A DNA stretch of 64,000 nt, from positions 62,001 to 126,000 of the IMG/VR virus record IMGVR_UViG_3300002835_000030. The stretch is one strand, 5' to 3'. Shown in pieces: positions 1 to 64,000 of this stretch. The notes under the pieces were generated by a model. It worked only from the letters and a program-made list of their open reading frames with translations, did not search any database and was not told the origin of the DNA. This DNA is from a virus. Numbering within the stretch: the stretch's first letter is position 1; each line of letters begins with the position of its first letter. The translations under genes and the position numbers were made by a program.

Positions 1-26
1 TTCGAAAAAAATAATTTTAATATTCT

Positions 27-50
27 AAACCTATCGAATTCGATAGGTTT
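27..50 (+). terminator. Intrinsic terminator at left edge
   Basis: A perfect inverted repeat (AAACCTATCG with its complement around a GAATTC centre) is followed by seven T residues on the + strand. It probably ends transcription of a gene lying left of the window. The palindrome could also work on the - strand, but the T-tract favours +. Confidence 0.8.
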
Positions 51-65
51 TTTTATTTTATACGA

Positions 66-74
66 ATATTTATA
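66..74 (+). promoter_or_regulatory. ATATTTATA element (candidate late promoter)
   Basis: This is the first of 13 intergenic copies of ATATTTAT(A/T). It ends 4 nt before the start codon at 79, so if it is a -10 element the transcript would be leaderless or start inside the gene. Its promoter role is inferred from recurrence only. Confidence 0.4.
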
Positions 75-78
75 TTGT

Positions 79-903
79 ATGAATATTAAACTTACAGAGT
101 CACAATATAAACTATTAAAAGAGTTTAAGAAAAAAGCGTATTCTTTTGATTGGGATGATAACATATTGATTATGCCCACAATAATACATTTGGATTATAG
201 AGTTGGTAATACGGACACATATGTACCGGTTTCAGTTTCCACAGAACAATTTAGAAATGTTAGACATAAATTAGGTAATGAGTTTAGATATCTTAATAAT
301 GATATCACACAATCATTTAAAGATTTCAGAGATTATGACGCATTTATAGAAGACACAAAAAAGGCGTTATATCAAAATAAAATCGGACCTAGTTTTCAAA
401 AATTTAAAGAGTCGTTAATAAGTGGTAGTGACTTTTCTATAATCACCGCCAGATCCAATCCACCACAGGCGATTAAAGAAGGTATTAAAGTAATTATAAA
501 TAATGCGTTTAGTAATGTGGAAAGAGAAGAGATGGAAAAGAATCTTAATGGTTTATCTATAGATGAGTATTTAAATCTACAAGATTATCATCCTGTATCT
601 TCATCAGAGTTCGCCAAACAATTCGGATTAGAAAGTGTGTCAACTAGTCCCGAAGAAGGAAAAAAGATTGCTTTTAAGAGTTTTGTAGATAGAGTGGTAC
701 AACAAATATCGAATATAAAAGATGATGGAGAATTTGAGGGTATTAGTGTTGGATTTAGTGACGATGATTTAGAAAATGTAGAAGTAGTAGAAGATTTAAT
801 TAGAGATGAATTACAAGTCTTGTATCCCGAAATTAATTTTATCGTATATGATACTTCAGACCCAAAAGACACAAAAAAGAAAAGGATTATTATAAAAAAA
901 TAG
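79..903 (+). CDS. HAD-superfamily hydrolase-like protein
   Basis: This 274-residue protein carries HAD phosphohydrolase signatures: motif I as FDWDDN with D24 and D26 as candidate nucleophile and general acid, motif II as IITARSN (T123), and an acidic motif IV as GFSDDD (D228-D230). A phosphatase or nucleotidase role is plausible; the substrate cannot be told. The first residues (MNIKLTESQYKLLKE) resemble the leader of the 779-residue protein at 6462 (IISESQYRR), so it may be virion-associated. An unusually long insert sits between motif I and motif II (about residues 30-118). The gene follows a terminator and overlaps the convergent endonuclease gene by 14 bp at its 3' end. The family call is fairly sure; the function is not. 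Confidence 0.7.
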   Translation: MNIKLTESQYKLLKEFKKKAYSFDWDDNILIMPTIIHLDYRVGNTDTYVPVSVSTEQFRNVRHKLGNEFRYLNNDITQSFKDFRDYDAFIEDTKKALYQNKIGPSFQKFKESLISGSDFSIITARSNPPQAIKEGIKVIINNAFSNVEREEMEKNLNGLSIDEYLNLQDYHPVSSSEFAKQFGLESVSTSPEEGKKIAFKSFVDRVVQQISNIKDDGEFEGISVGFSDDDLENVEVVEDLIRDELQVLYPEINFIVYDTSDPKDTKKKRIIIKK

Positions 904-2497
904 AATAAACCAAATTACCACAATCATATATTCTATTATAACCTCTTTCAAACATAATTTCTTGTTCAGTTTTATTGGAATCAAAACCTTCTGAAACTAA
1001 TATATCTTTTCTAAATTTATATCTATGTTCTCTTTTTTTGTTGACTACATAATGATAGTTTGGTTTAGATGTATTTTTATAAACAAAACCTAATTTATTA
1101 TATAGATTACCATCACTCCATCTTATATCTGCATAACTAGTAATATTCGTTGGGTTATTCTCTTTAATAAAATGTTTTAATAATTTAGACGGACCACCAA
1201 TAACAGAATGATTTATTTTATTACAAAAACGTAATAACTCCCATTCGTAGTTAGAACCATTCATAACATTACGTCCTTTACCAAATGTCATTATAGATAC
1301 AAGTTCATCATTATAATACAAACCATAATTTATTTTACTACCAACACTACCTTGTATATGATTGTCATTTAGGAATTTAGTTTTTATTTTGGTTGGTACT
1401 TTTTTAATAATACATTTTCTACCATATATCCTATTATCTGTCAATCCCAATAGATTTTTAATTCTACTTTTCACAATTTCTTTCTTATTGTCCCATTCGT
1501 CCTCAAATATGTGAATTAAACGTATCCCTTCTTTATTACATTCGTTTGTTTTATCGATATGATATATTTTGTCTTTGAATAAGTCACAATGATAATATAA
1601 ACCATTTAACTCAAAACCTATATTCTTCTCTTTAACTAATATATCAATTTCTTTTCCATTTAATATATCTCTATCACTTGTTGTCACATCAAAACCTAAA
1701 TCACTTATAAAATCAGATAACTCTTTCTCTTTGATTGATCTTAACTCACTCACAGGATTACATAGGGTACAACAATTTAAATTATTGTCAAAACGATAGA
1801 ATAATAAACTTCTGTCAATGTCATAGTTTTGATTACACTTATCACATTCTAATGTAACATAACTACCCCTATCATTTATTATTTTTAATGTCTTATACTT
1901 TTTATTGAATTTTTTTAGTTTCGATATGATATTACTTTCTCTATTATTTTCTAATAATAAATTAGTGGATACACCATATTTTCTAATATTAGTTTTTCTC
2001 TTTTTTTCTTTTATACTATCTAACTTATTTGGGTTGGTGACACCTAATTTATTTTTAGTTTTATCTATAATGTATTTAGAGTCTTTGAATATGTTATCTA
2101 CACCATATCTTTCTAAATTTGTCTCCCTAACTTTATCCTTAACTGTTTTAGTATTCATAGGATGTCCACCATATTTTTTAGTGAATGTATCCTTTATCTT
2201 TTCTCTCTGTTCCTTAGATTGGTTATTACATTTTACTGAACAATATACTCCATACCCCTCTTTTAAACTTTTTTTAAATTTTAATTCCTTACCACAATTC
2301 CCACATTCTGGTTGTTCTATTATATTATTGATAAATAAAAATATCTTTTCTTTGAAGGGTAAATCATTGTTTAATTTATTTTTTTCCACAAATAAATTAA
2401 TATTGTCGAAAATATCTTTATAATTTTTTTTAATAAAATCTTCTCTGGTTTTATTTCCCGATTTATTATCTGATAAAAAAAATTTTTTATAATCCAT
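890..2497 (-). CDS. Homing endonuclease-like protein, Vsr/PD-(D/E)XK type
   Basis: This 535-residue protein belongs to a free-standing phage endonuclease family. It has an N-terminal zinc finger (C65, C68, C86, C90), then repeated 'KYGV-x-N' modules (about 105-190) typical of DNA-binding NUMOD-like regions, a second CxxC pair (ECDKC), and a nuclease core around residues 285-340 with EIDIL, FELNGLYYH and [11 protein letters not shown]. The core fits the Vsr-like / EDxHD fold. A conserved C-terminal region follows (NDNHIQG, then SVIGGPSKL). The C-terminal half is clearly paralogous to the proteins at 4080 and 36803. It points against its neighbours and lies between the HAD gene and the tail tube gene, as expected of a mobile intron-less endonuclease gene. 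The cleavage target is unknown but is likely near an allelic flank. Confidence 0.8.
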   Translation of the reverse strand: MDYKKFFLSDNKSGNKTREDFIKKNYKDIFDNINLFVEKNKLNNDLPFKEKIFLFINNIIEQPECGNCGKELKFKKSLKEGYGVYCSVKCNNQSKEQREKIKDTFTKKYGGHPMNTKTVKDKVRETNLERYGVDNIFKDSKYIIDKTKNKLGVTNPNKLDSIKEKKRKTNIRKYGVSTNLLLENNRESNIISKLKKFNKKYKTLKIINDRGSYVTLECDKCNQNYDIDRSLLFYRFDNNLNCCTLCNPVSELRSIKEKELSDFISDLGFDVTTSDRDILNGKEIDILVKEKNIGFELNGLYYHCDLFKDKIYHIDKTNECNKEGIRLIHIFEDEWDNKKEIVKSRIKNLLGLTDNRIYGRKCIIKKVPTKIKTKFLNDNHIQGSVGSKINYGLYYNDELVSIMTFGKGRNVMNGSNYEWELLRFCNKINHSVIGGPSKLLKHFIKENNPTNITSYADIRWSDGNLYNKLGFVYKNTSKPNYHYVVNKKREHRYKFRKDILVSEGFDSNKTEQEIMFERGYNRIYDCGNLVYSIFL

Positions 2498-2513
2498 TTT
2501 TTTAGAAATTAAG

Positions 2514-2522
2514 ATATTTATT
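2514..2522 (+). promoter_or_regulatory. ATATTTATT element upstream of tail tube gene
   Basis: This copy of the recurrent element lies 59 nt before the tail tube start and 16 nt outside the divergent endonuclease start. The surrounding TTTATTAATAAA is palindromic, so it could serve either strand. The 19-nt stretch starting here is repeated at 25670. Confidence 0.4.
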
Positions 2523-2581
2523 AATAAAGGTAAGAAAAAAAAATGATACTTACAATAATAAATATTAAAAAACTATAAAAA

Positions 2582-3070
2582 ATGGCAGATTTATTAATGA
2601 GAATGCCTGTTCCTTACGAACCGTTAAGAAAGAATAGGTTTATTTTGAGATTCCCAGATGAATTGGGGATTCAAGAATGGTGGGTTTCTACAACATCTAG
2701 ACCTAAGTATACAAGTACGGAAGTAGAAATTCCTTTCTTAAATACATCTACCTATGTAATCGGTAGATTTCAATGGGAAACTATTTCAGTTACATTTAGA
2801 GATCCAATCGGACCTTCCGCAACACAGGCGTTGATGGAGTGGGTACGTTTACATTCTGAATCAGTAACGGGTAGACAAGGTTACGCTGCGGGGTATAAGA
2901 AAGACGTAGAATTAGAAATGTTAGACCCAACTGGTGTTGTTGTTCAGAAATGGATTTTACAAGGAACTCAATTGAATGACGCAGATTTCGGAGGTTTAGA
3001 TTATTCATCTTCAGATTTGGCGGATATTTCTTGCACGCTCCGGTTTGATAGGGCGATAAATGTATTTTGA
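2582..3070 (+). CDS. gp19: Tail tube protein (T4 gp19-like)
   Basis: This 162-residue protein has the size and layout of T4-type gp19, the inner tail tube subunit that polymerises on the baseplate hub inside the contractile sheath. Recognisable features are the start (MPVPYEPLRKNRF), the conserved 'F...FP.ELGIQ.W.V....RP' segment, VTFRDPIGPS, an ALMEW helix, and a C-terminal DISCTLRFDRA strand. No sheath gene is visible in the window; it may lie to the left. The gene is followed immediately by a strong terminator hairpin, which suits a highly expressed late gene, and it is flanked on both sides by homing endonuclease genes. I am confident of the family assignment, made from pattern recognition without a search. 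Confidence 0.88.
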   Translation: MADLLMRMPVPYEPLRKNRFILRFPDELGIQEWWVSTTSRPKYTSTEVEIPFLNTSTYVIGRFQWETISVTFRDPIGPSATQALMEWVRLHSESVTGRQGYAAGYKKDVELEMLDPTGVVVQKWILQGTQLNDADFGGLDYSSSDLADISCTLRFDRAINVF

Positions 3071-3095
3071 GATTCCTTCATCGAATATAAGACTT

Positions 3096-3135
3096 TCCCT
3101 TTTATGTATATATTTATATATAAAAGGGATTTTTT
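3096..3135 (+). terminator. Strong terminator hairpin after tail tube gene
   Basis: The arms TCCCTTTTA (3096-3104) and TAAAAGGGA (3121-3129) pair perfectly. The stem extends inward by five more pairs including one G-U, and six T residues (3130-3135) follow. The T-tract abuts the ATG of the next gene at 3136, so read-through mRNA would hold that start in or beside the hairpin. Confidence 0.85.
3110..3118 (+). promoter_or_regulatory. ATATTTATA element inside the terminator hairpin
   Basis: This copy occupies the apical part of the hairpin at 3096-3135 and ends 17 nt before the endonuclease start. A transcript starting just downstream would lack the 5' arm and leave the start codon accessible. 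Confidence 0.45.
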
Positions 3136-4011
3136 ATGCAATTTAAATGTGAAATATGTGATAAGGAATATGATACATTATGGAGTTTATCTTCTCATAA
3201 TGTTAAAAAACATAAAATTAAACCGCAAGAAACTTTTATTAAACATAATTTAGAAGGTAAAACACCTGAATGTAAATGTGGTTGTGGTGAGACACCAACA
3301 TTCTTAGGAATTCAAAAAGGGTTTAGAGATTATATTAGAGGTCACGCATCTAGAATTAACAATAATTGGGGGCATAATGTTGACGCACAGAAAAAATCTA
3401 AAGATACACAAAGAAAGTTATATGGGTCAGGTGAAATTATAATATGGAATAAAGGGTTAACCAAAGAAGATGACGAAAGGTTAGATTATGGGGATAAGAT
3501 AAGTTCTAATTTAGAAAGGAATGAAAAAATTTCAAAGTCACTTAAGGGTAGAAAACGTCCACAGTATGTTTTAGATAAACTTAATGAAGGTATGAGAGAA
3601 TACTGGAGTAAGGAAGAGAACAAAGAAAAACAAAGTATTTTACAATCCAAAAGAGTAAAAAATAACCATCACAAAAATAAAACTTTATTAGAAAATTATT
3701 TTGAGTCTATACTAATAAAATTAAAGTTAAAATATATATCTCAATATACAATATGTGGTTATAATTTTGATTTTTATTTACCTAAATATGACTTAGTTAT
3801 TGAGGTTGACGGTGATTTTTTTCACTGTAACCCAAAAAAATATCCAGAAGGTCCTATATATGAATCACAAACTAATACAATAAATAATGATAAAATAAAA
3901 AATAATATCTGTGATAAAAGTAATGGTATAAGATTACTAAGGTTTTGGGAAGACGACATCAACAATAATATTGAGTGGGTGATTGATGAGATTAAAAAAC
4001 ATATAATTTAA
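3136..4011 (+). CDS. Zinc-finger homing endonuclease-like protein (DUF559/Vsr-like)
   Basis: This 291-residue protein begins with a C2H2-like finger (CEICDKEY then HNVKKH, residues 5-26) and a CKCGCGE knuckle near residue 55. A basic linker with SLKGRKRP follows, then a PD-(D/E)XK-like nuclease core: FDFYLPKYDLVIEVDGDFFH at about 208-228 and GIRLLRFWEDD near 270. The EVDG..H and 'R.LRFWE' pattern is that of Vsr/DUF559-type nucleases found in free-standing homing endonucleases. It is smaller than, and only distantly related to, the other three endonucleases here. It starts directly at the end of the tail tube terminator and runs co-directionally with the next endonuclease. Confidence 0.75.
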   Translation: MQFKCEICDKEYDTLWSLSSHNVKKHKIKPQETFIKHNLEGKTPECKCGCGETPTFLGIQKGFRDYIRGHASRINNNWGHNVDAQKKSKDTQRKLYGSGEIIIWNKGLTKEDDERLDYGDKISSNLERNEKISKSLKGRKRPQYVLDKLNEGMREYWSKEENKEKQSILQSKRVKNNHHKNKTLLENYFESILIKLKLKYISQYTICGYNFDFYLPKYDLVIEVDGDFFHCNPKKYPEGPIYESQTNTINNDKIKNNICDKSNGIRLLRFWEDDINNNIEWVIDEIKKHII

Positions 4012-4054
4012 AATTTTTTTTCACATAACCTTTTTATCCTAACAAATAATCCGT

Positions 4055-4063
4055 ATATTTATA
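4055..4063 (+). promoter_or_regulatory. ATATTTATA element upstream of second endonuclease
   Basis: This copy of the recurrent element ends 16 nt before the start at 4080, in a 68-nt intergenic gap that has no Shine-Dalgarno sequence. Confidence 0.45.
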
Positions 4064-4079
4064 AAAAAAATATAAGTAT

Positions 4080-5660
4080 ATGGATTTTTCTTTTTTCACC
4101 ACTGACAATAAATCTGGTTATAAGACTAACGAAAAGTGGTTTTCAAAAAATTATGTGGGTGAATATGATAATATTATAAATTATTGTTCTCCGTATGAAT
4201 TATCAACCTTTAAAGAAAAGATATGGTTTTATTATCATAAACTATTAGAAGTCCCAAATTGTAGTTGTGGAAAAAAAACTAAATTCAGTAATAGGTTAGA
4301 TAGGGGTTATAATGAATTTTGTTCACTTTCTTGTTTCAACAGTAATAACAGTGAAATGGTGAAAAGGATAAAAGATACGAATCAAAAAAAATATGGTGTA
4401 GATTACTATACACAAACTGAAGATTTCATAAAAAAACAAAAAAATACAAAAAAGGAAAAATACGGTGATGAAAACTACAATAATAAAGAAAAAATGTTGT
4501 CAACTAAATCATCTAAGTATGGAAATATAGGTTATAATAATTTTGATAAATATAAACAAACTTGTATGAATCTTTATGGTGTTGACAATTATTCGAAATC
4601 AGAAGAATTTAGACAAAAACTTAAAGAAAAAATAAATGAGAGGTATGAAGAATTAAACATTATTAATATTTCAAATGACTTAACATCTTTATCGATTATT
4701 TGTGATAAATGTGATGAAACATACGAAATTACACAAAATTTACTAAGGGAACGAAAAAAACATAACTATGAGTTATGTACAAACTGTAACCCAATAGGTA
4801 TGTCATCATCCTCTTCATATGAAAACGAATTATATGAAATTTTAACCCATTGGGGAGTTGGGGTGGAAAGACATAAAAAAATAAAAGGTGATAATAGAGA
4901 AATAGATTTGTTTATACCGAGTCACAACATAGGTATAGAAATTAATGGGTTATATTGGTACAATGAACTTTTTATTAATAAAGATTATCATTTTGAAAAA
5001 ACAAAATTATGTAGAGATAATGGTATTGATTTAATTCACGTTTTTGAGGATGAGTGGTTATGGAAAAAAGATATTGTATTATCTGTATTAAAAAATAGAC
5101 TTAATAACATAAATAAAAAAATTTATGGTAGGAAGTGTGATATTGTTGAGATTAGTTCCTCTATTAGTAAAACATTTTTAGATGAAAATCATCTTCAGGG
5201 TAACGTAAATACAACATTAAAATTTGGGTTATTACATAATGATGAATTGGTGTCAGTAATGACATTTGGGAAACGTAATGGTATAGGTAATGGTGAGGAA
5301 TGGGAATTAATAAGATTTTCCAATAAAATAAATTATAATGTGATAGGTGGGGGATCAAAATTATTTAAGTATTTCTTAAAAAAAATTAACCCTAAAATAG
5401 TAAAATCGTATTCCGATAATAGATGGTTTAGTGGGGGATTATATGAAAATTTAGGTTTTAAATATATACACGAAACAAAACCTAATTACTGGTATGTGAA
5501 AAATGATATGAGATATCATAGACTAAACTTCAAAAAAAATCGGTTGGTTGGTGAAGGTTTTGATAAAAATAAAACTGAAAAACAAATTATGTTCGATAGA
5601 AAAATATATAGGGTGTACGATTGTGGTAATAAACTATGGTTGTACGAACATATCATATAA
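4080..5660 (+). CDS. Homing endonuclease-like protein, paralogue of the 890-2497 gene
   Basis: This 526-residue protein shares the full architecture of the - strand endonuclease at 890-2497. Both open with 'DNKSG.KT', then have a zinc finger (C61, C63 and a C-S-L-S-C pair near residues 84-88), KKYGVD / LYGVDNYS repeat modules (about 105-185), a CDKC..C..C knuckle, and a nuclease core near residue 270-330 (EIDLF, IGIEINGLYWY, LIHVFEDEW). The C-terminal domain has DENHLQG, VIGGGSKL and SYSDNRW. All key core residues look intact, so it is probably active. It sits in the same cluster around the tail tube gene but on the opposite strand from its paralogue, which suggests separate insertions rather than tandem duplication. 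Confidence 0.8.
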   Translation: MDFSFFTTDNKSGYKTNEKWFSKNYVGEYDNIINYCSPYELSTFKEKIWFYYHKLLEVPNCSCGKKTKFSNRLDRGYNEFCSLSCFNSNNSEMVKRIKDTNQKKYGVDYYTQTEDFIKKQKNTKKEKYGDENYNNKEKMLSTKSSKYGNIGYNNFDKYKQTCMNLYGVDNYSKSEEFRQKLKEKINERYEELNIINISNDLTSLSIICDKCDETYEITQNLLRERKKHNYELCTNCNPIGMSSSSSYENELYEILTHWGVGVERHKKIKGDNREIDLFIPSHNIGIEINGLYWYNELFINKDYHFEKTKLCRDNGIDLIHVFEDEWLWKKDIVLSVLKNRLNNINKKIYGRKCDIVEISSSISKTFLDENHLQGNVNTTLKFGLLHNDELVSVMTFGKRNGIGNGEEWELIRFSNKINYNVIGGGSKLFKYFLKKINPKIVKSYSDNRWFSGGLYENLGFKYIHETKPNYWYVKNDMRYHRLNFKKNRLVGEGFDKNKTEKQIMFDRKIYRVYDCGNKLWLYEHII

Positions 5661-5676
5661 AAATTATTTAATTTCA

Positions 5677-5714
5677 TAAAAAAATCCTTATCATTAGTTT
5701 GGTCGGGATTTTTT
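5677..5714 (+). terminator. Possible weak terminator after endonuclease
   Basis: AAAAATCC and GGATTTTT can pair across a loop of about 20 nt, followed by T residues. The loop is long, so this is less certain than the other terminators. Confidence 0.45.
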
Positions 5715-5725
5715 GTTATTTGAGT

Positions 5726-5734
5726 ATATTTATT
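5726..5734 (+). promoter_or_regulatory. ATATTTATT element upstream of leader-tagged gene block
   Basis: This copy of the recurrent element lies 28 nt before the start at 5763 and downstream of the possible terminator. It would drive the 5763-11423 block. Confidence 0.45.
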
Positions 5735-5762
5735 AGTATATAATAGTATTTAAAAAGATGGT

Positions 5763-6458
5763 ATGAGAAAAATTAATAATATTAATGAACAAATAGGTAG
5801 AATGAAGTCCCTATTTACCGAAGAAAGAATGTTCGGTAATCTTGTGGAACAAGAAGAAAAAGAACTTGAGACTATTGAAATTATAGGAGATACCCCCAAA
5901 GTCAAACAAAATACTGATACACCAAAAGAAACTGAAACTGAAGAAGAAGTTAACTTAGATAAAAGAGGTTGTATAAAACACATAAAAGAAAAATTTAAAG
6001 AAGTTAATAGTTCTGGTGACGCACCAAAATGGAAACTTGATAATCCTAAAAGTGTTAAGACTATTGAATCGTGTTTAAAAACACATTATGAAACATTCCA
6101 AAAAGAGGGAATTTTTAAGGTGGGCGATGAGGCAGAAAAACTAATTGACTTATTGGAATTAAAAATAGAAAAACCTAAAGAGGTTGCGGATAAAGATATC
6201 ATTCAGATTAAAAATGATAAAGGTCGAGTTGTAATGTTGATTAAAAATGTTAAGGATAACCTATATAGATTTAGAGGTAACAAAGGTGAGGTTATATTTG
6301 ATAGTGCGAGGTCAGGTGGAGTAGGAAAGGTTAAATATTTCGATCCTCAGGTAGAAAGGTTTATAAGAAATCAGATGAGTTTGGGTAACAAAAAAATAAC
6401 TATCAACAAAGGAATGAACACTAAAGGACTCGATGTGGGGTCATTTACTGTAAATTAA
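5763..6458 (+). CDS. Unknown leader-tagged protein (candidate capsid-internal)
   Basis: I do not recognise a family for this 231-residue protein. Its first 30 residues (INEQIGRMKSLFTEE, then R.FGNLVEQ) align with those of the 595-residue protein at 9636 (LNEEMNRMKSLFGES, then R.YGNLEDK), while the rest of the two proteins differs. That is the pattern of a shared targeting or processing leader. NLVE-Q offers an L-x-E site of the type cut by T4-like prohead protease; a capsid role is therefore inferred. Residues 31-65 are acidic and low-complexity; a C-terminal domain (about 140-231) alternates short strands (DKGRVVMLIKN, GEVIFDSA). The start at 5763 is chosen because the ATG at 5758 is out of frame and stops at once. 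It precedes the 779-residue gene by 3 nt. Confidence 0.6.
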   Translation: MRKINNINEQIGRMKSLFTEERMFGNLVEQEEKELETIEIIGDTPKVKQNTDTPKETETEEEVNLDKRGCIKHIKEKFKEVNSSGDAPKWKLDNPKSVKTIESCLKTHYETFQKEGIFKVGDEAEKLIDLLELKIEKPKEVADKDIIQIKNDKGRVVMLIKNVKDNLYRFRGNKGEVIFDSARSGGVGKVKYFDPQVERFIRNQMSLGNKKITINKGMNTKGLDVGSFTVN

Positions 6459-6461
6459 TAT

Positions 6462-8801
6462 ATGAGTAAAAAAATTATCATATCAGAATCACAGTACAGA
6501 CGTGTCTTTTTAAATGAACAATCTTCTATTGATGATATTATAGTATATTTTAACGAAGATAAGGGTAATGTTATTGAACAAACCGCAAGACTTTATAGAT
6601 TGTGGGCAAATTCTACAAAGCGGTATTCTTACACATACGGTAAGAATAGTTCGTTTGATTTGGACGCTAGTAAAAAACCTGCGAATAGTGGGACATTTGA
6701 TAAGTCTTTTTCTATTGGTAAATCTCAGTTTGATAAAGATTGGTTAATAGTACCTAAAGAAAATGATTTCCTTTTATTCACTAAAGGCGGTAGAACAATA
6801 TATTCTGTTTTAACTAAAAAAGTTTTACCTAATGAGTTATCAGAACAAGATATTTTCTATCGTTTAGAGAGGGGTGAAGTTATAAAAGATGTTAAAACTA
6901 TATCAGAAATTAAAAATATTTATTCTTCTCCTTACACTAAGAAAGCAACTAATGTAGTGCAAAAAGAAAAAGAATCTGACGTAGAAAACAAATTAGTTTC
7001 TTTTAGAGATACTATAGATTATTTAGAATCACTTGGGTTAGGGGTAAATGGTTTAATCCCATATAAGAAAAATCAAACCTTTAATCAATCGGAAGATATC
7101 CCCTCTACGAACTATTTATTTGCAAAAACCGCGATTAATGGAATTAAGTATTTAACTGATTTAATTGCGGGCAAAGTAATAACAGGTAGTAAGGGTGCGA
7201 CAAGTATATGTGTTACAAAATTAGATAGTGGGTGTAAGAGTAGCAATCCATATGTCACATCAAGTACTTACAACATAAACTTATCTAGAATTTTATCCAG
7301 TTCACCCATAGAAACAATATATGGTAAATATCCCGCATCTTGGATAATGTATGATTATGGGTTTTATTTTAATTGGGAAAAAATTAAAAAAGATCTGGAA
7401 AGTACATTCCAAACAGATAAATACGCATATAAAAGTAGTTTATTTTCTGATGGGTGGTGGAATTATTTTACTCAAACATATGGTGTAGGATCTAAAGGTA
7501 GTTTCTCACAAATAAAATCGGCAATAAATAAAATATCTTATGATGATTTTGATAAGGTAAGTACTATTAATAAATATGATGATAATAAAAGTGTTTGGGG
7601 GTATTTAGGTGATTGTTTTAGTGATTATCACTGTGTTTTAGATATAGCATCAATAGCCACTTTGGCTATTCCCGGTGTTGGTTTAGCAATTAGTTCGGGA
7701 ATCGACTTTGTAAATGCAGCATCCTATGGTGTTGAAGCATATAATGCCGATACTGAAGAAGAAAGGGATGGGGCATTAATTGCTGGTACACTTACTTTGT
7801 TTGGTGGTTTATTAGGTGGTGGAGTTGGACAAACTAAGAGATTAGTGACTAGGGGTAACGCAAACCCTAATATTTATCAGTACGCTGATGAAGTTATGGA
7901 TAGGGTGAAAAAAGAAATTCCTGATGCTAAAAATCTAAAAGAACTTGACCCAACTAAAGGTAGTCTCATACAAAGAAACTTTAATGAAAAACAAATACCT
8001 GAAAATTTAACTAAAATCTATAAAGAAACTGCGGAAAAATATGGATTAAAAGAAAATGATATTTTAGTCGCACATGACATACTTAAAGATTTTAGTAAGA
8101 TTGATATTAATCTTGCGAAAAAATATACTGAAGCTTTGAACGCTTTAACCAAAAGGGTCGATAGAGCGAGTTTATTTAAATTCGCCAAGAGACCTGAGTT
8201 TCAAAAAATGTTAATAAATAATAATGGTGATGTTATTGTAACATTAAATAAGTATATGAAACTAGTTGCAAAAAAAGAAGCGATAATGGAGGGTACATTA
8301 TTCGTAGCATTAACAGTGGCAATGGAAGAACCAGAAGTACAACAATGGTTAGCAACAAAAATTATAGATTTAAAAGCAAAACTTAATCCTACAGTTAAAA
8401 ACATTGTCCAATCGGAAGGTTATGATTGGGAAACAGTTAAGGAAATTTTTAATTCTGATGGTAGTGTGGGAGATAACACATTATTAAACCAGGCATGGGA
8501 AAGAGGTTGGAGACCTTGGCCTAAAGGGGAAGAACCTAATGAGGAGAGTGTTTTTGAAAATGGTATATTATGGTTATTCAAAAACCCAAAATACCAAACA
8601 GAGACATTTAAAAATAATTTTAGTGGGTTTGGTATCGATAATGTGGTGAGAGAGGTTAAACCTGAAAAAGATGAAGATAGAAGAGAAGGTGTGATATATT
8701 ATGACACTAAAGAAGAATTAGAACTACGTAATAATATCGATGATATTATTACTGATGAAGAAATAGAAGCAACTGCGAAAATTTTAGATCAATATCTTTA
8801 A
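6462..8801 (+). CDS. Large leader-tagged protein with pretoxin-like hydrophobic segment
   Basis: This 779-residue protein starts with a short leader (IIISESQYRRVFLNEQ) ending in an L-N-E-Q sequence compatible with prohead-protease cleavage after Glu20. Around residues 385-460 there is a Cys-containing turn (GDCFSDYHCVLD) followed by hydrophobic, glycine-rich helices (ASIATLAIPGVGLAISS, then LIAGTLTLFGGLLGGGVG) separated by an acidic helix. This layout resembles the pre-toxin hydrophobic region of bacterial polymorphic toxins, which helps an effector cross membranes; that comparison is mine and is not proof of toxicity. The C-terminal third is mostly helical with 'KPEFQK' and WATK-like segments and no catalytic motif I recognise. 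A plausible role is an internal virion protein injected with DNA. It lies 3 nt after the 231-residue gene. Confidence 0.55.
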   Translation: MSKKIIISESQYRRVFLNEQSSIDDIIVYFNEDKGNVIEQTARLYRLWANSTKRYSYTYGKNSSFDLDASKKPANSGTFDKSFSIGKSQFDKDWLIVPKENDFLLFTKGGRTIYSVLTKKVLPNELSEQDIFYRLERGEVIKDVKTISEIKNIYSSPYTKKATNVVQKEKESDVENKLVSFRDTIDYLESLGLGVNGLIPYKKNQTFNQSEDIPSTNYLFAKTAINGIKYLTDLIAGKVITGSKGATSICVTKLDSGCKSSNPYVTSSTYNINLSRILSSSPIETIYGKYPASWIMYDYGFYFNWEKIKKDLESTFQTDKYAYKSSLFSDGWWNYFTQTYGVGSKGSFSQIKSAINKISYDDFDKVSTINKYDDNKSVWGYLGDCFSDYHCVLDIASIATLAIPGVGLAISSGIDFVNAASYGVEAYNADTEEERDGALIAGTLTLFGGLLGGGVGQTKRLVTRGNANPNIYQYADEVMDRVKKEIPDAKNLKELDPTKGSLIQRNFNEKQIPENLTKIYKETAEKYGLKENDILVAHDILKDFSKIDINLAKKYTEALNALTKRVDRASLFKFAKRPEFQKMLINNNGDVIVTLNKYMKLVAKKEAIMEGTLFVALTVAMEEPEVQQWLATKIIDLKAKLNPTVKNIVQSEGYDWETVKEIFNSDGSVGDNTLLNQAWERGWRPWPKGEEPNEESVFENGILWLFKNPKYQTETFKNNFSGFGIDNVVREVKPEKDEDRREGVIYYDTKEELELRNNIDDIITDEEIEATAKILDQYL

Positions 8802-8810
8802 CATTATATT

Positions 8811-8984
8811 ATGAACGAAAAAAGAGAGAGAATTTTAAAAATAAGAAAAAAAATACTAGATTATAATAGATTTATATTAGAGTATGGTTTTAATCCAGAA
8901 AGAGATATATTTATTAATGAAGACATAACATCTATTTTAGAAGAATTAGAAGAATTAGAAAAAGAAATTAATAATGAAGAATAA
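8811..8984 (+). CDS. Small acidic/basic helical protein
   Basis: A 57-residue reading frame starts at ATG 8811, nine nt after the preceding stop, and its last 11 bp overlap the next gene's start. The sequence is charged and predicted helical: a basic start (NEKRERILKIRKK), an aromatic middle (YNRFILEYGFNPER), and a glutamate-leucine repeat (ILEELEELEKE) that could form a coiled coil. Tight spacing on both sides supports real translation. No function is recognised. Confidence 0.6.
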   Translation: MNEKRERILKIRKKILDYNRFILEYGFNPERDIFINEDITSILEELEELEKEINNEE

Positions 8985-9597
8985 TTTATTAACAGAAATA
9001 AAACACATTAAACACCTTATGGGGTTAAATGAGGCGAATAATCAAGAATGTGAAAAACAACTTGAGGATGCAGGATATGTGGTATACAATAGGGTGGAAT
9101 TACAAAAAATGGATGCAGACTGTGAGGAAAGGCCTAAAATAAAATGTGTGAAAAAATGGTTAGATGACAATAACATAAAAAATTATTCAATAGGTAAACA
9201 TGCGGGAATATGTTATATAGTTGCACAAAGTGAAAACAAAATAACGCATACTGTTGGTACTAAATCTAAAGAGATATATAAAAAAACATATGCCTTTTGG
9301 GATAATGGGGATATTACATATGTCAGTACTTTTGATGTATTACAAAAATGGAATGAAGGTGAATCTGATGAAAAAACGTTATCACAAGTTCAATTTAAAG
9401 GTAAATATGTGTGTGGCGGATCAGATATTAATTTTGAAAATGTTACGTATCAGGGTGTCTATGAATTTGATAAATATGATGATTTAATAAAAAGTAATAC
9501 TATTGCTGGGAGTTTTATGACTAAAAAATCTGATGGAAATGATTACGTCAGATTGGTAAATTATCATGATACAATTGGTACACTTAACCCTTTTTAA
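8974..9597 (+). CDS. Unknown leader-tagged protein
   Basis: This 207-residue protein has no recognised family. Its start (NLLTEIKHIKHLMGLNEA) has the same kind of amphipathic leader as the proteins at 5763, 9636 and 25878 and contains L-N-E followed by Ala, a good candidate prohead-protease site at residue 19-20. Six Cys residues are scattered through the next 130 residues (C26, about C50, C58, C77 region). The middle of the protein (residues 75-160) looks beta-rich: KTYAFWDNGDITYVST and KYVCGGSDINFENVTYQG. It overlaps the small upstream gene by 11 bp, so the two are likely translationally coupled. Confidence 0.55.
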   Translation: MKNNLLTEIKHIKHLMGLNEANNQECEKQLEDAGYVVYNRVELQKMDADCEERPKIKCVKKWLDDNNIKNYSIGKHAGICYIVAQSENKITHTVGTKSKEIYKKTYAFWDNGDITYVSTFDVLQKWNEGESDEKTLSQVQFKGKYVCGGSDINFENVTYQGVYEFDKYDDLIKSNTIAGSFMTKKSDGNDYVRLVNYHDTIGTLNPF

Positions 9598-9635
9598 GTT
9601 AATTAAAATTATTATCTATTATACAATATTAAAAT

Positions 9636-11423
9636 ATGAAAAGAAAATACAATACATTAAACGAAGAAATGAACCGAATGAAATCACTATTCGGTGAATC
9701 TAGATTATATGGAAATCTTGAAGATAAAAAAGAAAATATAATTACTGAACAATATAGGTTTTTTAGTGATTTGACTTCATTATATAAAGTAACACTTAAG
9801 TCTTTTGCCGATTTAGGTAATTTTACGAAGTTTATAAATACAGAAATTAGAAATGTAGATGATATCATAAAACATTTAGACGAATTTGAGGCTTTATGGA
9901 GAGTGGTTTCACCAGACGTTGCAAACTGGCCTGGTGTAAAAAAGAATTTAATTAGACTTAAACAACTTAGTGATTCAGATAAATTGAAAGATATACCGGA
10001 GGATGTGTGGGTAAGTCAAGTTTTAAATGGATTTCCAGAAAAAGGTGGTATGAGAGACATAGTTAATGACATGTGGAGAATAGCGAATAATAAAAATCCT
10101 TATTTACCTCAAAAAGTCGAGAATAGAATCGTTACGACTGATCCTAATACAGGCACATTACTTATTGGCACTAAAAATGAGGGGGGTGGTATTGTTTATA
10201 AAAATGAGGAGGGTAAAGTTGTTATGGTTGAAAAAGATCCCGATATTAAAGTAGATGGTAGTCGTACTAATATAAAACCTGATATAGAAGATGTTGATTT
10301 TATTGAAGTTAAACCAGATACACCATTAGATGATTTAAATGGTAAAACTGTTGCGGCGTCTGAGGAAAATATTAAAAATGTGGTTGACGCTGTTGGTGAT
10401 AAGATTGCAGGTGAGACTAAAAATGGGAATAAAGTTGTATTTACTATTACAGGTGAAGGAGAAGAAGGTGTTAGGGCAGCACAAGAAATGATGGATAAAA
10501 TCACAAGCAATAAAGGTGGGGCTAGTACAGGTGATGAGGTATTAGAAGATATGACTCAGGAAGTTACAGAGAGAACAGGGGAAAATCCTGAAGTAGTTAA
10601 AAATAAACTTCAAGATAAACTTAAAAACTTTGCTTGGGGGACAAGATTTTGGTGGAACCCTACCACTTATGGGCCACCTGAGAAATGGTTGGCAGAAAAA
10701 TGGGGACAAAATCTGTCATGGAAACCAGATGCGAATAGCTGGATGAATCGTAGAACCGCTAAAGTTGTATTTAGGTTATTTCTTGTTGGTGGGACATATG
10801 AAATCGTAAAAACAGGCTTGGATCCCGATAGAGATTTTTACGCAGGTGGTAAGAATAATATATTAGTACACAGTTGGAATGATCTCACTAGATTAATTGG
10901 TATGGCGATAGACGGAATCAATAGTGGTGCGATTAAAGACATGACATTACAGATGGTGGAAGATGGATTAATGAATATTGGAGGTACTGATATTAAAATA
11001 GTTAAGCAAAATGTTTTAGATAAAGCAATGAATGAAATACAATATATAAATAGTAAAGAACTTGATGAAGATGGACAACGAAAAAGTATGATGACATGTA
11101 CTACACTTTCTAAAATGACAACGGATGATGAGGTTGTAAAATTTATCATTAAAAAACACGCAGATAAAGGAATCGCAGATGAGTTAGAAAGACTTAAAGG
11201 GGAATTGGGTGGAACAGGATCGGAGAAATATCGAGAGGCTCGTGATATGATGGAACAATATTTTGATACGATTTTGAAAACTAGTTTGGCGGATGATAAT
11301 TTAAAACAGGCAATCGGTGAAGCGCGAATGGCATGTGAAGAGGCGGCTAAAGAACAATCTGAAATCGATGATATGAGTACTGAAGAATATACTGTCACTA
11401 TCTATGGTGGAGGTGGTATTTAA
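9636..11423 (+). CDS. Unknown leader-tagged protein, 595 residues
   Basis: The N-terminus (LNEEMNRMKSLFGES, R.YGNLED, then NIITEQ) is homologous to that of the 231-residue protein at 5763 and ends in I-T-E-Q, matching the M-I-T-E-Q seen in the protein at 25878. The body has a helical segment (40-150), a beta-rich acidic region with KVVMVEKDPDIKVDG (about 195-250), an aromatic patch (GTRFWWNPTTYGPPEKW, about 333-350), a short hydrophobic segment (VVFRLFLVGGTYEIV), and a helical C-terminus. No enzyme motif was recognised. By leader and position it is grouped with candidate capsid-internal proteins. Its 3' end is 42 nt before the hub gene at 11466, without a clear terminator between them. Confidence 0.55.
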   Translation: MKRKYNTLNEEMNRMKSLFGESRLYGNLEDKKENIITEQYRFFSDLTSLYKVTLKSFADLGNFTKFINTEIRNVDDIIKHLDEFEALWRVVSPDVANWPGVKKNLIRLKQLSDSDKLKDIPEDVWVSQVLNGFPEKGGMRDIVNDMWRIANNKNPYLPQKVENRIVTTDPNTGTLLIGTKNEGGGIVYKNEEGKVVMVEKDPDIKVDGSRTNIKPDIEDVDFIEVKPDTPLDDLNGKTVAASEENIKNVVDAVGDKIAGETKNGNKVVFTITGEGEEGVRAAQEMMDKITSNKGGASTGDEVLEDMTQEVTERTGENPEVVKNKLQDKLKNFAWGTRFWWNPTTYGPPEKWLAEKWGQNLSWKPDANSWMNRRTAKVVFRLFLVGGTYEIVKTGLDPDRDFYAGGKNNILVHSWNDLTRLIGMAIDGINSGAIKDMTLQMVEDGLMNIGGTDIKIVKQNVLDKAMNEIQYINSKELDEDGQRKSMMTCTTLSKMTTDDEVVKFIIKKHADKGIADELERLKGELGGTGSEKYREARDMMEQYFDTILKTSLADDNLKQAIGEARMACEEAAKEQSEIDDMSTEEYTVTIYGGGGI

Positions 11424-11465
11424 TTTTATCCTTCATAAATAAAAAAGTTTTAATAATATAGTAAT

Positions 11466-12236
11466 ATGGAAAATAGTAGTTTTATGAATCCGAACTTTGT
11501 ACCAGATGAGTACAAAGTTCCTTATGACGTAATTGAGTTACCCTCGCAAGGGTTGTTATATAAAAATAAAAAATCATCAGTTACGGTGGAATATTTAACT
11601 GCATATGATGAGAATATATTAACATCCCCTAACTTATTAAACAGTGGTAAAGTTTTAGATGTTTTATTAGAAAGAAAAGTAAAAGATTTAGGGTTTAATA
11701 CTAAAGAATTAGTTAGTGGTGATAGAATGGCGATACTTTTATATTTAAGAACCACAGGATTAGGCAACGAATATGAACAGATGGTTTTTGATAGTACAGG
11801 CAATATGGTTCAAGCTACAATCGATTTAACAACTATTAAATCAAAAAATTTAACGGTTAAACCTGACGAAAAAAATGAATTTGATTTTGTTTTACCTGTC
11901 TCCAATAAAAAAATAAAGTTTAGATTATTAACACAAAAAGACGATGATGAGATAGACGAAATAGATAAAAAGTTATTGGAAAAAAATAATAATGTATCCA
12001 CAGTCAATTCACTTAGGTTAGAAAGATCTATAATGGAGGTAGATGGTGAAAGAGATAAAATGAAAATTTCTCACATCCTTAAAAATTTAAAAATAATGGA
12101 TGTTAGAAAATTTAATAAATATGTTTCAGATATAGAACCAGGGTTACATTTAAATGTAACCGCTAGGACCCAGGGGGGGGAGTCCGTAGACACCTTTCTT
12201 AGAATTGGAAGGTCTTTTTGGAATCCTGAAGTATGA
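11466..12236 (+). CDS. T4 gp26/gp51-type baseplate hub or tail-chaperone protein
   Basis: This 256-residue protein matches the 'T4 base plate protein' family (gp26/gp51 type, PF12322 as I recall it). It has the family start (PYDVIELPSQGLLYKNK), followed by 'V.YLTAYDENIL' and the SGDRMAILLYLRTTGLGNEY core; the end (FLRIGRSFW) also fits the family. Members act in hub assembly and probably as chaperones for the tape measure. The gene lies upstream of the tape measure gene, where tail chaperones usually sit. Its stop overlaps a second reading frame in the +1 frame (see 12190-12369) that encodes a typical chaperone-tail sequence, so a longer frameshift product is possible. A run of eight G at 12173-12180 within the gene is odd for this AT-rich genome. 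Confidence 0.75.
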   Translation: MENSSFMNPNFVPDEYKVPYDVIELPSQGLLYKNKKSSVTVEYLTAYDENILTSPNLLNSGKVLDVLLERKVKDLGFNTKELVSGDRMAILLYLRTTGLGNEYEQMVFDSTGNMVQATIDLTTIKSKNLTVKPDEKNEFDFVLPVSNKKIKFRLLTQKDDDEIDEIDKKLLEKNNNVSTVNSLRLERSIMEVDGERDKMKISHILKNLKIMDVRKFNKYVSDIEPGLHLNVTARTQGGESVDTFLRIGRSFWNPEV

Positions 12237-12369
12237 TAACTACTATCAGAATCTACTTAACGAAAAATTATTCTTAGTAAAAAACGGATTTTCTTATCAA
12301 GATGTTATGATAATGCCTTCTCACGTAAGAAAGTATTACATTAAATATTTGTTCCCAAAGGAAGAATAA
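12190..12369 (+). CDS. Overlapping +1-frame extension of the gp26-type gene (candidate frameshift product)
   Basis: In the +1 frame relative to the upstream gene, the sequence is open from 12190 to the TAA at 12367-12369. From 12232 it encodes 45 residues that look like real protein: YDNYYQNLLNEKLF, then NGFSYQDVMIMPSHVRKYY. The 'dV..MP...R..Y' pattern is what I associate with short tail-chaperone extensions downstream of gp26-type genes in T4-like phages. No ATG opens it early: the first in-frame ATG is at 12307 and leaves only 20 residues, though a TTG at 12205 exists. A +1 shift could occur at TCT-TTT-T (12213-12219), where Phe-tRNA re-pairs with UUU. Coordinates mark the open frame, not a proven start. 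Confidence 0.5.
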   Translation, partial: TPFLELEGLFGILKYDNYYQNLLNEKLFLVKNGFSYQDVMIMPSHVRKYYIKYLFPKEE

Positions 12370-12382
12370 TATATTTTAACGC

Positions 12383-12391
12383 ATATTTATA
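12383..12391 (+). promoter_or_regulatory. ATATTTATA element
   Basis: This copy of the recurrent element ends 14 nt before the start at 12406 and follows the frameshift frame's stop by 13 nt. Confidence 0.45.
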
Positions 12392-12405
12392 TAATAAATG
12401 TAGGT

Positions 12406-12879
12406 ATGGAAAATTCATTAAAAAAATATATTAATGTTATTAACGACATCAATTTAACTATTGAAACTCTTTGTGAACAATCTGATGAAAAAATAAAAAG
12501 TGATATCGGTGAGTTAAGGGGTGAGATTTCATATCTACGTAATTTATTTTATGAAAAACAAAATACTAGTATCGACTTTAAAAATATAACTATAAGGTTT
12601 TTAGGTGAATATGAATTAACATTACCTAAATACGGTGTGGAGTCTTTTGATAGAACATTAAAAGGTGAAATGTATTTTAAAGTTATTGGAGGTAATAATC
12701 AATATATAGATATAAAAACAAATAGTTTCCCTAATACCTTTAAAATTAGACTTCATTATAAAACCTTAGTAGAATATAACAAACAAAGAGGTGATGCGTT
12801 TTTAATATACCAAAGAGGGACACAATACTTAGAAGGTGAAGAAACTAAAATTAATTTTACTATAATTAAAAAATCATGA
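12406..12879 (+). CDS. Unknown tail-region protein, 157 residues
   Basis: No family is recognised. Residues 1-55 form a likely coiled coil (DEKIKSDIGELRGEISYLRNL); residues 58-157 are beta-rich (ITIRFLGEYELTLPKYG, FKIRLHYKTLVEY, INFTIIKK). A helix-plus-beta layout directly upstream of the tape measure suggests a baseplate or tail accessory protein, but this is context only. Its stop overlaps the start of the small gene at 12876 in an ATGA arrangement, indicating translational coupling. Confidence 0.6.
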   Translation: MENSLKKYINVINDINLTIETLCEQSDEKIKSDIGELRGEISYLRNLFYEKQNTSIDFKNITIRFLGEYELTLPKYGVESFDRTLKGEMYFKVIGGNNQYIDIKTNSFPNTFKIRLHYKTLVEYNKQRGDAFLIYQRGTQYLEGEETKINFTIIKKS

Positions 12880-12998
12880 ATGTAATATTATTTTTAAAAG
12901 ATAGGTTAAAAAAAATTGAAGAACAATCTATAGAAATTGAGAAAAGGTTGAAGAAGGAGGAGTTATTAAAAAAAAATGATAAAAATAATAAAAAATAA
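12876..12998 (+). CDS. Small coiled-coil protein, 40 residues
   Basis: This short frame begins in an ATGA overlap with the preceding gene and ends 11 nt before the tape measure start. It encodes a strongly charged helix (FLKDRLKKIEEQSIEIEKR) with a Lys/Asn-rich tail. The ATGA junction and close packing support translation. It may be a tail assembly factor, but no function can be assigned from sequence. Confidence 0.5.
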   Translation: MNVILFLKDRLKKIEEQSIEIEKRLKKEELLKKNDKNNKK

Positions 12999-13009
12999 TA
13001 TTATGGAAT

Positions 13010-15064
13010 ATGGCTTGTGATCCTTCAGTTTTTGATCCCTCAAACACTAATTTTGGTGAACAAATTAGATGTTTAAGAGAAGAAGTCTCAGAATTAAGAA
13101 AAGAAATAGATAGGGCAGCAACTTCTACAGGAAATTTTTCTTCTAAATTAGGTAGTACTTACATCATTTTTACGGGCATGAAAGATGCGGTAAAAGAGTT
13201 GAAAAATAGTATGAATGAGTTTACCAAAAATACACAAGCACATTATGATTTATCGGAAAAAATTGCAGAAAGTTACAAAGAAGTAGGTTTGAGCATAGGG
13301 TTAGCAGTTGGTAGGTCTAGAGGATTCGCACAAGCATTTAAAGGTGGTGTCGCAGAAGTCGCTAGGTTTGGTGGTAGTATAGAGGATGTTAAGGGTATAT
13401 ATAGTGATTTTGCGGATTCTTCTGGAAGGGTTAGAATTTTAGGGAAAGACGAGGTTAAAGAAATATTTCGTTTAGGTGAAGCAGCAAATTTAGTGGGTAG
13501 TGAATCTGCATCCCTTTTTGAAACCTTTGATTTAATGGGTATTGGTTTTGAAAAGGCTGGTGATTATTTAGAAAATCTAATCATAGAGTCCCAAAGTATA
13601 GGTTTGAATTCATCTAAAGTTGCAAAAGTATTATCTCAAAATATAGATAGAATGCAAACATATTCATTCGCTAACGGTGTTAAGGGTATGACCCAAATGG
13701 CAAAACTAGCAGTTAAAATGAGAATGGATGTGTCAGATATGTTAGGTATGTCAGAAAAATTTTACGAACCTGAAGCGGCAATAGAGGCCGCGGCAAATCT
13801 ACAAATGTTAGGTGGTGATATCGCAAAGGCATTTGGGGATCCTTTTGAAACAATGTATTTGGCTAGAAATAAACCTGAAGAATTAGCAGAAAGAGTTAGT
13901 TCTATGGTTGAGAATATGATCACATTTAACGAAAAGACAGGAGAATATGAATTTCCCCCAGAAGCTAGAATGCAACTTAAAGCAGCTGGAGATCAATTAG
14001 GTATTAATGTCGATAAGATGATTGAGATGGCTAGACAGTCAGCAAAAATTGGTGACGTTAAAGATAAACTTAATATGTCGGGTTCAGCTTTTTCTGAAGA
14101 CGAGATGGATGCTATTGGTAGTATGGCTAGAATGAGTAAAGATGGAGGGTTTGTAGTTGACATATACGATGAAAATGGAGAAAAACAAACTAAAGCAATT
14201 GAAGACTTAACATCCGGAGATTTAAAAATGTTGGTTCAACCACCTAAAGACGAACAAGACTATATGACTAAAATGATTGATAATTCTATGACGACAAATA
14301 GATTATTAGCTTCAATAAACGACTCTTTTCAAAAACAATTCGTAGAAGGTGTTGACATATATCAGATGTATGAACAATCGTCTAAACAAACCCTTATTGC
14401 GACTAGAGATTTAGTTAAAAAAAGTATTGAAGGAGTTATAGACGAACAGAAGACAAGTTTAGTAGGTACACTTGGAACTATGACTGTAGATACGTTTGCG
14501 GCAATAGACGAAAAAATTGCGTCAGGTATAAGATCTATGGATGATATTTTTAGTCAAGACTTAGATATAGACTCTTCTGGGATAATAAATATTTCATCTC
14601 CTTCTACTAGTATAAACTTATCTGAAGGTGGTGGAGGTAGTTCATCATCATCTATTAATGCATCACAATTGGGGGCATGTAGTGCAAATGGTGGGAAATT
14701 TATTAATGGAAAATGTATAGGACCTGATGGCGCAGTGATTGAAATGGCGAAAGGTGGTATTGTGACTAAACCTGTAAACGCTCTTATTGGTGAGGGTGGA
14801 GAATCAGAGGTGGTTTTTCCTTTAAGTAAATTAGAAAATTTTATACAGACACAAAAAATGGGTGGTAAAGTTACTTTAGAAGGTAATCCTACTATAACAC
14901 TTAATATAAATTCTAATGGGTCAGATATTAGTTTCTCAGAACAAGATAAAATAAAAATGAAAGAATCTATAATTAGTGTTGTAACCAAAATGTTTAATAA
15001 TGGTGGGTTACCTGATGGTGCTAACATACCACAAGGTTCAAAAGGGTTTATCCAAACCATATAA
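13010..15064 (+). CDS. Tail tape measure protein
   Basis: This 684-residue protein is helical and Ala/Met/Lys-rich over most of its length. It opens with a coiled coil (IRCLREEVSELRKEIDR) and ends with the hallmark of tape measures: 'MAKGGIVTKPVNALIGEGG' followed by ESEVVFPLSKLE (about residues 580-610). Tape measures fix tail length as the tube assembles around them; at roughly 1.5 angstrom per residue this one implies a tail of about 100 nm, close to T4 (gp29, about 590 residues). A Ser/Gly-rich linker near 540-550 precedes a small Cys pair (GACSANGGKFINGKC) resembling those in other large tail proteins here. The start at 13010 is preferred to the ATG at 13003 because the latter is in another frame. 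Confidence 0.8.
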   Translation: MACDPSVFDPSNTNFGEQIRCLREEVSELRKEIDRAATSTGNFSSKLGSTYIIFTGMKDAVKELKNSMNEFTKNTQAHYDLSEKIAESYKEVGLSIGLAVGRSRGFAQAFKGGVAEVARFGGSIEDVKGIYSDFADSSGRVRILGKDEVKEIFRLGEAANLVGSESASLFETFDLMGIGFEKAGDYLENLIIESQSIGLNSSKVAKVLSQNIDRMQTYSFANGVKGMTQMAKLAVKMRMDVSDMLGMSEKFYEPEAAIEAAANLQMLGGDIAKAFGDPFETMYLARNKPEELAERVSSMVENMITFNEKTGEYEFPPEARMQLKAAGDQLGINVDKMIEMARQSAKIGDVKDKLNMSGSAFSEDEMDAIGSMARMSKDGGFVVDIYDENGEKQTKAIEDLTSGDLKMLVQPPKDEQDYMTKMIDNSMTTNRLLASINDSFQKQFVEGVDIYQMYEQSSKQTLIATRDLVKKSIEGVIDEQKTSLVGTLGTMTVDTFAAIDEKIASGIRSMDDIFSQDLDIDSSGIINISSPSTSINLSEGGGGSSSSSINASQLGACSANGGKFINGKCIGPDGAVIEMAKGGIVTKPVNALIGEGGESEVVFPLSKLENFIQTQKMGGKVTLEGNPTITLNINSNGSDISFSEQDKIKMKESIISVVTKMFNNGGLPDGANIPQGSKGFIQTI

Positions 15065-15097
15065 TAAAAAAATTTTTAATTTATTTTCATTTTACTA

Positions 15098-15128
15098 TTG
15101 ACTTTTCAATAAAAATTACCTATTATTA
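15098..15128 (+). promoter_or_regulatory. Candidate Bacteroidota-type promoter
   Basis: TTG (15098-15100) and TATTATTA (15121-15128) are 20 nt apart. The context ATTGACTTTT and the TATTATT box are almost the same as in the candidate promoter before the SSB gene (26652-26682). The match to TAnnTTTG is imperfect (two mismatches), so the similarity between the two sites is the stronger evidence. Confidence 0.4.
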
Positions 15129-15229
15129 CCAGGACTAGTATAAGCAATAATTTATACAAGTTTTCAAATAAATAATAATAAATCAAGTATAATAATTATT
15201 ATTTAATCTTCCTGAATTTTATTGATGTA

Positions 15230-15238
15230 ATATTTATA
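15230..15238 (+). promoter_or_regulatory. ATATTTATA element
   Basis: This copy ends 19 nt before the start of the 1152-residue baseplate gene at 15258. Confidence 0.45.
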
Positions 15239-15257
15239 TAATAAGAAATAATTATAT

Positions 15258-18200
15258 ATGGCAGGAATATTAGACTATCAAGGGATATTTTATCAACAAG
15301 GTATACTATCAACACAACAGTTTAGAAATAGTTTACTTAACAGAAATTTACCGCCACCTGTTAATGAAACATTAACCCAATCTGGATTAGTATCTAAATT
15401 AGATGATATTGGTAAAGTCATTAATGTACCTATATTCGGTACAGGAGATGAAAATATACCTGTTCATTATAATGAGGATGAAAGAATGTTTGGTTTGGGA
15501 ACCTTTTTCAGAACTACACAGAATGTCAATTTAAACCCATATGTACCACAAGATGATAATTATGTTACTTATGAATTAACAATCCCTCCTGTGTTACCTA
15601 AACCACAACCTGAAGGGTTTGGTGAAAAAGTAAAGAGTCCTTACCCAACATCGTATTCAGTAGAAAGATTTGATTTAATCAATAAAGGGGATAAAAAAGG
15701 TGTCGGTTTTCCATTTAATGTAATTGATAAATACAGATCATTAAATTTTCAAAAAGAAAGTTCTATTGGTCTTGTTGGTGGTCAACAGTTGGAGAAAACA
15801 ATAATTGATAAAATATCGCAAGTTGAAACTGTTCAAACTAATAGTATTACAAATCCAATTGGGAATGTAAAAGATAATTATGTTAATACTTTAAGGGGAA
15901 ACAACCCACCCTTTATCATTTTACCAAATGACGCTATAGGTTGGAATGAATATAATACAAGTAATAAAATAAATGGTGGATCGACTGATGAAGGTGAAGG
16001 TGTAGAACCAACAATGGGTACTGAAATCAGAATGAAAACTTTGTTAGGAAGAACAGGTATTAATCAAGTTAAGTTCGCGTTTGATTTATTAAATAGAAAT
16101 TCGTATAGACCTTTATATGAAGATAGTAGATTTGTTGGTACATCAGATGAAGGTACTAATGGAAGATATTATATTGGTAATGAAAAAAATACTAATAGGG
16201 GTTCATTAATTACTAAAACTTTCGACAGTTCAGATTTCAATGGTGAAATAGATACACCGGGAAATATACAAAGAACATCCATTGAGGGGATTTCGGAACC
16301 GTTTGGAGAACCAAATAAGTTTTTTTGGACTACTGGCGGTGAACAAAACTTTAATGAAAAAACGTTATTATATAAAACACAACAGTTGGTTAATAATAAT
16401 CAGGATAGTGTGTTTATTAATCAAACTAGAAAGTTTTTTAAAGACAAAAAACAAAATAGATTAATTAGTAGAGGTAACGCAATTGGGGAGATTGAGTTGA
16501 TAGATCTTTTATCCAATGGAAATTATTGTAGAGTATGGACTGTTAACGATAGATATAATTATTTAAGGGCAATAAGAAATACTGGTTTATTCACATCTGA
16601 AAATGGACTTAATGGGTTTTCTACTGATACAAAAGAAAAAGAAAAAAGTGTTTTATTGGATAGTGGAATTCCAAAGTATCACCCAACGAAATTAGATTCT
16701 ACCACCACTAGAAAGAGATTTATGTTTTCAATAGAAAATTTAGCGTGGGCAGATAATTTGGCGGATTTACCTATTAGTGAAATAGGACCTGGAGATGTAT
16801 TGAGTGGTAATAAAGGGAGAATTATGTGGTTTCCACCTTATGGGTTAACCTTTGACGAAAGTTCAAGTACAAATTGGACTTCAACTGATTTTATCGGTAG
16901 AAGTGAACCTGTCTATACCTATAATAGCACAACTAGAAGTTCATCGATATCATTTAAAATATTAGTTGATCACCCAAGAGTTATTAATGGTTATAGAGGT
17001 AAAAGTAATAATCTTATTGAACGTTTTATGGCGGGTTGTGTGACACCTGAAGATTTTTTAAGTTCTTTAGATTCTACAGTATCACAATCTACAAAAGAAG
17101 AAGTCCTAAAAAAACTTAAAGAAAAAAAATCACAAAAGGCTACTAACTTAGAAAAAATAACAGATACTGGTACTATAAATTATGTATGTCCCCCCCTCAA
17201 AAGTGAATGTGATTTAAGTGAAAAAGTATATAATGATTCTGAATTAACTGATATAACAGATCAAATTCAAGATTTTTTAACTAAACAGGCAACCACTTCT
17301 GATCCAGAAATTAAAATAACTATAGATGGATATTATGGTGAAGATGAAAATATTGCAAAAAGTAGAGCAAACGCAATAAAAGAAAAACTTATAAGTTCAC
17401 TGGGTAGAAATAATATTAAATATGTGACAAATGCGGTTGTAGAAAACGCACAAAAAGTAGAAGTTACATGGGAAAACGATCCTGATAATTCTAAATCTGC
17501 ACAACCAAAAGAAGAAGAAAAAGAAAATGCTACGGGTACTTATGACCCTGAAGAAGTTAAAGCCATTGATAGTTTGTTAATAGATGAAAGTACGTATTTT
17601 GATTTTATAGATGGTAATTACCCTAATTATTTCAAAACTATATCAGAAAAGATTAAGTATTTCCAACCAGGATTTCATAGTATAACACCTGAAGGTTTAA
17701 ATAGTAGATTAACATTCCTTAACCAATGTATGAGACAAGGACCAAGTATATACGATAAGGGTGCGAATATACAACCTCAGAATTTATCTTTCGGTAGACC
17801 ACCGATATGTATTCTTAGGATAGGTGATTTTTTTCACACAAAAATTGTGATAAATAGTTTATCTATAACTTATGATGGCCCACAATTTGATTTGAATCCT
17901 GAAGGTATTGGTGTACAACCTATGATTGCAACAGTACAATTATCTGTTAATTTAATTGGTGGACATTCTTTAGATGGACCGATTAATAGATTACAGAATG
18001 GAGTTTCATTTAACTATTATGCAAATACTGAAATATATGAACCGAGGGCAGATTACATACAGGATGGTAAATTAAATGATGGTATTAAATTAAGTGAGAT
18101 AAGAAAAGATATTTTAGGTGAGGCAGGATTAAATCAGTTAGTAAAAGATTTAAAAGAGGAAGGTACTGTAAAACAAGAAAAAGACGCAGAAGAGAATACA

Positions 18201-18716
18201 GATGATACGGATGGAAATGGGGACGATGTTTTGGAAATAATAAGTGATGGTAAATCAATAATAACTATTAAAACTAAAGATGGAAATAATCCTAAAGATG
18301 TTATTGTAAAAGGTAGTGATCCTAACCCTTCTAATAAATTAGGGTATGAATTTAATAATTTAGATGAAACATTAAATAATGTTAATGGAATATCAGGTAG
18401 TACTGTTGATATAAATGTTAATTTTAAGACTAATAATTTGGTTGACCCCACTGATTTAGGTACCGCAGAATCTACTCTTAGTGGTGCTTCACAAACATTA
18501 GAAACTGCAAAAACTAATTTCAAAACGTTTAAAACAGAACCTAATAAGAAGGCATATGAAGATGCACAGACTAAATATAATGAAGCAAAAAAGGATTTAG
18601 ATGAAGTCAAAAAAGATAAAAAGGATACTATTAAAGTTACTGCGTTTTTAACCGAAAATAAAAGTAAAACTAGAAAAGTCAAAACATTTACAATAACAAG
18701 TCAGGGGTTAACTTAA
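15258..18716 (+). CDS. Large baseplate-associated protein with OmpA-like segment
   Basis: This 1152-residue protein is of unknown exact family. Residues 1-600 are mixed beta (for example the WFPPYGLTFDES and SISFKILVDHPRV strands). Residues about 664-740 resemble an OmpA-like peptidoglycan-binding domain: ITDQIQDFLTK, IKITIDGYYGE, then NIAKSRANAIKEKL, matching the family's 'N..LS..RA..V...L' helix. Residues about 800-940 carry a conserved tube- or LysM-adaptor-like stretch (GRPPICILRIGDFFHTK, then SITYDGPQFDL and GIGVQPMIATVQLSV), as in gp48/gp54-type tube initiators. A charged coiled coil lies near the C-terminus. It lies 6 nt before the gp53-like gene, so a baseplate or tube-initiation role is likely. 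A run of seven C occurs at 17190-17196 just before the OmpA-like part. Confidence 0.55.
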   Translation: MAGILDYQGIFYQQGILSTQQFRNSLLNRNLPPPVNETLTQSGLVSKLDDIGKVINVPIFGTGDENIPVHYNEDERMFGLGTFFRTTQNVNLNPYVPQDDNYVTYELTIPPVLPKPQPEGFGEKVKSPYPTSYSVERFDLINKGDKKGVGFPFNVIDKYRSLNFQKESSIGLVGGQQLEKTIIDKISQVETVQTNSITNPIGNVKDNYVNTLRGNNPPFIILPNDAIGWNEYNTSNKINGGSTDEGEGVEPTMGTEIRMKTLLGRTGINQVKFAFDLLNRNSYRPLYEDSRFVGTSDEGTNGRYYIGNEKNTNRGSLITKTFDSSDFNGEIDTPGNIQRTSIEGISEPFGEPNKFFWTTGGEQNFNEKTLLYKTQQLVNNNQDSVFINQTRKFFKDKKQNRLISRGNAIGEIELIDLLSNGNYCRVWTVNDRYNYLRAIRNTGLFTSENGLNGFSTDTKEKEKSVLLDSGIPKYHPTKLDSTTTRKRFMFSIENLAWADNLADLPISEIGPGDVLSGNKGRIMWFPPYGLTFDESSSTNWTSTDFIGRSEPVYTYNSTTRSSSISFKILVDHPRVINGYRGKSNNLIERFMAGCVTPEDFLSSLDSTVSQSTKEEVLKKLKEKKSQKATNLEKITDTGTINYVCPPLKSECDLSEKVYNDSELTDITDQIQDFLTKQATTSDPEIKITIDGYYGEDENIAKSRANAIKEKLISSLGRNNIKYVTNAVVENAQKVEVTWENDPDNSKSAQPKEEEKENATGTYDPEEVKAIDSLLIDESTYFDFIDGNYPNYFKTISEKIKYFQPGFHSITPEGLNSRLTFLNQCMRQGPSIYDKGANIQPQNLSFGRPPICILRIGDFFHTKIVINSLSITYDGPQFDLNPEGIGVQPMIATVQLSVNLIGGHSLDGPINRLQNGVSFNYYANTEIYEPRADYIQDGKLNDGIKLSEIRKDILGEAGLNQLVKDLKEEGTVKQEKDAEENTDDTDGNGDDVLEIISDGKSIITIKTKDGNNPKDVIVKGSDPNPSNKLGYEFNNLDETLNNVNGISGSTVDINVNFKTNNLVDPTDLGTAESTLSGASQTLETAKTNFKTFKTEPNKKAYEDAQTKYNEAKKDLDEVKKDKKDTIKVTAFLTENKSKTRKVKTFTITSQGLT

Positions 18717-18721
18717 TATAG

Positions 18722-19045
18722 ATGGGAAAAGAATATTACGACAGATATCAAAAATTTAAAGTTAATGGTTCATATAAACCATTACCGTTTATAAAATTAG
18801 ATACTAAACCTACAGATAAAACTGTTGTTTATAGGTCACAGTTTAGTAGATTGGATAAACTAAGTCAGATATACTATGATAATCCATATCATGGATGGTT
18901 AATTTTATTGGCAAACCCACAATATGGTGGTGTAGAAGAAAATATTCCTGATGATGAAATTATTGTGATTCCTTTTCCATTCAGAGATAGTTTACAAGTG
19001 TATATTGATAAAGTAGAAGAATATAAAACTTTATATGGTATTTAA
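18722..19045 (+). CDS. gp53: Baseplate wedge protein (gp53-like, LysM-type)
   Basis: This 107-residue protein begins GKEYYDRYQKFKVNG and has the conserved 'VVYRSQFSRLDKLSQIYY' and 'YHGWLILLANPQYGG' segments followed by 'DDEIIVIPFPFRD'. That is the signature of T4 gp53-type baseplate proteins and of the related LysM-like phage tail protein X: a repeat that asks for a Leu/Ile 'A.r.YgdP..ww.I..aN' motif and a short C-terminal strand. It is shorter than T4 gp53 (about 196 residues), close to the size in other marine T4-like phages as I recall. In T4 this protein joins the wedge to the hub. It sits between two very large baseplate genes. Confidence 0.7.
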   Translation: MGKEYYDRYQKFKVNGSYKPLPFIKLDTKPTDKTVVYRSQFSRLDKLSQIYYDNPYHGWLILLANPQYGGVEENIPDDEIIVIPFPFRDSLQVYIDKVEEYKTLYGI

Positions 19046-19059
19046 AAAATAGTTTTTTT

Positions 19060-22000
19060 ATGGCAGAGAATGGAGTAGAAGAGATTGGAAGGGTATTTGT
19101 TGTTGACCCCAACCCAATTCAGAATGATATTATACCACCTGAAGATATGTTTATATACGTTAAATTTTCGGCGTATCCTAAAAATAGAGTAACATATAAT
19201 GGAGACAGTTTTGATATTAGAGGTGTTGAAGATGAAGTTAATTTTATATCAACAAAAATAAGATATAATAATGATGGAAAATTAGATCCTAATCCACAAC
19301 AAACATATGCAACTACTGATTGGACAAACATAGGTGGGTTTAAAGGTGAAGATACTAGAAGTTCCGGAATTTTAGAAGGTTTCGGTATAAAATCTATTAA
19401 CATAGTATATAACGCTAGTTTAGTACCAGTAGTAGATATAACATTTACAGATGTAAGGGGTAGTGCGTTATTCGATATTTTAGGTAATGATGATATTAGA
19501 TCACCATATTCTATATTTTTTAAAATGCCTTATCCTGTTTTCAAACTTTCAGTAAAAGGTTATTTCGGTCAAAAGGTAGATTATTGTCTACATATGACTA
19601 ATTGGAATTCACAATTTGATGGTTCTACAGGTAATTTTGATATTAGTGCAAATTTTTTAGGTTTCCAACAAGCGTTTCTTAATGATATGGTAATTGGAAA
19701 TATTGTTGGTGTTGTCAATACAAAAGAGGGGTATGGTAAATTAAATGAAATTTATGATAGAACCGATTCAAACTTTGGTTTAAGTTCTAGTGGCGACGGT
19801 AAAAGTTTAGAGGAATTACAAAGGGTAGGTAAGTTAAATATAAGAAAATTAGATGATTTTTTTATAAGAATTTCAAAACTAAAAGTAGAATCAGAATCTT
19901 TAAAAGATGATTTAGATACATTTAAAACGTTAAAATTTTTAAATGGTAAAAAAAGTATACTAAAAGAATTACAAACATTTATAGGTCCACCGATTGAAAA
20001 AGAATCCGATCCAACCGATCAATCTAATAATGACGGAACAACTAAAGATTATCTAAAAATAAACAATAGTATTAAAAAAATAGAAACTAGTGGTATAAAT
20101 GATAGGTTATTAGAATTAAAAAAAAATTATTTTTCTATTAGGGATTATCTTTTAATTAATAGTATATCTATTGGCAATTTTAAAAATTATATTATTACAT
20201 TAAATGATATTGTTACTAAATATAATGAATATATTACTGACGATAGAAATCAAGAATATACTAATACAGATAGTTTAACTAATCTTTCTAAATCTGCTGG
20301 AAATAAATCAATATCTAAAGGTAAACTATTAAGTGATATTATATCCGATGTTACCACCTATTTAAATACACCAAAAGACAAACAGTTTATTGAACTATTT
20401 AAAATAGATGATAATAGTGAGGATAAATGGAAAAATTTTGTAATTGACTCCCAAAAACCAAATGATGAATTGATTTTAAATCAATCTTTTTCATTACAGA
20501 ATGTTTTATCCTATATGGTTGAAAGAGGAGATGAAATATACTTGAAAAAAAATTATAAAGGTGGTAATGATGTTAACAATAATTTCGATATAAATAATTT
20601 TAATAAAGAAGTCTCAAATGGCACATATTATAATCCCAATATGTTACGTGATACTGTTGTGGTTGTTGCAGATTTTAGAGAAATTAGGGAAAAACTTGAA
20701 AATGAAATACAATCTTTAGAAAGTATTATAAAATCACAACAACAAATTGTACAAGAAGACTTAAATGAGAAATTATTTAACAAATCTAATGATTCTGAGA
20801 ATGAGTTCAAACCCACAATAAAAACTTGTTTTGAGGTGTTGGCGAATAACACACAAGCAATGGTTGAAACGATTTATGAAATAACTAAATCTAGCGAAAA
20901 TTTAGGTTCACAAAGAAATAGTTTAATTAAAGGTCGACAAACTGATATCCCTGAAACGTTATTAAATAGTTTGTCTGAAAATAATAAATCTATTGCGTGG
21001 CCTTCTTTCTATACCGATGTTAGTGGAAATGAACCACAAAAAGAAATTTATATTGGTGATGTACAGGGTGTAACTAGAACTAATTTCCCTGAGTATGATT
21101 TTGTTGAACGGGTATTCGATAATTTCATATCAAAAAGAGAAGAGTTACAACAAATTACTAAAACTAGTGTATTGAATAATGGTACTGATACGGACAATTG
21201 GTTTCCTATTAATCCTATGGATTACGATGTTAATCCATTTTTAAAATTGAGGTTTTTAAATTCGGAACCGGAAATTATTGAATATTTTACGGAACAAATG
21301 TTAACTAGAATTGCGTTATGGCAAAATTATTCTAATTTTGATACAACCACAGGTGGATCATTTGAAGATTACGCAAAATTTGACGCAATTAATGCGTTTG
21401 AAACCGTAAACGTAAATAATCAGACAGTTTTAGTTATTAACAAAATAATTGATAGAATAAAAAATGATGGAGATAAATTTGGTGCGAATAGTTTAATAGG
21501 TCAAACAAATTTTTTTAAAAATATTGTTGTTGGGGATGATGGTGTTATAACATATGCATTAAAAGAAGGTGATGGGGTACAACCAAAGATAGGTAACATT
21601 GAGTTCGGGTTAAATTACAATAATGCAAACATAGATTACATTTTATTTGATAATAAAGAAATTATAAACAACTCTAGTAAACTTTGGGATAAAATACAAA
21701 CATCAAATGAATACAAAAAATTTTTTCCTAATGACCAAAGTAAGTTTACTAAAAAAGAATATAAAGGTGATTTAATATATGAAACTAAATATGTTGCAAG
21801 TAATAATCTATATACTAATAATATATATAATGTTTGGGGTAAATCAATAGGTAACAATCTATTAAAATCATCAAATATTGAATCAGAAAATAACATAACT
21901 ACATTTGGAAATGTAATATTAGAAAACATAGATAAAAAATTATCTTCTGGTGATACGACAGGAATTTATTTGAATAAAACATACTTTACTGATGACACCG

Positions 22001-24630
22001 AAACCACCTATGAAGAAACTTTTACCGGTGGAAAATTTTATACCCAACAAACAATTTTTGGCAGTGGGTATTTATTGTTATCAACAATTCCATATAGAGA
22101 TTTTAAAAATGGATTTATAAATTCATTATTTCCTGGTGATAAATTTTTTGGTGCGAGAATTGTTAAATTACCTGAATTATATGTTTACTATTTGGGTTCA
22201 ATATTATGGAGATATAATGAGAATACTGATCCATTAGTTTGGACAGACTATACGAATTTCCAAACAAATAAAAATAATTACCCCACTAAAATAAGTTATT
22301 ATAAATCCATTCCGTCTGAAGAAAAACCATTAGAAGATGAATTGATAAATTTACCTATTAGTGTTAAAAACGCACTAATAAATAAATTTAAAGAATGGGT
22401 AAAACTTAACTTTAATTCTACACAAACAGGTAAATTTGAGTCGGAATTAGATAATTATGTTAGTGATATACCCAATAATATAGAAAAAACAAAAAATTAT
22501 TTACTTAGAGAGTTGACAAAAACTACTGAACTAATAATATTAAATCCTAAAATTTTTGATAAAAATAGGAAAAATAAATTATTTATTACAATTAATAAGA
22601 TAGATGAATACATAAATAAATTCTCTGAACTTTTTTCTAAAAAATCCACTGAAAATAGTGACACTAGTGGTAATAATGTAGAGGAAGAAAAACAAAAAGT
22701 TAGTGAAAAAAACAAAAAAGAGATAAAATTACAAATATATAATTATTTTAAGAATATTAACGACAAATGGGTTGCGGGTAGTGAAGAGGGTAAAAGTTTT
22801 AACGTTTGTGGTGCCGGTAATAACGGATCAACCAATAGTACCGTTAAAAAACCAAATAATTTAATTGATTATTTTAGATTTATTGATAGAGGATGGAGTG
22901 ACATTGGTGATCAGGCAACAATAAATTTAAATAGTTTTTTAAGTTTAGGTAATAATCAAGATACTAGTGTTTATTTCTTTATGTCTAAATTGTTAAGAGA
23001 TAGTAATTTCTTATTTCAAATTTTACCTAGTTATATTGATTATAAAGATGAGAAAGAGGTCGCAAAAATGTTTAGGCCTTTCACCACTTTAGAATCTCCC
23101 GATTCATCTGGACCAGTTTATTGTTGTATATATGTAGGTGGCGCATCACAAGTTTTAGATATAAAAGAAACAAATAATTATTACTTTAACAATGATGGTT
23201 ATGCGTTTAAAAATGGGGAAATACCTTCCGATATGGGAGACACAAATAACGCAATTGAAGCCAAAGATAAACGCAAATTAGTTGCGTTTAGGGTTGCGTT
23301 TGGGGCTCAAAACCAAACCATATTTAAAAACGTTTCATTGAATCAACAAGAACATAAAGAAACGGGTGAATACTTTAATGTATTATCAGAAATAATCGAC
23401 AAAAGAGGTGCAACCCAAAAGGTATATCAGGGTACAGATTTATTAAGATTATTTAAAACAAGATCCTACACGTGTCAAGTTGATTCTTTAGGGTGTATGA
23501 ATATACAACCATTGATGTATTTTGACTTACAAAACGTACCATTTTTTAATGGGGCATATTTAATTACGAGTGTTAGTCATAGTATTACACCTAACCATAT
23601 GACAACTAATTTTAAAGGTGTACGACAATCTAAATACATAACACCACCAACAACATCTATAACTGCGGATATTGATATAGATTTAAATGAGACAAATGAG
23701 ATACCTAAAATAGAGTTTTCTAATTTAAATAATACAAATCAGATTTATAGTATTGGTGTTGATTCTGGAGTCGCCAACCAAGTATTTGAGGTTAATCAGA
23801 TAACTATTGAAACATTGAATATATTAGGTGTCTCTACAAGTGGAATAACTGCCGGTGACATTGACTTTATTAAAACTACTATAAATGGATCAACTAACGC
23901 AGATGTGGCAATGTTTTTTGCAAATGCGTTAGTTAACTCAAACAATTTCCTAAATAGTGAAGATAACTGGAATAATGGAGAATTTTCTAAAAATGAGGTC
24001 AAATTCCCCTCCAATGTAGAGTTTTCTGGAGAAACTAAAGCGTATCAGATAAGTAATATCCAATTTTCTCCATCAGATAATCAATATTTCACATATACAC
24101 CTACTACTACTGCAACTACAACTAGTTCTGAAAATCAAGAAACCGCATATTATTTTCCAAATACACCATCTTCTTTAATAGAATATGATAAAGTTAATGT
24201 TGATCCTGAATCTGTGTTAAAAATAAAATTAGATAACTTAACGTATTATAATATTTTTCAAGGAGATGAATATATGTATCGACCAGTAGGGTTCTTATAT
24301 ATGATAGGTAGAAAACAATATTTTGATTTGTTTGGTTCGGACGCAATTAATTCACCACAAAATTATTACCAACCTCCATTCCAAAGAAGTTTTGAAATTG
24401 CTTATAAAGTTTGGACAAATATAAAAGATGGAAATGGTAATACCGGATCAGGATATTCAAAAACTGATGTTGGAGGTAGGTTAGGTTCGTTCACTTCATT
24501 TAATCAATCAAGACTAGCGTCACAACAATTTAAGACTAAAAGTATTGAGGAGTCTGCAAAAGTTTTCCAAAAAGTATTAAATATATTTACACATAAAGGT
24601 GAACCACTAATTGATTTCTTTAACCCATAA
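19060..24630 (+). CDS. Giant baseplate hub-like protein
   Basis: This 1856-residue protein has an N-terminal beta domain (VFVVDPNPIQND, then FIYVKFSAYPKNRVTYNG, and NIVYNASLVPVVDITFTDVRG) of the kind seen in phage hub or tail proteins. Long helical and Asn-rich spacers fill about 240-640 and 1080-1290. Around residue 1460-1530 there is a gpD/gp27-like element: RSYTCQVDSLGCMNIQPLM, then FFNGAYLITSVSHSITPNH, recalling the 'f.G.Y.V.sVsH.i' strand pair of hub proteins such as gp27, P2 gpD and VgrG. No lysozyme or metallopeptidase motif was seen in the C-terminal 300 residues, which begin with a Thr-rich linker. A hub or hub-spike role is inferred from this and from its place beside gp53. It is far longer than T4 gp27 (391 residues). 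Confidence 0.55.
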   Translation: MAENGVEEIGRVFVVDPNPIQNDIIPPEDMFIYVKFSAYPKNRVTYNGDSFDIRGVEDEVNFISTKIRYNNDGKLDPNPQQTYATTDWTNIGGFKGEDTRSSGILEGFGIKSINIVYNASLVPVVDITFTDVRGSALFDILGNDDIRSPYSIFFKMPYPVFKLSVKGYFGQKVDYCLHMTNWNSQFDGSTGNFDISANFLGFQQAFLNDMVIGNIVGVVNTKEGYGKLNEIYDRTDSNFGLSSSGDGKSLEELQRVGKLNIRKLDDFFIRISKLKVESESLKDDLDTFKTLKFLNGKKSILKELQTFIGPPIEKESDPTDQSNNDGTTKDYLKINNSIKKIETSGINDRLLELKKNYFSIRDYLLINSISIGNFKNYIITLNDIVTKYNEYITDDRNQEYTNTDSLTNLSKSAGNKSISKGKLLSDIISDVTTYLNTPKDKQFIELFKIDDNSEDKWKNFVIDSQKPNDELILNQSFSLQNVLSYMVERGDEIYLKKNYKGGNDVNNNFDINNFNKEVSNGTYYNPNMLRDTVVVVADFREIREKLENEIQSLESIIKSQQQIVQEDLNEKLFNKSNDSENEFKPTIKTCFEVLANNTQAMVETIYEITKSSENLGSQRNSLIKGRQTDIPETLLNSLSENNKSIAWPSFYTDVSGNEPQKEIYIGDVQGVTRTNFPEYDFVERVFDNFISKREELQQITKTSVLNNGTDTDNWFPINPMDYDVNPFLKLRFLNSEPEIIEYFTEQMLTRIALWQNYSNFDTTTGGSFEDYAKFDAINAFETVNVNNQTVLVINKIIDRIKNDGDKFGANSLIGQTNFFKNIVVGDDGVITYALKEGDGVQPKIGNIEFGLNYNNANIDYILFDNKEIINNSSKLWDKIQTSNEYKKFFPNDQSKFTKKEYKGDLIYETKYVASNNLYTNNIYNVWGKSIGNNLLKSSNIESENNITTFGNVILENIDKKLSSGDTTGIYLNKTYFTDDTETTYEETFTGGKFYTQQTIFGSGYLLLSTIPYRDFKNGFINSLFPGDKFFGARIVKLPELYVYYLGSILWRYNENTDPLVWTDYTNFQTNKNNYPTKISYYKSIPSEEKPLEDELINLPISVKNALINKFKEWVKLNFNSTQTGKFESELDNYVSDIPNNIEKTKNYLLRELTKTTELIILNPKIFDKNRKNKLFITINKIDEYINKFSELFSKKSTENSDTSGNNVEEEKQKVSEKNKKEIKLQIYNYFKNINDKWVAGSEEGKSFNVCGAGNNGSTNSTVKKPNNLIDYFRFIDRGWSDIGDQATINLNSFLSLGNNQDTSVYFFMSKLLRDSNFLFQILPSYIDYKDEKEVAKMFRPFTTLESPDSSGPVYCCIYVGGASQVLDIKETNNYYFNNDGYAFKNGEIPSDMGDTNNAIEAKDKRKLVAFRVAFGAQNQTIFKNVSLNQQEHKETGEYFNVLSEIIDKRGATQKVYQGTDLLRLFKTRSYTCQVDSLGCMNIQPLMYFDLQNVPFFNGAYLITSVSHSITPNHMTTNFKGVRQSKYITPPTTSITADIDIDLNETNEIPKIEFSNLNNTNQIYSIGVDSGVANQVFEVNQITIETLNILGVSTSGITAGDIDFIKTTINGSTNADVAMFFANALVNSNNFLNSEDNWNNGEFSKNEVKFPSNVEFSGETKAYQISNIQFSPSDNQYFTYTPTTTATTTSSENQETAYYFPNTPSSLIEYDKVNVDPESVLKIKLDNLTYYNIFQGDEYMYRPVGFLYMIGRKQYFDLFGSDAINSPQNYYQPPFQRSFEIAYKVWTNIKDGNGNTGSGYSKTDVGGRLGSFTSFNQSRLASQQFKTKSIEESAKVFQKVLNIFTHKGEPLIDFFNP

Positions 24631-24661
24631 TTGTTTTTTATAAAAAAAATTATTATATTTG
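24631..24661 (+). promoter_or_regulatory. Candidate Bacteroidota-type promoter
   Basis: TTG (24631-24633) is followed after 20 nt by TATATTTG (24654-24661), a full match to the Bacteroidota -7 consensus TAnnTTTG. The box ends 4 nt before the ATG at 24666, which would give a leaderless or nearly leaderless transcript. Confidence 0.5.
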
Positions 24662-24665
24662 TAAT

Positions 24666-25268
24666 ATGTATATTGGAAATATAGTTACAACTTCTAATTT
24701 AGAGTTAGAAAACTTTAAGATTTGTCATAAGTTAGATACTATTGACGATAGGTTACCTACGCTAATTATCGGTTGGAATAAAACAAAAGAACTTGTTGAA
24801 GATAAGGTATCTATTCTTCACAAACAAATTAATCCTAAATTATTTTGGACTTTTTCTACAAAAGAAAGAAAATCAGAATATGAAACAGATTTAGATTCTT
24901 TTATGTCCTTTTGTTATAATTCTTTTGGAGAAAACATCCCATATGTTTATTTGGATTTATTATATGGTAAAAGAATGGTAAACTTTAGAATTATAAGAAA
25001 AATATTGAATTTAAAAACCCCAACAACATATATTTCACCTAATGATATGATTTACATATATGGCGAAAACTTAATATTTGGTATAGATTTAAATGTTTTA
25101 TCTTTAATTGAAGGTAAAAAAGATAAAATAACCCAAACCATAAAAAACTTATCGAATAATACTTTGATAGATTCTGAGATATTTAATAAATGTAAGGATT
25201 TTATTTATAAAATAAAAAACAAAAACAGGTATATTCCTTACATTTATACTTATGGATTCGAACAATAA
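24666..25268 (+). CDS. Unknown protein, 200 residues
   Basis: No family is recognised. The sequence is globular, with a first strand MYIGNIVTTSNLE, a conserved-looking 'PTLIIGWNKTKELV' segment, FWTFSTKERKSEYETD, and a hydrophobic central stretch (NMIYIYGENLIFGIDLNVLS region). Many aromatic residues are present and no metal-binding motif was seen. It has its own host-type promoter candidate and is followed by a gene that overlaps it by 17 bp, so the pair may be early or middle genes. Nothing in the sequence points to a structural role. Confidence 0.6.
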   Translation: MYIGNIVTTSNLELENFKICHKLDTIDDRLPTLIIGWNKTKELVEDKVSILHKQINPKLFWTFSTKERKSEYETDLDSFMSFCYNSFGENIPYVYLDLLYGKRMVNFRIIRKILNLKTPTTYISPNDMIYIYGENLIFGIDLNVLSLIEGKKDKITQTIKNLSNNTLIDSEIFNKCKDFIYKIKNKNRYIPYIYTYGFEQ

Positions 25269-25662
25269 AATTATAACACTGGCGTCTTTTGTATATTTGA
25301 ATAAAATAGATAGTTTTAAGAAATATCTATACAATAGATTTAAAATAATAGATGAAAATATTTTCCACTATACCTTTAATGAAGAAGACAAAAAGATTTT
25401 AACCTTTATGGTTAGGTTAAATCAAGGACAAAGAGTTGACACAAATTCATTTTACCCGCCTACAATTATAGTACATAAAAAAGGAGAATGTTTTTATACC
25501 ATTAATGCGCTTAATCAATTAATTGAATCAATTAGTGATACTGATACAGGTAATATAAATCATAAAAATATAAAAATAGATTGGGATAACTATCAAAATA
25601 AAATGTTAATCATTAAAAATGGTGATTTAAAAATGTTGACAATAAATAGAGATTTTTCTTAA
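25252..25662 (+). CDS. Unknown protein, 136 residues
   Basis: No family is recognised. It starts inside the previous gene (17-bp overlap), indicating coupled translation. The N-terminal half is helical (FVYLNKIDSFKKYLYNRF) and the C-terminal half contains strands and an acidic turn (TIIVHKKGECFYTIN, ISDTDTGNI). Size and location between an unknown gene and a possible prohead-core pair do not settle the function. Confidence 0.55.
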   Translation: MDSNNKIITLASFVYLNKIDSFKKYLYNRFKIIDENIFHYTFNEEDKKILTFMVRLNQGQRVDTNSFYPPTIIVHKKGECFYTINALNQLIESISDTDTGNINHKNIKIDWDNYQNKMLIIKNGDLKMLTINRDFS

Positions 25663-25669
25663 ATTCCTA

Positions 25670-25678
25670 ATATTTATT
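25670..25678 (+). promoter_or_regulatory. ATATTTATT element
   Basis: This copy ends 12 nt before the start at 25691. The 19-nt stretch from here (ending AATAAAGGTA) is identical to that at 2514, upstream of the tail tube gene. Confidence 0.45.
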
Positions 25679-25690
25679 AATAAAGGTATT

Positions 25691-25876
25691 ATGGAAACTA
25701 AAAAAGAAAATAGAGAAAGAGAAACTTTGGAGAATAAATTAGATAATTTTCTCAACGACACTAATACACAAAAAGAGTGTGAAGGTGACGAGTGTATTAT
25801 TAATGATGGAAAAGAAATCGTTGAAAGAGTAAACAAAGTTTATAAGACTAATGATGGAAGACAACTATTAATGTGA
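25691..25876 (+). CDS. Small conserved-looking acidic protein
   Basis: This 61-residue protein has a charged N-terminus (KKENRERETLENKLDNFL), a CEGDEC pair (C34... C38 region) and a C-terminal 'IVERVNKVYKTNDGRQLL' stretch. I associate the '(L/I)VER..K....DGRQLL' ending with a small conserved protein of marine T4-like phages, but I cannot name its function. It is separated by one base from the next gene (stop TGA then ATG), so the two are probably one unit expressed from the element at 25670. Confidence 0.6.
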   Translation: METKKENRERETLENKLDNFLNDTNTQKECEGDECIINDGKEIVERVNKVYKTNDGRQLLM

Positions 25877-25877
25877 T

Positions 25878-26579
25878 ATGAGTAAGAAAAATTTATTAAG
25901 CGAAGAATTAAAAAGATATAAACAGTTATTGGAATATACTTTTTATGTGTCAGAAGAAGATGAACCTAAAGATGTTAATGGTAATTTATTGTTGGATGAT
26001 ATGATAACTGAACAAGATCCACCAGAAGAAGATCCTTTTGGGGGAACTGAATCTACACCAGAAGAAGAAGGCGGTATGGGTACAGATACTGAAGATATGA
26101 CAGTAACAGATCAAGAGGATGAAATCAATCCCTTTGGTGATACTGAAGTAGAAGATGAATTTGCAACAGAAGAACCATTAAGTGGAGAAGATACTGTAGA
26201 AGTAGATGTTACTGATATTGTAGATAAAACTGAAGAAACTAAAACTTCTGTAGATAGTATGAGTACTAAGATGGATGATCTCTTATCTAAATTATCTGAA
26301 TTAGAATCACAAGTTTCTGGTATGGATAATGTAATCAATAAAATCGATGAGTTAGAAAAAGAAATCGAAAGAAGAAACCCAACACCTGTAGAGAGATTAG
26401 AAATGAGATCGATGGATTCATTTCCATATAGTGTTAAATTAACTGATTTTTGGAAAGACAAAGAAGGGTATAATTCGTCCGAAGTAGAAGAAGAAAAAGA
26501 ATACACATTGACACAAAGTGATGTTGACAATTTTAATGAAAAAGAAATAAGATCATCCTTTGGTTCTAATATGAGATAG
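25878..26579 (+). CDS. Acidic leader-tagged protein, possible prohead core component
   Basis: This 233-residue protein begins NLLSEELKRYKQLLEY, the same type of leader as in the 207- and 595-residue proteins, and has MITEQ at about residues 46-50, a candidate (I/L)-x-E prohead-protease site also seen as IITEQ at 9636. Residues 50-120 are extremely acidic (Glu/Asp/Thr/Pro/Gly), residues 120-170 form a coiled coil (STKMDDLLSKLSELESQVSG, then NKIDELEKEIER), and the end is charged (ADFWKD-like, YTLTQSDVDNFNEKEI). Acidic, coiled-coil, processed proteins are typical of T4-type prohead cores (gp22, gp67), so a scaffold role is my best inference; homology is not demonstrated. A strong terminator follows. 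Confidence 0.5.
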   Translation: MSKKNLLSEELKRYKQLLEYTFYVSEEDEPKDVNGNLLLDDMITEQDPPEEDPFGGTESTPEEEGGMGTDTEDMTVTDQEDEINPFGDTEVEDEFATEEPLSGEDTVEVDVTDIVDKTEETKTSVDSMSTKMDDLLSKLSELESQVSGMDNVINKIDELEKEIERRNPTPVERLEMRSMDSFPYSVKLTDFWKDKEGYNSSEVEEEKEYTLTQSDVDNFNEKEIRSSFGSNMR

Positions 26580-26607
26580 GAAGGTAAGTAACCTAACATA
26601 GTATATT

Positions 26608-26641
26608 AAAGAAAAACCTCGCCTTTGTGAGGTTTTTCTTT
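26608..26641 (+). terminator. Strong intrinsic terminator
   Basis: A perfect 13-bp stem (AAAGAAAAACCTC / GAGGTTTTTCTTT) with an 8-nt loop and U-rich 3' arm separates the acidic-protein unit from the replication genes. Confidence 0.88.
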
Positions 26642-26651
26642 TATCCACTTA

Positions 26652-26682
26652 TTGACTTTTTGAAAATTTATACGTATTATTG
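26652..26682 (+). promoter_or_regulatory. Candidate Bacteroidota-type promoter for the SSB gene
   Basis: TTG (26652-26654) and TATTATTG (26675-26682) are 20 nt apart; the box differs from TAnnTTTG at one position. It follows the terminator directly and lies 27 nt before the SSB start, leaving an A-rich leader (AAAATAAAAACA) typical of Bacteroidota genes without Shine-Dalgarno. Confidence 0.55.
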
Positions 26683-26709
26683 TTTATTATTAATTAAAAA
26701 ATAAAAACA

Positions 26710-27615
26710 ATGAGTAACAGTTTAGACGCTATTTTAGCTCAGTATGAAAAAAACACTGAACCGGTAAAAAGTGGCAACAAAATGTCTAGTGAAGACAGAC
26801 TTAAAAAGTATTTCACTGAAAAATTACCTAAAGGGGTAAAATCACAAACAAAAACTTTTAGAATCTTACCTACAAAAGAAGGTAAGTCACCATTTACTGA
26901 AGTTTATTATCATGAAAAACAAGTTAATGGTAAATGGGAGAAAATTTATTGTAACCATTTAAATGACGGTGAACATTGCCCATTATGTGAGGCGAAAGAC
27001 GCTTTATATGAAGACGGTTCTGAGAAAGCTAAAAACTTAGCAAAAGAATTTATCGCTAGAAAATTCTATGTAGTAAAGGGAATTGATAGAGAGAATGAGG
27101 ATCATGGGGTAAAGTTTTGGAGATTTAAACACAAAAAGACTGGTGACGGTGTAATGGATAAATTAATTCCTGTGTTTAAACTTAAAGGTGATATTACTAA
27201 CCCTAGAGAGGGAAGGGATATTATTATTTCTTCTGGTAGAAACGATAAAGGACATAGTGTAGTTAATTCTATTATGACTGATGACGTAACTATTCTTACT
27301 GAGAATAAAGAATATGCAAATGAATGGTTTAATAATGAAGAATCCCATAGAGATGTTTACGCTAAAAAATCTAGTGAATATTTAGAAATAGTTGCGACTA
27401 ATAAAACCCCTATTTGGGATTCCGAACAAAAGAAGTTTGTTGCTGAAGAAGATAAAGAAGAAAAAGAAACTACTTCATTGTCTGAAGAAATCAATATGAT
27501 GAGAACCGAACGAATCGCAAAATCTTTTGAGTCTGATTATAATAGTGATGCCGATTTCAGTAACGATCCTGAGGTATCATCATTAGATGATGACGATGAT
27601 GAATTACCATTTTAA
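26710..27615 (+). CDS. gp32: Single-stranded DNA-binding protein (T4 gp32-like)
   Basis: This 301-residue protein coats ssDNA during replication and recombination. It has the gp32 layout: a short N-terminal cooperative segment, an OB-type core with a zinc site (YCNHLNDGEHCPLCEA, about residues 79-95) and 'F.A.KFYVVKGIDRE', a 'W.FKHKKTG' strand, and an acidic C-terminal tail. Length equals T4 gp32 (301 residues). The extreme C-terminus, DDDDDELPF, is notable because it resembles the DDDIPF tip of bacterial SSB, the docking peptide for repair proteins. It is the first gene of a replication unit (SSB, UvsX, RNase H, helicase) behind a host-type promoter. Confidence 0.88.
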   Translation: MSNSLDAILAQYEKNTEPVKSGNKMSSEDRLKKYFTEKLPKGVKSQTKTFRILPTKEGKSPFTEVYYHEKQVNGKWEKIYCNHLNDGEHCPLCEAKDALYEDGSEKAKNLAKEFIARKFYVVKGIDRENEDHGVKFWRFKHKKTGDGVMDKLIPVFKLKGDITNPREGRDIIISSGRNDKGHSVVNSIMTDDVTILTENKEYANEWFNNEESHRDVYAKKSSEYLEIVATNKTPIWDSEQKKFVAEEDKEEKETTSLSEEINMMRTERIAKSFESDYNSDADFSNDPEVSSLDDDDDELPF

Positions 27616-27623
27616 TATATAAT

Positions 27624-28676
27624 ATGAGTAAACAACCACTTAAGAAAAAAGCATCTGATTTTTCGTCTATCAGAAAGAAGTTTTCCTCTAGCGATAAGTA
27701 CAAAGAACAAAGGTACTTTGATCTAGGGGAAGCCTTTCAGAAGTCGACAGGGCTACCAGGTCCTGCTATGGGTCAGGTTAATATGTTTTTAGGTCATTCA
27801 GACACTGGAAAAACAACAGCACTTTTACAGACTGCAGTAGACGCACAAAAGAAAAAAATACTACCTGTATTCATTATTACAGAACAAAAATTTAGTTTCG
27901 AACACGCCAAACAAATGGGTTTAGAAACTGAGTATATTGAAGAAGTTGATGAATCTACAGGTGAAGTTTCCGCATTTTGGGATGGATTCCTACTATATAA
28001 ATTAGGATTCGATTATATAGAACAAGCATTTGAATATGTTACTGAAGTATTAGACGCTCAAAAGAGTGGTGAAATACCTTATGACATCGTATTCTTATGG
28101 GATTCTATTGGTACCATACCTTGTCAAATGAGTTTTGATGGGAAAGGTGGAAACCAACACACTGCGAGGGTAATATCTGAAAAATGGGGAATGGGGTTAG
28201 CACAAAGAATAACATCTTCTAGAAAGGATAGTTACCCGCATACCAACACAATGGTATTTGTAAACCAACCTTGGGTTGCATTACCTGATAACCCATTCGG
28301 ACAACCAACAATCGCACCTAAAGGGGGTAATTCTATTTACCTATCATGCGCATTAGTATTTTTGTTTGGAAATCAAAAGAGTTCTGGTGTGTCTAAACTT
28401 TCTGCCACTAATAAAGGGAGAAAAGTAAACTTTGCGATTAGAACTAAGGTTGGTATCCATAAGAACCATATGAATGGTTTAGGATATGCAGATAATAAAA
28501 TACTTGCAACAACACATGGATTTATTGAAGATGATAAGAAATCCGTTGATCAATATAAAAGTGATTATAAAGATTACTGGTTAGAAGTCTTCGATTCAAT
28601 GGGTGATGATGTAATGTCTTTTGATGTAGTAGAAGGGGATGTAATTGAACCACCTGTTGATTATTCAGACAATTAA
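27624..28676 (+). CDS. uvsX: UvsX-like RecA recombinase
   Basis: This 350-residue ATPase loads on ssDNA covered by gp32 and drives strand exchange and recombination-dependent replication. Visible motifs are Walker A GHSDTGKTT (G57-T65), a Walker B-like strand DIVFLWDSIG (about 154-163), and a 'VFVNQPW' strand with a following 'KGGNSIYLSCALVFLF' segment as in RecA/UvsX. The Walker A differs from the T4 UvsX type and is closer to RecA/RadA-like loops. Size is slightly shorter than T4 UvsX (391). It lies 8 nt downstream of the SSB gene. No intein or intron insertion is seen here. Confidence 0.85.
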   Translation: MSKQPLKKKASDFSSIRKKFSSSDKYKEQRYFDLGEAFQKSTGLPGPAMGQVNMFLGHSDTGKTTALLQTAVDAQKKKILPVFIITEQKFSFEHAKQMGLETEYIEEVDESTGEVSAFWDGFLLYKLGFDYIEQAFEYVTEVLDAQKSGEIPYDIVFLWDSIGTIPCQMSFDGKGGNQHTARVISEKWGMGLAQRITSSRKDSYPHTNTMVFVNQPWVALPDNPFGQPTIAPKGGNSIYLSCALVFLFGNQKSSGVSKLSATNKGRKVNFAIRTKVGIHKNHMNGLGYADNKILATTHGFIEDDKKSVDQYKSDYKDYWLEVFDSMGDDVMSFDVVEGDVIEPPVDYSDN

Positions 28677-28701
28677 TTGTTTAACGTTTAATCGATGGTG
28701 A

Positions 28702-29745
28702 GTGAAAATACCTAATAAGAAAAAAAGAATTCAAAGGACATTATTAGTTGATGGAGACTCTTTGTTAAAAACTGCCTATTATGGGGCTAAAAATCTTTTC
28801 TATAAAGAAACCCATATAGGTGGAATTTTTCAATTTTTGACTATGGTTCGTAAAATGTTGAATGAAAACAAATTCGACAGTGTATACGTATTTTGGGATG
28901 GACAATTTAGTGGTAGACTAAGATACGACATATACAAAGATTATAAGTCTAATAGAGGTAAAGATTTCTATAACGAACAACCACCATCAGAAATAGATGT
29001 ATATTTACAGAAAGAAAGATTATATTCTTACCTTGAAGAGTTATTTATAAGACAATACAGAAACGATATTGTTGAGGCGGATGATTCTATAGGTTATTAT
29101 GTAAATAACATGTCTGAGGACGAAAGAGTGGTTATTATAACGAGAGATAGAGATCTCTGTCAATTAATTAATGGAAAAGTTTCAGTTTACGATTTAAATC
29201 TTAAAAAGATAATTACAGAGGAAAACTATCTAGTAGATTTTGATCATCACCCATCGAATTTAAAACTTATAAAAATAATAACTGGAGATGTTAGTGATAA
29301 CATTAAAGGTATTCTCGGTGTAAGTGAAAAAACATTGGTGAAATTTTTTCCTGAAATTATGGAAAAAACTTTGACTTTGGAGTATATTTTTAGTAAAATT
29401 GAAGAAGTACAGAAAGAAAGAAAAACAAGGTTGGCAACATTAGATAATATATTAAATAAAGTTACCAAAGGATCACAAAGAGAAATGATTTATGAGGTTA
29501 ATGAAAAGTTAATAGACTTATCTAATCCACTATTAACCGAAGAGACTAAATCAGATTTAGATCACTTATTTAGTACTACTATGGATCCAGATGGTAGAAA
29601 TATTAAGAATGTGATTAATATGATGATAGAAGATGGTATAATGTGGGCGATACCTGGAGGTAGAGAGGGTTATATAAATTTTTTACAACCGTTCCTATCT
29701 ATAATTAAAAAAGAAAAAAATTATTATAAAAAAGTAAATCAATAA
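28702..29745 (+). CDS. rnh: RNase H / 5'-3' exonuclease (FEN family)
   Basis: This 347-residue protein matches the Pol I 5'-nuclease/FEN family and in particular T4 RNase H, which removes RNA primers and flaps on the lagging strand. Metal-site segments visible are LLVDGDSLLK (about 11-20), VYVFWDG (about 60-66), VEADDSIGYY (near 117-126), VVIITRDRDLCQL (near 143-155), and the helix-hairpin-helix region GDVSDNIKGILGVSEKT (about 195-212). The start is GTG at 28702; the upstream ATG at 28695 is out of frame and stops within seven codons. It follows UvsX by 25 nt and precedes an unknown gene by 3 nt. Confidence 0.85.
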   Translation: MKIPNKKKRIQRTLLVDGDSLLKTAYYGAKNLFYKETHIGGIFQFLTMVRKMLNENKFDSVYVFWDGQFSGRLRYDIYKDYKSNRGKDFYNEQPPSEIDVYLQKERLYSYLEELFIRQYRNDIVEADDSIGYYVNNMSEDERVVIITRDRDLCQLINGKVSVYDLNLKKIITEENYLVDFDHHPSNLKLIKIITGDVSDNIKGILGVSEKTLVKFFPEIMEKTLTLEYIFSKIEEVQKERKTRLATLDNILNKVTKGSQREMIYEVNEKLIDLSNPLLTEETKSDLDHLFSTTMDPDGRNIKNVINMMIEDGIMWAIPGGREGYINFLQPFLSIIKKEKNYYKKVNQ

Positions 29746-29748
29746 AAT

Positions 29749-30225
29749 ATGAAAAAAAGTTATAAAAGTTATCCGTATGAATTTCTGTTTATGATTAATG
29801 GAAACCCTATTGTTGGGAGAAACTTTCCAATATACAACTTCAATAAAGAATCTTTAAGATCTTATGAGATAAAAGAGTTAGTTGACAATGTATCAAATAT
29901 CATTAGAAACTTATTTAAAGAACGTACCTATGAATATATGGAAAAATATTGTAATTATTTTTACACTAGTAGTGAAGAAGACACAAAAAACGTAAACATT
30001 TACGAAAATGAAGATTTCTTTTCTGTACAGATTAAGTACAATGGTAGAGTAGTCATTGAAAGAATTTTTAGTGGGAATGACTACCCACCTAACGTAAGAT
30101 ATGATGTCGATATAAGAAAAATTATCCCTAAAATTATTGATTATTTGCAACAGGGGTTGAGTGAGAAAAATTATACAAAAAAATATTGCGATTATCAACT
30201 TGACAACATATTTATTAATAACTAA
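29749..30225 (+). CDS. Unknown protein in replication operon, 158 residues
   Basis: No family is recognised. It starts with a basic-aromatic stretch (KKSYKSYPYEFLFMINGNP), has a helix (IKELVDNVSNIIRNLFKE), a strand pair (FFSVQIKYNGRVVIERIF) and a C-terminal helix (KIIPKIIDYLQQGLSE). The location between RNase H and the DnaB-like helicase, with gaps of 3 and 12 nt, suggests an accessory replication protein; a helicase-loader role would fit the position in T4-like operons but the sequence does not show gp59 features. Confidence 0.5.
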   Translation: MKKSYKSYPYEFLFMINGNPIVGRNFPIYNFNKESLRSYEIKELVDNVSNIIRNLFKERTYEYMEKYCNYFYTSSEEDTKNVNIYENEDFFSVQIKYNGRVVIERIFSGNDYPPNVRYDVDIRKIIPKIIDYLQQGLSEKNYTKKYCDYQLDNIFINN

Positions 30226-30237
30226 ATCAGATAAAGA

Positions 30238-32733
30238 ATGTCGAAAAATGAGAGTTTAAATTTAGGTTATTTAGGATATAGTTTTCAAGTAAAATTAGTA
30301 AAACAATTAGTAGAGGATCAAAAGTTTTCGGAAAGTATTATTTCTATTATTGACCCAAATTATTTCGACAACGAGTATATGAGACTCGTTGTTGCATATA
30401 TAAAGGATTATTATGAAAAATATGAAACTATTCCGTCTTATGAAACTATCTTTAATATAGTAAAGAGTGAAGTTAGACGAGAAATTGCTAAAGAATCTTC
30501 CATTGAACTTATTAAAGAGGTTAGAGAATCTGAAAATAGAGACTGTTTACACACACAAGATATTGCCATTAAGTTCTGCAAACAACAAGAACTTAAGAAG
30601 GCTACCCAAAAAATCCAAAAAATTCTAGACGGAGGTGATTTTGATAGATATGATGAATGTGAAGAATTAGTTAAACAGGCGATATCGGTAGGAACAGAAA
30701 AAGACGAAGGTGTAGATATCTTCCATGCAATTGAGGACGTTTTAGCGGACGATTTTAGAAATCCTATACCGACAGGATTAGTGGGAATTGACAACCTTAT
30801 GGGTGGTGGTTTATCTAAAGGTGAGTTAGGTGTTATACTAGCCGCCTTTGGTGTTGGAAAATCACAACCACTTCACTCAAAAGTTTTAACACCTAATGGA
30901 TGGACAACTATGGGTGATATCAAAGAAGGTGATTTAGTCATTAGTAGAGATGGAAAACCTACAAAGGTGTTAGGCGTATATCCTCAAGGTATTAGACCAA
31001 CATATAAAGTAAAATTTAATGATGGTACTGAAACTTTATGTGATGAAGAACATTTGTGGTCAGTAAACACTATTAACCAAAGAAACAGAAGAACAAGGAA
31101 AGATGGTAAAATAATTAATTTAGAACCAGATAACTCATATAGAACTATGAAAACCATTGAAATGGTTGACAATGTTAAAGTTTGGGGTAACAGAAGATTA
31201 AAATATAGAATCCCTAGAGTAGAACCTATACAGTTTGAGAAAAAGAATTTATTGATTGATCCTTATGTTTTAGGTGTTATATTAGGTGATGGTTGTATTA
31301 CTGAACATAATCACCCACATTTTGTAACTAAAGATGAGGAAATAATTAATGAGGTTAAAAGTTTTTATGATAAAGTATCTATCAAAGAACAAAATAGGGA
31401 TATCGAAAAAGAGGTTGATGGTGAATTAGTTTTAGTTAAACGATCAATTACTAAAGTTTCATTTTTAGGTATAAAAGATGATCTTAAAGTATTGGGGTTA
31501 TATGGTTGTAATTCTGAAACTAAGTTTATTCCGGAAGATTACATTTATTCTAATGTTGAAGATAGAGTTAAAATATTACAGGGGTTAGTTGATACAGACG
31601 GTTCAATAGATGAACATAGAATAGAGATAACAACTGTATCTAAAACGATGGCTTCACAAATTAGAGAAATTGTTTTATCTTTAGGTGGTACTGCGAGTAT
31701 TAATCAAAGGGAAACGTTTTATAAGAAAGGTGGTGTAAGAGTCGAATGTAAATTAGCGTATAGAGTTAATTTTAGTTTTCCGTCTAATATTGGATTCAAT
31801 CCTTGTAGATTAAATAGAAAATTGTCTAAATATAATGGTAGAACAAAATATTCAGATAATAAGTTTATTTCGTCTATTGAGTATTATGGAGAAGAAGAGT
31901 CACAATGTATTATGGTAGACAACCCTGAACATTTATATGTTACAGATGATTATATTGTTACTCACAATACTACATTAATCACTAGAATGGCGAACACTGC
32001 GTATTTAGAGGGTCAAAACGTAGTACAAATTTTCTTTGAAGATAATGTTAAAGTTATCCAAAGAAAACACTTAACATGTTTTACTGGAATAGAACTAAGT
32101 GAGTTGGGGGATAGAAGAGAAGAAGTAAAAGAACTCTTACCTAGATTTCAAAATTTAAAAGGTAACCTTATACTTAAGAAAATGTCTAGTGATGGTACGA
32201 CTATCCCACATATTAAACAATATCTACGTAAAATAATTTCTAGTGGTATTAAACCAGACATTGTATTTATTGATTACATTGATTGTATACAACCTACTAA
32301 ACATTTCAAAGACGAATATAGTGGTGAAGGAAATGTAATGAGACAATTTGAAACTATGTTATCAGAATTAGACATTGCGGGTTGGACTGCGGTACAAGGT
32401 AACAGAAGTGCAATTGGTGCAGACTTAGTAGAGGCGAATATGATGGGTGGGTCAATCAAGAAAGGACAAATCGGACACTTCATTTTATCAGTTGCCAAAA
32501 CATTGGATCAAAAAGAAGAGGGTCGGGCGACATTAGCCATTTTAAAATCTAGATTTGGTAGAGACGGAGTTGTTTTTGACGACATAGTATTTGACAATGG
32601 TACATTAATTATTGATACTAGTGCAAGTACAGATGTTTCACTATTACAACATGGAAAAGGACAAAAAAAGAAAGAGTCTGATTTCATTAGCGAAACGATA
32701 GCAAAGAAGAGAGGTATCGTAAATAATAATTAA
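30238..32733 (+). CDS. DnaB-type replicative helicase (gp41-like) interrupted by an intein
   Basis: The 831-residue precursor consists of an N-extein of 209 residues, an intein of 368 residues, and a C-extein of 254 residues; the spliced helicase is 463 residues, near the size of T4 gp41 (475). The N-extein has the N-terminal helical domain and linker, 'IPTGLVGIDNLMGGGLSKGE' and the start of Walker A (AAFGVGKS). The C-extein resumes with TTLITRMAN, then QIFFEDN, a Walker B strand (DIVFIDYIDCI), 'GWTAVQGNRSAI' and a final basic-acidic tail. DnaB-type helicases unwind DNA 5'-3' at the fork. Interruption within the P-loop means the enzyme is inactive until protein splicing occurs. It is followed by the nucleotide reductase genes. 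Confidence 0.88.
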   Translation: MSKNESLNLGYLGYSFQVKLVKQLVEDQKFSESIISIIDPNYFDNEYMRLVVAYIKDYYEKYETIPSYETIFNIVKSEVRREIAKESSIELIKEVRESENRDCLHTQDIAIKFCKQQELKKATQKIQKILDGGDFDRYDECEELVKQAISVGTEKDEGVDIFHAIEDVLADDFRNPIPTGLVGIDNLMGGGLSKGELGVILAAFGVGKSQPLHSKVLTPNGWTTMGDIKEGDLVISRDGKPTKVLGVYPQGIRPTYKVKFNDGTETLCDEEHLWSVNTINQRNRRTRKDGKIINLEPDNSYRTMKTIEMVDNVKVWGNRRLKYRIPRVEPIQFEKKNLLIDPYVLGVILGDGCITEHNHPHFVTKDEEIINEVKSFYDKVSIKEQNRDIEKEVDGELVLVKRSITKVSFLGIKDDLKVLGLYGCNSETKFIPEDYIYSNVEDRVKILQGLVDTDGSIDEHRIEITTVSKTMASQIREIVLSLGGTASINQRETFYKKGGVRVECKLAYRVNFSFPSNIGFNPCRLNRKLSKYNGRTKYSDNKFISSIEYYGEEESQCIMVDNPEHLYVTDDYIVTHNTTLITRMANTAYLEGQNVVQIFFEDNVKVIQRKHLTCFTGIELSELGDRREEVKELLPRFQNLKGNLILKKMSSDGTTIPHIKQYLRKIISSGIKPDIVFIDYIDCIQPTKHFKDEYSGEGNVMRQFETMLSELDIAGWTAVQGNRSAIGADLVEANMMGGSIKKGQIGHFILSVAKTLDQKEEGRATLAILKSRFGRDGVVFDDIVFDNGTLIIDTSASTDVSLLQHGKGQKKKESDFISETIAKKRGIVNNN
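30865..31968 (+). other. Class 3 intein with LAGLIDADG endonuclease in DnaB
   Basis: The intein runs from Gln1 (after GVGKS) to His367-Asn368, with Thr as first C-extein residue. Gln1 cannot act as the usual N-terminal Cys/Ser nucleophile. Instead the three residues of class 3 inteins (W-C-T) are present: Trp65 in CDEEHLW (block B), Cys348 in SQCIMVDNPEH (block F), and Thr366 in VTHN (block G). Two LAGLIDADG motifs, LGVILGDGC (about 135-143) and LQGLVDTDG (about 238-246), indicate an active homing endonuclease domain. The insertion point is the P-loop of DnaB, a known hot spot for inteins; mycobacteriophage Bethlehem DnaB is the type example of class 3 as I recall. Splicing chemistry is inferred from motifs. 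Confidence 0.8.
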
Positions 32734-32820
32734 AATTAGTAAAGGGGTATTTTTTGAGTGGTTTACTTAAATGAATCATAAAGGGAAAGACACCCACTAA
32801 AAAAAAGAAAAAATTAAAAA

Positions 32821-33768
32821 ATGGAAAAAATATTAAAAGAAAATCCATCTAGATTTGTAATATTTCCGATTGAACATAATGATATATGGGAATATTATAA
32901 AAAACATCAAGCTGCGTTTTGGACAGCAGAAGAAATTGATTTAACAAATGATATTAAAGATTGGGAAAAACTTACAGAAAATGAAAAATATTTTATTAAA
33001 AATGTTTTATCGTTCTTTGCATCATCAGATGGTATCGTTAATGAAAATTTGGCTGAGAATTTTTATAGAGAAGTTCAGTATCCTGAAGCTAAATTCTTTT
33101 ATGGGTTTCAGTTAGCAATGGAAAATATACATTCATTAATGTATTCATTATTAATTGATACCTATCTGAATAACCCAAAAGAAAAAGATGACTGTTTTAA
33201 TGCAATTGATAGATTACCGGCAGTTCAGAAAAAAGCTAAATGGGCGTTAAATTGGATAGAAAACGCTTCGTTTCAAGAACGATTAATTGCGTTTGCAGCT
33301 GTTGAAGGTATATTTTTTTCGGGTTCATTTTGTTCAATATTCTGGTTAAAGTCAAGAGGTATTATGCAGGGTTTATGTAATGCAAATACATTAATATTTA
33401 AAGATGAAAATTTACATTGTGATTTTGCCATCCATTTACTAAATAATCATTGTGAAAATAAACCATCAGAAAAAAGAATTAAAGAGATTTTATTATCTGC
33501 GTTAGAAATTGAAAAAGAATTTATTACAGAGTCATTACCGGTATCACTTATTGGAATGAACTCAAATCTAATGAGACAATATTTGGAATTTGTTGTTGAT
33601 GGATTGTTGGTTAAGTTCGGTTGTAGTAAAGAATTCAACGTAGAACAACCATTCAAATTTATGGAGCAAATTGCGGTTGAAACAAAGGGTAATTTCTTTG
33701 AATCAAGAACTGTGGAGTATCAGAAGGCAAAAATAAATGAAACAATAACATTTACAGAGGACTTTTAA
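32821..33768 (+). CDS. nrdB: Ribonucleotide reductase class I beta subunit
   Basis: This 315-residue protein supplies the tyrosyl radical for NDP reduction, giving dNTPs for phage replication. Metal ligands and radical site are visible: D40 in [10 protein letters not shown]101 and H104 in ENIHSLMY with the radical Tyr108, E162 in AVEGIFFSG, and a later 'KDENLHCDF' Glu/His pair. The C-terminus ([11 protein letters not shown]) matches the peptide that docks on NrdA. It precedes nrdA by 10 nt, the reverse of the common nrdA-nrdB order. The 87-nt gap before it is A-rich and lacks a clear promoter or terminator. Confidence 0.92.
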
Positions 33769-33778
33769 ATTTTATAAT

Positions 33779-36202
33779 ATGTCATTAAAAATTATTAAAC
33801 GAGAGGGGGAATCAGTTCCATTTAACCCACAAAAAATTTACAATAGAGTTAAACGTGCATCCAAAGGGTTAAACGTAAATTCTGATGAGATTTTCATCAA
33901 AGTGATCACATCAGTTCCGACTGAAGGTGAAGTAACTACAAAGGAACTAGATAAGTTAGTTTATGAAATGGCGGCATCATATACAGGTAGTCATCACGAT
34001 TACTCAAGATTAGCATCTTCAGTTGCGATATCTTCATATCATAAAGAAACAAATAATAGTTTTTCACAAACAATGTATGAACTTTATAATGATGGTATTA
34101 TAAACGAAAAACTTATTGAAACGATTAAAGAGTATGGTGAAGACACTATTGATTCGGTAATTAATCACGAAAATGATTACAACTTTGATTATTTTGGTTG
34201 GAGATCATTACAAGAAATGTATTTGTTGAAAAAGCCAACAGGTAAGGTTATTGAGAGACCCCAACATATGTATATGAGAGTTGCGTTGTGGGTTACTGAT
34301 AATATGGTTGACGCATTTGATTATTACAAATCATTGTCAAATCAGTTAATCTCAAAGGCAACCCCTATTATGATTAATGCGGGAACTAAAGTACCTCAAT
34401 TAGCTTCTTGTGTGTTACATTACAATAACTCAGATTCGAGAAAGGGATTGTTAGATACATTAAATGATATCTCAACCTTTTCATCTGCAGCCGCAGGTAT
34501 TGGATTATCAATGTCAAACCTTAGAAGTAAGGAAAGTAGGATATCAACATCTGGTGGGTATGCGGGTGGTTTATTAAAATACCTTAAAATTGTTAACGAG
34601 TCTTTGAGATTCTTTAACCAACAAGGACGTAGACCTGGATCGGCAGCAATTTACATTGAACCTTGGCATAAAGATATCTTTGATATTTTAGATATTAAAA
34701 AGAACACCGGTGCCGAAGAATTAAGGGCTCGTGATTTATTTACTGCACTTTGGATTCCTGATAACTTTATGAGGGCTGTTAAAGAAAATGGTGATTGGTA
34801 TTTGTTTTGCCCTAACGACATTAAAAGTGCCGGTATCAAACCATTACAAGAATCATTTGGTGATGAGTATGAAGAAAACTACGAAAAGGCAGTTTATTTA
34901 GGTCTTGGTAAAAAAGTTAAGGCACAAGATATTTGGACTAAAATATATGAATCACAGATTGAAACGGGGGTTCCTTATTTATGTTCTAAAGATAGTGCTA
35001 ACCGAAAAACAAATCACCAAAATATTGGGGTGATCAAGCAGTCAAATCTTTGTAATGAGATTTACCAATATACTGATGAAAAAACGACAGCTATTTGTAC
35101 TTTATCATCAATGGTATTAAAAAACTTTATACAAAATGGTAAATTTGATTTTGAATTGTTATTCACTGAAGTTAGAAAAGTTGTAAGATCACTAAATAAA
35201 GTTATTGACATCAATAACTACTCAACAAAAAAAGGTTTAAAAGGTGGTTTAGAACAAAGAGCAATTGCGATTGGGACTCAAGGTTTGGCAGATGTATTTT
35301 ATTTAATGGACTATATCTTCACATCGGAAGAAGCAAAAAGATTTAATAAAGATATCTTTGAAACAATCTATTATGCTGCGATTTACGAAAGTAATGAATT
35401 GTGTGTGAACGGTAAATATGAACAATATAAATTCTTTAAAGGATCTCCGATGTCCAAAGGTGAATTCCAATTTGATATGTGGGGGTTAGATGACTCCCAA
35501 CTATCGGGAATGTGGGATTGGAATAAATTAAAGGAAAGTGTTGTGGAGTATGGTGTTTGTAATTCATTATTTACGGCACAAATGCCGGTGGCGTCTTCTG
35601 CTAAGATCACAGGTTCATTTGAAATGACAGAACCTGCCCATTCAGCATTATTTAATAGACGAGTTGTTGGTGGTGAGATTTTAATTGTAAACAAATACTT
35701 AATAAACGATTTTGAAAAAATTGGCATTTGGGGTGAGAACTTAAAAAATGAGATTATCATTAACGAAGGATCCATCCAAAACATTAACTTCAACAATTAT
35801 TTAGATTCAGATGATAAAAATTATAATAAAAAGATTAAAAGAATTGAACACCTAATCCAAAAATATAAAACAATTTGGGAAATTTCACAAAGAGAGTTAA
35901 TTGATATGGCGGCAGATAGAGCACCGTTCATTGATCAATCACAATCAATGAATATTTATATGGGAAATCCAACATTATCTAAAATAACATCATCACATTT
36001 TCATTCATGGGAAAAAGGTCTTAAAACTTTATGTTATTATGTTAGAACTAAAGCCATATCAACAGGAGCTAAACACTTAGCATTGGATATGTCTAAAGTT
36101 GGTGTACCGAAATATGAAAAACCTACGGTTGATATAACTCAAATTAGTTTACCTCAAAAACCATCTGATAGTTTATTTGAATGTTTTGGATGTTCATCAT
36201 AA
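33779..36202 (+). CDS. nrdA: Ribonucleotide reductase class I alpha subunit
   Basis: This 807-residue catalytic subunit begins with an ATP-cone domain (KIIKREGESVPFNPQKI) that gives allosteric activity control, followed by the ten-stranded barrel. Catalytic residues can be placed: C211 (LASCVL), N423-C425-E427 (SNLCNE, radical Cys and acid/base pair), a redox partner Cys in AICTLSS, a radical-transfer Tyr pair in LCYYVRT, and the C-terminal swinging thiols C802 and C805 (ECFGCSS). All key residues are intact, so it should be active with NrdB. Length is close to eukaryotic/flavobacterial-type alpha subunits. A hairpin and an ATATTTATA element follow at once. Confidence 0.93.
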   Translation: MSLKIIKREGESVPFNPQKIYNRVKRASKGLNVNSDEIFIKVITSVPTEGEVTTKELDKLVYEMAASYTGSHHDYSRLASSVAISSYHKETNNSFSQTMYELYNDGIINEKLIETIKEYGEDTIDSVINHENDYNFDYFGWRSLQEMYLLKKPTGKVIERPQHMYMRVALWVTDNMVDAFDYYKSLSNQLISKATPIMINAGTKVPQLASCVLHYNNSDSRKGLLDTLNDISTFSSAAAGIGLSMSNLRSKESRISTSGGYAGGLLKYLKIVNESLRFFNQQGRRPGSAAIYIEPWHKDIFDILDIKKNTGAEELRARDLFTALWIPDNFMRAVKENGDWYLFCPNDIKSAGIKPLQESFGDEYEENYEKAVYLGLGKKVKAQDIWTKIYESQIETGVPYLCSKDSANRKTNHQNIGVIKQSNLCNEIYQYTDEKTTAICTLSSMVLKNFIQNGKFDFELLFTEVRKVVRSLNKVIDINNYSTKKGLKGGLEQRAIAIGTQGLADVFYLMDYIFTSEEAKRFNKDIFETIYYAAIYESNELCVNGKYEQYKFFKGSPMSKGEFQFDMWGLDDSQLSGMWDWNKLKESVVEYGVCNSLFTAQMPVASSAKITGSFEMTEPAHSALFNRRVVGGEILIVNKYLINDFEKIGIWGENLKNEIIINEGSIQNINFNNYLDSDDKNYNKKIKRIEHLIQKYKTIWEISQRELIDMAADRAPFIDQSQSMNIYMGNPTLSKITSSHFHSWEKGLKTLCYYVRTKAISTGAKHLALDMSKVGVPKYEKPTVDITQISLPQKPSDSLFECFGCSS

Positions 36203-36235
36203 TATAAAAAAACAGAAAAGTATATATTTTTACAT

Positions 36236-36266
36236 AATTGGTGATATTTATAAATAAACACCAATT
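36236..36266 (+). other. Hairpin downstream of nrdA
   Basis: AATTGGTG (36236-36243) pairs with CACCAATT (36259-36266), followed by TTAAAAAAAA. The short T-tract makes it a weak terminator at best. The recurrent ATATTTATA element (36244-36252) fills its loop. Confidence 0.5.
36244..36252 (+). promoter_or_regulatory. ATATTTATA element without a following gene
   Basis: Here the element reads ATATTTATAAATAAA, which includes the T4 late promoter core TATAAATA in the sense direction. No ORF longer than a few codons lies between it and the terminator at 36335. Confidence 0.45.
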
Positions 36267-36334
36267 TTAAAAAAAATTGAAAATGAGAGAAAAGACAATA
36301 TAACAAAGTAAGTTTAAAACCTTATGTAGTATTT

Positions 36335-36365
36335 AAAAAAGTCATCCTAAGTGATGACTTTTTTT
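36335..36365 (+). terminator. Intrinsic terminator before gp25 gene
   Basis: AAAAAAGTCATC (36335-36346) and GATGACTTTTTT (36353-36364) form a 12-bp stem with a CTAAGT loop and a seven-T tract. It closes the nrd unit or the short transcript that may start near 36252. Confidence 0.85.
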
Positions 36366-36400
36366 ATTTTACCATTTCTTTTAAAAAAAGATATAGTACA

Positions 36401-36409
36401 ATATTTATA
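36401..36409 (+). promoter_or_regulatory. ATATTTATA element upstream of gp25 gene
   Basis: This copy ends 5 nt before the gp25 start and sits between a terminator and a late gene, a natural late promoter position. Confidence 0.5.
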
Positions 36410-36414
36410 AACAA

Positions 36415-36798
36415 ATGGCAAGAACAAGATATAAAAATATTGATTTCCCTTTTAAAGATAGTAAAAAGGGATTTTATTTTGAACTAAATCAAACTGATAG
36501 GGATGCGATTAGGGCAGATTTATTACACTTATTGTTAACTAACAAAGGTGACAGATTATACTTACCTGATTTTGGTAGTGATTTAAGAAAGTTCATATTT
36601 GAACCTAACGATACTATAACACATGATGAGATTAAAAAAAGTTTAAATGATAGTATATCAAGATATATACCTAATTTAATAGTTAATAGTATTAATTTTA
36701 GGAAAAATGATATTGAAGAATTAATAATTGTAGAATTAACATATACTGTTACAGATGGAACATTCCAAAGTTCTGACACAGTAACATTAACATTTTAA
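36415..36798 (+). CDS. gp25: Baseplate wedge protein gp25
   Basis: This 127-residue protein matches the gp25/W family of the core bundle of contractile baseplates. The conserved block is LLHLLLTNKGDRLYLPDFG followed by SDLRKFIFEPND, with a C-terminal domain of strands (VNSINFRKNDIEELIIVELTYT). Gp25 binds gp6 and gp53 and clamps the wedge to the hub. Length is near T4 gp25 (132). The stop is 4 nt from the stop of the convergent homing endonuclease, which separates gp25 from the gp6-like gene that normally adjoins it. Confidence 0.9.
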   Translation: MARTRYKNIDFPFKDSKKGFYFELNQTDRDAIRADLLHLLLTNKGDRLYLPDFGSDLRKFIFEPNDTITHDEIKKSLNDSISRYIPNLIVNSINFRKNDIEELIIVELTYTVTDGTFQSSDTVTLTF

Positions 36799-36802
36799 TT
36801 AA

Positions 36803-38446
36803 TTATCTTCTATACCAAACATATTTCTCTGTTCCACAATCAAAAATTTTAAAATAACCATTTAATTTCATATTATCGGATTCAGAAAAACTATCATTAA
36901 TCAAAAGGTCCATATCACTTAACTTATGTTTTTGGTATTTATATCTAGTTTCTCTTTTTTTATTTATAACATAATAATAATTTGGCTCACTTATTTTTTC
37001 TAATTTAAACCCTAAAGTTTTATATATCCCCCCTTTCGACCATCTTTTATCGGAATAACTTATTACTTTATTAGGTTTATACGTTTTTAAAAAATAATTA
37101 AAAATTTTTGACGCCCCACCTATTACAGAAGTATTTAATTTATTTGAAAATCTTAATATTTCATATTCCCCATCAACGGATTTATATTTTAATATATTTC
37201 TGGTTTTCCCTAAAGTCATTAATGAAACTAACTCATTATTATAATATAATCCAATACGAATAGATGAATTAACGTACCCTTGTATATGATTTTTAATCAT
37301 AAACTCTTTTGCGTCCGAACTAGATATTTCTTTAATTATACATTTTCTACCATATATTTTATTTTCAGTTAACCCTATAATATTAGTTAATCTGGATTTA
37401 ACTATTTCTTTTTTATCATTCCATTCGTCCTCAAAAATATGGATTAAACGGCAACCATTTTCTTCACATAGTTTTGTTTTATTAATGTGATAATTTTTAT
37501 CTTTAAATTGTTCAGAGTGCCAATACAAACCATTATATTCTATCCCTAAATTATGTTTGGGTAATAAAATATCAATCTCTAAACCATTTAATATGGTTCT
37601 ATCATTTTCAACCGATTCTACATTTAATGAATTAATAAATTTAAAAATTTCTTTTTCTTGTATAGATATATTATTACTGCAAAATTTACAACCATATCCA
37701 TTTATATGGTATTGTGGTGTAACATTAATATCACCATGTTCAGTACAATTTATTATTAGTGGAGTAATATTATTTATATATATAGATTTGTCATAATTAA
37801 AATAATCACCATGTATTTTTTTTGATTTAATAATAAAAGAATTAGTATCGAAAATGGAATCAGTACATAATCTACACCCTTGATTTTTAGAAAGATGATT
37901 ATTTGGCGATTGTTCAAATTCACCATGTTCTTTACATTTTAAAATAACATTTTCTCTACTACTTTTATATGTAACCTTTGAATAGTCGTATTTATCACCA
38001 TATATTTTTTTTGATTTTTCTATAAATAATTTAGTATCCATCTTAGATGTACCACCACAATATTTACAACCTTTACCTTTTAGATGGTTATATGGTATTT
38101 GTTCGAATTCACCATGAATAGGACATATTATAGTTATAGGTGTTTTATTATTTTTATATTTTACTTTATCATAAATATATTTATCGTTATGTATAAGTTT
38201 ACACTCTTCTATAAAAGTTTTTAAATCTTTTTTTTGTAACTCTGTTTGTTTTTCTATATTACATTTAGGACAACCTTGTTTTCTATTTATTAAATGTATT
38301 GGTTTTTTAAAAAATTTACCATGTCTTTCACATATAATTTCTACCGGTGTATTATTTGTGGTGTATATTGAATTAGAAAAATCGTATTTATTCCCATGTA
38401 TTTTTTTTGATTGTTCTAAAAATTCTTTTTGTGTTTTTTTTTTCAT
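36803..38446 (-). CDS. Homing endonuclease-like protein with four zinc-ribbon repeats
   Basis: This 547-residue protein shares its C-terminal half with the endonucleases at 890 and 4080: [50 protein letters not shown]. The nuclease core is near residue 290-345. Its N-terminal half is different: four repeats of about 60 residues, each with 'K.I.G.KYDYSK..Y....', a 'C..HGEF...P..H' strand and a CxxC pair (CPKC, CKYC, CRLC, CKFC). These are DUF723-type zinc modules probably used for DNA recognition. It is inserted between gp25 and gp6-like genes on the opposite strand. Core residues look intact. Confidence 0.8.
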
Positions 38447-38541
38447 TATTCCTATGATAGTTTACTTACAATTATATATAATAAATAGGATAAAAACAAA
38501 ATTTTTAAATAATAAAAATAAAAATATTTTTTTTATTATTG

Positions 38542-38559
38542 ATATTTATTAATAAATAT
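38542..38559. promoter_or_regulatory. Palindromic ATATTTATTAATAAATAT element
   Basis: This is an 18-bp perfect palindrome lying between the divergent endonuclease gene and the gp6-like gene. It carries the recurrent element on both strands, so it could serve both. It ends 12 nt before the gp6-like start at 38572. Confidence 0.45.
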
Positions 38560-38571
38560 ATAATATATTAT

Positions 38572-40401
38572 ATGGCAAAAAAAATTGATTATAATAGTAG
38601 GAATTTCTCAGATGTAAGACAACAACTTGTGGAGTTCATTAAAAAATATTATCCAGAAACTTTTTCAGATTTTAACGATGCATCAGTAGGTATGATGTTA
38701 TTAGAATTAAACGCGGCGGTAGGTGATATGTTAAGTTTCCATACCGATAGAATGTTTAATGAAACCCAAATTAACTACGCACAAGAAAGATCATCATTAT
38801 TAGAATTGGCGAGAACATTTGGGTTAAACGTTCCAGGTAAAAGACCTAGTATAACTATTGTAGATTGGACAGTTAATAATATACCAGTAAAGGGTGATAC
38901 TTTTGATGTAAGTTACTCCCCTAAAATATTAAAAGGTTCGCAAGCATCTGGTTCAGGTAAAATATTTGAGTTATTAGAGGATTGTGACTTCTCATCGCCA
39001 TTCGCAACAGGTGGTATACCTAATAGACTTATCATACCTAATATTGACGGTAACGGTATAATTCAAAATTATTCACTTACTAAAAGGGAAATAATGTTAA
39101 ATGGATTTACTAAAATTTATAAAAAGACTTTAGGGGCTTCAGATTATAAACCATTTTTAGAAGTCATTTTACCTGAAGATAATGTTTTGTCTATAGAAAA
39201 TATCATAACTAAAGAGGGTACAAATTTAATTACATCACCCACAGAAGAAGAATTTAGTAATTTCAACCTAAATTGGTATGAGGTTCCTGCATTGGCACAA
39301 GGTGAAATTTATACAGTTGATGAAAATACGGTTTCAGACAATGAAGGTATAGTTGTAGGTAAATGGAAAAACGCACCTCAAAGATTTATTAAAGAATATA
39401 CCGATAATGGTTTCTGTAAAATAACTTTTGGTGCGGGAGATGAAGATATTTCAGAATTAAATGAATTTGTTGGATGTAGAGGTCAAATAGATAGGATTGG
39501 TAATATAATTAATAATCTTTCTTTAGGCGAGATACCACAACCGAGTAATACGTTGTATGTAAGATATAGAGTAGGTGGAGGTGAGGACACTAATATTGGT
39601 CCAAATACCATTTCTGGGTTAGGTGTTATTAGTTCTGTTGTTAATGGTGATGATGAGAATATAAATAGGGTTATTAGAAATAGTATTAGTGTAAATAATC
39701 CTATACCTGCGTTAGGGGGTAAAGAAGAGCCCTCATTAGAAGAAATAAGAAATTTAGTAAAATACAATTTTTCTGCGCAAGATAGATGTGTAACGATAAA
39801 AGATTATCAGAGTAGAATACCTTTAATGCCTGGTAGATTTGGTGTACCATTTAGAACAGGTGTTTGGGAAGAAAGAAATAAAATTAATGTTTCTATTTTA
39901 GCATTAGACGCAAATGGAAAACTTACAACACAATCAACATCCGCGCTGAAACAAAATATTGCAGAATATTTGGCAGATTATAGAATGATTAATGACTATG
40001 TAACCATCAAAAATGGTAAAGTATTCAACATAGGATTTGAAATTGATGTTTTTGCGGATAAGTCAGTCCCTAAAGGAGATATTATTAGTGGTGTGATTAA
40101 TAGCGTAAAAAATTATTTTGATATTAATAAATGGGATATGGGTGATAACATCTATATATCTCAGTTAGTTGAAAACATTAATAATGTTGCGGGAGTATTA
40201 AATGTTACTGATTTAAGAGTATTTAACAAAGTTAACGAAAATGGTAAATATTCATTAAATGAAGTCGCTCAACCATACATTGATGAAGAAACAAGACAAA
40301 TAGATCTTTTGGGTAGATATACATTATTCGGTGAACCGAATGGTATGTTTGAAATAAAGTACCCTAATAAAGACATCAAAGTAACAATTTCTACATCTTA
40401 A
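38572..40401 (+). CDS. gp6: Baseplate wedge protein gp6-like (baseplate J)
   Basis: This 609-residue protein starts at ATG 38572 (MAKKIDYNSRNFSDVRQQ); the upstream in-frame ATG at 38539 would put the candidate promoter inside the gene, so I reject it. Family features include DFNDASVGMMLLELNAAVGDML, FHTDRMFNETQINYAQERSS as the N-terminal helix pair, a beta domain, RYRVGGGEDTNIGPNTI, the 'ISVNNPIPALGGKEEPSLEEIR' type of baseplate J signature, and a C-terminal domain with YLADYRMINDYV. Gp6-like proteins dimerise to form the inner ring of the baseplate and expand on contraction. Size is close to T4 gp6 (660). Confidence 0.82.
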   Translation: MAKKIDYNSRNFSDVRQQLVEFIKKYYPETFSDFNDASVGMMLLELNAAVGDMLSFHTDRMFNETQINYAQERSSLLELARTFGLNVPGKRPSITIVDWTVNNIPVKGDTFDVSYSPKILKGSQASGSGKIFELLEDCDFSSPFATGGIPNRLIIPNIDGNGIIQNYSLTKREIMLNGFTKIYKKTLGASDYKPFLEVILPEDNVLSIENIITKEGTNLITSPTEEEFSNFNLNWYEVPALAQGEIYTVDENTVSDNEGIVVGKWKNAPQRFIKEYTDNGFCKITFGAGDEDISELNEFVGCRGQIDRIGNIINNLSLGEIPQPSNTLYVRYRVGGGEDTNIGPNTISGLGVISSVVNGDDENINRVIRNSISVNNPIPALGGKEEPSLEEIRNLVKYNFSAQDRCVTIKDYQSRIPLMPGRFGVPFRTGVWEERNKINVSILALDANGKLTTQSTSALKQNIAEYLADYRMINDYVTIKNGKVFNIGFEIDVFADKSVPKGDIISGVINSVKNYFDINKWDMGDNIYISQLVENINNVAGVLNVTDLRVFNKVNENGKYSLNEVAQPYIDEETRQIDLLGRYTLFGEPNGMFEIKYPNKDIKVTISTS

Positions 40402-40449
40402 TGATTACTTTTTGAAAAAATAAGTTAGTTTTATAATAAAAATAAAGTT

Positions 40450-40824
40450 ATGGGATGTAGTACATGTAAACAATCAAATTCGGGTGTAGTAAGTGATATA
40501 CCTTCAGAAGAAACATTAAAATTATTACCTTCAGATTTAACAGGTAGTAGTTTTTTATTTAGGTTAATTGCGTTTTTTGTTATAGTTATTGCAATACCTT
40601 TAGTGGTATTGGTTTTAGTCGGACAAATGTTTTTCGCGTTCTTTTTACCAAAAAAACTTAATAAAGTTAGTAATAAATTTAAAAGTTTTTTAATGGGTAT
40701 ATTTACTAAATATGGGGAATTTAAAATGAAAAGAGAACTGAAAAAGAGAGAAAAACAATTCAGTAGAACTAAAGAATATGTAAGTAACAGTATTGAGGAT
40801 ATTGAGGTATACAATAACGAGTAA
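40450..40824 (+). CDS. Single-pass membrane protein
   Basis: This 124-residue protein has a short N-terminal segment with CSTC (C3, C6), one long hydrophobic segment (about residues 35-67: FRLIAFFVIVIAIPL and so on) and a basic, helical C-terminal half (KMKRELKKREKQFSRTKEY). No signal-peptidase site was seen. A membrane protein inside a baseplate operon is unusual; it could act in lysis timing, superinfection exclusion or tail-membrane contact, but the sequence does not discriminate. It lies 48 nt after the gp6-like gene and 19 nt before the next gene. Confidence 0.55.
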   Translation: MGCSTCKQSNSGVVSDIPSEETLKLLPSDLTGSSFLFRLIAFFVIVIAIPLVVLVLVGQMFFAFFLPKKLNKVSNKFKSFLMGIFTKYGEFKMKRELKKREKQFSRTKEYVSNSIEDIEVYNNE

Positions 40825-40843
40825 AAAAAACGATAATTAAATT

Positions 40844-43800
40844 ATGTCTAAGTCATATAGAATTAAGACAACACCGGGTGAAGACAATGGTTATTTAAAG
40901 GTTAATGTTGATCTTAATCAAAACTATGATCACTTAGAAATATTAAGTTTAAAAATATCTCAAAAAGACGATTACCAAAACTTCTGCGCCGATTATGGTG
41001 TTGTTGCGGGTAGGGTTATAGTAAATGGTGGTTTTGGTGTCCCTAATGTTAAAGTATCTATATTTGTACCTGTAGAAGATTCGGATTTACAAGACCCCAT
41101 AAAATCATCTATATACCCATATACAGAACCATTTACTAATCAAAAGAACTCTAATGGTTTAAGATATAATGTTTTACCTAAAAACCAACAGAAATTAGAT
41201 CATACACCTGTCGGTACATTCCCTAAAAAGAGAGAAATATTAGACGATAGAACTACTTTAGAAATTTACGAAAAATATTATAAGTATACTACTACAACTA
41301 ACGAATCAGGTGATTATATTTTATTTGGTGTACCTGTAGGTGAACACTTCTTACATTATGATATGGATGTTAGTGACATTGGTTTTATTTCTGCAAGACC
41401 TTTTGAGTTAATCGATCAAGGGTATAGTGATAATCTTTTTAAGAGTAAATTCAAATTTAAAGGATCAAATAATTTAGACAGTCTCCCACAAATATTCTCA
41501 GAAAACATCCCAATATCGGTTGAACCTTATTGGTGTGATAGCTTAAGTGTTGGTAGTGCATTAGGAATTAATAGATATGACATTGAACCTAATTTTGAGG
41601 TTGTACCTACCTCTATTTTTATGGGGAGTATTTTTTCTGATGATGAAAAAGATTCTTTAAATAAAAATTGTAAACCCGCCAGAGAGATGGGTAAACTTAA
41701 TGAGGTTATTACTGGTGGTGGTAAGTTAGAGGCGATAAGGAGAACTGTTGACGGAAATGTAGAAGTATTTAATTTTAAAGAAGACTCAATAGATGATAAT
41801 GGTAACTGGTCGATTTTAGTTCCTATGAACTTAAGGAAAGTAGTTACTGATGAATTTGGTAATTTAGTACCTTCACCTGATGGGGTTAAAGGGATTGCAA
41901 CTGAAGGTGATTATAGATTTAGAATATCTATGGATGCAACATCCAATGATAAAAAACTTAGAGAAAGGGCGAAATATCTAGTTCCTAATACAAACAACAA
42001 CTTCAATTTTGGTGAATACACACAAAAACAACTTAAGGGAAAACAAATATTCACTAAAAACGAACAACTTAGTGATATAACTATAGGTACACCTTATGAA
42101 GATGATGTTACTAATCAATATAACTACTTAGAAGAATTTTTCCCATTTAGATGGAAAAAAGTATATACCGTAAAACAGTATATAGGTAGAATGCAAAAAA
42201 TCAAAAATGATGAGGCGAGAGGTTTTATTGGTATAAAGGACATTATAAACGCTGAAGGTGTAAATAAATTCCCAACCAATAGAATAGACACTAATTTTAA
42301 TCCGTTATATACGATAATATGTTTATTATTAACATTTTTTGCGGTAGTTGTAGGGTTTATTAATGGTATTTTGAATGTTATCAATGGTTTAATTACTGCA
42401 ATATGTAATATTAAATTACCTGTGGGGATTTGTATTATATCTAACAAAGGTAGTCGGGCTAGATTTCAAGTCCAAACACAGGCATGGGATGCGGGTGATG
42501 GTTGTTGGAAAGAACAAAAAGATGATGGTGACCCTAAAACAACTGCGGATTGTGATAGTATTAGAACAAACAACGATGGAAATTTAGGTGGTTTAATTTC
42601 TGGTGGTGAAAACCCATATAGTTCTTGTATTGATGTTAATAATAGATCTATACCACCTAGTGATGAAAATTCGGGTAGTTGTGAATATATTAATTATGAT
42701 GATATGGCGGGTCCTGCTTCCGGAACAATACCGTCAGTCATTGATGCGGTAAATAGTGTTAATAATCCGGGCACTGGCCCTGTACAAACTCCACCAGATA
42801 CAGACGTTACCGATTGGTATTATAATTATGGTTCATGTGCGACTTTACCTGCTGCTGGATGTAGAAGATATAGGGTAGGAGATGGAATCAATTGGTATGG
42901 TGGATTAGAATGTGATGAATGTAACTTAACTCAACCATGTCCAGAAGGTGGTGTTAAGATATTTGGTAATTGTATAACTTTTAAACTTAAATGTATATTT
43001 GGGGGAATATTATGTAAGAAATGTAAAGATGTCTGTGGTTTAAATCAACACAGTTGTTGTTCTAATCCTGAATATGGTTGTCCAGATAATGGTTCCGTAT
43101 GTGGAAGTGAATCCGAATGTTGTACTAAATGTTGTGCGAAAATCCCATTAATTCCATTAAAATGCTCGGATGAAGGTAAAGAATATAGGTTATCATTAAT
43201 TAAAACACCTTTTGGGGCTGATTTAGGATGTAACGCGACTTATGTTAAATTAGGTAGTTGTGTAAATTGTGGTGGTACACAAACGCCTGGAATAAAAGAC
43301 TGGGTTTCATGTGTAATGGAACCTGTGGCGGTGTTCTTAAGAATGTTGAAATTTGATTTCTATAATGATTGGGTTGGTGGTTCACTTTATTTTCCTTTAA
43401 TAAAAAGAACATATAAATTAAAAAAGTCCAAAAGAAAATTTGGTCAAATAAAAAAGGATAAGTTTTGTGATTTTGAATGTAGAGAAAGAGGTAACGATAG
43501 TAATTTTCAAGGTAACCCAACATATAAACAATGGAGAATAAAAATACCATCTATTATATTTAGTAATCCATCTATAACAGTTGGTGGGTGTACTGCAAAA
43601 ATTAAAGGCAATAGGGTGACTGATTGGTATGGTACGCAGGAAAATGACTTAGAGATACCTAATTTAGATCTGGCAGTAAAAGAGTTAGAATTTAATGGTA
43701 CTAACCAATCCTTTGATGGGTGTAAAATTGTTTTTGAAAATTTCTCTTCTTTTCAAGAAACATTTAATTTACAGGAAATACCATTTATTGTTAAAGATAG

Positions 43801-45337
43801 AGATGTTGAGGGTGATCATGGTAAACCTGAATATGTGGAAACGGAGGACACTAATGGATTTTCTACATGGGATAATATTGGTGGACATGGACACCATAGG
43901 AATATATGTGATAATACTAGAATGGTGGAGAGAAAGGAATATTTTAAAAATTCATTAGATTGTGTACCTGACGCTTCATTTGTCCCACCAGCAGAATTTA
44001 TTGAGGACGACTTTTTTGGTGATATTGAAGAACCAATATCTGAATCCGACACTTCATCGAGTTTAGAATGTGAAACTTATGGTTGTACACCTGATTGTGG
44101 TACAAATGGTGTTAGACCTTGTGTGTATCCAGAAAGTGAGTATGATAATTATGTTGGTATTGTAAAACATGGTTTGGTAAGTTGGAATGAGGGGGATATT
44201 TACTATACACCTTATATACCTAATGATGATGTAAAATATAATAATATAGAATATAAGGCCAATTTAATGTTACCTACAACCATAATGGAGTTAGGTAGTA
44301 GTGTTTACTGTGATATTGATGATGTACCATTCATTATGGATCAATTACCTCCCACAACATTTAATGTTAGCTATGAAGATATTAAATATAAGTTCGAAAA
44401 TTCCTTTGAATCTTATAGTGGGTTAGAAGGTTTGGGAATTAAAAAAACTATTAAGGAGTATGACGATAGAAAAGACATTTCATTAAATTTAAGGGCATAT
44501 GTGGAATTTTCTTGTACTAGTACTGTTTGTTCTAATATTGCTGCGACAGTAAATCAATCACAAATTGGTGTTGAGATTATCGATAAAAATGATATTGGTA
44601 TAGAAATAGGTAGTTGTTTTTTAAGATTTAATCACGATGAAGACATTAGAAATTACTTCTGTAGGAGATTTAATGGGTATAAAGGTGATGATTTAAGTTT
44701 TCACCACCAAAAACCAGGAAGTCTTCAGTTTGAGAATGAGTACAACACCTATCCTGAAATAACATTATCAGATGGAACAAATTTATATTACCAACTACCT
44801 GCGGAAGATGGTGATGAAATTGTTTATTCAGAATATAATGATGGGGATTCTTTTATTCCGGGTGATGGGTGTGGATATGTCGGGTCAAAGTCTAATGGGG
44901 AGACTGATTACTTTTATGGTTTAGCACCAGGACAAACTTCAGGATTTATCCCTTATCCTAATGGGGCTAGTACTATAGATTTTGGGCAAACCGCACAGGT
45001 AGATAATATAGATGAAATATTTGATGGTAATTCGTTAAATAATGATTTAAATAATGGGAGTAAGGCGATTAAAGGTGTTAAATTCAATAGAACTCAAACA
45101 CCTTATTATTTATATTTTGGTTTGGTTCCGGGAAAAACTGCAATACATAAAACAGTGTCCAATTTCTTTGCAGATAAGATTGATGCCGTTACTTTACAGG
45201 GGTTAGGGGTTAGTAATGACTCTGTGGAAGAAAATATTAATAATACACCAAACATCAATAATGGGGTAGATAATCCATTTACAATATATAAAACTTGTTT
45301 AGGTGAAACATTGATTGAAAAAGTGAAAGTACAATAA
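40844..45337 (+). CDS. Very large baseplate/tail protein with regulatory-like beta domain, hydrophobic segment and Cys-rich region
   Basis: This 1497-residue protein is of unknown exact family. Residues about 1-190 contain a carboxypeptidase regulatory-like fold: GRVIVNGGFGVPNVKVSIFV and 'TNESGDYILFGVPVGEH', a module frequent in Bacteroidota. Residues about 487-525 form a hydrophobic stretch (CLLLTFFAVVVGFINGIL, then LITAICNI) long enough to span a membrane. Residues about 650-800 are Cys-rich (CDEC, CKKCKDVC, CCSNPEYGC, ECCTKCC), suggesting metal or disulfide modules. The C-terminal 500 residues are beta-rich and acidic with CxxxC pairs. The position following gp6-like suggests a wedge or tail-tip protein. 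Confidence 0.5.
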   Translation: MSKSYRIKTTPGEDNGYLKVNVDLNQNYDHLEILSLKISQKDDYQNFCADYGVVAGRVIVNGGFGVPNVKVSIFVPVEDSDLQDPIKSSIYPYTEPFTNQKNSNGLRYNVLPKNQQKLDHTPVGTFPKKREILDDRTTLEIYEKYYKYTTTTNESGDYILFGVPVGEHFLHYDMDVSDIGFISARPFELIDQGYSDNLFKSKFKFKGSNNLDSLPQIFSENIPISVEPYWCDSLSVGSALGINRYDIEPNFEVVPTSIFMGSIFSDDEKDSLNKNCKPAREMGKLNEVITGGGKLEAIRRTVDGNVEVFNFKEDSIDDNGNWSILVPMNLRKVVTDEFGNLVPSPDGVKGIATEGDYRFRISMDATSNDKKLRERAKYLVPNTNNNFNFGEYTQKQLKGKQIFTKNEQLSDITIGTPYEDDVTNQYNYLEEFFPFRWKKVYTVKQYIGRMQKIKNDEARGFIGIKDIINAEGVNKFPTNRIDTNFNPLYTIICLLLTFFAVVVGFINGILNVINGLITAICNIKLPVGICIISNKGSRARFQVQTQAWDAGDGCWKEQKDDGDPKTTADCDSIRTNNDGNLGGLISGGENPYSSCIDVNNRSIPPSDENSGSCEYINYDDMAGPASGTIPSVIDAVNSVNNPGTGPVQTPPDTDVTDWYYNYGSCATLPAAGCRRYRVGDGINWYGGLECDECNLTQPCPEGGVKIFGNCITFKLKCIFGGILCKKCKDVCGLNQHSCCSNPEYGCPDNGSVCGSESECCTKCCAKIPLIPLKCSDEGKEYRLSLIKTPFGADLGCNATYVKLGSCVNCGGTQTPGIKDWVSCVMEPVAVFLRMLKFDFYNDWVGGSLYFPLIKRTYKLKKSKRKFGQIKKDKFCDFECRERGNDSNFQGNPTYKQWRIKIPSIIFSNPSITVGGCTAKIKGNRVTDWYGTQENDLEIPNLDLAVKELEFNGTNQSFDGCKIVFENFSSFQETFNLQEIPFIVKDRDVEGDHGKPEYVETEDTNGFSTWDNIGGHGHHRNICDNTRMVERKEYFKNSLDCVPDASFVPPAEFIEDDFFGDIEEPISESDTSSSLECETYGCTPDCGTNGVRPCVYPESEYDNYVGIVKHGLVSWNEGDIYYTPYIPNDDVKYNNIEYKANLMLPTTIMELGSSVYCDIDDVPFIMDQLPPTTFNVSYEDIKYKFENSFESYSGLEGLGIKKTIKEYDDRKDISLNLRAYVEFSCTSTVCSNIAATVNQSQIGVEIIDKNDIGIEIGSCFLRFNHDEDIRNYFCRRFNGYKGDDLSFHHQKPGSLQFENEYNTYPEITLSDGTNLYYQLPAEDGDEIVYSEYNDGDSFIPGDGCGYVGSKSNGETDYFYGLAPGQTSGFIPYPNGASTIDFGQTAQVDNIDEIFDGNSLNNDLNNGSKAIKGVKFNRTQTPYYLYFGLVPGKTAIHKTVSNFFADKIDAVTLQGLGVSNDSVEENINNTPNINNGVDNPFTIYKTCLGETLIEKVKVQ

Positions 45338-45341
45338 TATA

Positions 45342-47354
45342 ATGGAGAATACAAATAAAATATTATTAAATAGTGTAAAGTTACCTGACAATGTTAATGT
45401 AACTACACAGATACAATTAGGTTTAGAAAATACCAATAAACCTATACCTTTAAATGATATTGAGACTACCGTTAGTCAATTTGAACAGTTCGAAAAAGAA
45501 AGAAAGGAAAGTACTATATATAGATTTTATGGTGTGATTAAACCTATTATTAGTAACCCCATATTCAATGAAAATGTTAAAATTTACGAAGACAACCAAA
45601 ACAATATAAAAACCAAAACAATTTTAAGTGCGGGTATTTTTGAAAAAGACGGTTGGGTAGGATATTATAATGATGAACCTGATGAAGATGCGATACAATT
45701 TAACGACAATAAAAGTGCATTATGTAATTTTTTCCCATTTGATCCAGGATACGATAGATTAAGAATGTTAGATAGTGATGGTAAACAAAACTATCTTCTA
45801 AAGATTACATATCCTTTTGAAAATAAAGATATAGAAATAGTTAAAAATAATTTAGGGGTGACATTAAAGGATGGTATTCCTGTTATTGAAAAGTTTGAGG
45901 TTGAGATTAATGGAAGAATGTATGTTGGGTTTAGAACTCCAATGAATCATGGTTTAAATCAGGGAGATAGGGTACAACTAAATAATTTTATTGATTTAAC
46001 TCCAAGTAACACACTTAATTTAAACGACAAATTTTATAGAGTATTTAAATTAGGTAATCAAACTAATAATAAAAAACTAAGAACTTTTATCATTGATGTT
46101 AATCCATCAGATATTAATTTTAACATTGGGACATCGACAGTAAAAAGAGTAATAAAAGAAAAACCATCACAATACTATGTAAGGAGATATAAATCTCTAA
46201 CTATAGATTATAAAGACTATGATATTTATCCTGCGGCGTATGGTGTGACATATTTTAATGATGATGTTGCTGCGTTTAATTTTAAGACTGATATTGACGT
46301 AAAAGGACTTATAGATAATTTAGGTAGACCATTAAGTGAATTATATCTAACAATTATAAAAAATGACAATGATAGTGATCCAACATCTATTAACTCACAG
46401 TATTGGTTAGAACAACAACAAAATTTAAGTAGTACAATTAATACGAGATTTTGGACACCAATATCGGGTGGTTATGAGTTAGAAAATGATGTAAATGTTA
46501 ATTATAATATACGTTCTTATAAAGACCCTAACTATGTCGGTTCGTTATATTTTGAAAATATAGATGAGTCTGATGAGTTTTTTGATGGTGACATTGTAGA
46601 ATACAATGAAAATGAATTATTAGAAAGAAGACTAGAATTAGTTTATCATAGAATTAATACGACATATAGAGAGTATTTAAATTCTATCGATAGTGAAAAA
46701 GAGAATAAAAATGAGGGTTATATCTATACACCATTTAATTTAATACAAATAAGAGAATACTCAAACTACATAAACCCAATAGTAAATTTACAAACAGTAA
46801 TTGATAAATTTAACATTACAAACCCAATAGAGATAGTGGAATTAAGGAAATCATTTCAGATACCTGATTACGCTACTGAGATTGTAGATAATGTATATAA
46901 ATGGAGAGATTTATTAGACATTGGGATTATAGATGGTGGTGGAGGAGGTGTGAACTACCCTTTTGAAAGTGGTGCACATTATATATATTTAGACAAACGT
47001 TTTTATTTAGAAAGACAAGATCCGCCATGTGATTTTTTATTAATATCTGAAGATATTACATTGGGTGCGTCTGATGTTGGTAATGTACAACAAAATAAAT
47101 TTTTAAAACTTTTAAGTGCCCCAACCTTTTTGAGGTACACTTTTGTTAGTGGGCCACAAATATCTGCATTAATTGGTAATAGTGGTACAGATGGAGTGTT
47201 TAACATTGTTAATTATAATGGGTTATCAGATTTAAATTTAGAAGTTACATTGGTGGATTATAGTGGTGAATATGAATTAGGTAAGAGAGATGTTGGTGGC
47301 AGTTGTGTTGATTTCTCTACGTTAGATCAAAATGAAATAGACGATGATTGTTGA
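45342..47354 (+). CDS. Unknown tail/baseplate protein, 670 residues
   Basis: No family is recognised with confidence. The protein is beta-rich, with an opening helix (KILLNSVKLPDNVNVTTQIQ), a long central part that has GYELENDVNVNYNIRSYKD, and a final GGGGGVNYPFESGAHYIYL-like Gly-rich turn near residue 530. It follows the 1497-residue gene by 4 nt and overlaps the next gene by 11 bp (GATGATTGTTGA junction). In T4 the gp7-gp8 genes occupy this place, so a wedge protein is possible, but I see no convincing gp8 motif. Confidence 0.5.
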   Translation: MENTNKILLNSVKLPDNVNVTTQIQLGLENTNKPIPLNDIETTVSQFEQFEKERKESTIYRFYGVIKPIISNPIFNENVKIYEDNQNNIKTKTILSAGIFEKDGWVGYYNDEPDEDAIQFNDNKSALCNFFPFDPGYDRLRMLDSDGKQNYLLKITYPFENKDIEIVKNNLGVTLKDGIPVIEKFEVEINGRMYVGFRTPMNHGLNQGDRVQLNNFIDLTPSNTLNLNDKFYRVFKLGNQTNNKKLRTFIIDVNPSDINFNIGTSTVKRVIKEKPSQYYVRRYKSLTIDYKDYDIYPAAYGVTYFNDDVAAFNFKTDIDVKGLIDNLGRPLSELYLTIIKNDNDSDPTSINSQYWLEQQQNLSSTINTRFWTPISGGYELENDVNVNYNIRSYKDPNYVGSLYFENIDESDEFFDGDIVEYNENELLERRLELVYHRINTTYREYLNSIDSEKENKNEGYIYTPFNLIQIREYSNYINPIVNLQTVIDKFNITNPIEIVELRKSFQIPDYATEIVDNVYKWRDLLDIGIIDGGGGGVNYPFESGAHYIYLDKRFYLERQDPPCDFLLISEDITLGASDVGNVQQNKFLKLLSAPTFLRYTFVSGPQISALIGNSGTDGVFNIVNYNGLSDLNLEVTLVDYSGEYELGKRDVGGSCVDFSTLDQNEIDDDC

Positions 47355-48228
47355 TAGAAGAAAGATATTGATTGGTAATATAGGTTCGGGAACTACAATA
47401 AATATTTCCTTAAAAACTAATTTTTTTCCCGTAGATAATGCGGAATTGATAGAAGACAAATTTGTTAAAGACGAAATTGAAAGATCGATAAACCCTATTG
47501 TGGATTATAAAAAAGTGATATTTAAACCCGCGGACAATAATTGGAATATTATAAATAAATTTAAGATAAACCTTAATTTCTACACACCTGCGAGTATTAA
47601 TTTAGGATCACCTCAACATAGAGGTATCGGTGCCGAATCTGGTGTTTATGAAGACATAAAATTTACCTTTGATGATATTTTTTGTAGGACAAATAGATTC
47701 ATAAATAGTTTTATTCGTTTTTCTATATTTGATACTCCTAATAGTGGACAAAATGAATTACTAACTTTTTCAGATATATTTACACAAGTTGGTACAGAAC
47801 AAGAGAATCAGTTTGGGTTCACATTACCTATAAATCAATGTCCTATAACATTTATTTTGGGTGATCCTGTAACACAACCTGAAGAAATTCATGAGGGGTT
47901 TCATATTTATTGGTTTAAGGATTTAGTAGATAACGCACCGAATCAAGAATATGAAGTTTACGGCGTACTACAATTTAATAACGCCTTAAATGGTAGAATT
48001 TATGAGTTGGCAGCATCAAAACAATTTGATCCAAATAATTTAACTATAAGTAATTTAGAGGGTAAGGGAGGAATCCTTTATTTAAAAATAATATTAAAAA
48101 ATGATAATGGGATATATAAATATAGATTCACGCCCAATACAAAACAATTACAAATACCTAGCGGTGTTAATTTAAACCCTAGTGGTGGTGGTATTCCTAC
48201 CTTAACATTTTGGCAAACTACTATTTAA
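47344..48228 (+). CDS. Unknown tail protein, 294 residues
   Basis: No family is recognised. The protein is beta-rich: NIGSGTTINISLKTNFFPV at the start, an internal KFTFDDIFCRTNRFINSFI stretch, IYWFKDLVDNAPNQEYEVY, and a Gly/Pro-rich end (GVNLNPSGGGIPTLTFWQ). The start at 47344 lies inside the previous gene (11-bp overlap), which suggests coupled synthesis in a fixed ratio. Wedge or fibre-network component by context only. Confidence 0.5.
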   Translation: MIVDRRKILIGNIGSGTTINISLKTNFFPVDNAELIEDKFVKDEIERSINPIVDYKKVIFKPADNNWNIINKFKINLNFYTPASINLGSPQHRGIGAESGVYEDIKFTFDDIFCRTNRFINSFIRFSIFDTPNSGQNELLTFSDIFTQVGTEQENQFGFTLPINQCPITFILGDPVTQPEEIHEGFHIYWFKDLVDNAPNQEYEVYGVLQFNNALNGRIYELAASKQFDPNNLTISNLEGKGGILYLKIILKNDNGIYKYRFTPNTKQLQIPSGVNLNPSGGGIPTLTFWQTTI

Positions 48229-48246
48229 TGTATTCAAAGATAAGAT

Positions 48247-49122
48247 ATGACATATATTAGAAAAAAAATAAATTTAGAAAATTTTACTGTTAGAACAATA
48301 CCGAAAAGTGTTCTAATAAAAAACTCTGAGGGTAAAACTATTATTGATGAGGATAACCCTAAATACTATTATGGTAAAATACCAGAATATAAAATAGATA
48401 GTGAGGGTAATTTTAAGTTAAACTTATTAGGACAAAAAATAGTTAATACAATAGACATTAGTTTATTCATAACTCAAAAAATTGACGATATGGGTATTTT
48501 CACTGATAAACCATTCGTACCCAAAGATACATTACTAATAAATAAACCACAAGAATTTAATTCATTTACTTATGGTAGATTGGCAGGTGCACCTATAGAA
48601 TTTTATTATAAAGATAATATTAGTATAACAGGGTATACGGACGATAGTTTATTGGGTCAAGTTAAATCATATCGAAAAGATCTTTCTGGTGATGATATAT
48701 ATGTGACTAATCTTAATACTTCTGATGATGCTAAAAATATTTTTAACGGTGTTATTTCTGAAGATACAGAAAAAACTATTTACAAAATTGGTGCAAATGT
48801 TAATGATAAAAATAATACAGGTATAAAATACACCACATTTAAAAATAAGTATACTAAAAAAGTTGATGAGTTCGATAAAAATTCATCTTATAAAACTACA
48901 ATTTTTGAAACAGGTAATGGTGGATGGAATGAATTTAATACCTCATTAAGTGCGACAATAAAAAAAGAAGAATATTTAGGTGTTGTTTTTAAACCAGAAG
49001 TTGAGAGTGTAGTATTTATTAATAGAGGAATCGCTGATATATTTGAAAGACATTCATTATTGTCAGAAATAAAAACAACTAATGATATTGACACAAATAG
49101 AGGTGGATTTATAAGAATTTAA
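48247..49122 (+). CDS. Unknown tail protein, 291 residues
   Basis: No family is recognised. It has a basic N-terminus (YIRKKINLENFTVRTIPKS), a segment with repeated Ile/Asp-rich strands (NTIDISLFITQKIDDMG), a Lys/Asn-rich centre, and an end with GVVFKPEVESVVFINRGIAD. It is packed between similar-sized genes (18 nt upstream, 11 nt downstream), consistent with a set of three about 300-residue tail proteins. No membrane segment or enzyme motif was seen. Confidence 0.5.
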   Translation: MTYIRKKINLENFTVRTIPKSVLIKNSEGKTIIDEDNPKYYYGKIPEYKIDSEGNFKLNLLGQKIVNTIDISLFITQKIDDMGIFTDKPFVPKDTLLINKPQEFNSFTYGRLAGAPIEFYYKDNISITGYTDDSLLGQVKSYRKDLSGDDIYVTNLNTSDDAKNIFNGVISEDTEKTIYKIGANVNDKNNTGIKYTTFKNKYTKKVDEFDKNSSYKTTIFETGNGGWNEFNTSLSATIKKEEYLGVVFKPEVESVVFINRGIADIFERHSLLSEIKTTNDIDTNRGGFIRI

Positions 49123-49133
49123 AAAAAAAAGTT

Positions 49134-50036
49134 ATGGCAAGTGGTAATTACGGAACAATAAGACCAGCAGATGTATCAATAAATGATGTTGAGATATTTT
49201 ATAGTTACACCCCTAATAGGGAATTAGTGGTGGATGTACAATTAATCCCTTTAAACCCCGCAGAGGTATTAATACCAGCGTCTAATCCAAGTAATATCAA
49301 TGAAATATTTGGTGGGTTGTACACACTAAAATTACCGACTAATGTTTTTGGGGCAAAAGGATTTTTTAATATAATAATTAGACCTAGACAAATTAGAACT
49401 ACAATACAAGACTGTAGCGTTTTAATCGATAATCAAGATGTAAAAGGAATTGTATTCGACATTAACCAAATACCGTTAGATTTACAAAATAGATTTGAAA
49501 ATGGTAATTTAGTTGGATATAGAGTTGAATACCTTAAAGAAGAAACTGGAACAGGACAAGATAAAATACAAAATTTATTTAGAATCATTACCTCGAACAA
49601 TAGGGCATTACCTGTTACACAAAATCAAGGAAACTCTAATGCGTCTGTTGCGTATACATTTAATGATAACTCGACAAGTGTTTTTTGTACGGTATCGCCT
49701 TCATCGGCACCATCAATAAAACCTAATGCAATACCATTCATTGGTAACCCACAACAAGAAGTTATTATTACAAATACATTTTTCGATCCTGTAATGTTAG
49801 AAATTGAAATGGTAGAGTTCGATGATGAAACTTTAGCGTATGCATTATTCTCTAACCAAACAAAATCTTTAGAAGATGGTATTTATACTATATACAACTT
49901 TGGTAACCAAATATACCGCCAATATAACTTATATGAAGTTAAAGATCAGTTTTCTGGTAAACCATTGTTTGAGGTTAGGGAACAGAAATTTACTATTGAT
50001 CCAACTAAAGATTTTGATGATATAACTAATTTTTAA
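49134..50036 (+). CDS. Unknown tail protein, 300 residues
   Basis: No family is recognised. The protein is beta-rich: IRPADVSINDVEIFYSYTPN and ELVVDVQLIPLNPAEVLIP near the start, RPRQIRTTIQDCSVLIDNQ and RVEYLKEETGTGQDKIQN in the middle, and DGIYTIYNFGNQIYRQYNLY near the end. This layout of repeated strands fits a tail connector or fibre-attachment protein. It lies 7 nt before the giant 2638-residue gene. Confidence 0.5.
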   Translation: MASGNYGTIRPADVSINDVEIFYSYTPNRELVVDVQLIPLNPAEVLIPASNPSNINEIFGGLYTLKLPTNVFGAKGFFNIIIRPRQIRTTIQDCSVLIDNQDVKGIVFDINQIPLDLQNRFENGNLVGYRVEYLKEETGTGQDKIQNLFRIITSNNRALPVTQNQGNSNASVAYTFNDNSTSVFCTVSPSSAPSIKPNAIPFIGNPQQEVIITNTFFDPVMLEIEMVEFDDETLAYALFSNQTKSLEDGIYTIYNFGNQIYRQYNLYEVKDQFSGKPLFEVREQKFTIDPTKDFDDITNF

Positions 50037-50043
50037 AACGTAA

Positions 50044-53000
50044 ATGGCGAAAAATAATAGAATAAAAATTGCGGGATACGCAAAAAGAATATTTTTCAAT
50101 GACAACATTGAGTATAGAAACTTTAGTCCTGATTTAGTAGGTTTCCAACTTACTAGTAATGGGGGTACTACACTATTTACTAATGGTAATTTTTCTATAT
50201 CAATTAATTTAGATCCAAAACCGAATGTTTTATTTACGCAAAGTACTAAATCTAAATTCTACACATTAGATGATATTATCACATCTGGTAATACACAATT
50301 AGACATTCAAAACAACGTTAAGGCAAAACTTAACATTGATATTACGAATCCTTTGAGTTATATATGGTATGGTTCTACTAGTGAGATGATTAGGGCATCT
50401 CTATTAGACATTCAAGAGAATTGGCCGGCGGCGATATATGTAGATAATAAAGTTGGTAGTGTCACAGGTAATAATATCACAGACTATGTTTATGATATTT
50501 CTAGTGACGAGTCTACTTTTAAAGTTAATAGTAATTTCTTTATTAATCCATATGTTATAAAATATACTGAAGATTCTAAATATGTTGAAACAAATAGTGC
50601 GGAAAACCCTTTAAGGAATTTTACATTAAAATATGGTTCATATGTTATAGAACACAATGGAATTGTAAAAAATATTAAAAGTATAACACCAGCAACACAA
50701 AAAACTAATTCGGAGTTAACTTTGGTTGTTGATGGTAATCCATTTCCTGAACTTACAGGTATCTATATACCACAATATAGTTTTTTGAGTAACAATATAG
50801 ATGCGTCTATCCCTTATCTCATCAAACCTAATGAGTCTGAAATTGAGAAGTTCTTTAGTGGGTTAGATGATTTTCAGAGAACGATATTAAATAGAGAGAT
50901 TAATCCAATATATAGGGCAGAGATTATTAGTAGTAATTATACCGATGATGGCGTATTATTAACTAGTAAAAAAGTATACGATTTTCCCGTAATGGATGAT
51001 GGGTATAACCTTAATTTCTTCGATACTTTTTATATTTCATATCTTAGTAAATTAACAAAGTTGGGTGAGGGGTTAGATCAGACAAATACTGATATAATAT
51101 TTAGAAAATATACTACCGAAGCAATAAATAGTTTCGATACTATGCCTAAAACAGATGGTGATGATTTAACTTTAAATGGTGAAAAGGCGACTAAATTGAT
51201 TAGAATATACGGTGTTGAGTTTGATTATCTTAAAAAGTATATTAATGGTATTAAATTTGCACATGTTGTAACATATAATAAAAGAAATAATCTACCCGAT
51301 GTTTTAGTGAAAGACCTTGCATTTATGTTAGGGTTAGAACCGATTAATTTTATTAGCGATTCGTCATTTTCTAAACTATACTTACCAAGTAATGGCGGTG
51401 GAAAATTTAGTGGTACATCGACAAATTTAACTGAAGAACAAATTGATAACGAATTATATAGGAGATTGATACTTAATATTGCTTGGTTATGGAAAAGTAA
51501 GGGTAGTAGAAAGGCGGTTGAATTTTTATTTAGGTTTATTGGGGCACCTGAGTCATTAGTTAATTTTAATGAATATATTGTAGTTGTAGATAAACCATTA
51601 GACATAGAAGAAATAAAAAGGTTATTATATATTTATACGGGTAAAGTTGATTTATCTAATATACCTTACGATGATAATGGTTTCCCATTACCACCTGTTA
51701 ATGGTGAATTAGTAATTAGTAATTTTATTGATACTGAAACGGGCGAAGTCGTAGAGAATGGTATTACGGAGATGTATTTCCAAAAAGCGGGTGGTTGGTA
51801 TAGAGAAACTTATGGTAGTAATGTGTTAACAGTTTTAAATGGTAATAACCCACATGTTGGACCATATGACGGTGGTAGTGAATACTTACAATATTTTAGT
51901 AGATGTTATATACCTAATTTCGATAATGAACCAACTGTAGTAATAACCGCAGATACCATAAGACAAAACTACTTTGTAAATTATAATTATGGTATTTTTA
52001 ATGGTATACCTTCAGGAACAACATTTTATACTAACCAACTAACATATAACGACAAAACAGGTAAATATCAACCGATAGACAATTGTTTAAATGTTAATTA
52101 TTCTATTATTGACACACCTTTACAAAACGATGGTAAAACAACCTTACAACAGGCATTTGTGCAGGCGGAGGCAGAGTATAACACATTTTTAGAGTTAATC
52201 CAAAAAGATAGTTATTTAGTTTATTCACCTGAGTGGCAAGTTATTAAAAACAATTATGAATTATCATTAAAAAATTGTTTAAATGAAATTTCTACCGAAG
52301 ATTGTGATACTAATAAAACATTAGAAATATGTTTAAATGAAGTAGAAGTAGAAACTACTCAATATAGTTGTGATAATCTTTTATTGAAAGAATGTTCTCC
52401 ATTTTTTTATTATGAAGATGGAAACGGAAATAAAGTTAGTTTTGATAAATTCCCACAATGTTGTGAAAATAATAATGGTAATTTTGTATCGTATGTTAAT
52501 GAATATGGTAGACTTACAGAATATTGTACAACAAAAGCACCATGTATTGGTAAACCTTTAGAACCATTAGAAAATGGCATAGTGCCATTTTTAATGACTG
52601 AGAATGTAGTACCTGATAATATTTTTCAGTTATATGATAGATGTTACCAATACATTTACGAACAAACAATACCATTATCAGAATTTGAGGTTGTAATTGG
52701 TTATACACCACAAGAAATTATTACCTCATTTTTATCGGGAGATTATCAGATAAGTATGTCTTTTGAAATATTATTTAGAGAAGTTTCATGTGATATCACT
52801 TCAGTGGTGAGTAGTCCTGAGTGTTGTGCCTATTATGGGATGAACTATACCATTGTTATCGATGGTGAAAAAGAATATATAGTATGTTTGAAAAATAATT
52901 TGAATGGTTTAAGTGATGAACAGGTTCCCCAATTTATTTTACAGAATAAATTAAATTTGGGTACTTACACAATGCCGAATATTGATGAACAAATTAAAAC

Positions 53001-56000
53001 ATCATATTATGATTTACAAAATCCACTAGGTAGTGTGTATAATTACTATTCTACAGATATCTTTGGCGATTGTTTTGGTGAATCAGTTATAATAAAAGAA
53101 GTTGTAAATACAAATAACAATATTGTTGCGATACCTAATTCTATTTTAGATGACCCCTCACTTATGAATCCTTCTAATTGGGAAGTTCATGTAATTGATG
53201 AATATGGTAGAGTTAGTTTTGAACCTATCATATACGATAATAATTTTATCATAGATTGGGATAGTACAGAAGAAGTTAGTGATTTATATCAGTTAATTGC
53301 AGAGTTTTACGGGTATCAGTTTGGGTATTTTACCATTGATCAAAATAGTGGTTTATTAATACCATATACTGGTGAAAATATTTATTCTAATAATCCTAAC
53401 ACTATATTTAGTGCGGCGGTTGACCCTAATAGGGTTGGGTGTAATGATTTTAATAACGTTTCAGTTGTATTCGGAAGTGAGAATTGGCAAGGTTTTAAAT
53501 TACCCGAATTAGAAGATTGTAGTTGTACAATAGATTTCTCTTTTGACTATATGTTAAAATATGAAGCTAGTAATTTGATTGAATGTGCAAATAAAATATC
53601 ATGTAATCCCGCAATTATATATGATAACACAATTAGTAATATTAATTGTTTAAATTTTGTCGCATTTACAAATAGTGTAGATGAATCACAAACATTGCAA
53701 GGTAATTTTAACGATAGAGAAGATGTAACTGAAGAATATATTATTTGGCAAAATACGAATATATTAGAGCCTAACATAGAATGTTGTAGTGCTTTGGGCG
53801 GAAATGTCGTTTCAGTAACACAGTGGGCATCCGTAAACCAAATATGGGTTTCACAGATAAATACTACTTATGGAGAATTATTTAATAATCCCACACAAGA
53901 CTTATTGGCGACATTAAACTTCAATACTGCGGAAATATTACAATTCATTGAAAAATATAAAACGACTAAGGAGAATGTAGAGAATCAAATAACAGGATGT
54001 TTCAACTTATCTCTAACATTCCCAAATTGTGACATAGAATACAATAATTATATAACAACACAAAATGTTTGTAATTTAGAGGTACCGTTAGAATGTGGTA
54101 TATGGTCTAAATTATTGTCAGATTATAAAGCATTAGAAACTGCGATAACAAATGTTATTGAAAAATATAATTTATTGTGTAGTGAACCGATAAATGGGGC
54201 TATTTCACAAATAGACGTTATTAAAACCTTTAATAGATTAACCACTCAACAGACAAACGAATTAGAAAAATTAAAAATTAGTGAAGATAAACTTAGAAAA
54301 CAAATTCTATTAATACAAAATGATGTTAGTGTAAAAAGTGGGGATAATACTATCATTGAAAAGGCAATTACTAATGTGGATAACCCATTAGATTGTTCAG
54401 TATATGAAAATAAAATAAGTGAAATCAGAAACTTTGACTATAATTCGTATTGTAATAGTTTAATTTATGGTGATATTAACTCTAATGATGGTAGCAAACA
54501 AAATGAATTTACTGTTTGTATATCTACAAAAACATTAGAAAATCAGAATGAAGAATTATTATATTCTCAATTATTAGAAGATTGTGTCTATAAAAATAGA
54601 TTAAATGAAGAACTGATTAATGTAAAATTTGATAATAACCAAACTCTAATTAGTGAAATTGAAAAACAACTGTTAGATATCAATAATAACATCAATAGAT
54701 TAACTACAGATTATAATAATACTATTAGTTACGATGAATCCAAACAGGCATCAATAATAGAAAATAATGATACGCAAAATACAATTATTAAAACTGCGGA
54801 ATTATTAAACAGTAACACTGAAAATATTACTGACAATTCTGGTAATTTAGTTTTAACTGATAGTCAAAAAATAGAACTAAACATTATCTACAATAAAAAT
54901 ATATCACAAATAAGTGATTTATCTATAGAACTTGAAGAAACAAATGTTCTATTAAATCAAAACTTAATAGGGCAAAATACGATAATATCGGGTACTAAGG
55001 TTGAACAAGATAATATAGGTAATATAGGTAATATATTATTAGAACCACTATCTGATGGGACAATAAATAGTGGAGATGGTATATGTGCATTAATTAATCC
55101 ATCATTATTTACCTCTTCACTATCGGGTGCATTATTATATAATGGTTTAAATATTCCATTAGAATGTTGTAACTCCACCGCAATCCCATTTGATGGTACA
55201 TTTACTTTTATTGGGCGAGAATGTTTTTTTAATAATAATCAGGTAGAAATAAAAAATTGTTGTGATGAAATCGATACATTAGTGATCCAACAATCATTAG
55301 AAGAACTCCAATATGAGATACCTATTATAGAACAAAAAACTCAAGAATGTTATGACAAATGGTATGATACGTTGGTAGAAGATTATGAGGTTTACGTAGA
55401 AGAAAATAATAGTAATTTTAATTCGTATTTAAATAAATTAAAAGTTAATTTTAAATTATTTGTTAATAATACAAATGATGATACACAGACAAATATAGAC
55501 ACAGGTTTAACTTATTTACCATACACACAAAATGTCAACCCAATATGGGAATGGGATCCTACAAATGGGTATACTGGAGTTATTTTAGAAGGTACTGAAC
55601 AAGAGATTTCGGTTATTGAAGATAGTATATTTAATCAACTATCTAAACTAAATGTACCATATAACTCAGAGATGTTTGAACCTGAGTGGCAAACATTTAA
55701 TTTTACAATACCAGAGTGTGTATGTGACGATTTACGAAGATTATACCCTAATAAAGAATTCTTCTTCTCTATAGGTATAGAGAATTATGAGTGTTCACTA
55801 TGTTTATTGGTCGATAATATACAAGTTAATGTTGCGGATTGTCAAACAAATAGAATACTTTCAATAAACGATTGTATGATACCACAATTAAGTTGTGTTA
55901 TAGATAATAAAAAATCGTGGGTTTATTATGATGATGGTGTAGTTAAACAAACCATTTACCCTAATGGTGACTGTAACACGGGTTCCACATCTAATTATGA

Positions 56001-57960
56001 AATTGTTAAATTAGGTGAGCAACAAGAGAGACTGTGGTTAGATTTAGAATATAGATATACTAATTATCATATTAACCATTCTGATTTAATATTAAATGTT
56101 AAAAATGCAACATTCAGTATTGACCCTGCAAAGGCAATAGAATGTGATGTATTTAATTATTGGAAAAACATTGATTGTGATAATTGTACAAATAGTTGTA
56201 CATCTGCGAGTACAGTTATATTTAGTGGGCAAGTTTATAGTTCTACTACATTAGAAAATTATACTTTAGATTTATCGGCATCAACATCGGGATTAACATT
56301 TAGTTGTTCTACGTTTACAGATTTATTAGAAACTCAAGTATTGGAATTGAAAAATAGTTACTATACACTAACCTCAAATTATACTACATCACTAAATGCG
56401 ACTTATTATGAATTATTAAATTTAGGTTCTTCACTAAGTAAATTTAGTATACAAAAAAATAATTGTGGTACGGATACTATAGTATTAAATAATAATCAAG
56501 AAATTGATAATTTATTTGGGTTAATTACTGAAAATTATGATGGTACTATATCATTTTATGAATCTTATATTTACACAGGTACTACACCATACACTGGCGG
56601 TACTTTAGTTGAAGTTTTAAGTGGTATAACTGCACAAACATTCAACCAAACTCCATTTGTAAATTCTGGTTGTTGTAAAACAATTAACAATTTACTTAAT
56701 AGTGAAGGTGTGGTTGGTTTAGGTTTAGGTAAGGACTATCAATGGGACAGTAATATCAGTGCCTGTGTTTGGAAACCAATAAATGGTTGTTCTAATTGTA
56801 ATGGAGACTGTGAATATTGTGGTACATTAAACGAGTGTTCTAATGGTTTTTATACTGGTACACCTTATAATGTCTGTATTAACCCTATAGATTATTTAGA
56901 TGTACAACCATCAGAGATTAATATTAAATCAGTGTTTGATCAATTAGTACAAACTAATTTAATTGACGTTAAGAGTAGACAAACTATTAGTGATTATCCA
57001 TTATTAAGATTATTTTATGAATTATATCTAAACGCTAGTAATTGTGGTAAAGACTTATCGGGTAAATATACATACGATACTATGTTTGAGTTTATGGATA
57101 AGATTGGTGACTTTTGGTTAGACTTATTGGAACAAGTGGTACCTGCAACTACAATATGGGAAGGTTGTGATAATTCGGGTAAAATATATAGAAATACTAT
57201 TTTTGATAATAATAAATTTAATTATAAAAAATATACTTTAAATTTCATTGATGCGGACGATAATTGTCCATTATCTGCACAAACAGATTTTAGTATTGGT
57301 TCTGAAACTAAACATTCATTAGTAGAACAAAAACCTATATATCCGTCAAGTCCTGAGATAACACAAGTTAAGACAGACATTTTAAATAAAGAATTAGAGA
57401 TATCACTACTTAAGAAACAAATTTCATCAGAACAAAGTAAGTTATGTTCGATAAGACTACAAGATTTGGATACCCCTAATTTACAAGATTTAATAGATGT
57501 ACAACAAACCCAAATTGATTTACTTAATAGTGAGTTAGTTAATTTAGAACAAGAATTGATAGATTTAAATGCACAATTAGATGAAATTGAAAATGTGTAT
57601 CTACTACAACAACAAAATTATTATATGAATTTTATGAGTTGTAGTGGTATAACACAAAATTTAATAAACACACAAAATAGTTTATCTGGGTTTACACAAG
57701 GTACTACTACATATGAAACACAAAGAAACTTTATTGCAGGACTTAGAGATAAATACAATAAGTGTGTTAGGAAGGCGAACACATTAATAAGTGATTATAA
57801 TACAGTATTTATAACACAAATATATGACAGTAATGAATATGAAGGAAATGTAGAGATATTTGGTGATCCAGATTTTGACACACCTAACTTCATTAAAACA
57901 TTACCCCCAGAACAAGTATCTGGATGGTATTATAATCAAGAATTAATACATAACTGTTAA
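50044..57960 (+). CDS. Giant tail/baseplate protein with gpI-like domain and Cys-pair repeats
   Basis: At 2638 residues this is the largest gene in the window. The N-terminal 450 residues are beta-rich. Around residues 470-500 lies RLILNIAWLWKSKGSRKAV, then EFLFRFIGAPESL, matching the 'KG....l..l....G' helix pair of P2 gpI / T4 gp7-type wedge proteins; a gp7-like role is my inference. From residue about 800 to 2230 there are at least six adjacent-Cys modules (ECC or CC near 806, 927, 1247, 1708, 1739 and 2210) each followed about 10-25 residues later by a strand and, in most, another Cys. Coiled coils lie near 1390-1440, 1500-1640 and 2430-2530. It may form a long wedge-fibre structure. T4 gp7 is 1032 residues, so the Cys-rich part is an addition. 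Confidence 0.55.
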   Translation: MAKNNRIKIAGYAKRIFFNDNIEYRNFSPDLVGFQLTSNGGTTLFTNGNFSISINLDPKPNVLFTQSTKSKFYTLDDIITSGNTQLDIQNNVKAKLNIDITNPLSYIWYGSTSEMIRASLLDIQENWPAAIYVDNKVGSVTGNNITDYVYDISSDESTFKVNSNFFINPYVIKYTEDSKYVETNSAENPLRNFTLKYGSYVIEHNGIVKNIKSITPATQKTNSELTLVVDGNPFPELTGIYIPQYSFLSNNIDASIPYLIKPNESEIEKFFSGLDDFQRTILNREINPIYRAEIISSNYTDDGVLLTSKKVYDFPVMDDGYNLNFFDTFYISYLSKLTKLGEGLDQTNTDIIFRKYTTEAINSFDTMPKTDGDDLTLNGEKATKLIRIYGVEFDYLKKYINGIKFAHVVTYNKRNNLPDVLVKDLAFMLGLEPINFISDSSFSKLYLPSNGGGKFSGTSTNLTEEQIDNELYRRLILNIAWLWKSKGSRKAVEFLFRFIGAPESLVNFNEYIVVVDKPLDIEEIKRLLYIYTGKVDLSNIPYDDNGFPLPPVNGELVISNFIDTETGEVVENGITEMYFQKAGGWYRETYGSNVLTVLNGNNPHVGPYDGGSEYLQYFSRCYIPNFDNEPTVVITADTIRQNYFVNYNYGIFNGIPSGTTFYTNQLTYNDKTGKYQPIDNCLNVNYSIIDTPLQNDGKTTLQQAFVQAEAEYNTFLELIQKDSYLVYSPEWQVIKNNYELSLKNCLNEISTEDCDTNKTLEICLNEVEVETTQYSCDNLLLKECSPFFYYEDGNGNKVSFDKFPQCCENNNGNFVSYVNEYGRLTEYCTTKAPCIGKPLEPLENGIVPFLMTENVVPDNIFQLYDRCYQYIYEQTIPLSEFEVVIGYTPQEIITSFLSGDYQISMSFEILFREVSCDITSVVSSPECCAYYGMNYTIVIDGEKEYIVCLKNNLNGLSDEQVPQFILQNKLNLGTYTMPNIDEQIKTSYYDLQNPLGSVYNYYSTDIFGDCFGESVIIKEVVNTNNNIVAIPNSILDDPSLMNPSNWEVHVIDEYGRVSFEPIIYDNNFIIDWDSTEEVSDLYQLIAEFYGYQFGYFTIDQNSGLLIPYTGENIYSNNPNTIFSAAVDPNRVGCNDFNNVSVVFGSENWQGFKLPELEDCSCTIDFSFDYMLKYEASNLIECANKISCNPAIIYDNTISNINCLNFVAFTNSVDESQTLQGNFNDREDVTEEYIIWQNTNILEPNIECCSALGGNVVSVTQWASVNQIWVSQINTTYGELFNNPTQDLLATLNFNTAEILQFIEKYKTTKENVENQITGCFNLSLTFPNCDIEYNNYITTQNVCNLEVPLECGIWSKLLSDYKALETAITNVIEKYNLLCSEPINGAISQIDVIKTFNRLTTQQTNELEKLKISEDKLRKQILLIQNDVSVKSGDNTIIEKAITNVDNPLDCSVYENKISEIRNFDYNSYCNSLIYGDINSNDGSKQNEFTVCISTKTLENQNEELLYSQLLEDCVYKNRLNEELINVKFDNNQTLISEIEKQLLDINNNINRLTTDYNNTISYDESKQASIIENNDTQNTIIKTAELLNSNTENITDNSGNLVLTDSQKIELNIIYNKNISQISDLSIELEETNVLLNQNLIGQNTIISGTKVEQDNIGNIGNILLEPLSDGTINSGDGICALINPSLFTSSLSGALLYNGLNIPLECCNSTAIPFDGTFTFIGRECFFNNNQVEIKNCCDEIDTLVIQQSLEELQYEIPIIEQKTQECYDKWYDTLVEDYEVYVEENNSNFNSYLNKLKVNFKLFVNNTNDDTQTNIDTGLTYLPYTQNVNPIWEWDPTNGYTGVILEGTEQEISVIEDSIFNQLSKLNVPYNSEMFEPEWQTFNFTIPECVCDDLRRLYPNKEFFFSIGIENYECSLCLLVDNIQVNVADCQTNRILSINDCMIPQLSCVIDNKKSWVYYDDGVVKQTIYPNGDCNTGSTSNYEIVKLGEQQERLWLDLEYRYTNYHINHSDLILNVKNATFSIDPAKAIECDVFNYWKNIDCDNCTNSCTSASTVIFSGQVYSSTTLENYTLDLSASTSGLTFSCSTFTDLLETQVLELKNSYYTLTSNYTTSLNATYYELLNLGSSLSKFSIQKNNCGTDTIVLNNNQEIDNLFGLITENYDGTISFYESYIYTGTTPYTGGTLVEVLSGITAQTFNQTPFVNSGCCKTINNLLNSEGVVGLGLGKDYQWDSNISACVWKPINGCSNCNGDCEYCGTLNECSNGFYTGTPYNVCINPIDYLDVQPSEINIKSVFDQLVQTNLIDVKSRQTISDYPLLRLFYELYLNASNCGKDLSGKYTYDTMFEFMDKIGDFWLDLLEQVVPATTIWEGCDNSGKIYRNTIFDNNKFNYKKYTLNFIDADDNCPLSAQTDFSIGSETKHSLVEQKPIYPSSPEITQVKTDILNKELEISLLKKQISSEQSKLCSIRLQDLDTPNLQDLIDVQQTQIDLLNSELVNLEQELIDLNAQLDEIENVYLLQQQNYYMNFMSCSGITQNLINTQNSLSGFTQGTTTYETQRNFIAGLRDKYNKCVRKANTLISDYNTVFITQIYDSNEYEGNVEIFGDPDFDTPNFIKTLPPEQVSGWYYNQELIHNC

Positions 57961-57980
57961 CGATTTAAGTTAATTTTTTA

Positions 57981-57989
57981 ATATTTATA
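57981..57989 (+). promoter_or_regulatory. ATATTTATA element
   Basis: This copy lies in the gap after the giant gene, 14 nt before a small frame at 58004 and about 100 nt before the beta-propeller gene. Confidence 0.4.
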
Positions 57990-58003
57990 ATAAAAAGAAA
58001 AAG

Positions 58004-58081
58004 ATGTCATTAAAAAGATCAACCGACATAAAATTTATTAGTGATTTTGAACTAATTGATTTATCATATAAGTTAATATAA
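58004..58081 (+). CDS. Possible 25-residue peptide
   Basis: A short frame (SLKRSTDIKFISDFELIDL) starts 14 nt after the ATATTTATA element and ends 7 nt before the next gene. The close fit to the intergenic space suggests a leader peptide or tiny gene, but length alone cannot prove coding. Confidence 0.3.
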   Translation: MSLKRSTDIKFISDFELIDLSYKLI

Positions 58082-58088
58082 TTTAAAT

Positions 58089-60995
58089 ATGGCAGGAATT
58101 AGAGGTAAAATAGTAAATCCGATATCGATAGGTGGTGAAGTTATTACTGAAATTGAATCACCTATTAACTTAAATATAGGTACTGATATGAATTATCAGG
58201 CATCCTCTACGTCCACATTTTTAAAAACAGAAAAATCATTATTCCTACCTACAGATTTATCTAGGGTAGACGATATATTTTTATTGTCGAAACCTGATAA
58301 ATACGGACAAACCATATTTAGAAATAGATTAACAGAAAAAACAATACCATTAAATTTTTCTGGTAATGTAAGTGATATAAATTCCGAAATTGAAATTACT
58401 GAAAATAATGAAATATTATATATAGATAATGGTAAAAAATATCAATTATTGTCTAGTAGAAGTGAAAGTAATAACTACGGATGGGAACCTGTAAGTAATA
58501 GGGCAAAATATAACCATATAGAGCGATCAGACTTTGATAGTTTTGATTTTCCACAAATTACAATTAGAGGTGTTAGAAAAATACCTGCTACTACTGCAGA
58601 TACTTTATGTGGTCCGGTAACATATACTGGTGAAACATATGATAGGATGAATTATAATTGGTTCTTCGGGAAAAACGCGGCAATATCTTTTAACCCAATA
58701 CAAAGCGGTGGTACTCCAGTTATATTAAGTGGGGCGATGGAATCACAAGAAGGTGTTGCGTCGATATCTAATAAAGAAGGGCAACTATTATTCTATACAA
58801 ATGGTGAGACGGTATATACTAGTGGAAACACTGTTATGACTAATGGTACGGGACTATCTAGTTCGGGAACTTCAACACAGTCAGTTGTTATTGTCCCTAA
58901 ACCAGAGTCCGATAAGTATTATTTGTTTACAACAGATTACAACGGTAACCCTAATGGATTTGAATATTCTATAGTTAATATGGGATCACAAAACGTAGAT
59001 GGGGTAGTTGAAACAAAAAATATTAAATTAATCAATACACCATTAAGTGAAAAAGTTACTGCGTGTAGTAATACATCAGAAGATTCTTATTGGATTATAA
59101 CACATACAAGTGGTGATACATCATATTATACATATAAATTATCTTCTACGGGATTAAGTGGACCGATAATCACAAATATCGGTTCCACACACAATACTGC
59201 GAGAGGATATATGAAGACATCACCTGATTGCTCTAAATTAATATCTTTATTATATGATGAGGATATTATAGACATTTTTGATTTCGATTCCACAGGTGGT
59301 ACGTTAAGTAATTTTATATCATTAACAGGAATGACTTTTGATATTGGACCTTATGGGTTGGAGTTTTCTTCAGATTCTTCTAAGTTTTATGTTAGTGAAG
59401 GTGCGGGTGAAAAAGTATATCAGTTTGATTTAACTTACACCTCTTCTACTGAAATGATAGACAATGTAATTGAGGTAGGTAATATTAGTGGGGCGAGTTT
59501 TGGGGCGCTACAATTAGCGCCTGATGAGAGAATCTATCTTGCAGATTATAACAATACTAATTTACATATTATACATAGACCTAATGGTTTGGGTGTACAA
59601 TGTAATTTTGAAAGTAGTGGTATATCTTTAACTAATAGTACTATTACCGGTACGTCATCATATTGGGGGTTACCTAATATTATAACAGATAAATCTATTT
59701 CTTGTGATCGGTCAGTTTATATTATACCTAAAAGTAGAACAGGGTATTTATTTGACGTTTTAGTGAATAATGTTAATAATGTAGTTGAACCGAAGAAACT
59801 TTCATTGTTTGGTGAGGTTTATAGATACGAACAAAGTATTGGTGAATTTACTAAATCTGCATTATCTAATTTTGTTATAGATTATAATGATTTAACTGCC
59901 AATACAAGTAATAACATTTTTATACCTACATTAAATATAGGTGAGGGTGAATTTTTAATAAAATCTTATTGGACTTATAATGTGAATACGTTATTAGCGA
60001 AGAAACAAAAAGTCGTAAAAAATAGTATTAATACATATAAAAGAGGTGAATTATATGGTTTATATGTTCCCGAAACGGATTGGTATTTTATATCCTTATT
60101 TGAATCACAAAAACCACTATTTAATAGTTCTGTCGCACCTCAACCACAAAACATAGGTAATCTAGTAGTACAAAGTAGGTTTACTGAAAGTGGTACTACT
60201 GAGTACGTAGTAAATGGTTTATCTGACCCAATAGTCTCATATAATGGTTCTGTATTGGCTAAGAATATTGAATATAGTGCGGTAACCTCCGCAACTACAC
60301 CATATATTAAATTATTATTTAATCCATTACCTAATCAAGTTTTAACATACGCTTATATTAATAATGGTGGTAGTAACGATTTGTTGGCGGATTTATATAC
60401 GATATCTACAACAATAAAAAGTGGTGCAACTGGCACTCAATCATCTACTGATAGGGTATTTTATAACACCACAGAAAATAAATATGAGTTTTATTTAACT
60501 AGTAGCCCTAATAGTGATGTTATTTTATCTTTAAATGGTACTATATTAAGTAAAGATGTTGAATATTATTTATCTGCTTCTAATAGTAGAAGAGTTATAT
60601 TTGATGATAATTTAGTTGTTGGGGATATAATAGAGGCATTTTATGTTCCTACCGCGGCGATAAATGGGTTAGTACCTAATAATACACCTACAATTAGTTG
60701 GTATATCAACGAAGCCCCAGCGCAATCATATGGTAAGTTCACAATAGAGGTGACTGACCCTAGTGACGAATTTTTTGAAACCGTAGTGTATAGTTTTGTC
60801 GTTGATTATATTATAGGACAAAAAACATATAGTGATACCATAACATTGACAAATGCCGTTGCAGGTGATAAATTTATATATAGGGTTAAAAATGAAAAAT
60901 TTTATACCCCCATTAATGGTGAAACTATTTATAGTGTGAACTATAGTGACGTAAATCGTATAGAAATACAATTTAATAGTGGGCAATCATATTAA
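58089..60995 (+). CDS. Tail fibre/adhesin-like protein with Bacteroidota T9SS-type beta-propeller
   Basis: This 968-residue protein has three parts. Residues 1-185 are phage-type (GIRGKIVNPISIGGEVI, then FLPTDLSRVDDIFLLSKPD). Residues about 188-530 strongly resemble the beta-propeller of Bacteroidota gliding-motility-associated, T9SS type B surface proteins: WFFGKNAAISFN, EGVASISNKEGQLLFYTNG, TQSVVIVPKPESDKYYLFT, NGFEYSIVNM, VTACSNTSEDSYWIITH, ARGYMKTSPDCSKL, YGLEFSSDSSKFYVSE. Residues 560-968 contain repeated beta modules (VVQSRFTESGTTEYVVNG, then YEFYLTSSPNSDVILSLNG). No T9SS C-terminal sorting domain is present. The likely role is receptor binding at the tail tip, with a domain acquired from hosts. 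Confidence 0.65.
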   Translation: MAGIRGKIVNPISIGGEVITEIESPINLNIGTDMNYQASSTSTFLKTEKSLFLPTDLSRVDDIFLLSKPDKYGQTIFRNRLTEKTIPLNFSGNVSDINSEIEITENNEILYIDNGKKYQLLSSRSESNNYGWEPVSNRAKYNHIERSDFDSFDFPQITIRGVRKIPATTADTLCGPVTYTGETYDRMNYNWFFGKNAAISFNPIQSGGTPVILSGAMESQEGVASISNKEGQLLFYTNGETVYTSGNTVMTNGTGLSSSGTSTQSVVIVPKPESDKYYLFTTDYNGNPNGFEYSIVNMGSQNVDGVVETKNIKLINTPLSEKVTACSNTSEDSYWIITHTSGDTSYYTYKLSSTGLSGPIITNIGSTHNTARGYMKTSPDCSKLISLLYDEDIIDIFDFDSTGGTLSNFISLTGMTFDIGPYGLEFSSDSSKFYVSEGAGEKVYQFDLTYTSSTEMIDNVIEVGNISGASFGALQLAPDERIYLADYNNTNLHIIHRPNGLGVQCNFESSGISLTNSTITGTSSYWGLPNIITDKSISCDRSVYIIPKSRTGYLFDVLVNNVNNVVEPKKLSLFGEVYRYEQSIGEFTKSALSNFVIDYNDLTANTSNNIFIPTLNIGEGEFLIKSYWTYNVNTLLAKKQKVVKNSINTYKRGELYGLYVPETDWYFISLFESQKPLFNSSVAPQPQNIGNLVVQSRFTESGTTEYVVNGLSDPIVSYNGSVLAKNIEYSAVTSATTPYIKLLFNPLPNQVLTYAYINNGGSNDLLADLYTISTTIKSGATGTQSSTDRVFYNTTENKYEFYLTSSPNSDVILSLNGTILSKDVEYYLSASNSRRVIFDDNLVVGDIIEAFYVPTAAINGLVPNNTPTISWYINEAPAQSYGKFTIEVTDPSDEFFETVVYSFVVDYIIGQKTYSDTITLTNAVAGDKFIYRVKNEKFYTPINGETIYSVNYSDVNRIEIQFNSGQSY

Positions 60996-61011
60996 AATAA
61001 TAACATTTGAT

Positions 61012-61020
61012 ATATTTATT
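61012..61020 (+). promoter_or_regulatory. ATATTTATT element
   Basis: This copy ends 17 nt before the start at 61038 and is followed by AGAGGA, one of the few Shine-Dalgarno-like sequences in the window. Confidence 0.45.
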
Positions 61021-61037
61021 AATAAATAAAAGAGGAA

Positions 61038-63278
61038 ATGAGTTACATTAATAAACAAAATACTACCTTAGTAAGAGTTAAATTAACTGATATAGGTAGA
61101 GAACAATTGGCAAAAGGACAGTTAACCTTTACTAATTATATGATTGGCGATTCAGAAGTCGATTATAATTATGTTAAAGGGTGGAGTGAATTCGTACCCA
61201 ATGAGGGTGCAACAACAGGACAATTTTGGTTTCCTGAAGCGAATGGTAATATAACTAAAAATATTTTTTCAAAAGTTTTAAGACCAAAAGACGATAACCC
61301 CTTCTTTTCTTCATTTCTTTTAAACCAAAGTAATCAATTTATATTTCCTCTAAACCAACAAAGTAATATACAATTAATAAAGGGTATTGTTACCAATGAA
61401 GCGGACGATAGAGGGTTCTTTTCCGGATCAACAGTAGACACAGGTTTAGTACCTCAAATCGGTACAGATTTCATTAAAGAAACTGGCACCATAGACTTAG
61501 TTAATTTTGATGGTTCTATAGATGTTACTACCTTCACACAAGGTATCTTATCGGGTATTACATTGTCTAATACAGAAGTTAATGATTATATTGTGTTTAG
61601 GTTTACAAACCCGACATTAGGGGATCAAACTGGGTCGACAATGACTGCCGCGACAATAAATACCACATATAATATTACATCTATTAGTGGTTCTACAATT
61701 AAAGTAGATAGGGTATTACCATCATTAAATGCGTATTCGGGGACTCTAATTACGTATTATACTTTACCTGGTGGTGATAACCCCACAGATGATTACTACG
61801 GAACTAATTCATTGGCGGCGTATTGGAACACAGGCACTTTATCATTTGATAGTAGTTGTGATATATGTAATGAAAATATTCCAGTGTGGAATATGAACAA
61901 TGTGTGGACTGAAAACCCCGCAGGACTTTATAAAGATTCACCGGTTAATTATCACGAACATAGTTTATTCGGTTCGGAACAATTCACAGGTTCTAAACAA
62001 TATTTAGGTTATAATGAAAATTTAGTTTGTAACGCAAATGGTGCAACAACGATATGTGGTACAGATCAACCTATAAGTTACATTGACCCCTATAAGAAAT
62101 CAATATCTATTTTACACTATTCAAACAGTTGTATATCTAATTTCTATGGAGAACAATTCTATATCGATCAGGAAACTGGTAAACTTTTAAATTTAGATAT
62201 CCCTGTTATGTGGCACAGAAGAAATGATGTAGGAACTGCGAGTGGTACTACATTAGGCATGAGATTCACTTCAGATACGATTAAGAAAACATTGTCATCT
62301 AATAATGATGTTGAGTATTACGATTTAATCGAATATAGTGGTATGTCGGTAACACCTACAATGCCATTAGTAGTGGGTAAAGTATTCCCACAATTAAAAA
62401 TTGTAGTTATAGATAATGAGGAGTTGGTTGCTGCAATGTCCTACAAATCGAATAGAAACTACACTCTACCCGATTTATCTGCAGACTTAATTGCGTCAGT
62501 TAATGGCAATTGTACTGGCGTACTAAAGGCAGGTGAAACATTGTATATGACTTATTGGTTAGAGAATGTTGGGACAGGATCTACCGGTACGACAACAGTA
62601 ACCACACCTACACTACCGTGCCAAAGATATACGGTTATTGATAACAAAACGAGTTCTGATAAAGATGTTCAGTTTAGAATTAGTAACATAGATCATTTAC
62701 CATATATGAGAAAAAGAGAAGATTCTAACTACGATGGTTATGGTTTCTTCGCAGATTCATTTAAGGTATTAGCGCAAGTAATAAATAGAAATACACAAAA
62801 CAGACCTTCACCATCAGGATGGAAGGTTGTTGACTTTACATCTACAAATATTACGGGAAATAGTGGTGAAACAATTAACCCATTATTACTACAGAATCAA
62901 AATCCAAACACTACAGGATTTATATTAACAGGTTCTTTATATACTGGCGGCACACAATTTAATTTAGGTGAGGAATTAGATATGTCAACTGCACAATATT
63001 ATGGTAAGATGACTTTTGGGGATGAAAGATTATTCTACGGTAATTTAAGAACACATATTGCGGCGACAATATATAAATCACTATTTAATATTAATATAGA
63101 TGGTGCAACAATTGCATCTAGTAGTAATACTACATATGACTTTGGTTTAGATAGATATGTTAGTGAGATAGGTGTGTTAGATAATAACAATAATTTGGTA
63201 TTGGTTGGTAAGTTATCTAGACCTATTAGATTGGCAGATTCAACTACCGCCTCAATAGAACTAACAATAGACTTTTAA
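61038..63278 (+). CDS. Tail fibre/tail-tip-like structural protein
   Basis: This 746-residue protein opens with a module (VRVKLTDIGREQLAKGQ, then FTNYMIGDSEVDYNY) that also opens the next gene. The rest is beta-rich, with Thr/Ser/Gly-rich segments (TLSNTEVNDYIVFRF, YTLPDLSADLIASVNG), a Cys pair (SSCDICNENIPVWNM, about 273-287), and a C-terminal domain with YYGKMTFGDERLFYGNLR and a final strand (TASIELTIDF). No enzyme motif was seen. Such repeated N-terminal modules are consistent with fibre subunits that share an attachment site. Confidence 0.5.
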   Translation: MSYINKQNTTLVRVKLTDIGREQLAKGQLTFTNYMIGDSEVDYNYVKGWSEFVPNEGATTGQFWFPEANGNITKNIFSKVLRPKDDNPFFSSFLLNQSNQFIFPLNQQSNIQLIKGIVTNEADDRGFFSGSTVDTGLVPQIGTDFIKETGTIDLVNFDGSIDVTTFTQGILSGITLSNTEVNDYIVFRFTNPTLGDQTGSTMTAATINTTYNITSISGSTIKVDRVLPSLNAYSGTLITYYTLPGGDNPTDDYYGTNSLAAYWNTGTLSFDSSCDICNENIPVWNMNNVWTENPAGLYKDSPVNYHEHSLFGSEQFTGSKQYLGYNENLVCNANGATTICGTDQPISYIDPYKKSISILHYSNSCISNFYGEQFYIDQETGKLLNLDIPVMWHRRNDVGTASGTTLGMRFTSDTIKKTLSSNNDVEYYDLIEYSGMSVTPTMPLVVGKVFPQLKIVVIDNEELVAAMSYKSNRNYTLPDLSADLIASVNGNCTGVLKAGETLYMTYWLENVGTGSTGTTTVTTPTLPCQRYTVIDNKTSSDKDVQFRISNIDHLPYMRKREDSNYDGYGFFADSFKVLAQVINRNTQNRPSPSGWKVVDFTSTNITGNSGETINPLLLQNQNPNTTGFILTGSLYTGGTQFNLGEELDMSTAQYYGKMTFGDERLFYGNLRTHIAATIYKSLFNINIDGATIASSSNTTYDFGLDRYVSEIGVLDNNNNLVLVGKLSRPIRLADSTTASIELTIDF

Positions 63279-63288
63279 ATAATAAAAA

Positions 63289-64000
63289 ATGGGATTCATA
63301 GATAGTGCAACTACAGTAACAATCAGAGCGAGATTAACTAATCTCGGAAGAGAGAAGATATTGACAAACAATAATACTATCTTCACTCATTTTATTTTGG
63401 GTGACTCTGACGCAAATTATAACACAATTGAAAAACTAACATCGGGAAAGATACCTACAGATAGTGGTAATTTAGGTGTGAATAGTACAACTAATGATAA
63501 TATATTTGAGAATGTAGGTATTGGTAGTAAATTATTTGTGACTGTAGCTCCTACCACTAAAAAATTAGTAGAGAAAAATTCTAATAAAATTAATATGGAA
63601 ATCACAAAAGTGGGTGAAAACACTGTCAGTGGTAGTTCTCTTACTTATGTACAATTAGATAGGGATAATAATAGTAGTGTAAACACTAACTATTTTAAAA
63701 GTTTATCTTTGCCGATAAAAAAGGCAGATGTTAATGTATTCACAGGTACGACATCACAAAACGGAGGATGGTCAGACACACCATTTAGTGGTTTAGGTGT
63801 AAGTAATGTACTTATGGGTGTAATCGACAATGATAAATATGGTGAGATTATAGATGGTAAATCAGTTAAATTAGAGATACCTGTTTATACTGGATACACA
63901 ACAGGTGGTACACCTACTGGTTTAACCACATATACATTATATGCAACATACCCTAAAACTACAATCCCTAAAACAGATTTAGATTCAGATTATATTGATA
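63289..64000 (+). CDS. Partial paralogous tail protein, truncated at window end
   Basis: The start ATG at 63289 lies 10 nt after the preceding stop. The 237 visible residues open with IRARLTNLGREKILTNN, then FTHFILGDSDANYN, clearly related to the first 45 residues of the previous protein. The body is beta-rich and Thr/Ser-rich (GTTSQNGGWSDTPFSGLG, VKLEIPVYTGYTTGGTP). The reading frame is open to the end of the window, so length and C-terminal domains are unknown. Confidence 0.6.
   Translation, partial: MGFIDSATTVTIRARLTNLGREKILTNNNTIFTHFILGDSDANYNTIEKLTSGKIPTDSGNLGVNSTTNDNIFENVGIGSKLFVTVAPTTKKLVEKNSNKINMEITKVGENTVSGSSLTYVQLDRDNNSSVNTNYFKSLSLPIKKADVNVFTGTTSQNGGWSDTPFSGLGVSNVLMGVIDNDKYGEIIDGKSVKLEIPVYTGYTTGGTPTGLTTYTLYATYPKTTIPKTDLDSDYID

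Follow-up and report, generated by a model that had tools for sequence, protein, structure and literature searches.

A conserved beta-propeller of the Bacteroidota surface-protein family in a tail-region gene of large T4-like phages

The 968-amino-acid (aa) protein encoded at positions 58089 to 60995 of the window (64,000 nucleotides of an IMG/VR virus record that is 128,648 bases long) contains a central beta-propeller. This domain belongs to the family of propellers found in Bacteroidota surface proteins rather than to the generic propellers of phages or eukaryotes. It probably derives from a host, from which a lineage of uncultured phages acquired it long ago and has kept it. The gene had been singled out in a first-pass annotation as encoding a tail protein with such a propeller. 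The open reading frame (ORF), its length and the quoted sequence segments all match the ORF list and the translation exactly, and the propeller bounds given there (residues 188 to 530) were right, the domain covering residues 188 to 533. The protein and its parts are as follows.

58089..60995, + strand: 968-aa tail-region protein with a central propeller (ORF call, translation, orthologues)
58089..58649, + strand: N-terminal part, residues 1 to 187 (alignment; found in every complete relative)
58650..59687, + strand: beta-propeller of the Bacteroidota surface type, residues 188 to 533 (alignments, genome matches, structure, fold search)
59688..60992, + strand: C-terminal all-beta part, residues 534 to 968 (alignment, self comparison, model)

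When searched as a single sequence, the 968-aa protein had no match in Pfam, PHROGs, the Protein Data Bank (PDB), or 50,697 phage records, so that these resources would leave it unnamed. Self comparison revealed a motif of the type SD-x-I-[VL]-S-x-NG-x-[VI]-L-[AS]-K-x-[IV]-EY that occurs twice in the C-terminal part (residues 712 to 729 and 809 to 826). The structure prediction for the full-length protein was poor (pLDDT 55), including the N terminus, and its fold matches were therefore left unused; residues 690 to 850 of this model had pLDDT values of mostly 74 to 90.

The family assignment of the propeller is based on several lines of evidence. (i) In pairwise alignments, the domain shares 33 to 42% identity over its full length (~340 residues) with propellers of Bacteroidota surface proteins, in which it is N-terminal. 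(ii) A profile built from the phage relatives matches Bacteroidota proteins across all 345 residues (tblastn E values down to 6e-69), and the profile search of the phage propellers against Bacteroidota proteins reached an E value of 5.6e-89, which is far beyond chance and bears out the proposed relationship. A total of 53 positions are conserved in both phage and host propellers. (iii) AlphaFold2, run on the propeller with phage and host alignment rows, returned a confident propeller (pLDDT 89.2, pTM 0.90). (iv) The best Foldseek matches in the PDB and BFVD were propellers, including the YVTN propeller 1l0q from an archaeal surface layer (E value of 2e-9 by profile) and 6-phosphogluconolactonases of Bacteroides. 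These best structural matches share only ~10 to 16% identity with the phage domain, compared with the 33 to 42% for Bacteroidota, and the closer kinship to generic phage or eukaryotic propellers that the first-pass annotation had named as counterevidence was thus not found.

A profile of the phage propellers, run against one-per-species genomes, yielded 26 loci. Two of these are phage relatives themselves, namely, a contig of a Prochlorococcus single-cell genome and a Flavobacteriales metagenome-assembled genome (MAG) fragment. The remaining loci are from Bacteroidota, except for one MAG labelled Alphaproteobacteria and one labelled Chlorobiota. The propeller gene of the former (L059) differs very little from its counterpart in a Bacteroidales MAG (L057), and its contig is therefore likely misbinned. 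The domain is present in 68 of the 396 genomes from the phylum of Marinifilum, with several paralogues per genome, and in none of the 291 other genomes from the phylum of the Prochlorococcus genome, where the phage contig is the sole match. Among the host proteins scanned (NCBIfam, Pfam), every one that extends to its own C terminus ends in TIGR04131/CHU_C, the sorting domain of type IX type B, with the exception of L058, where an OmpA domain takes this position; PKD and Ig_7 domains lie between the propeller and the C terminus in some of them. The examples from Marinifilum and Labilibaculum are type IX secretion system (T9SS) type B surface proteins of about 1590 aa with an N-terminal propeller. 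The earlier statement that the host propellers are exported by the type IX system is supported for most host copies by this sorting domain. No Pfam or NCBIfam model matched the host propeller itself above the cut-off, and we found no report on the ligand of this family. The phage protein and these T9SS type B proteins are homologous over the full length of the propeller; however, the propeller is internal in the phage protein, which lacks PKD/Ig modules and the CHU_C/TIGR04131 sorting domain (Pfam returned no match to it or to PKD) and shows no apparent signal peptide, no hydrophobic N-terminal stretch being visible on inspection by eye. The 968-aa protein accordingly carries the host domain without belonging to the host protein family.

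Scans of viral contigs retrieved 9 and then 28 loci with propellers that were 57 to 100% identical, and all of these relatives are uncultured contigs. As had been suggested, we sought the domain in related phage tail genes. The N-terminal part, propeller, and C-terminal part were found together in all 52 complete gene copies of the loci checked, the one exception being a fragment at a contig end, and searches with N- and C-terminal profiles detected no propeller-less relatives. The relatives have one propeller per gene, with no tandem repeat. In most of them, the propeller is better conserved than both flanks, to about the same degree as the primase and the 746-aa neighbor, and its dN/dS values of mostly 0.03 to 0.19 indicate strong purifying selection. 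In a tree of 71 rows, which was unrooted and contained no outgroup, the phage propellers formed one clade (100/100) with a stem of 0.93 changes per site. The tree had been expected to name the host family; since its host backbone is without resolution, the tree places the phage clade in no single family and none is named. The single clade, high conservation, and low dN/dS values point to a single ancient acquisition followed by continuous use and argue against a fast-evolving specificity tip. The wide host distribution, the several paralogues per genome, and the single phage clade suggest that the transfer went from host to phage.

The gene set of the phage, as classified by PHROG, is T4-like and includes the tail sheath (E value of 9e-59), baseplate wedge, UvsX, SSB, DnaB helicase, RNR, and DNA polymerase; judged by these genes, this is a large T4-like, contractile-tailed phage. 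The propeller gene is located ~18 kb downstream of the wedge gene, and the following features define its neighborhood.

38539..40401, + strand: baseplate wedge subunit-like protein (PHROG 219 / 10646; E value of 1.9e-20), which marks the baseplate/tail cluster
50044..57960, + strand: 2638-aa protein directly upstream, more variable than the propeller; order kept in relatives that reach it
61038..63278, + strand: 746-aa protein directly downstream; first 80 aa in common with the next gene (32%, E value of 1e-6)
63289..63999, + strand: start of a 431-aa gene that continues past the window end (L124:6290-7585; neighbor comparison)

The block formed by the 2638-aa protein, the propeller gene, the 746-aa protein, the 431-aa protein, a RuvC-like protein, and a primase is kept in all relatives compared, which span freshwater and marine phages according to habitats read from IMG sample numbers. 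The large flanking proteins had no family match and no match in the 50,697 phage records. The ~80-aa N-terminal domain common to the 746-aa and 431-aa proteins is probably a virion attachment module. We infer the tail assignment of the propeller gene solely from its position near the baseplate wedge gene and in this block; the wedge gene upstream and the synteny among relatives agree with the earlier placement of the gene in the tail region. Elsewhere in the window, a DnaB-like replicative helicase (30238-32733, + strand) carries a LAGLIDADG homing-endonuclease insert at about residues 199 to 583, which is likely an intein. Three large homing/HNH endonuclease ORFs of the related families PHROG 3339/559 are also present (890-2497, − strand; 4080-5660, + strand; 36803-38446, − strand), two of the three being on the minority strand.

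The first-pass annotation regarded the propeller as strong evidence for the host phylum, and Bacteroidota as the host phylum is backed independently by the absent Shine-Dalgarno signal and by the promoters of the relatives. Shine-Dalgarno-like motifs precede 3 of the 101 genes (3.3 expected), and Bacteroidota are known to lack this signal (PMC6847099); the cyanophage P-RSM4, used as a control, had such motifs before 11 of 36 genes (5.2 expected) and 0 promoter motifs. The Bacteroidota -33/-7 promoter TTTG-N17-23-TAnnTTTG was found 10 times in intergenic DNA of the freshwater relatives, where 0.64 copies were expected and none of 50 shuffles gave more than 2. A second set of relatives had 4 copies (0.34 expected; at most 2 in shuffles). 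These two counts are not independent since the promoter loci are orthologous, and the labels freshwater and marine for these sets are a reading of IMG sample numbers and no tool result. The intergenic DNA scanned in the phage's own contig showed no enrichment of the motif (1 versus 0.68 expected); outside this set, the sequence upstream of the primase gene contains one exact copy, TTTG-N19-TATATTTG (L124, about 8305-8335). A search for tRNA genes as a host clue found none. One phage relative, L039 (IMGVR_UViG_2716884754_000002; QCKH01000004.1, 83,794 bp), corresponds to an entire contig from the Prochlorococcus single-cell genome AG-409-L21. A cyanobacterial host based on this match is unlikely, since the contig has Bacteroidota-type promoters and, unlike the cyanophage control, no Shine-Dalgarno excess; because of these promoters, L039 probably stems from a Bacteroidota phage that was co-sorted with the cell, rather than from a cyanophage.

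As to function, we favor, with moderate confidence and at about an even chance, a peripheral tail or baseplate protein of a T4-like Bacteroidota phage in which the host-derived propeller serves as a conserved, exposed adhesion platform. An ancestor of the lineage would have taken the surface propeller from a type IX-exported host protein; the phage protein would be devoid of the host signal peptide, PKD/Ig modules, and sorting domain, and the propeller would now be placed between two phage-specific parts, one N-terminal and presumably used for attachment to the virion, the other C-terminal and all-beta. The propeller may contact a surface component common to many hosts, such as a glycan or a type IX-exported adhesin, during early adsorption, with strain specificity located elsewhere. 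In this scheme, the homology, the fold, the set and order of the domains, their conservation, the synteny, the single clade, and the expression signals of Bacteroidota type are observed, and we infer the virion location, the direction of transfer, and the binding function.

Besides the homology, the invariant domain set, the conserved gene block, the single clade, and the host-phylum signals described above, the following observations favor this proposal. (i) Phage-resistance mutations in Flavobacterium are often found in gliding/T9SS genes, the products of which place adhesins on the cell surface (PMC9233685; PMC13288928). (ii) The BACON tail proteins of crAssphage, for which host binding has been proposed (PMC6949934), are also tail-region proteins with a Bacteroidota-associated extracellular domain, although BACON is Ig-like, forms tandem repeats, and occurs in a different phage lineage, whereas the propeller is present in a single copy. 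(iii) The receptor-binding protein Gp45 of Staphylococcus phage phi11 has a five-bladed propeller platform that was proposed to bind a surface glycan (PMC4901313). Gp45 is a baseplate protein with a beta-propeller, and the 968-aa protein is placed by its position in the tail-region gene cluster; host and phage type differ, and a host-derived origin is not known for Gp45. Homology of the Gp45 type was not detected, as there is no PDB sequence match for the 968-aa protein and the best fold matches are generic propellers. (iv) In the relative L030, the last propeller blade contains an insertion of ~250 residues (residues about 500 to 755 of a 1218-aa protein), which suggests an exposed surface. 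The insertion has a weak PA14 match (E value of 9e-4, below Pfam's cut-off) and is possibly glycan-binding. The strong purifying selection is unusual for an adhesion domain and counts against an adhesion platform.

The same conservation is the strength of the main rival, which we consider possible and clearly less probable, namely, that the captured propeller is a structural building block of the baseplate that contacts phage proteins, such as the 2638- or 746-aa neighbor, and not the host. That the domain is present in every relative, is the most conserved part in most of them at about the level of the primase and the 746-aa neighbor, and has such low dN/dS values would be expected of this role, whereas the tolerance of L030 for its insertion, with the exposed surface that it suggests, and the action of the host propeller family outside the cell argue against it. 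The use preferred in the first-pass annotation, a variable receptor-binding tip that decides host range, is weakened by the data and appears improbable: beta-propellers do occur in phage receptor-binding proteins such as Gp45, but a hypervariable part is absent, the identity of 57 to 100% across marine and freshwater relatives is mostly above that of the flanks, and dN/dS is low. A conserved adhesion platform or baseplate element therefore fits better than a fast-evolving specificity tip.

A host-propeller profile also identified a second viral group, composed of contigs with short ORFs of about 370 to 475 aa (L155-L168, L184) that have an apparent signal peptide, the propeller, often PKD, and no type IX sorting domain. 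These ORFs appear to encode a phage-coded, secreted, host-like surface protein. The group forms its own clade (100/100), which adjoins host rows with weak support (81/88). A single clade of the tail and secreted groups was not rejected (AU p 0.447), and independent capture is thus not claimed. Further viral contigs hold divergent propeller copies, some in giant ORFs. In L201 to L203, ORFs of more than 3000 aa (cut by the locus end) have a divergent propeller first and a second copy within; in L201, the giant ORF neighbors genes for a major head protein and a tail fibre. Proteins of a related kind are the T9SS cargo proteins of cryophages, for which secretion through the host machinery is presumed (PMC7468147) and in which Bacteroidota phages likewise code parts of the type IX surface world of their hosts; these proteins keep their sorting domains and are highly variable, whereas here the sorting tag is absent and the domain is conserved in a tail-region gene. 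Mimicry, in which the virion would enter cell-cell or coat contacts of the host by means of a propeller that imitates host surface proteins, is very improbable: fold and family are those of the host surface protein and the secreted form exists in the second group, but a self-contact role of host propellers was not established in anything we found and the tail gene has no signal peptide on inspection. Extending the adhesion platform, it is conceivable, though rather doubtful, that Bacteroidota phages captured the propeller more than once, as a conserved platform in the tail and as a secreted signal peptide/propeller/PKD protein made during infection. If true, one host surface module would both attach the phage and dress the infected cell.

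Host surface domains in phage tails are already known from BACON in crAssphage. The propeller represents a clear case in which such a domain has become fixed in a gene of the tail region and escapes the standard family libraries, and the gene provides a marker of the host phylum for this uncultured lineage of large T4-like phages. The family of host propellers occurs widely in the genomes sampled, yet no family model was found for it, and the soluble, conserved, phage-borne propeller could be a practical probe for the ligand of this host family.
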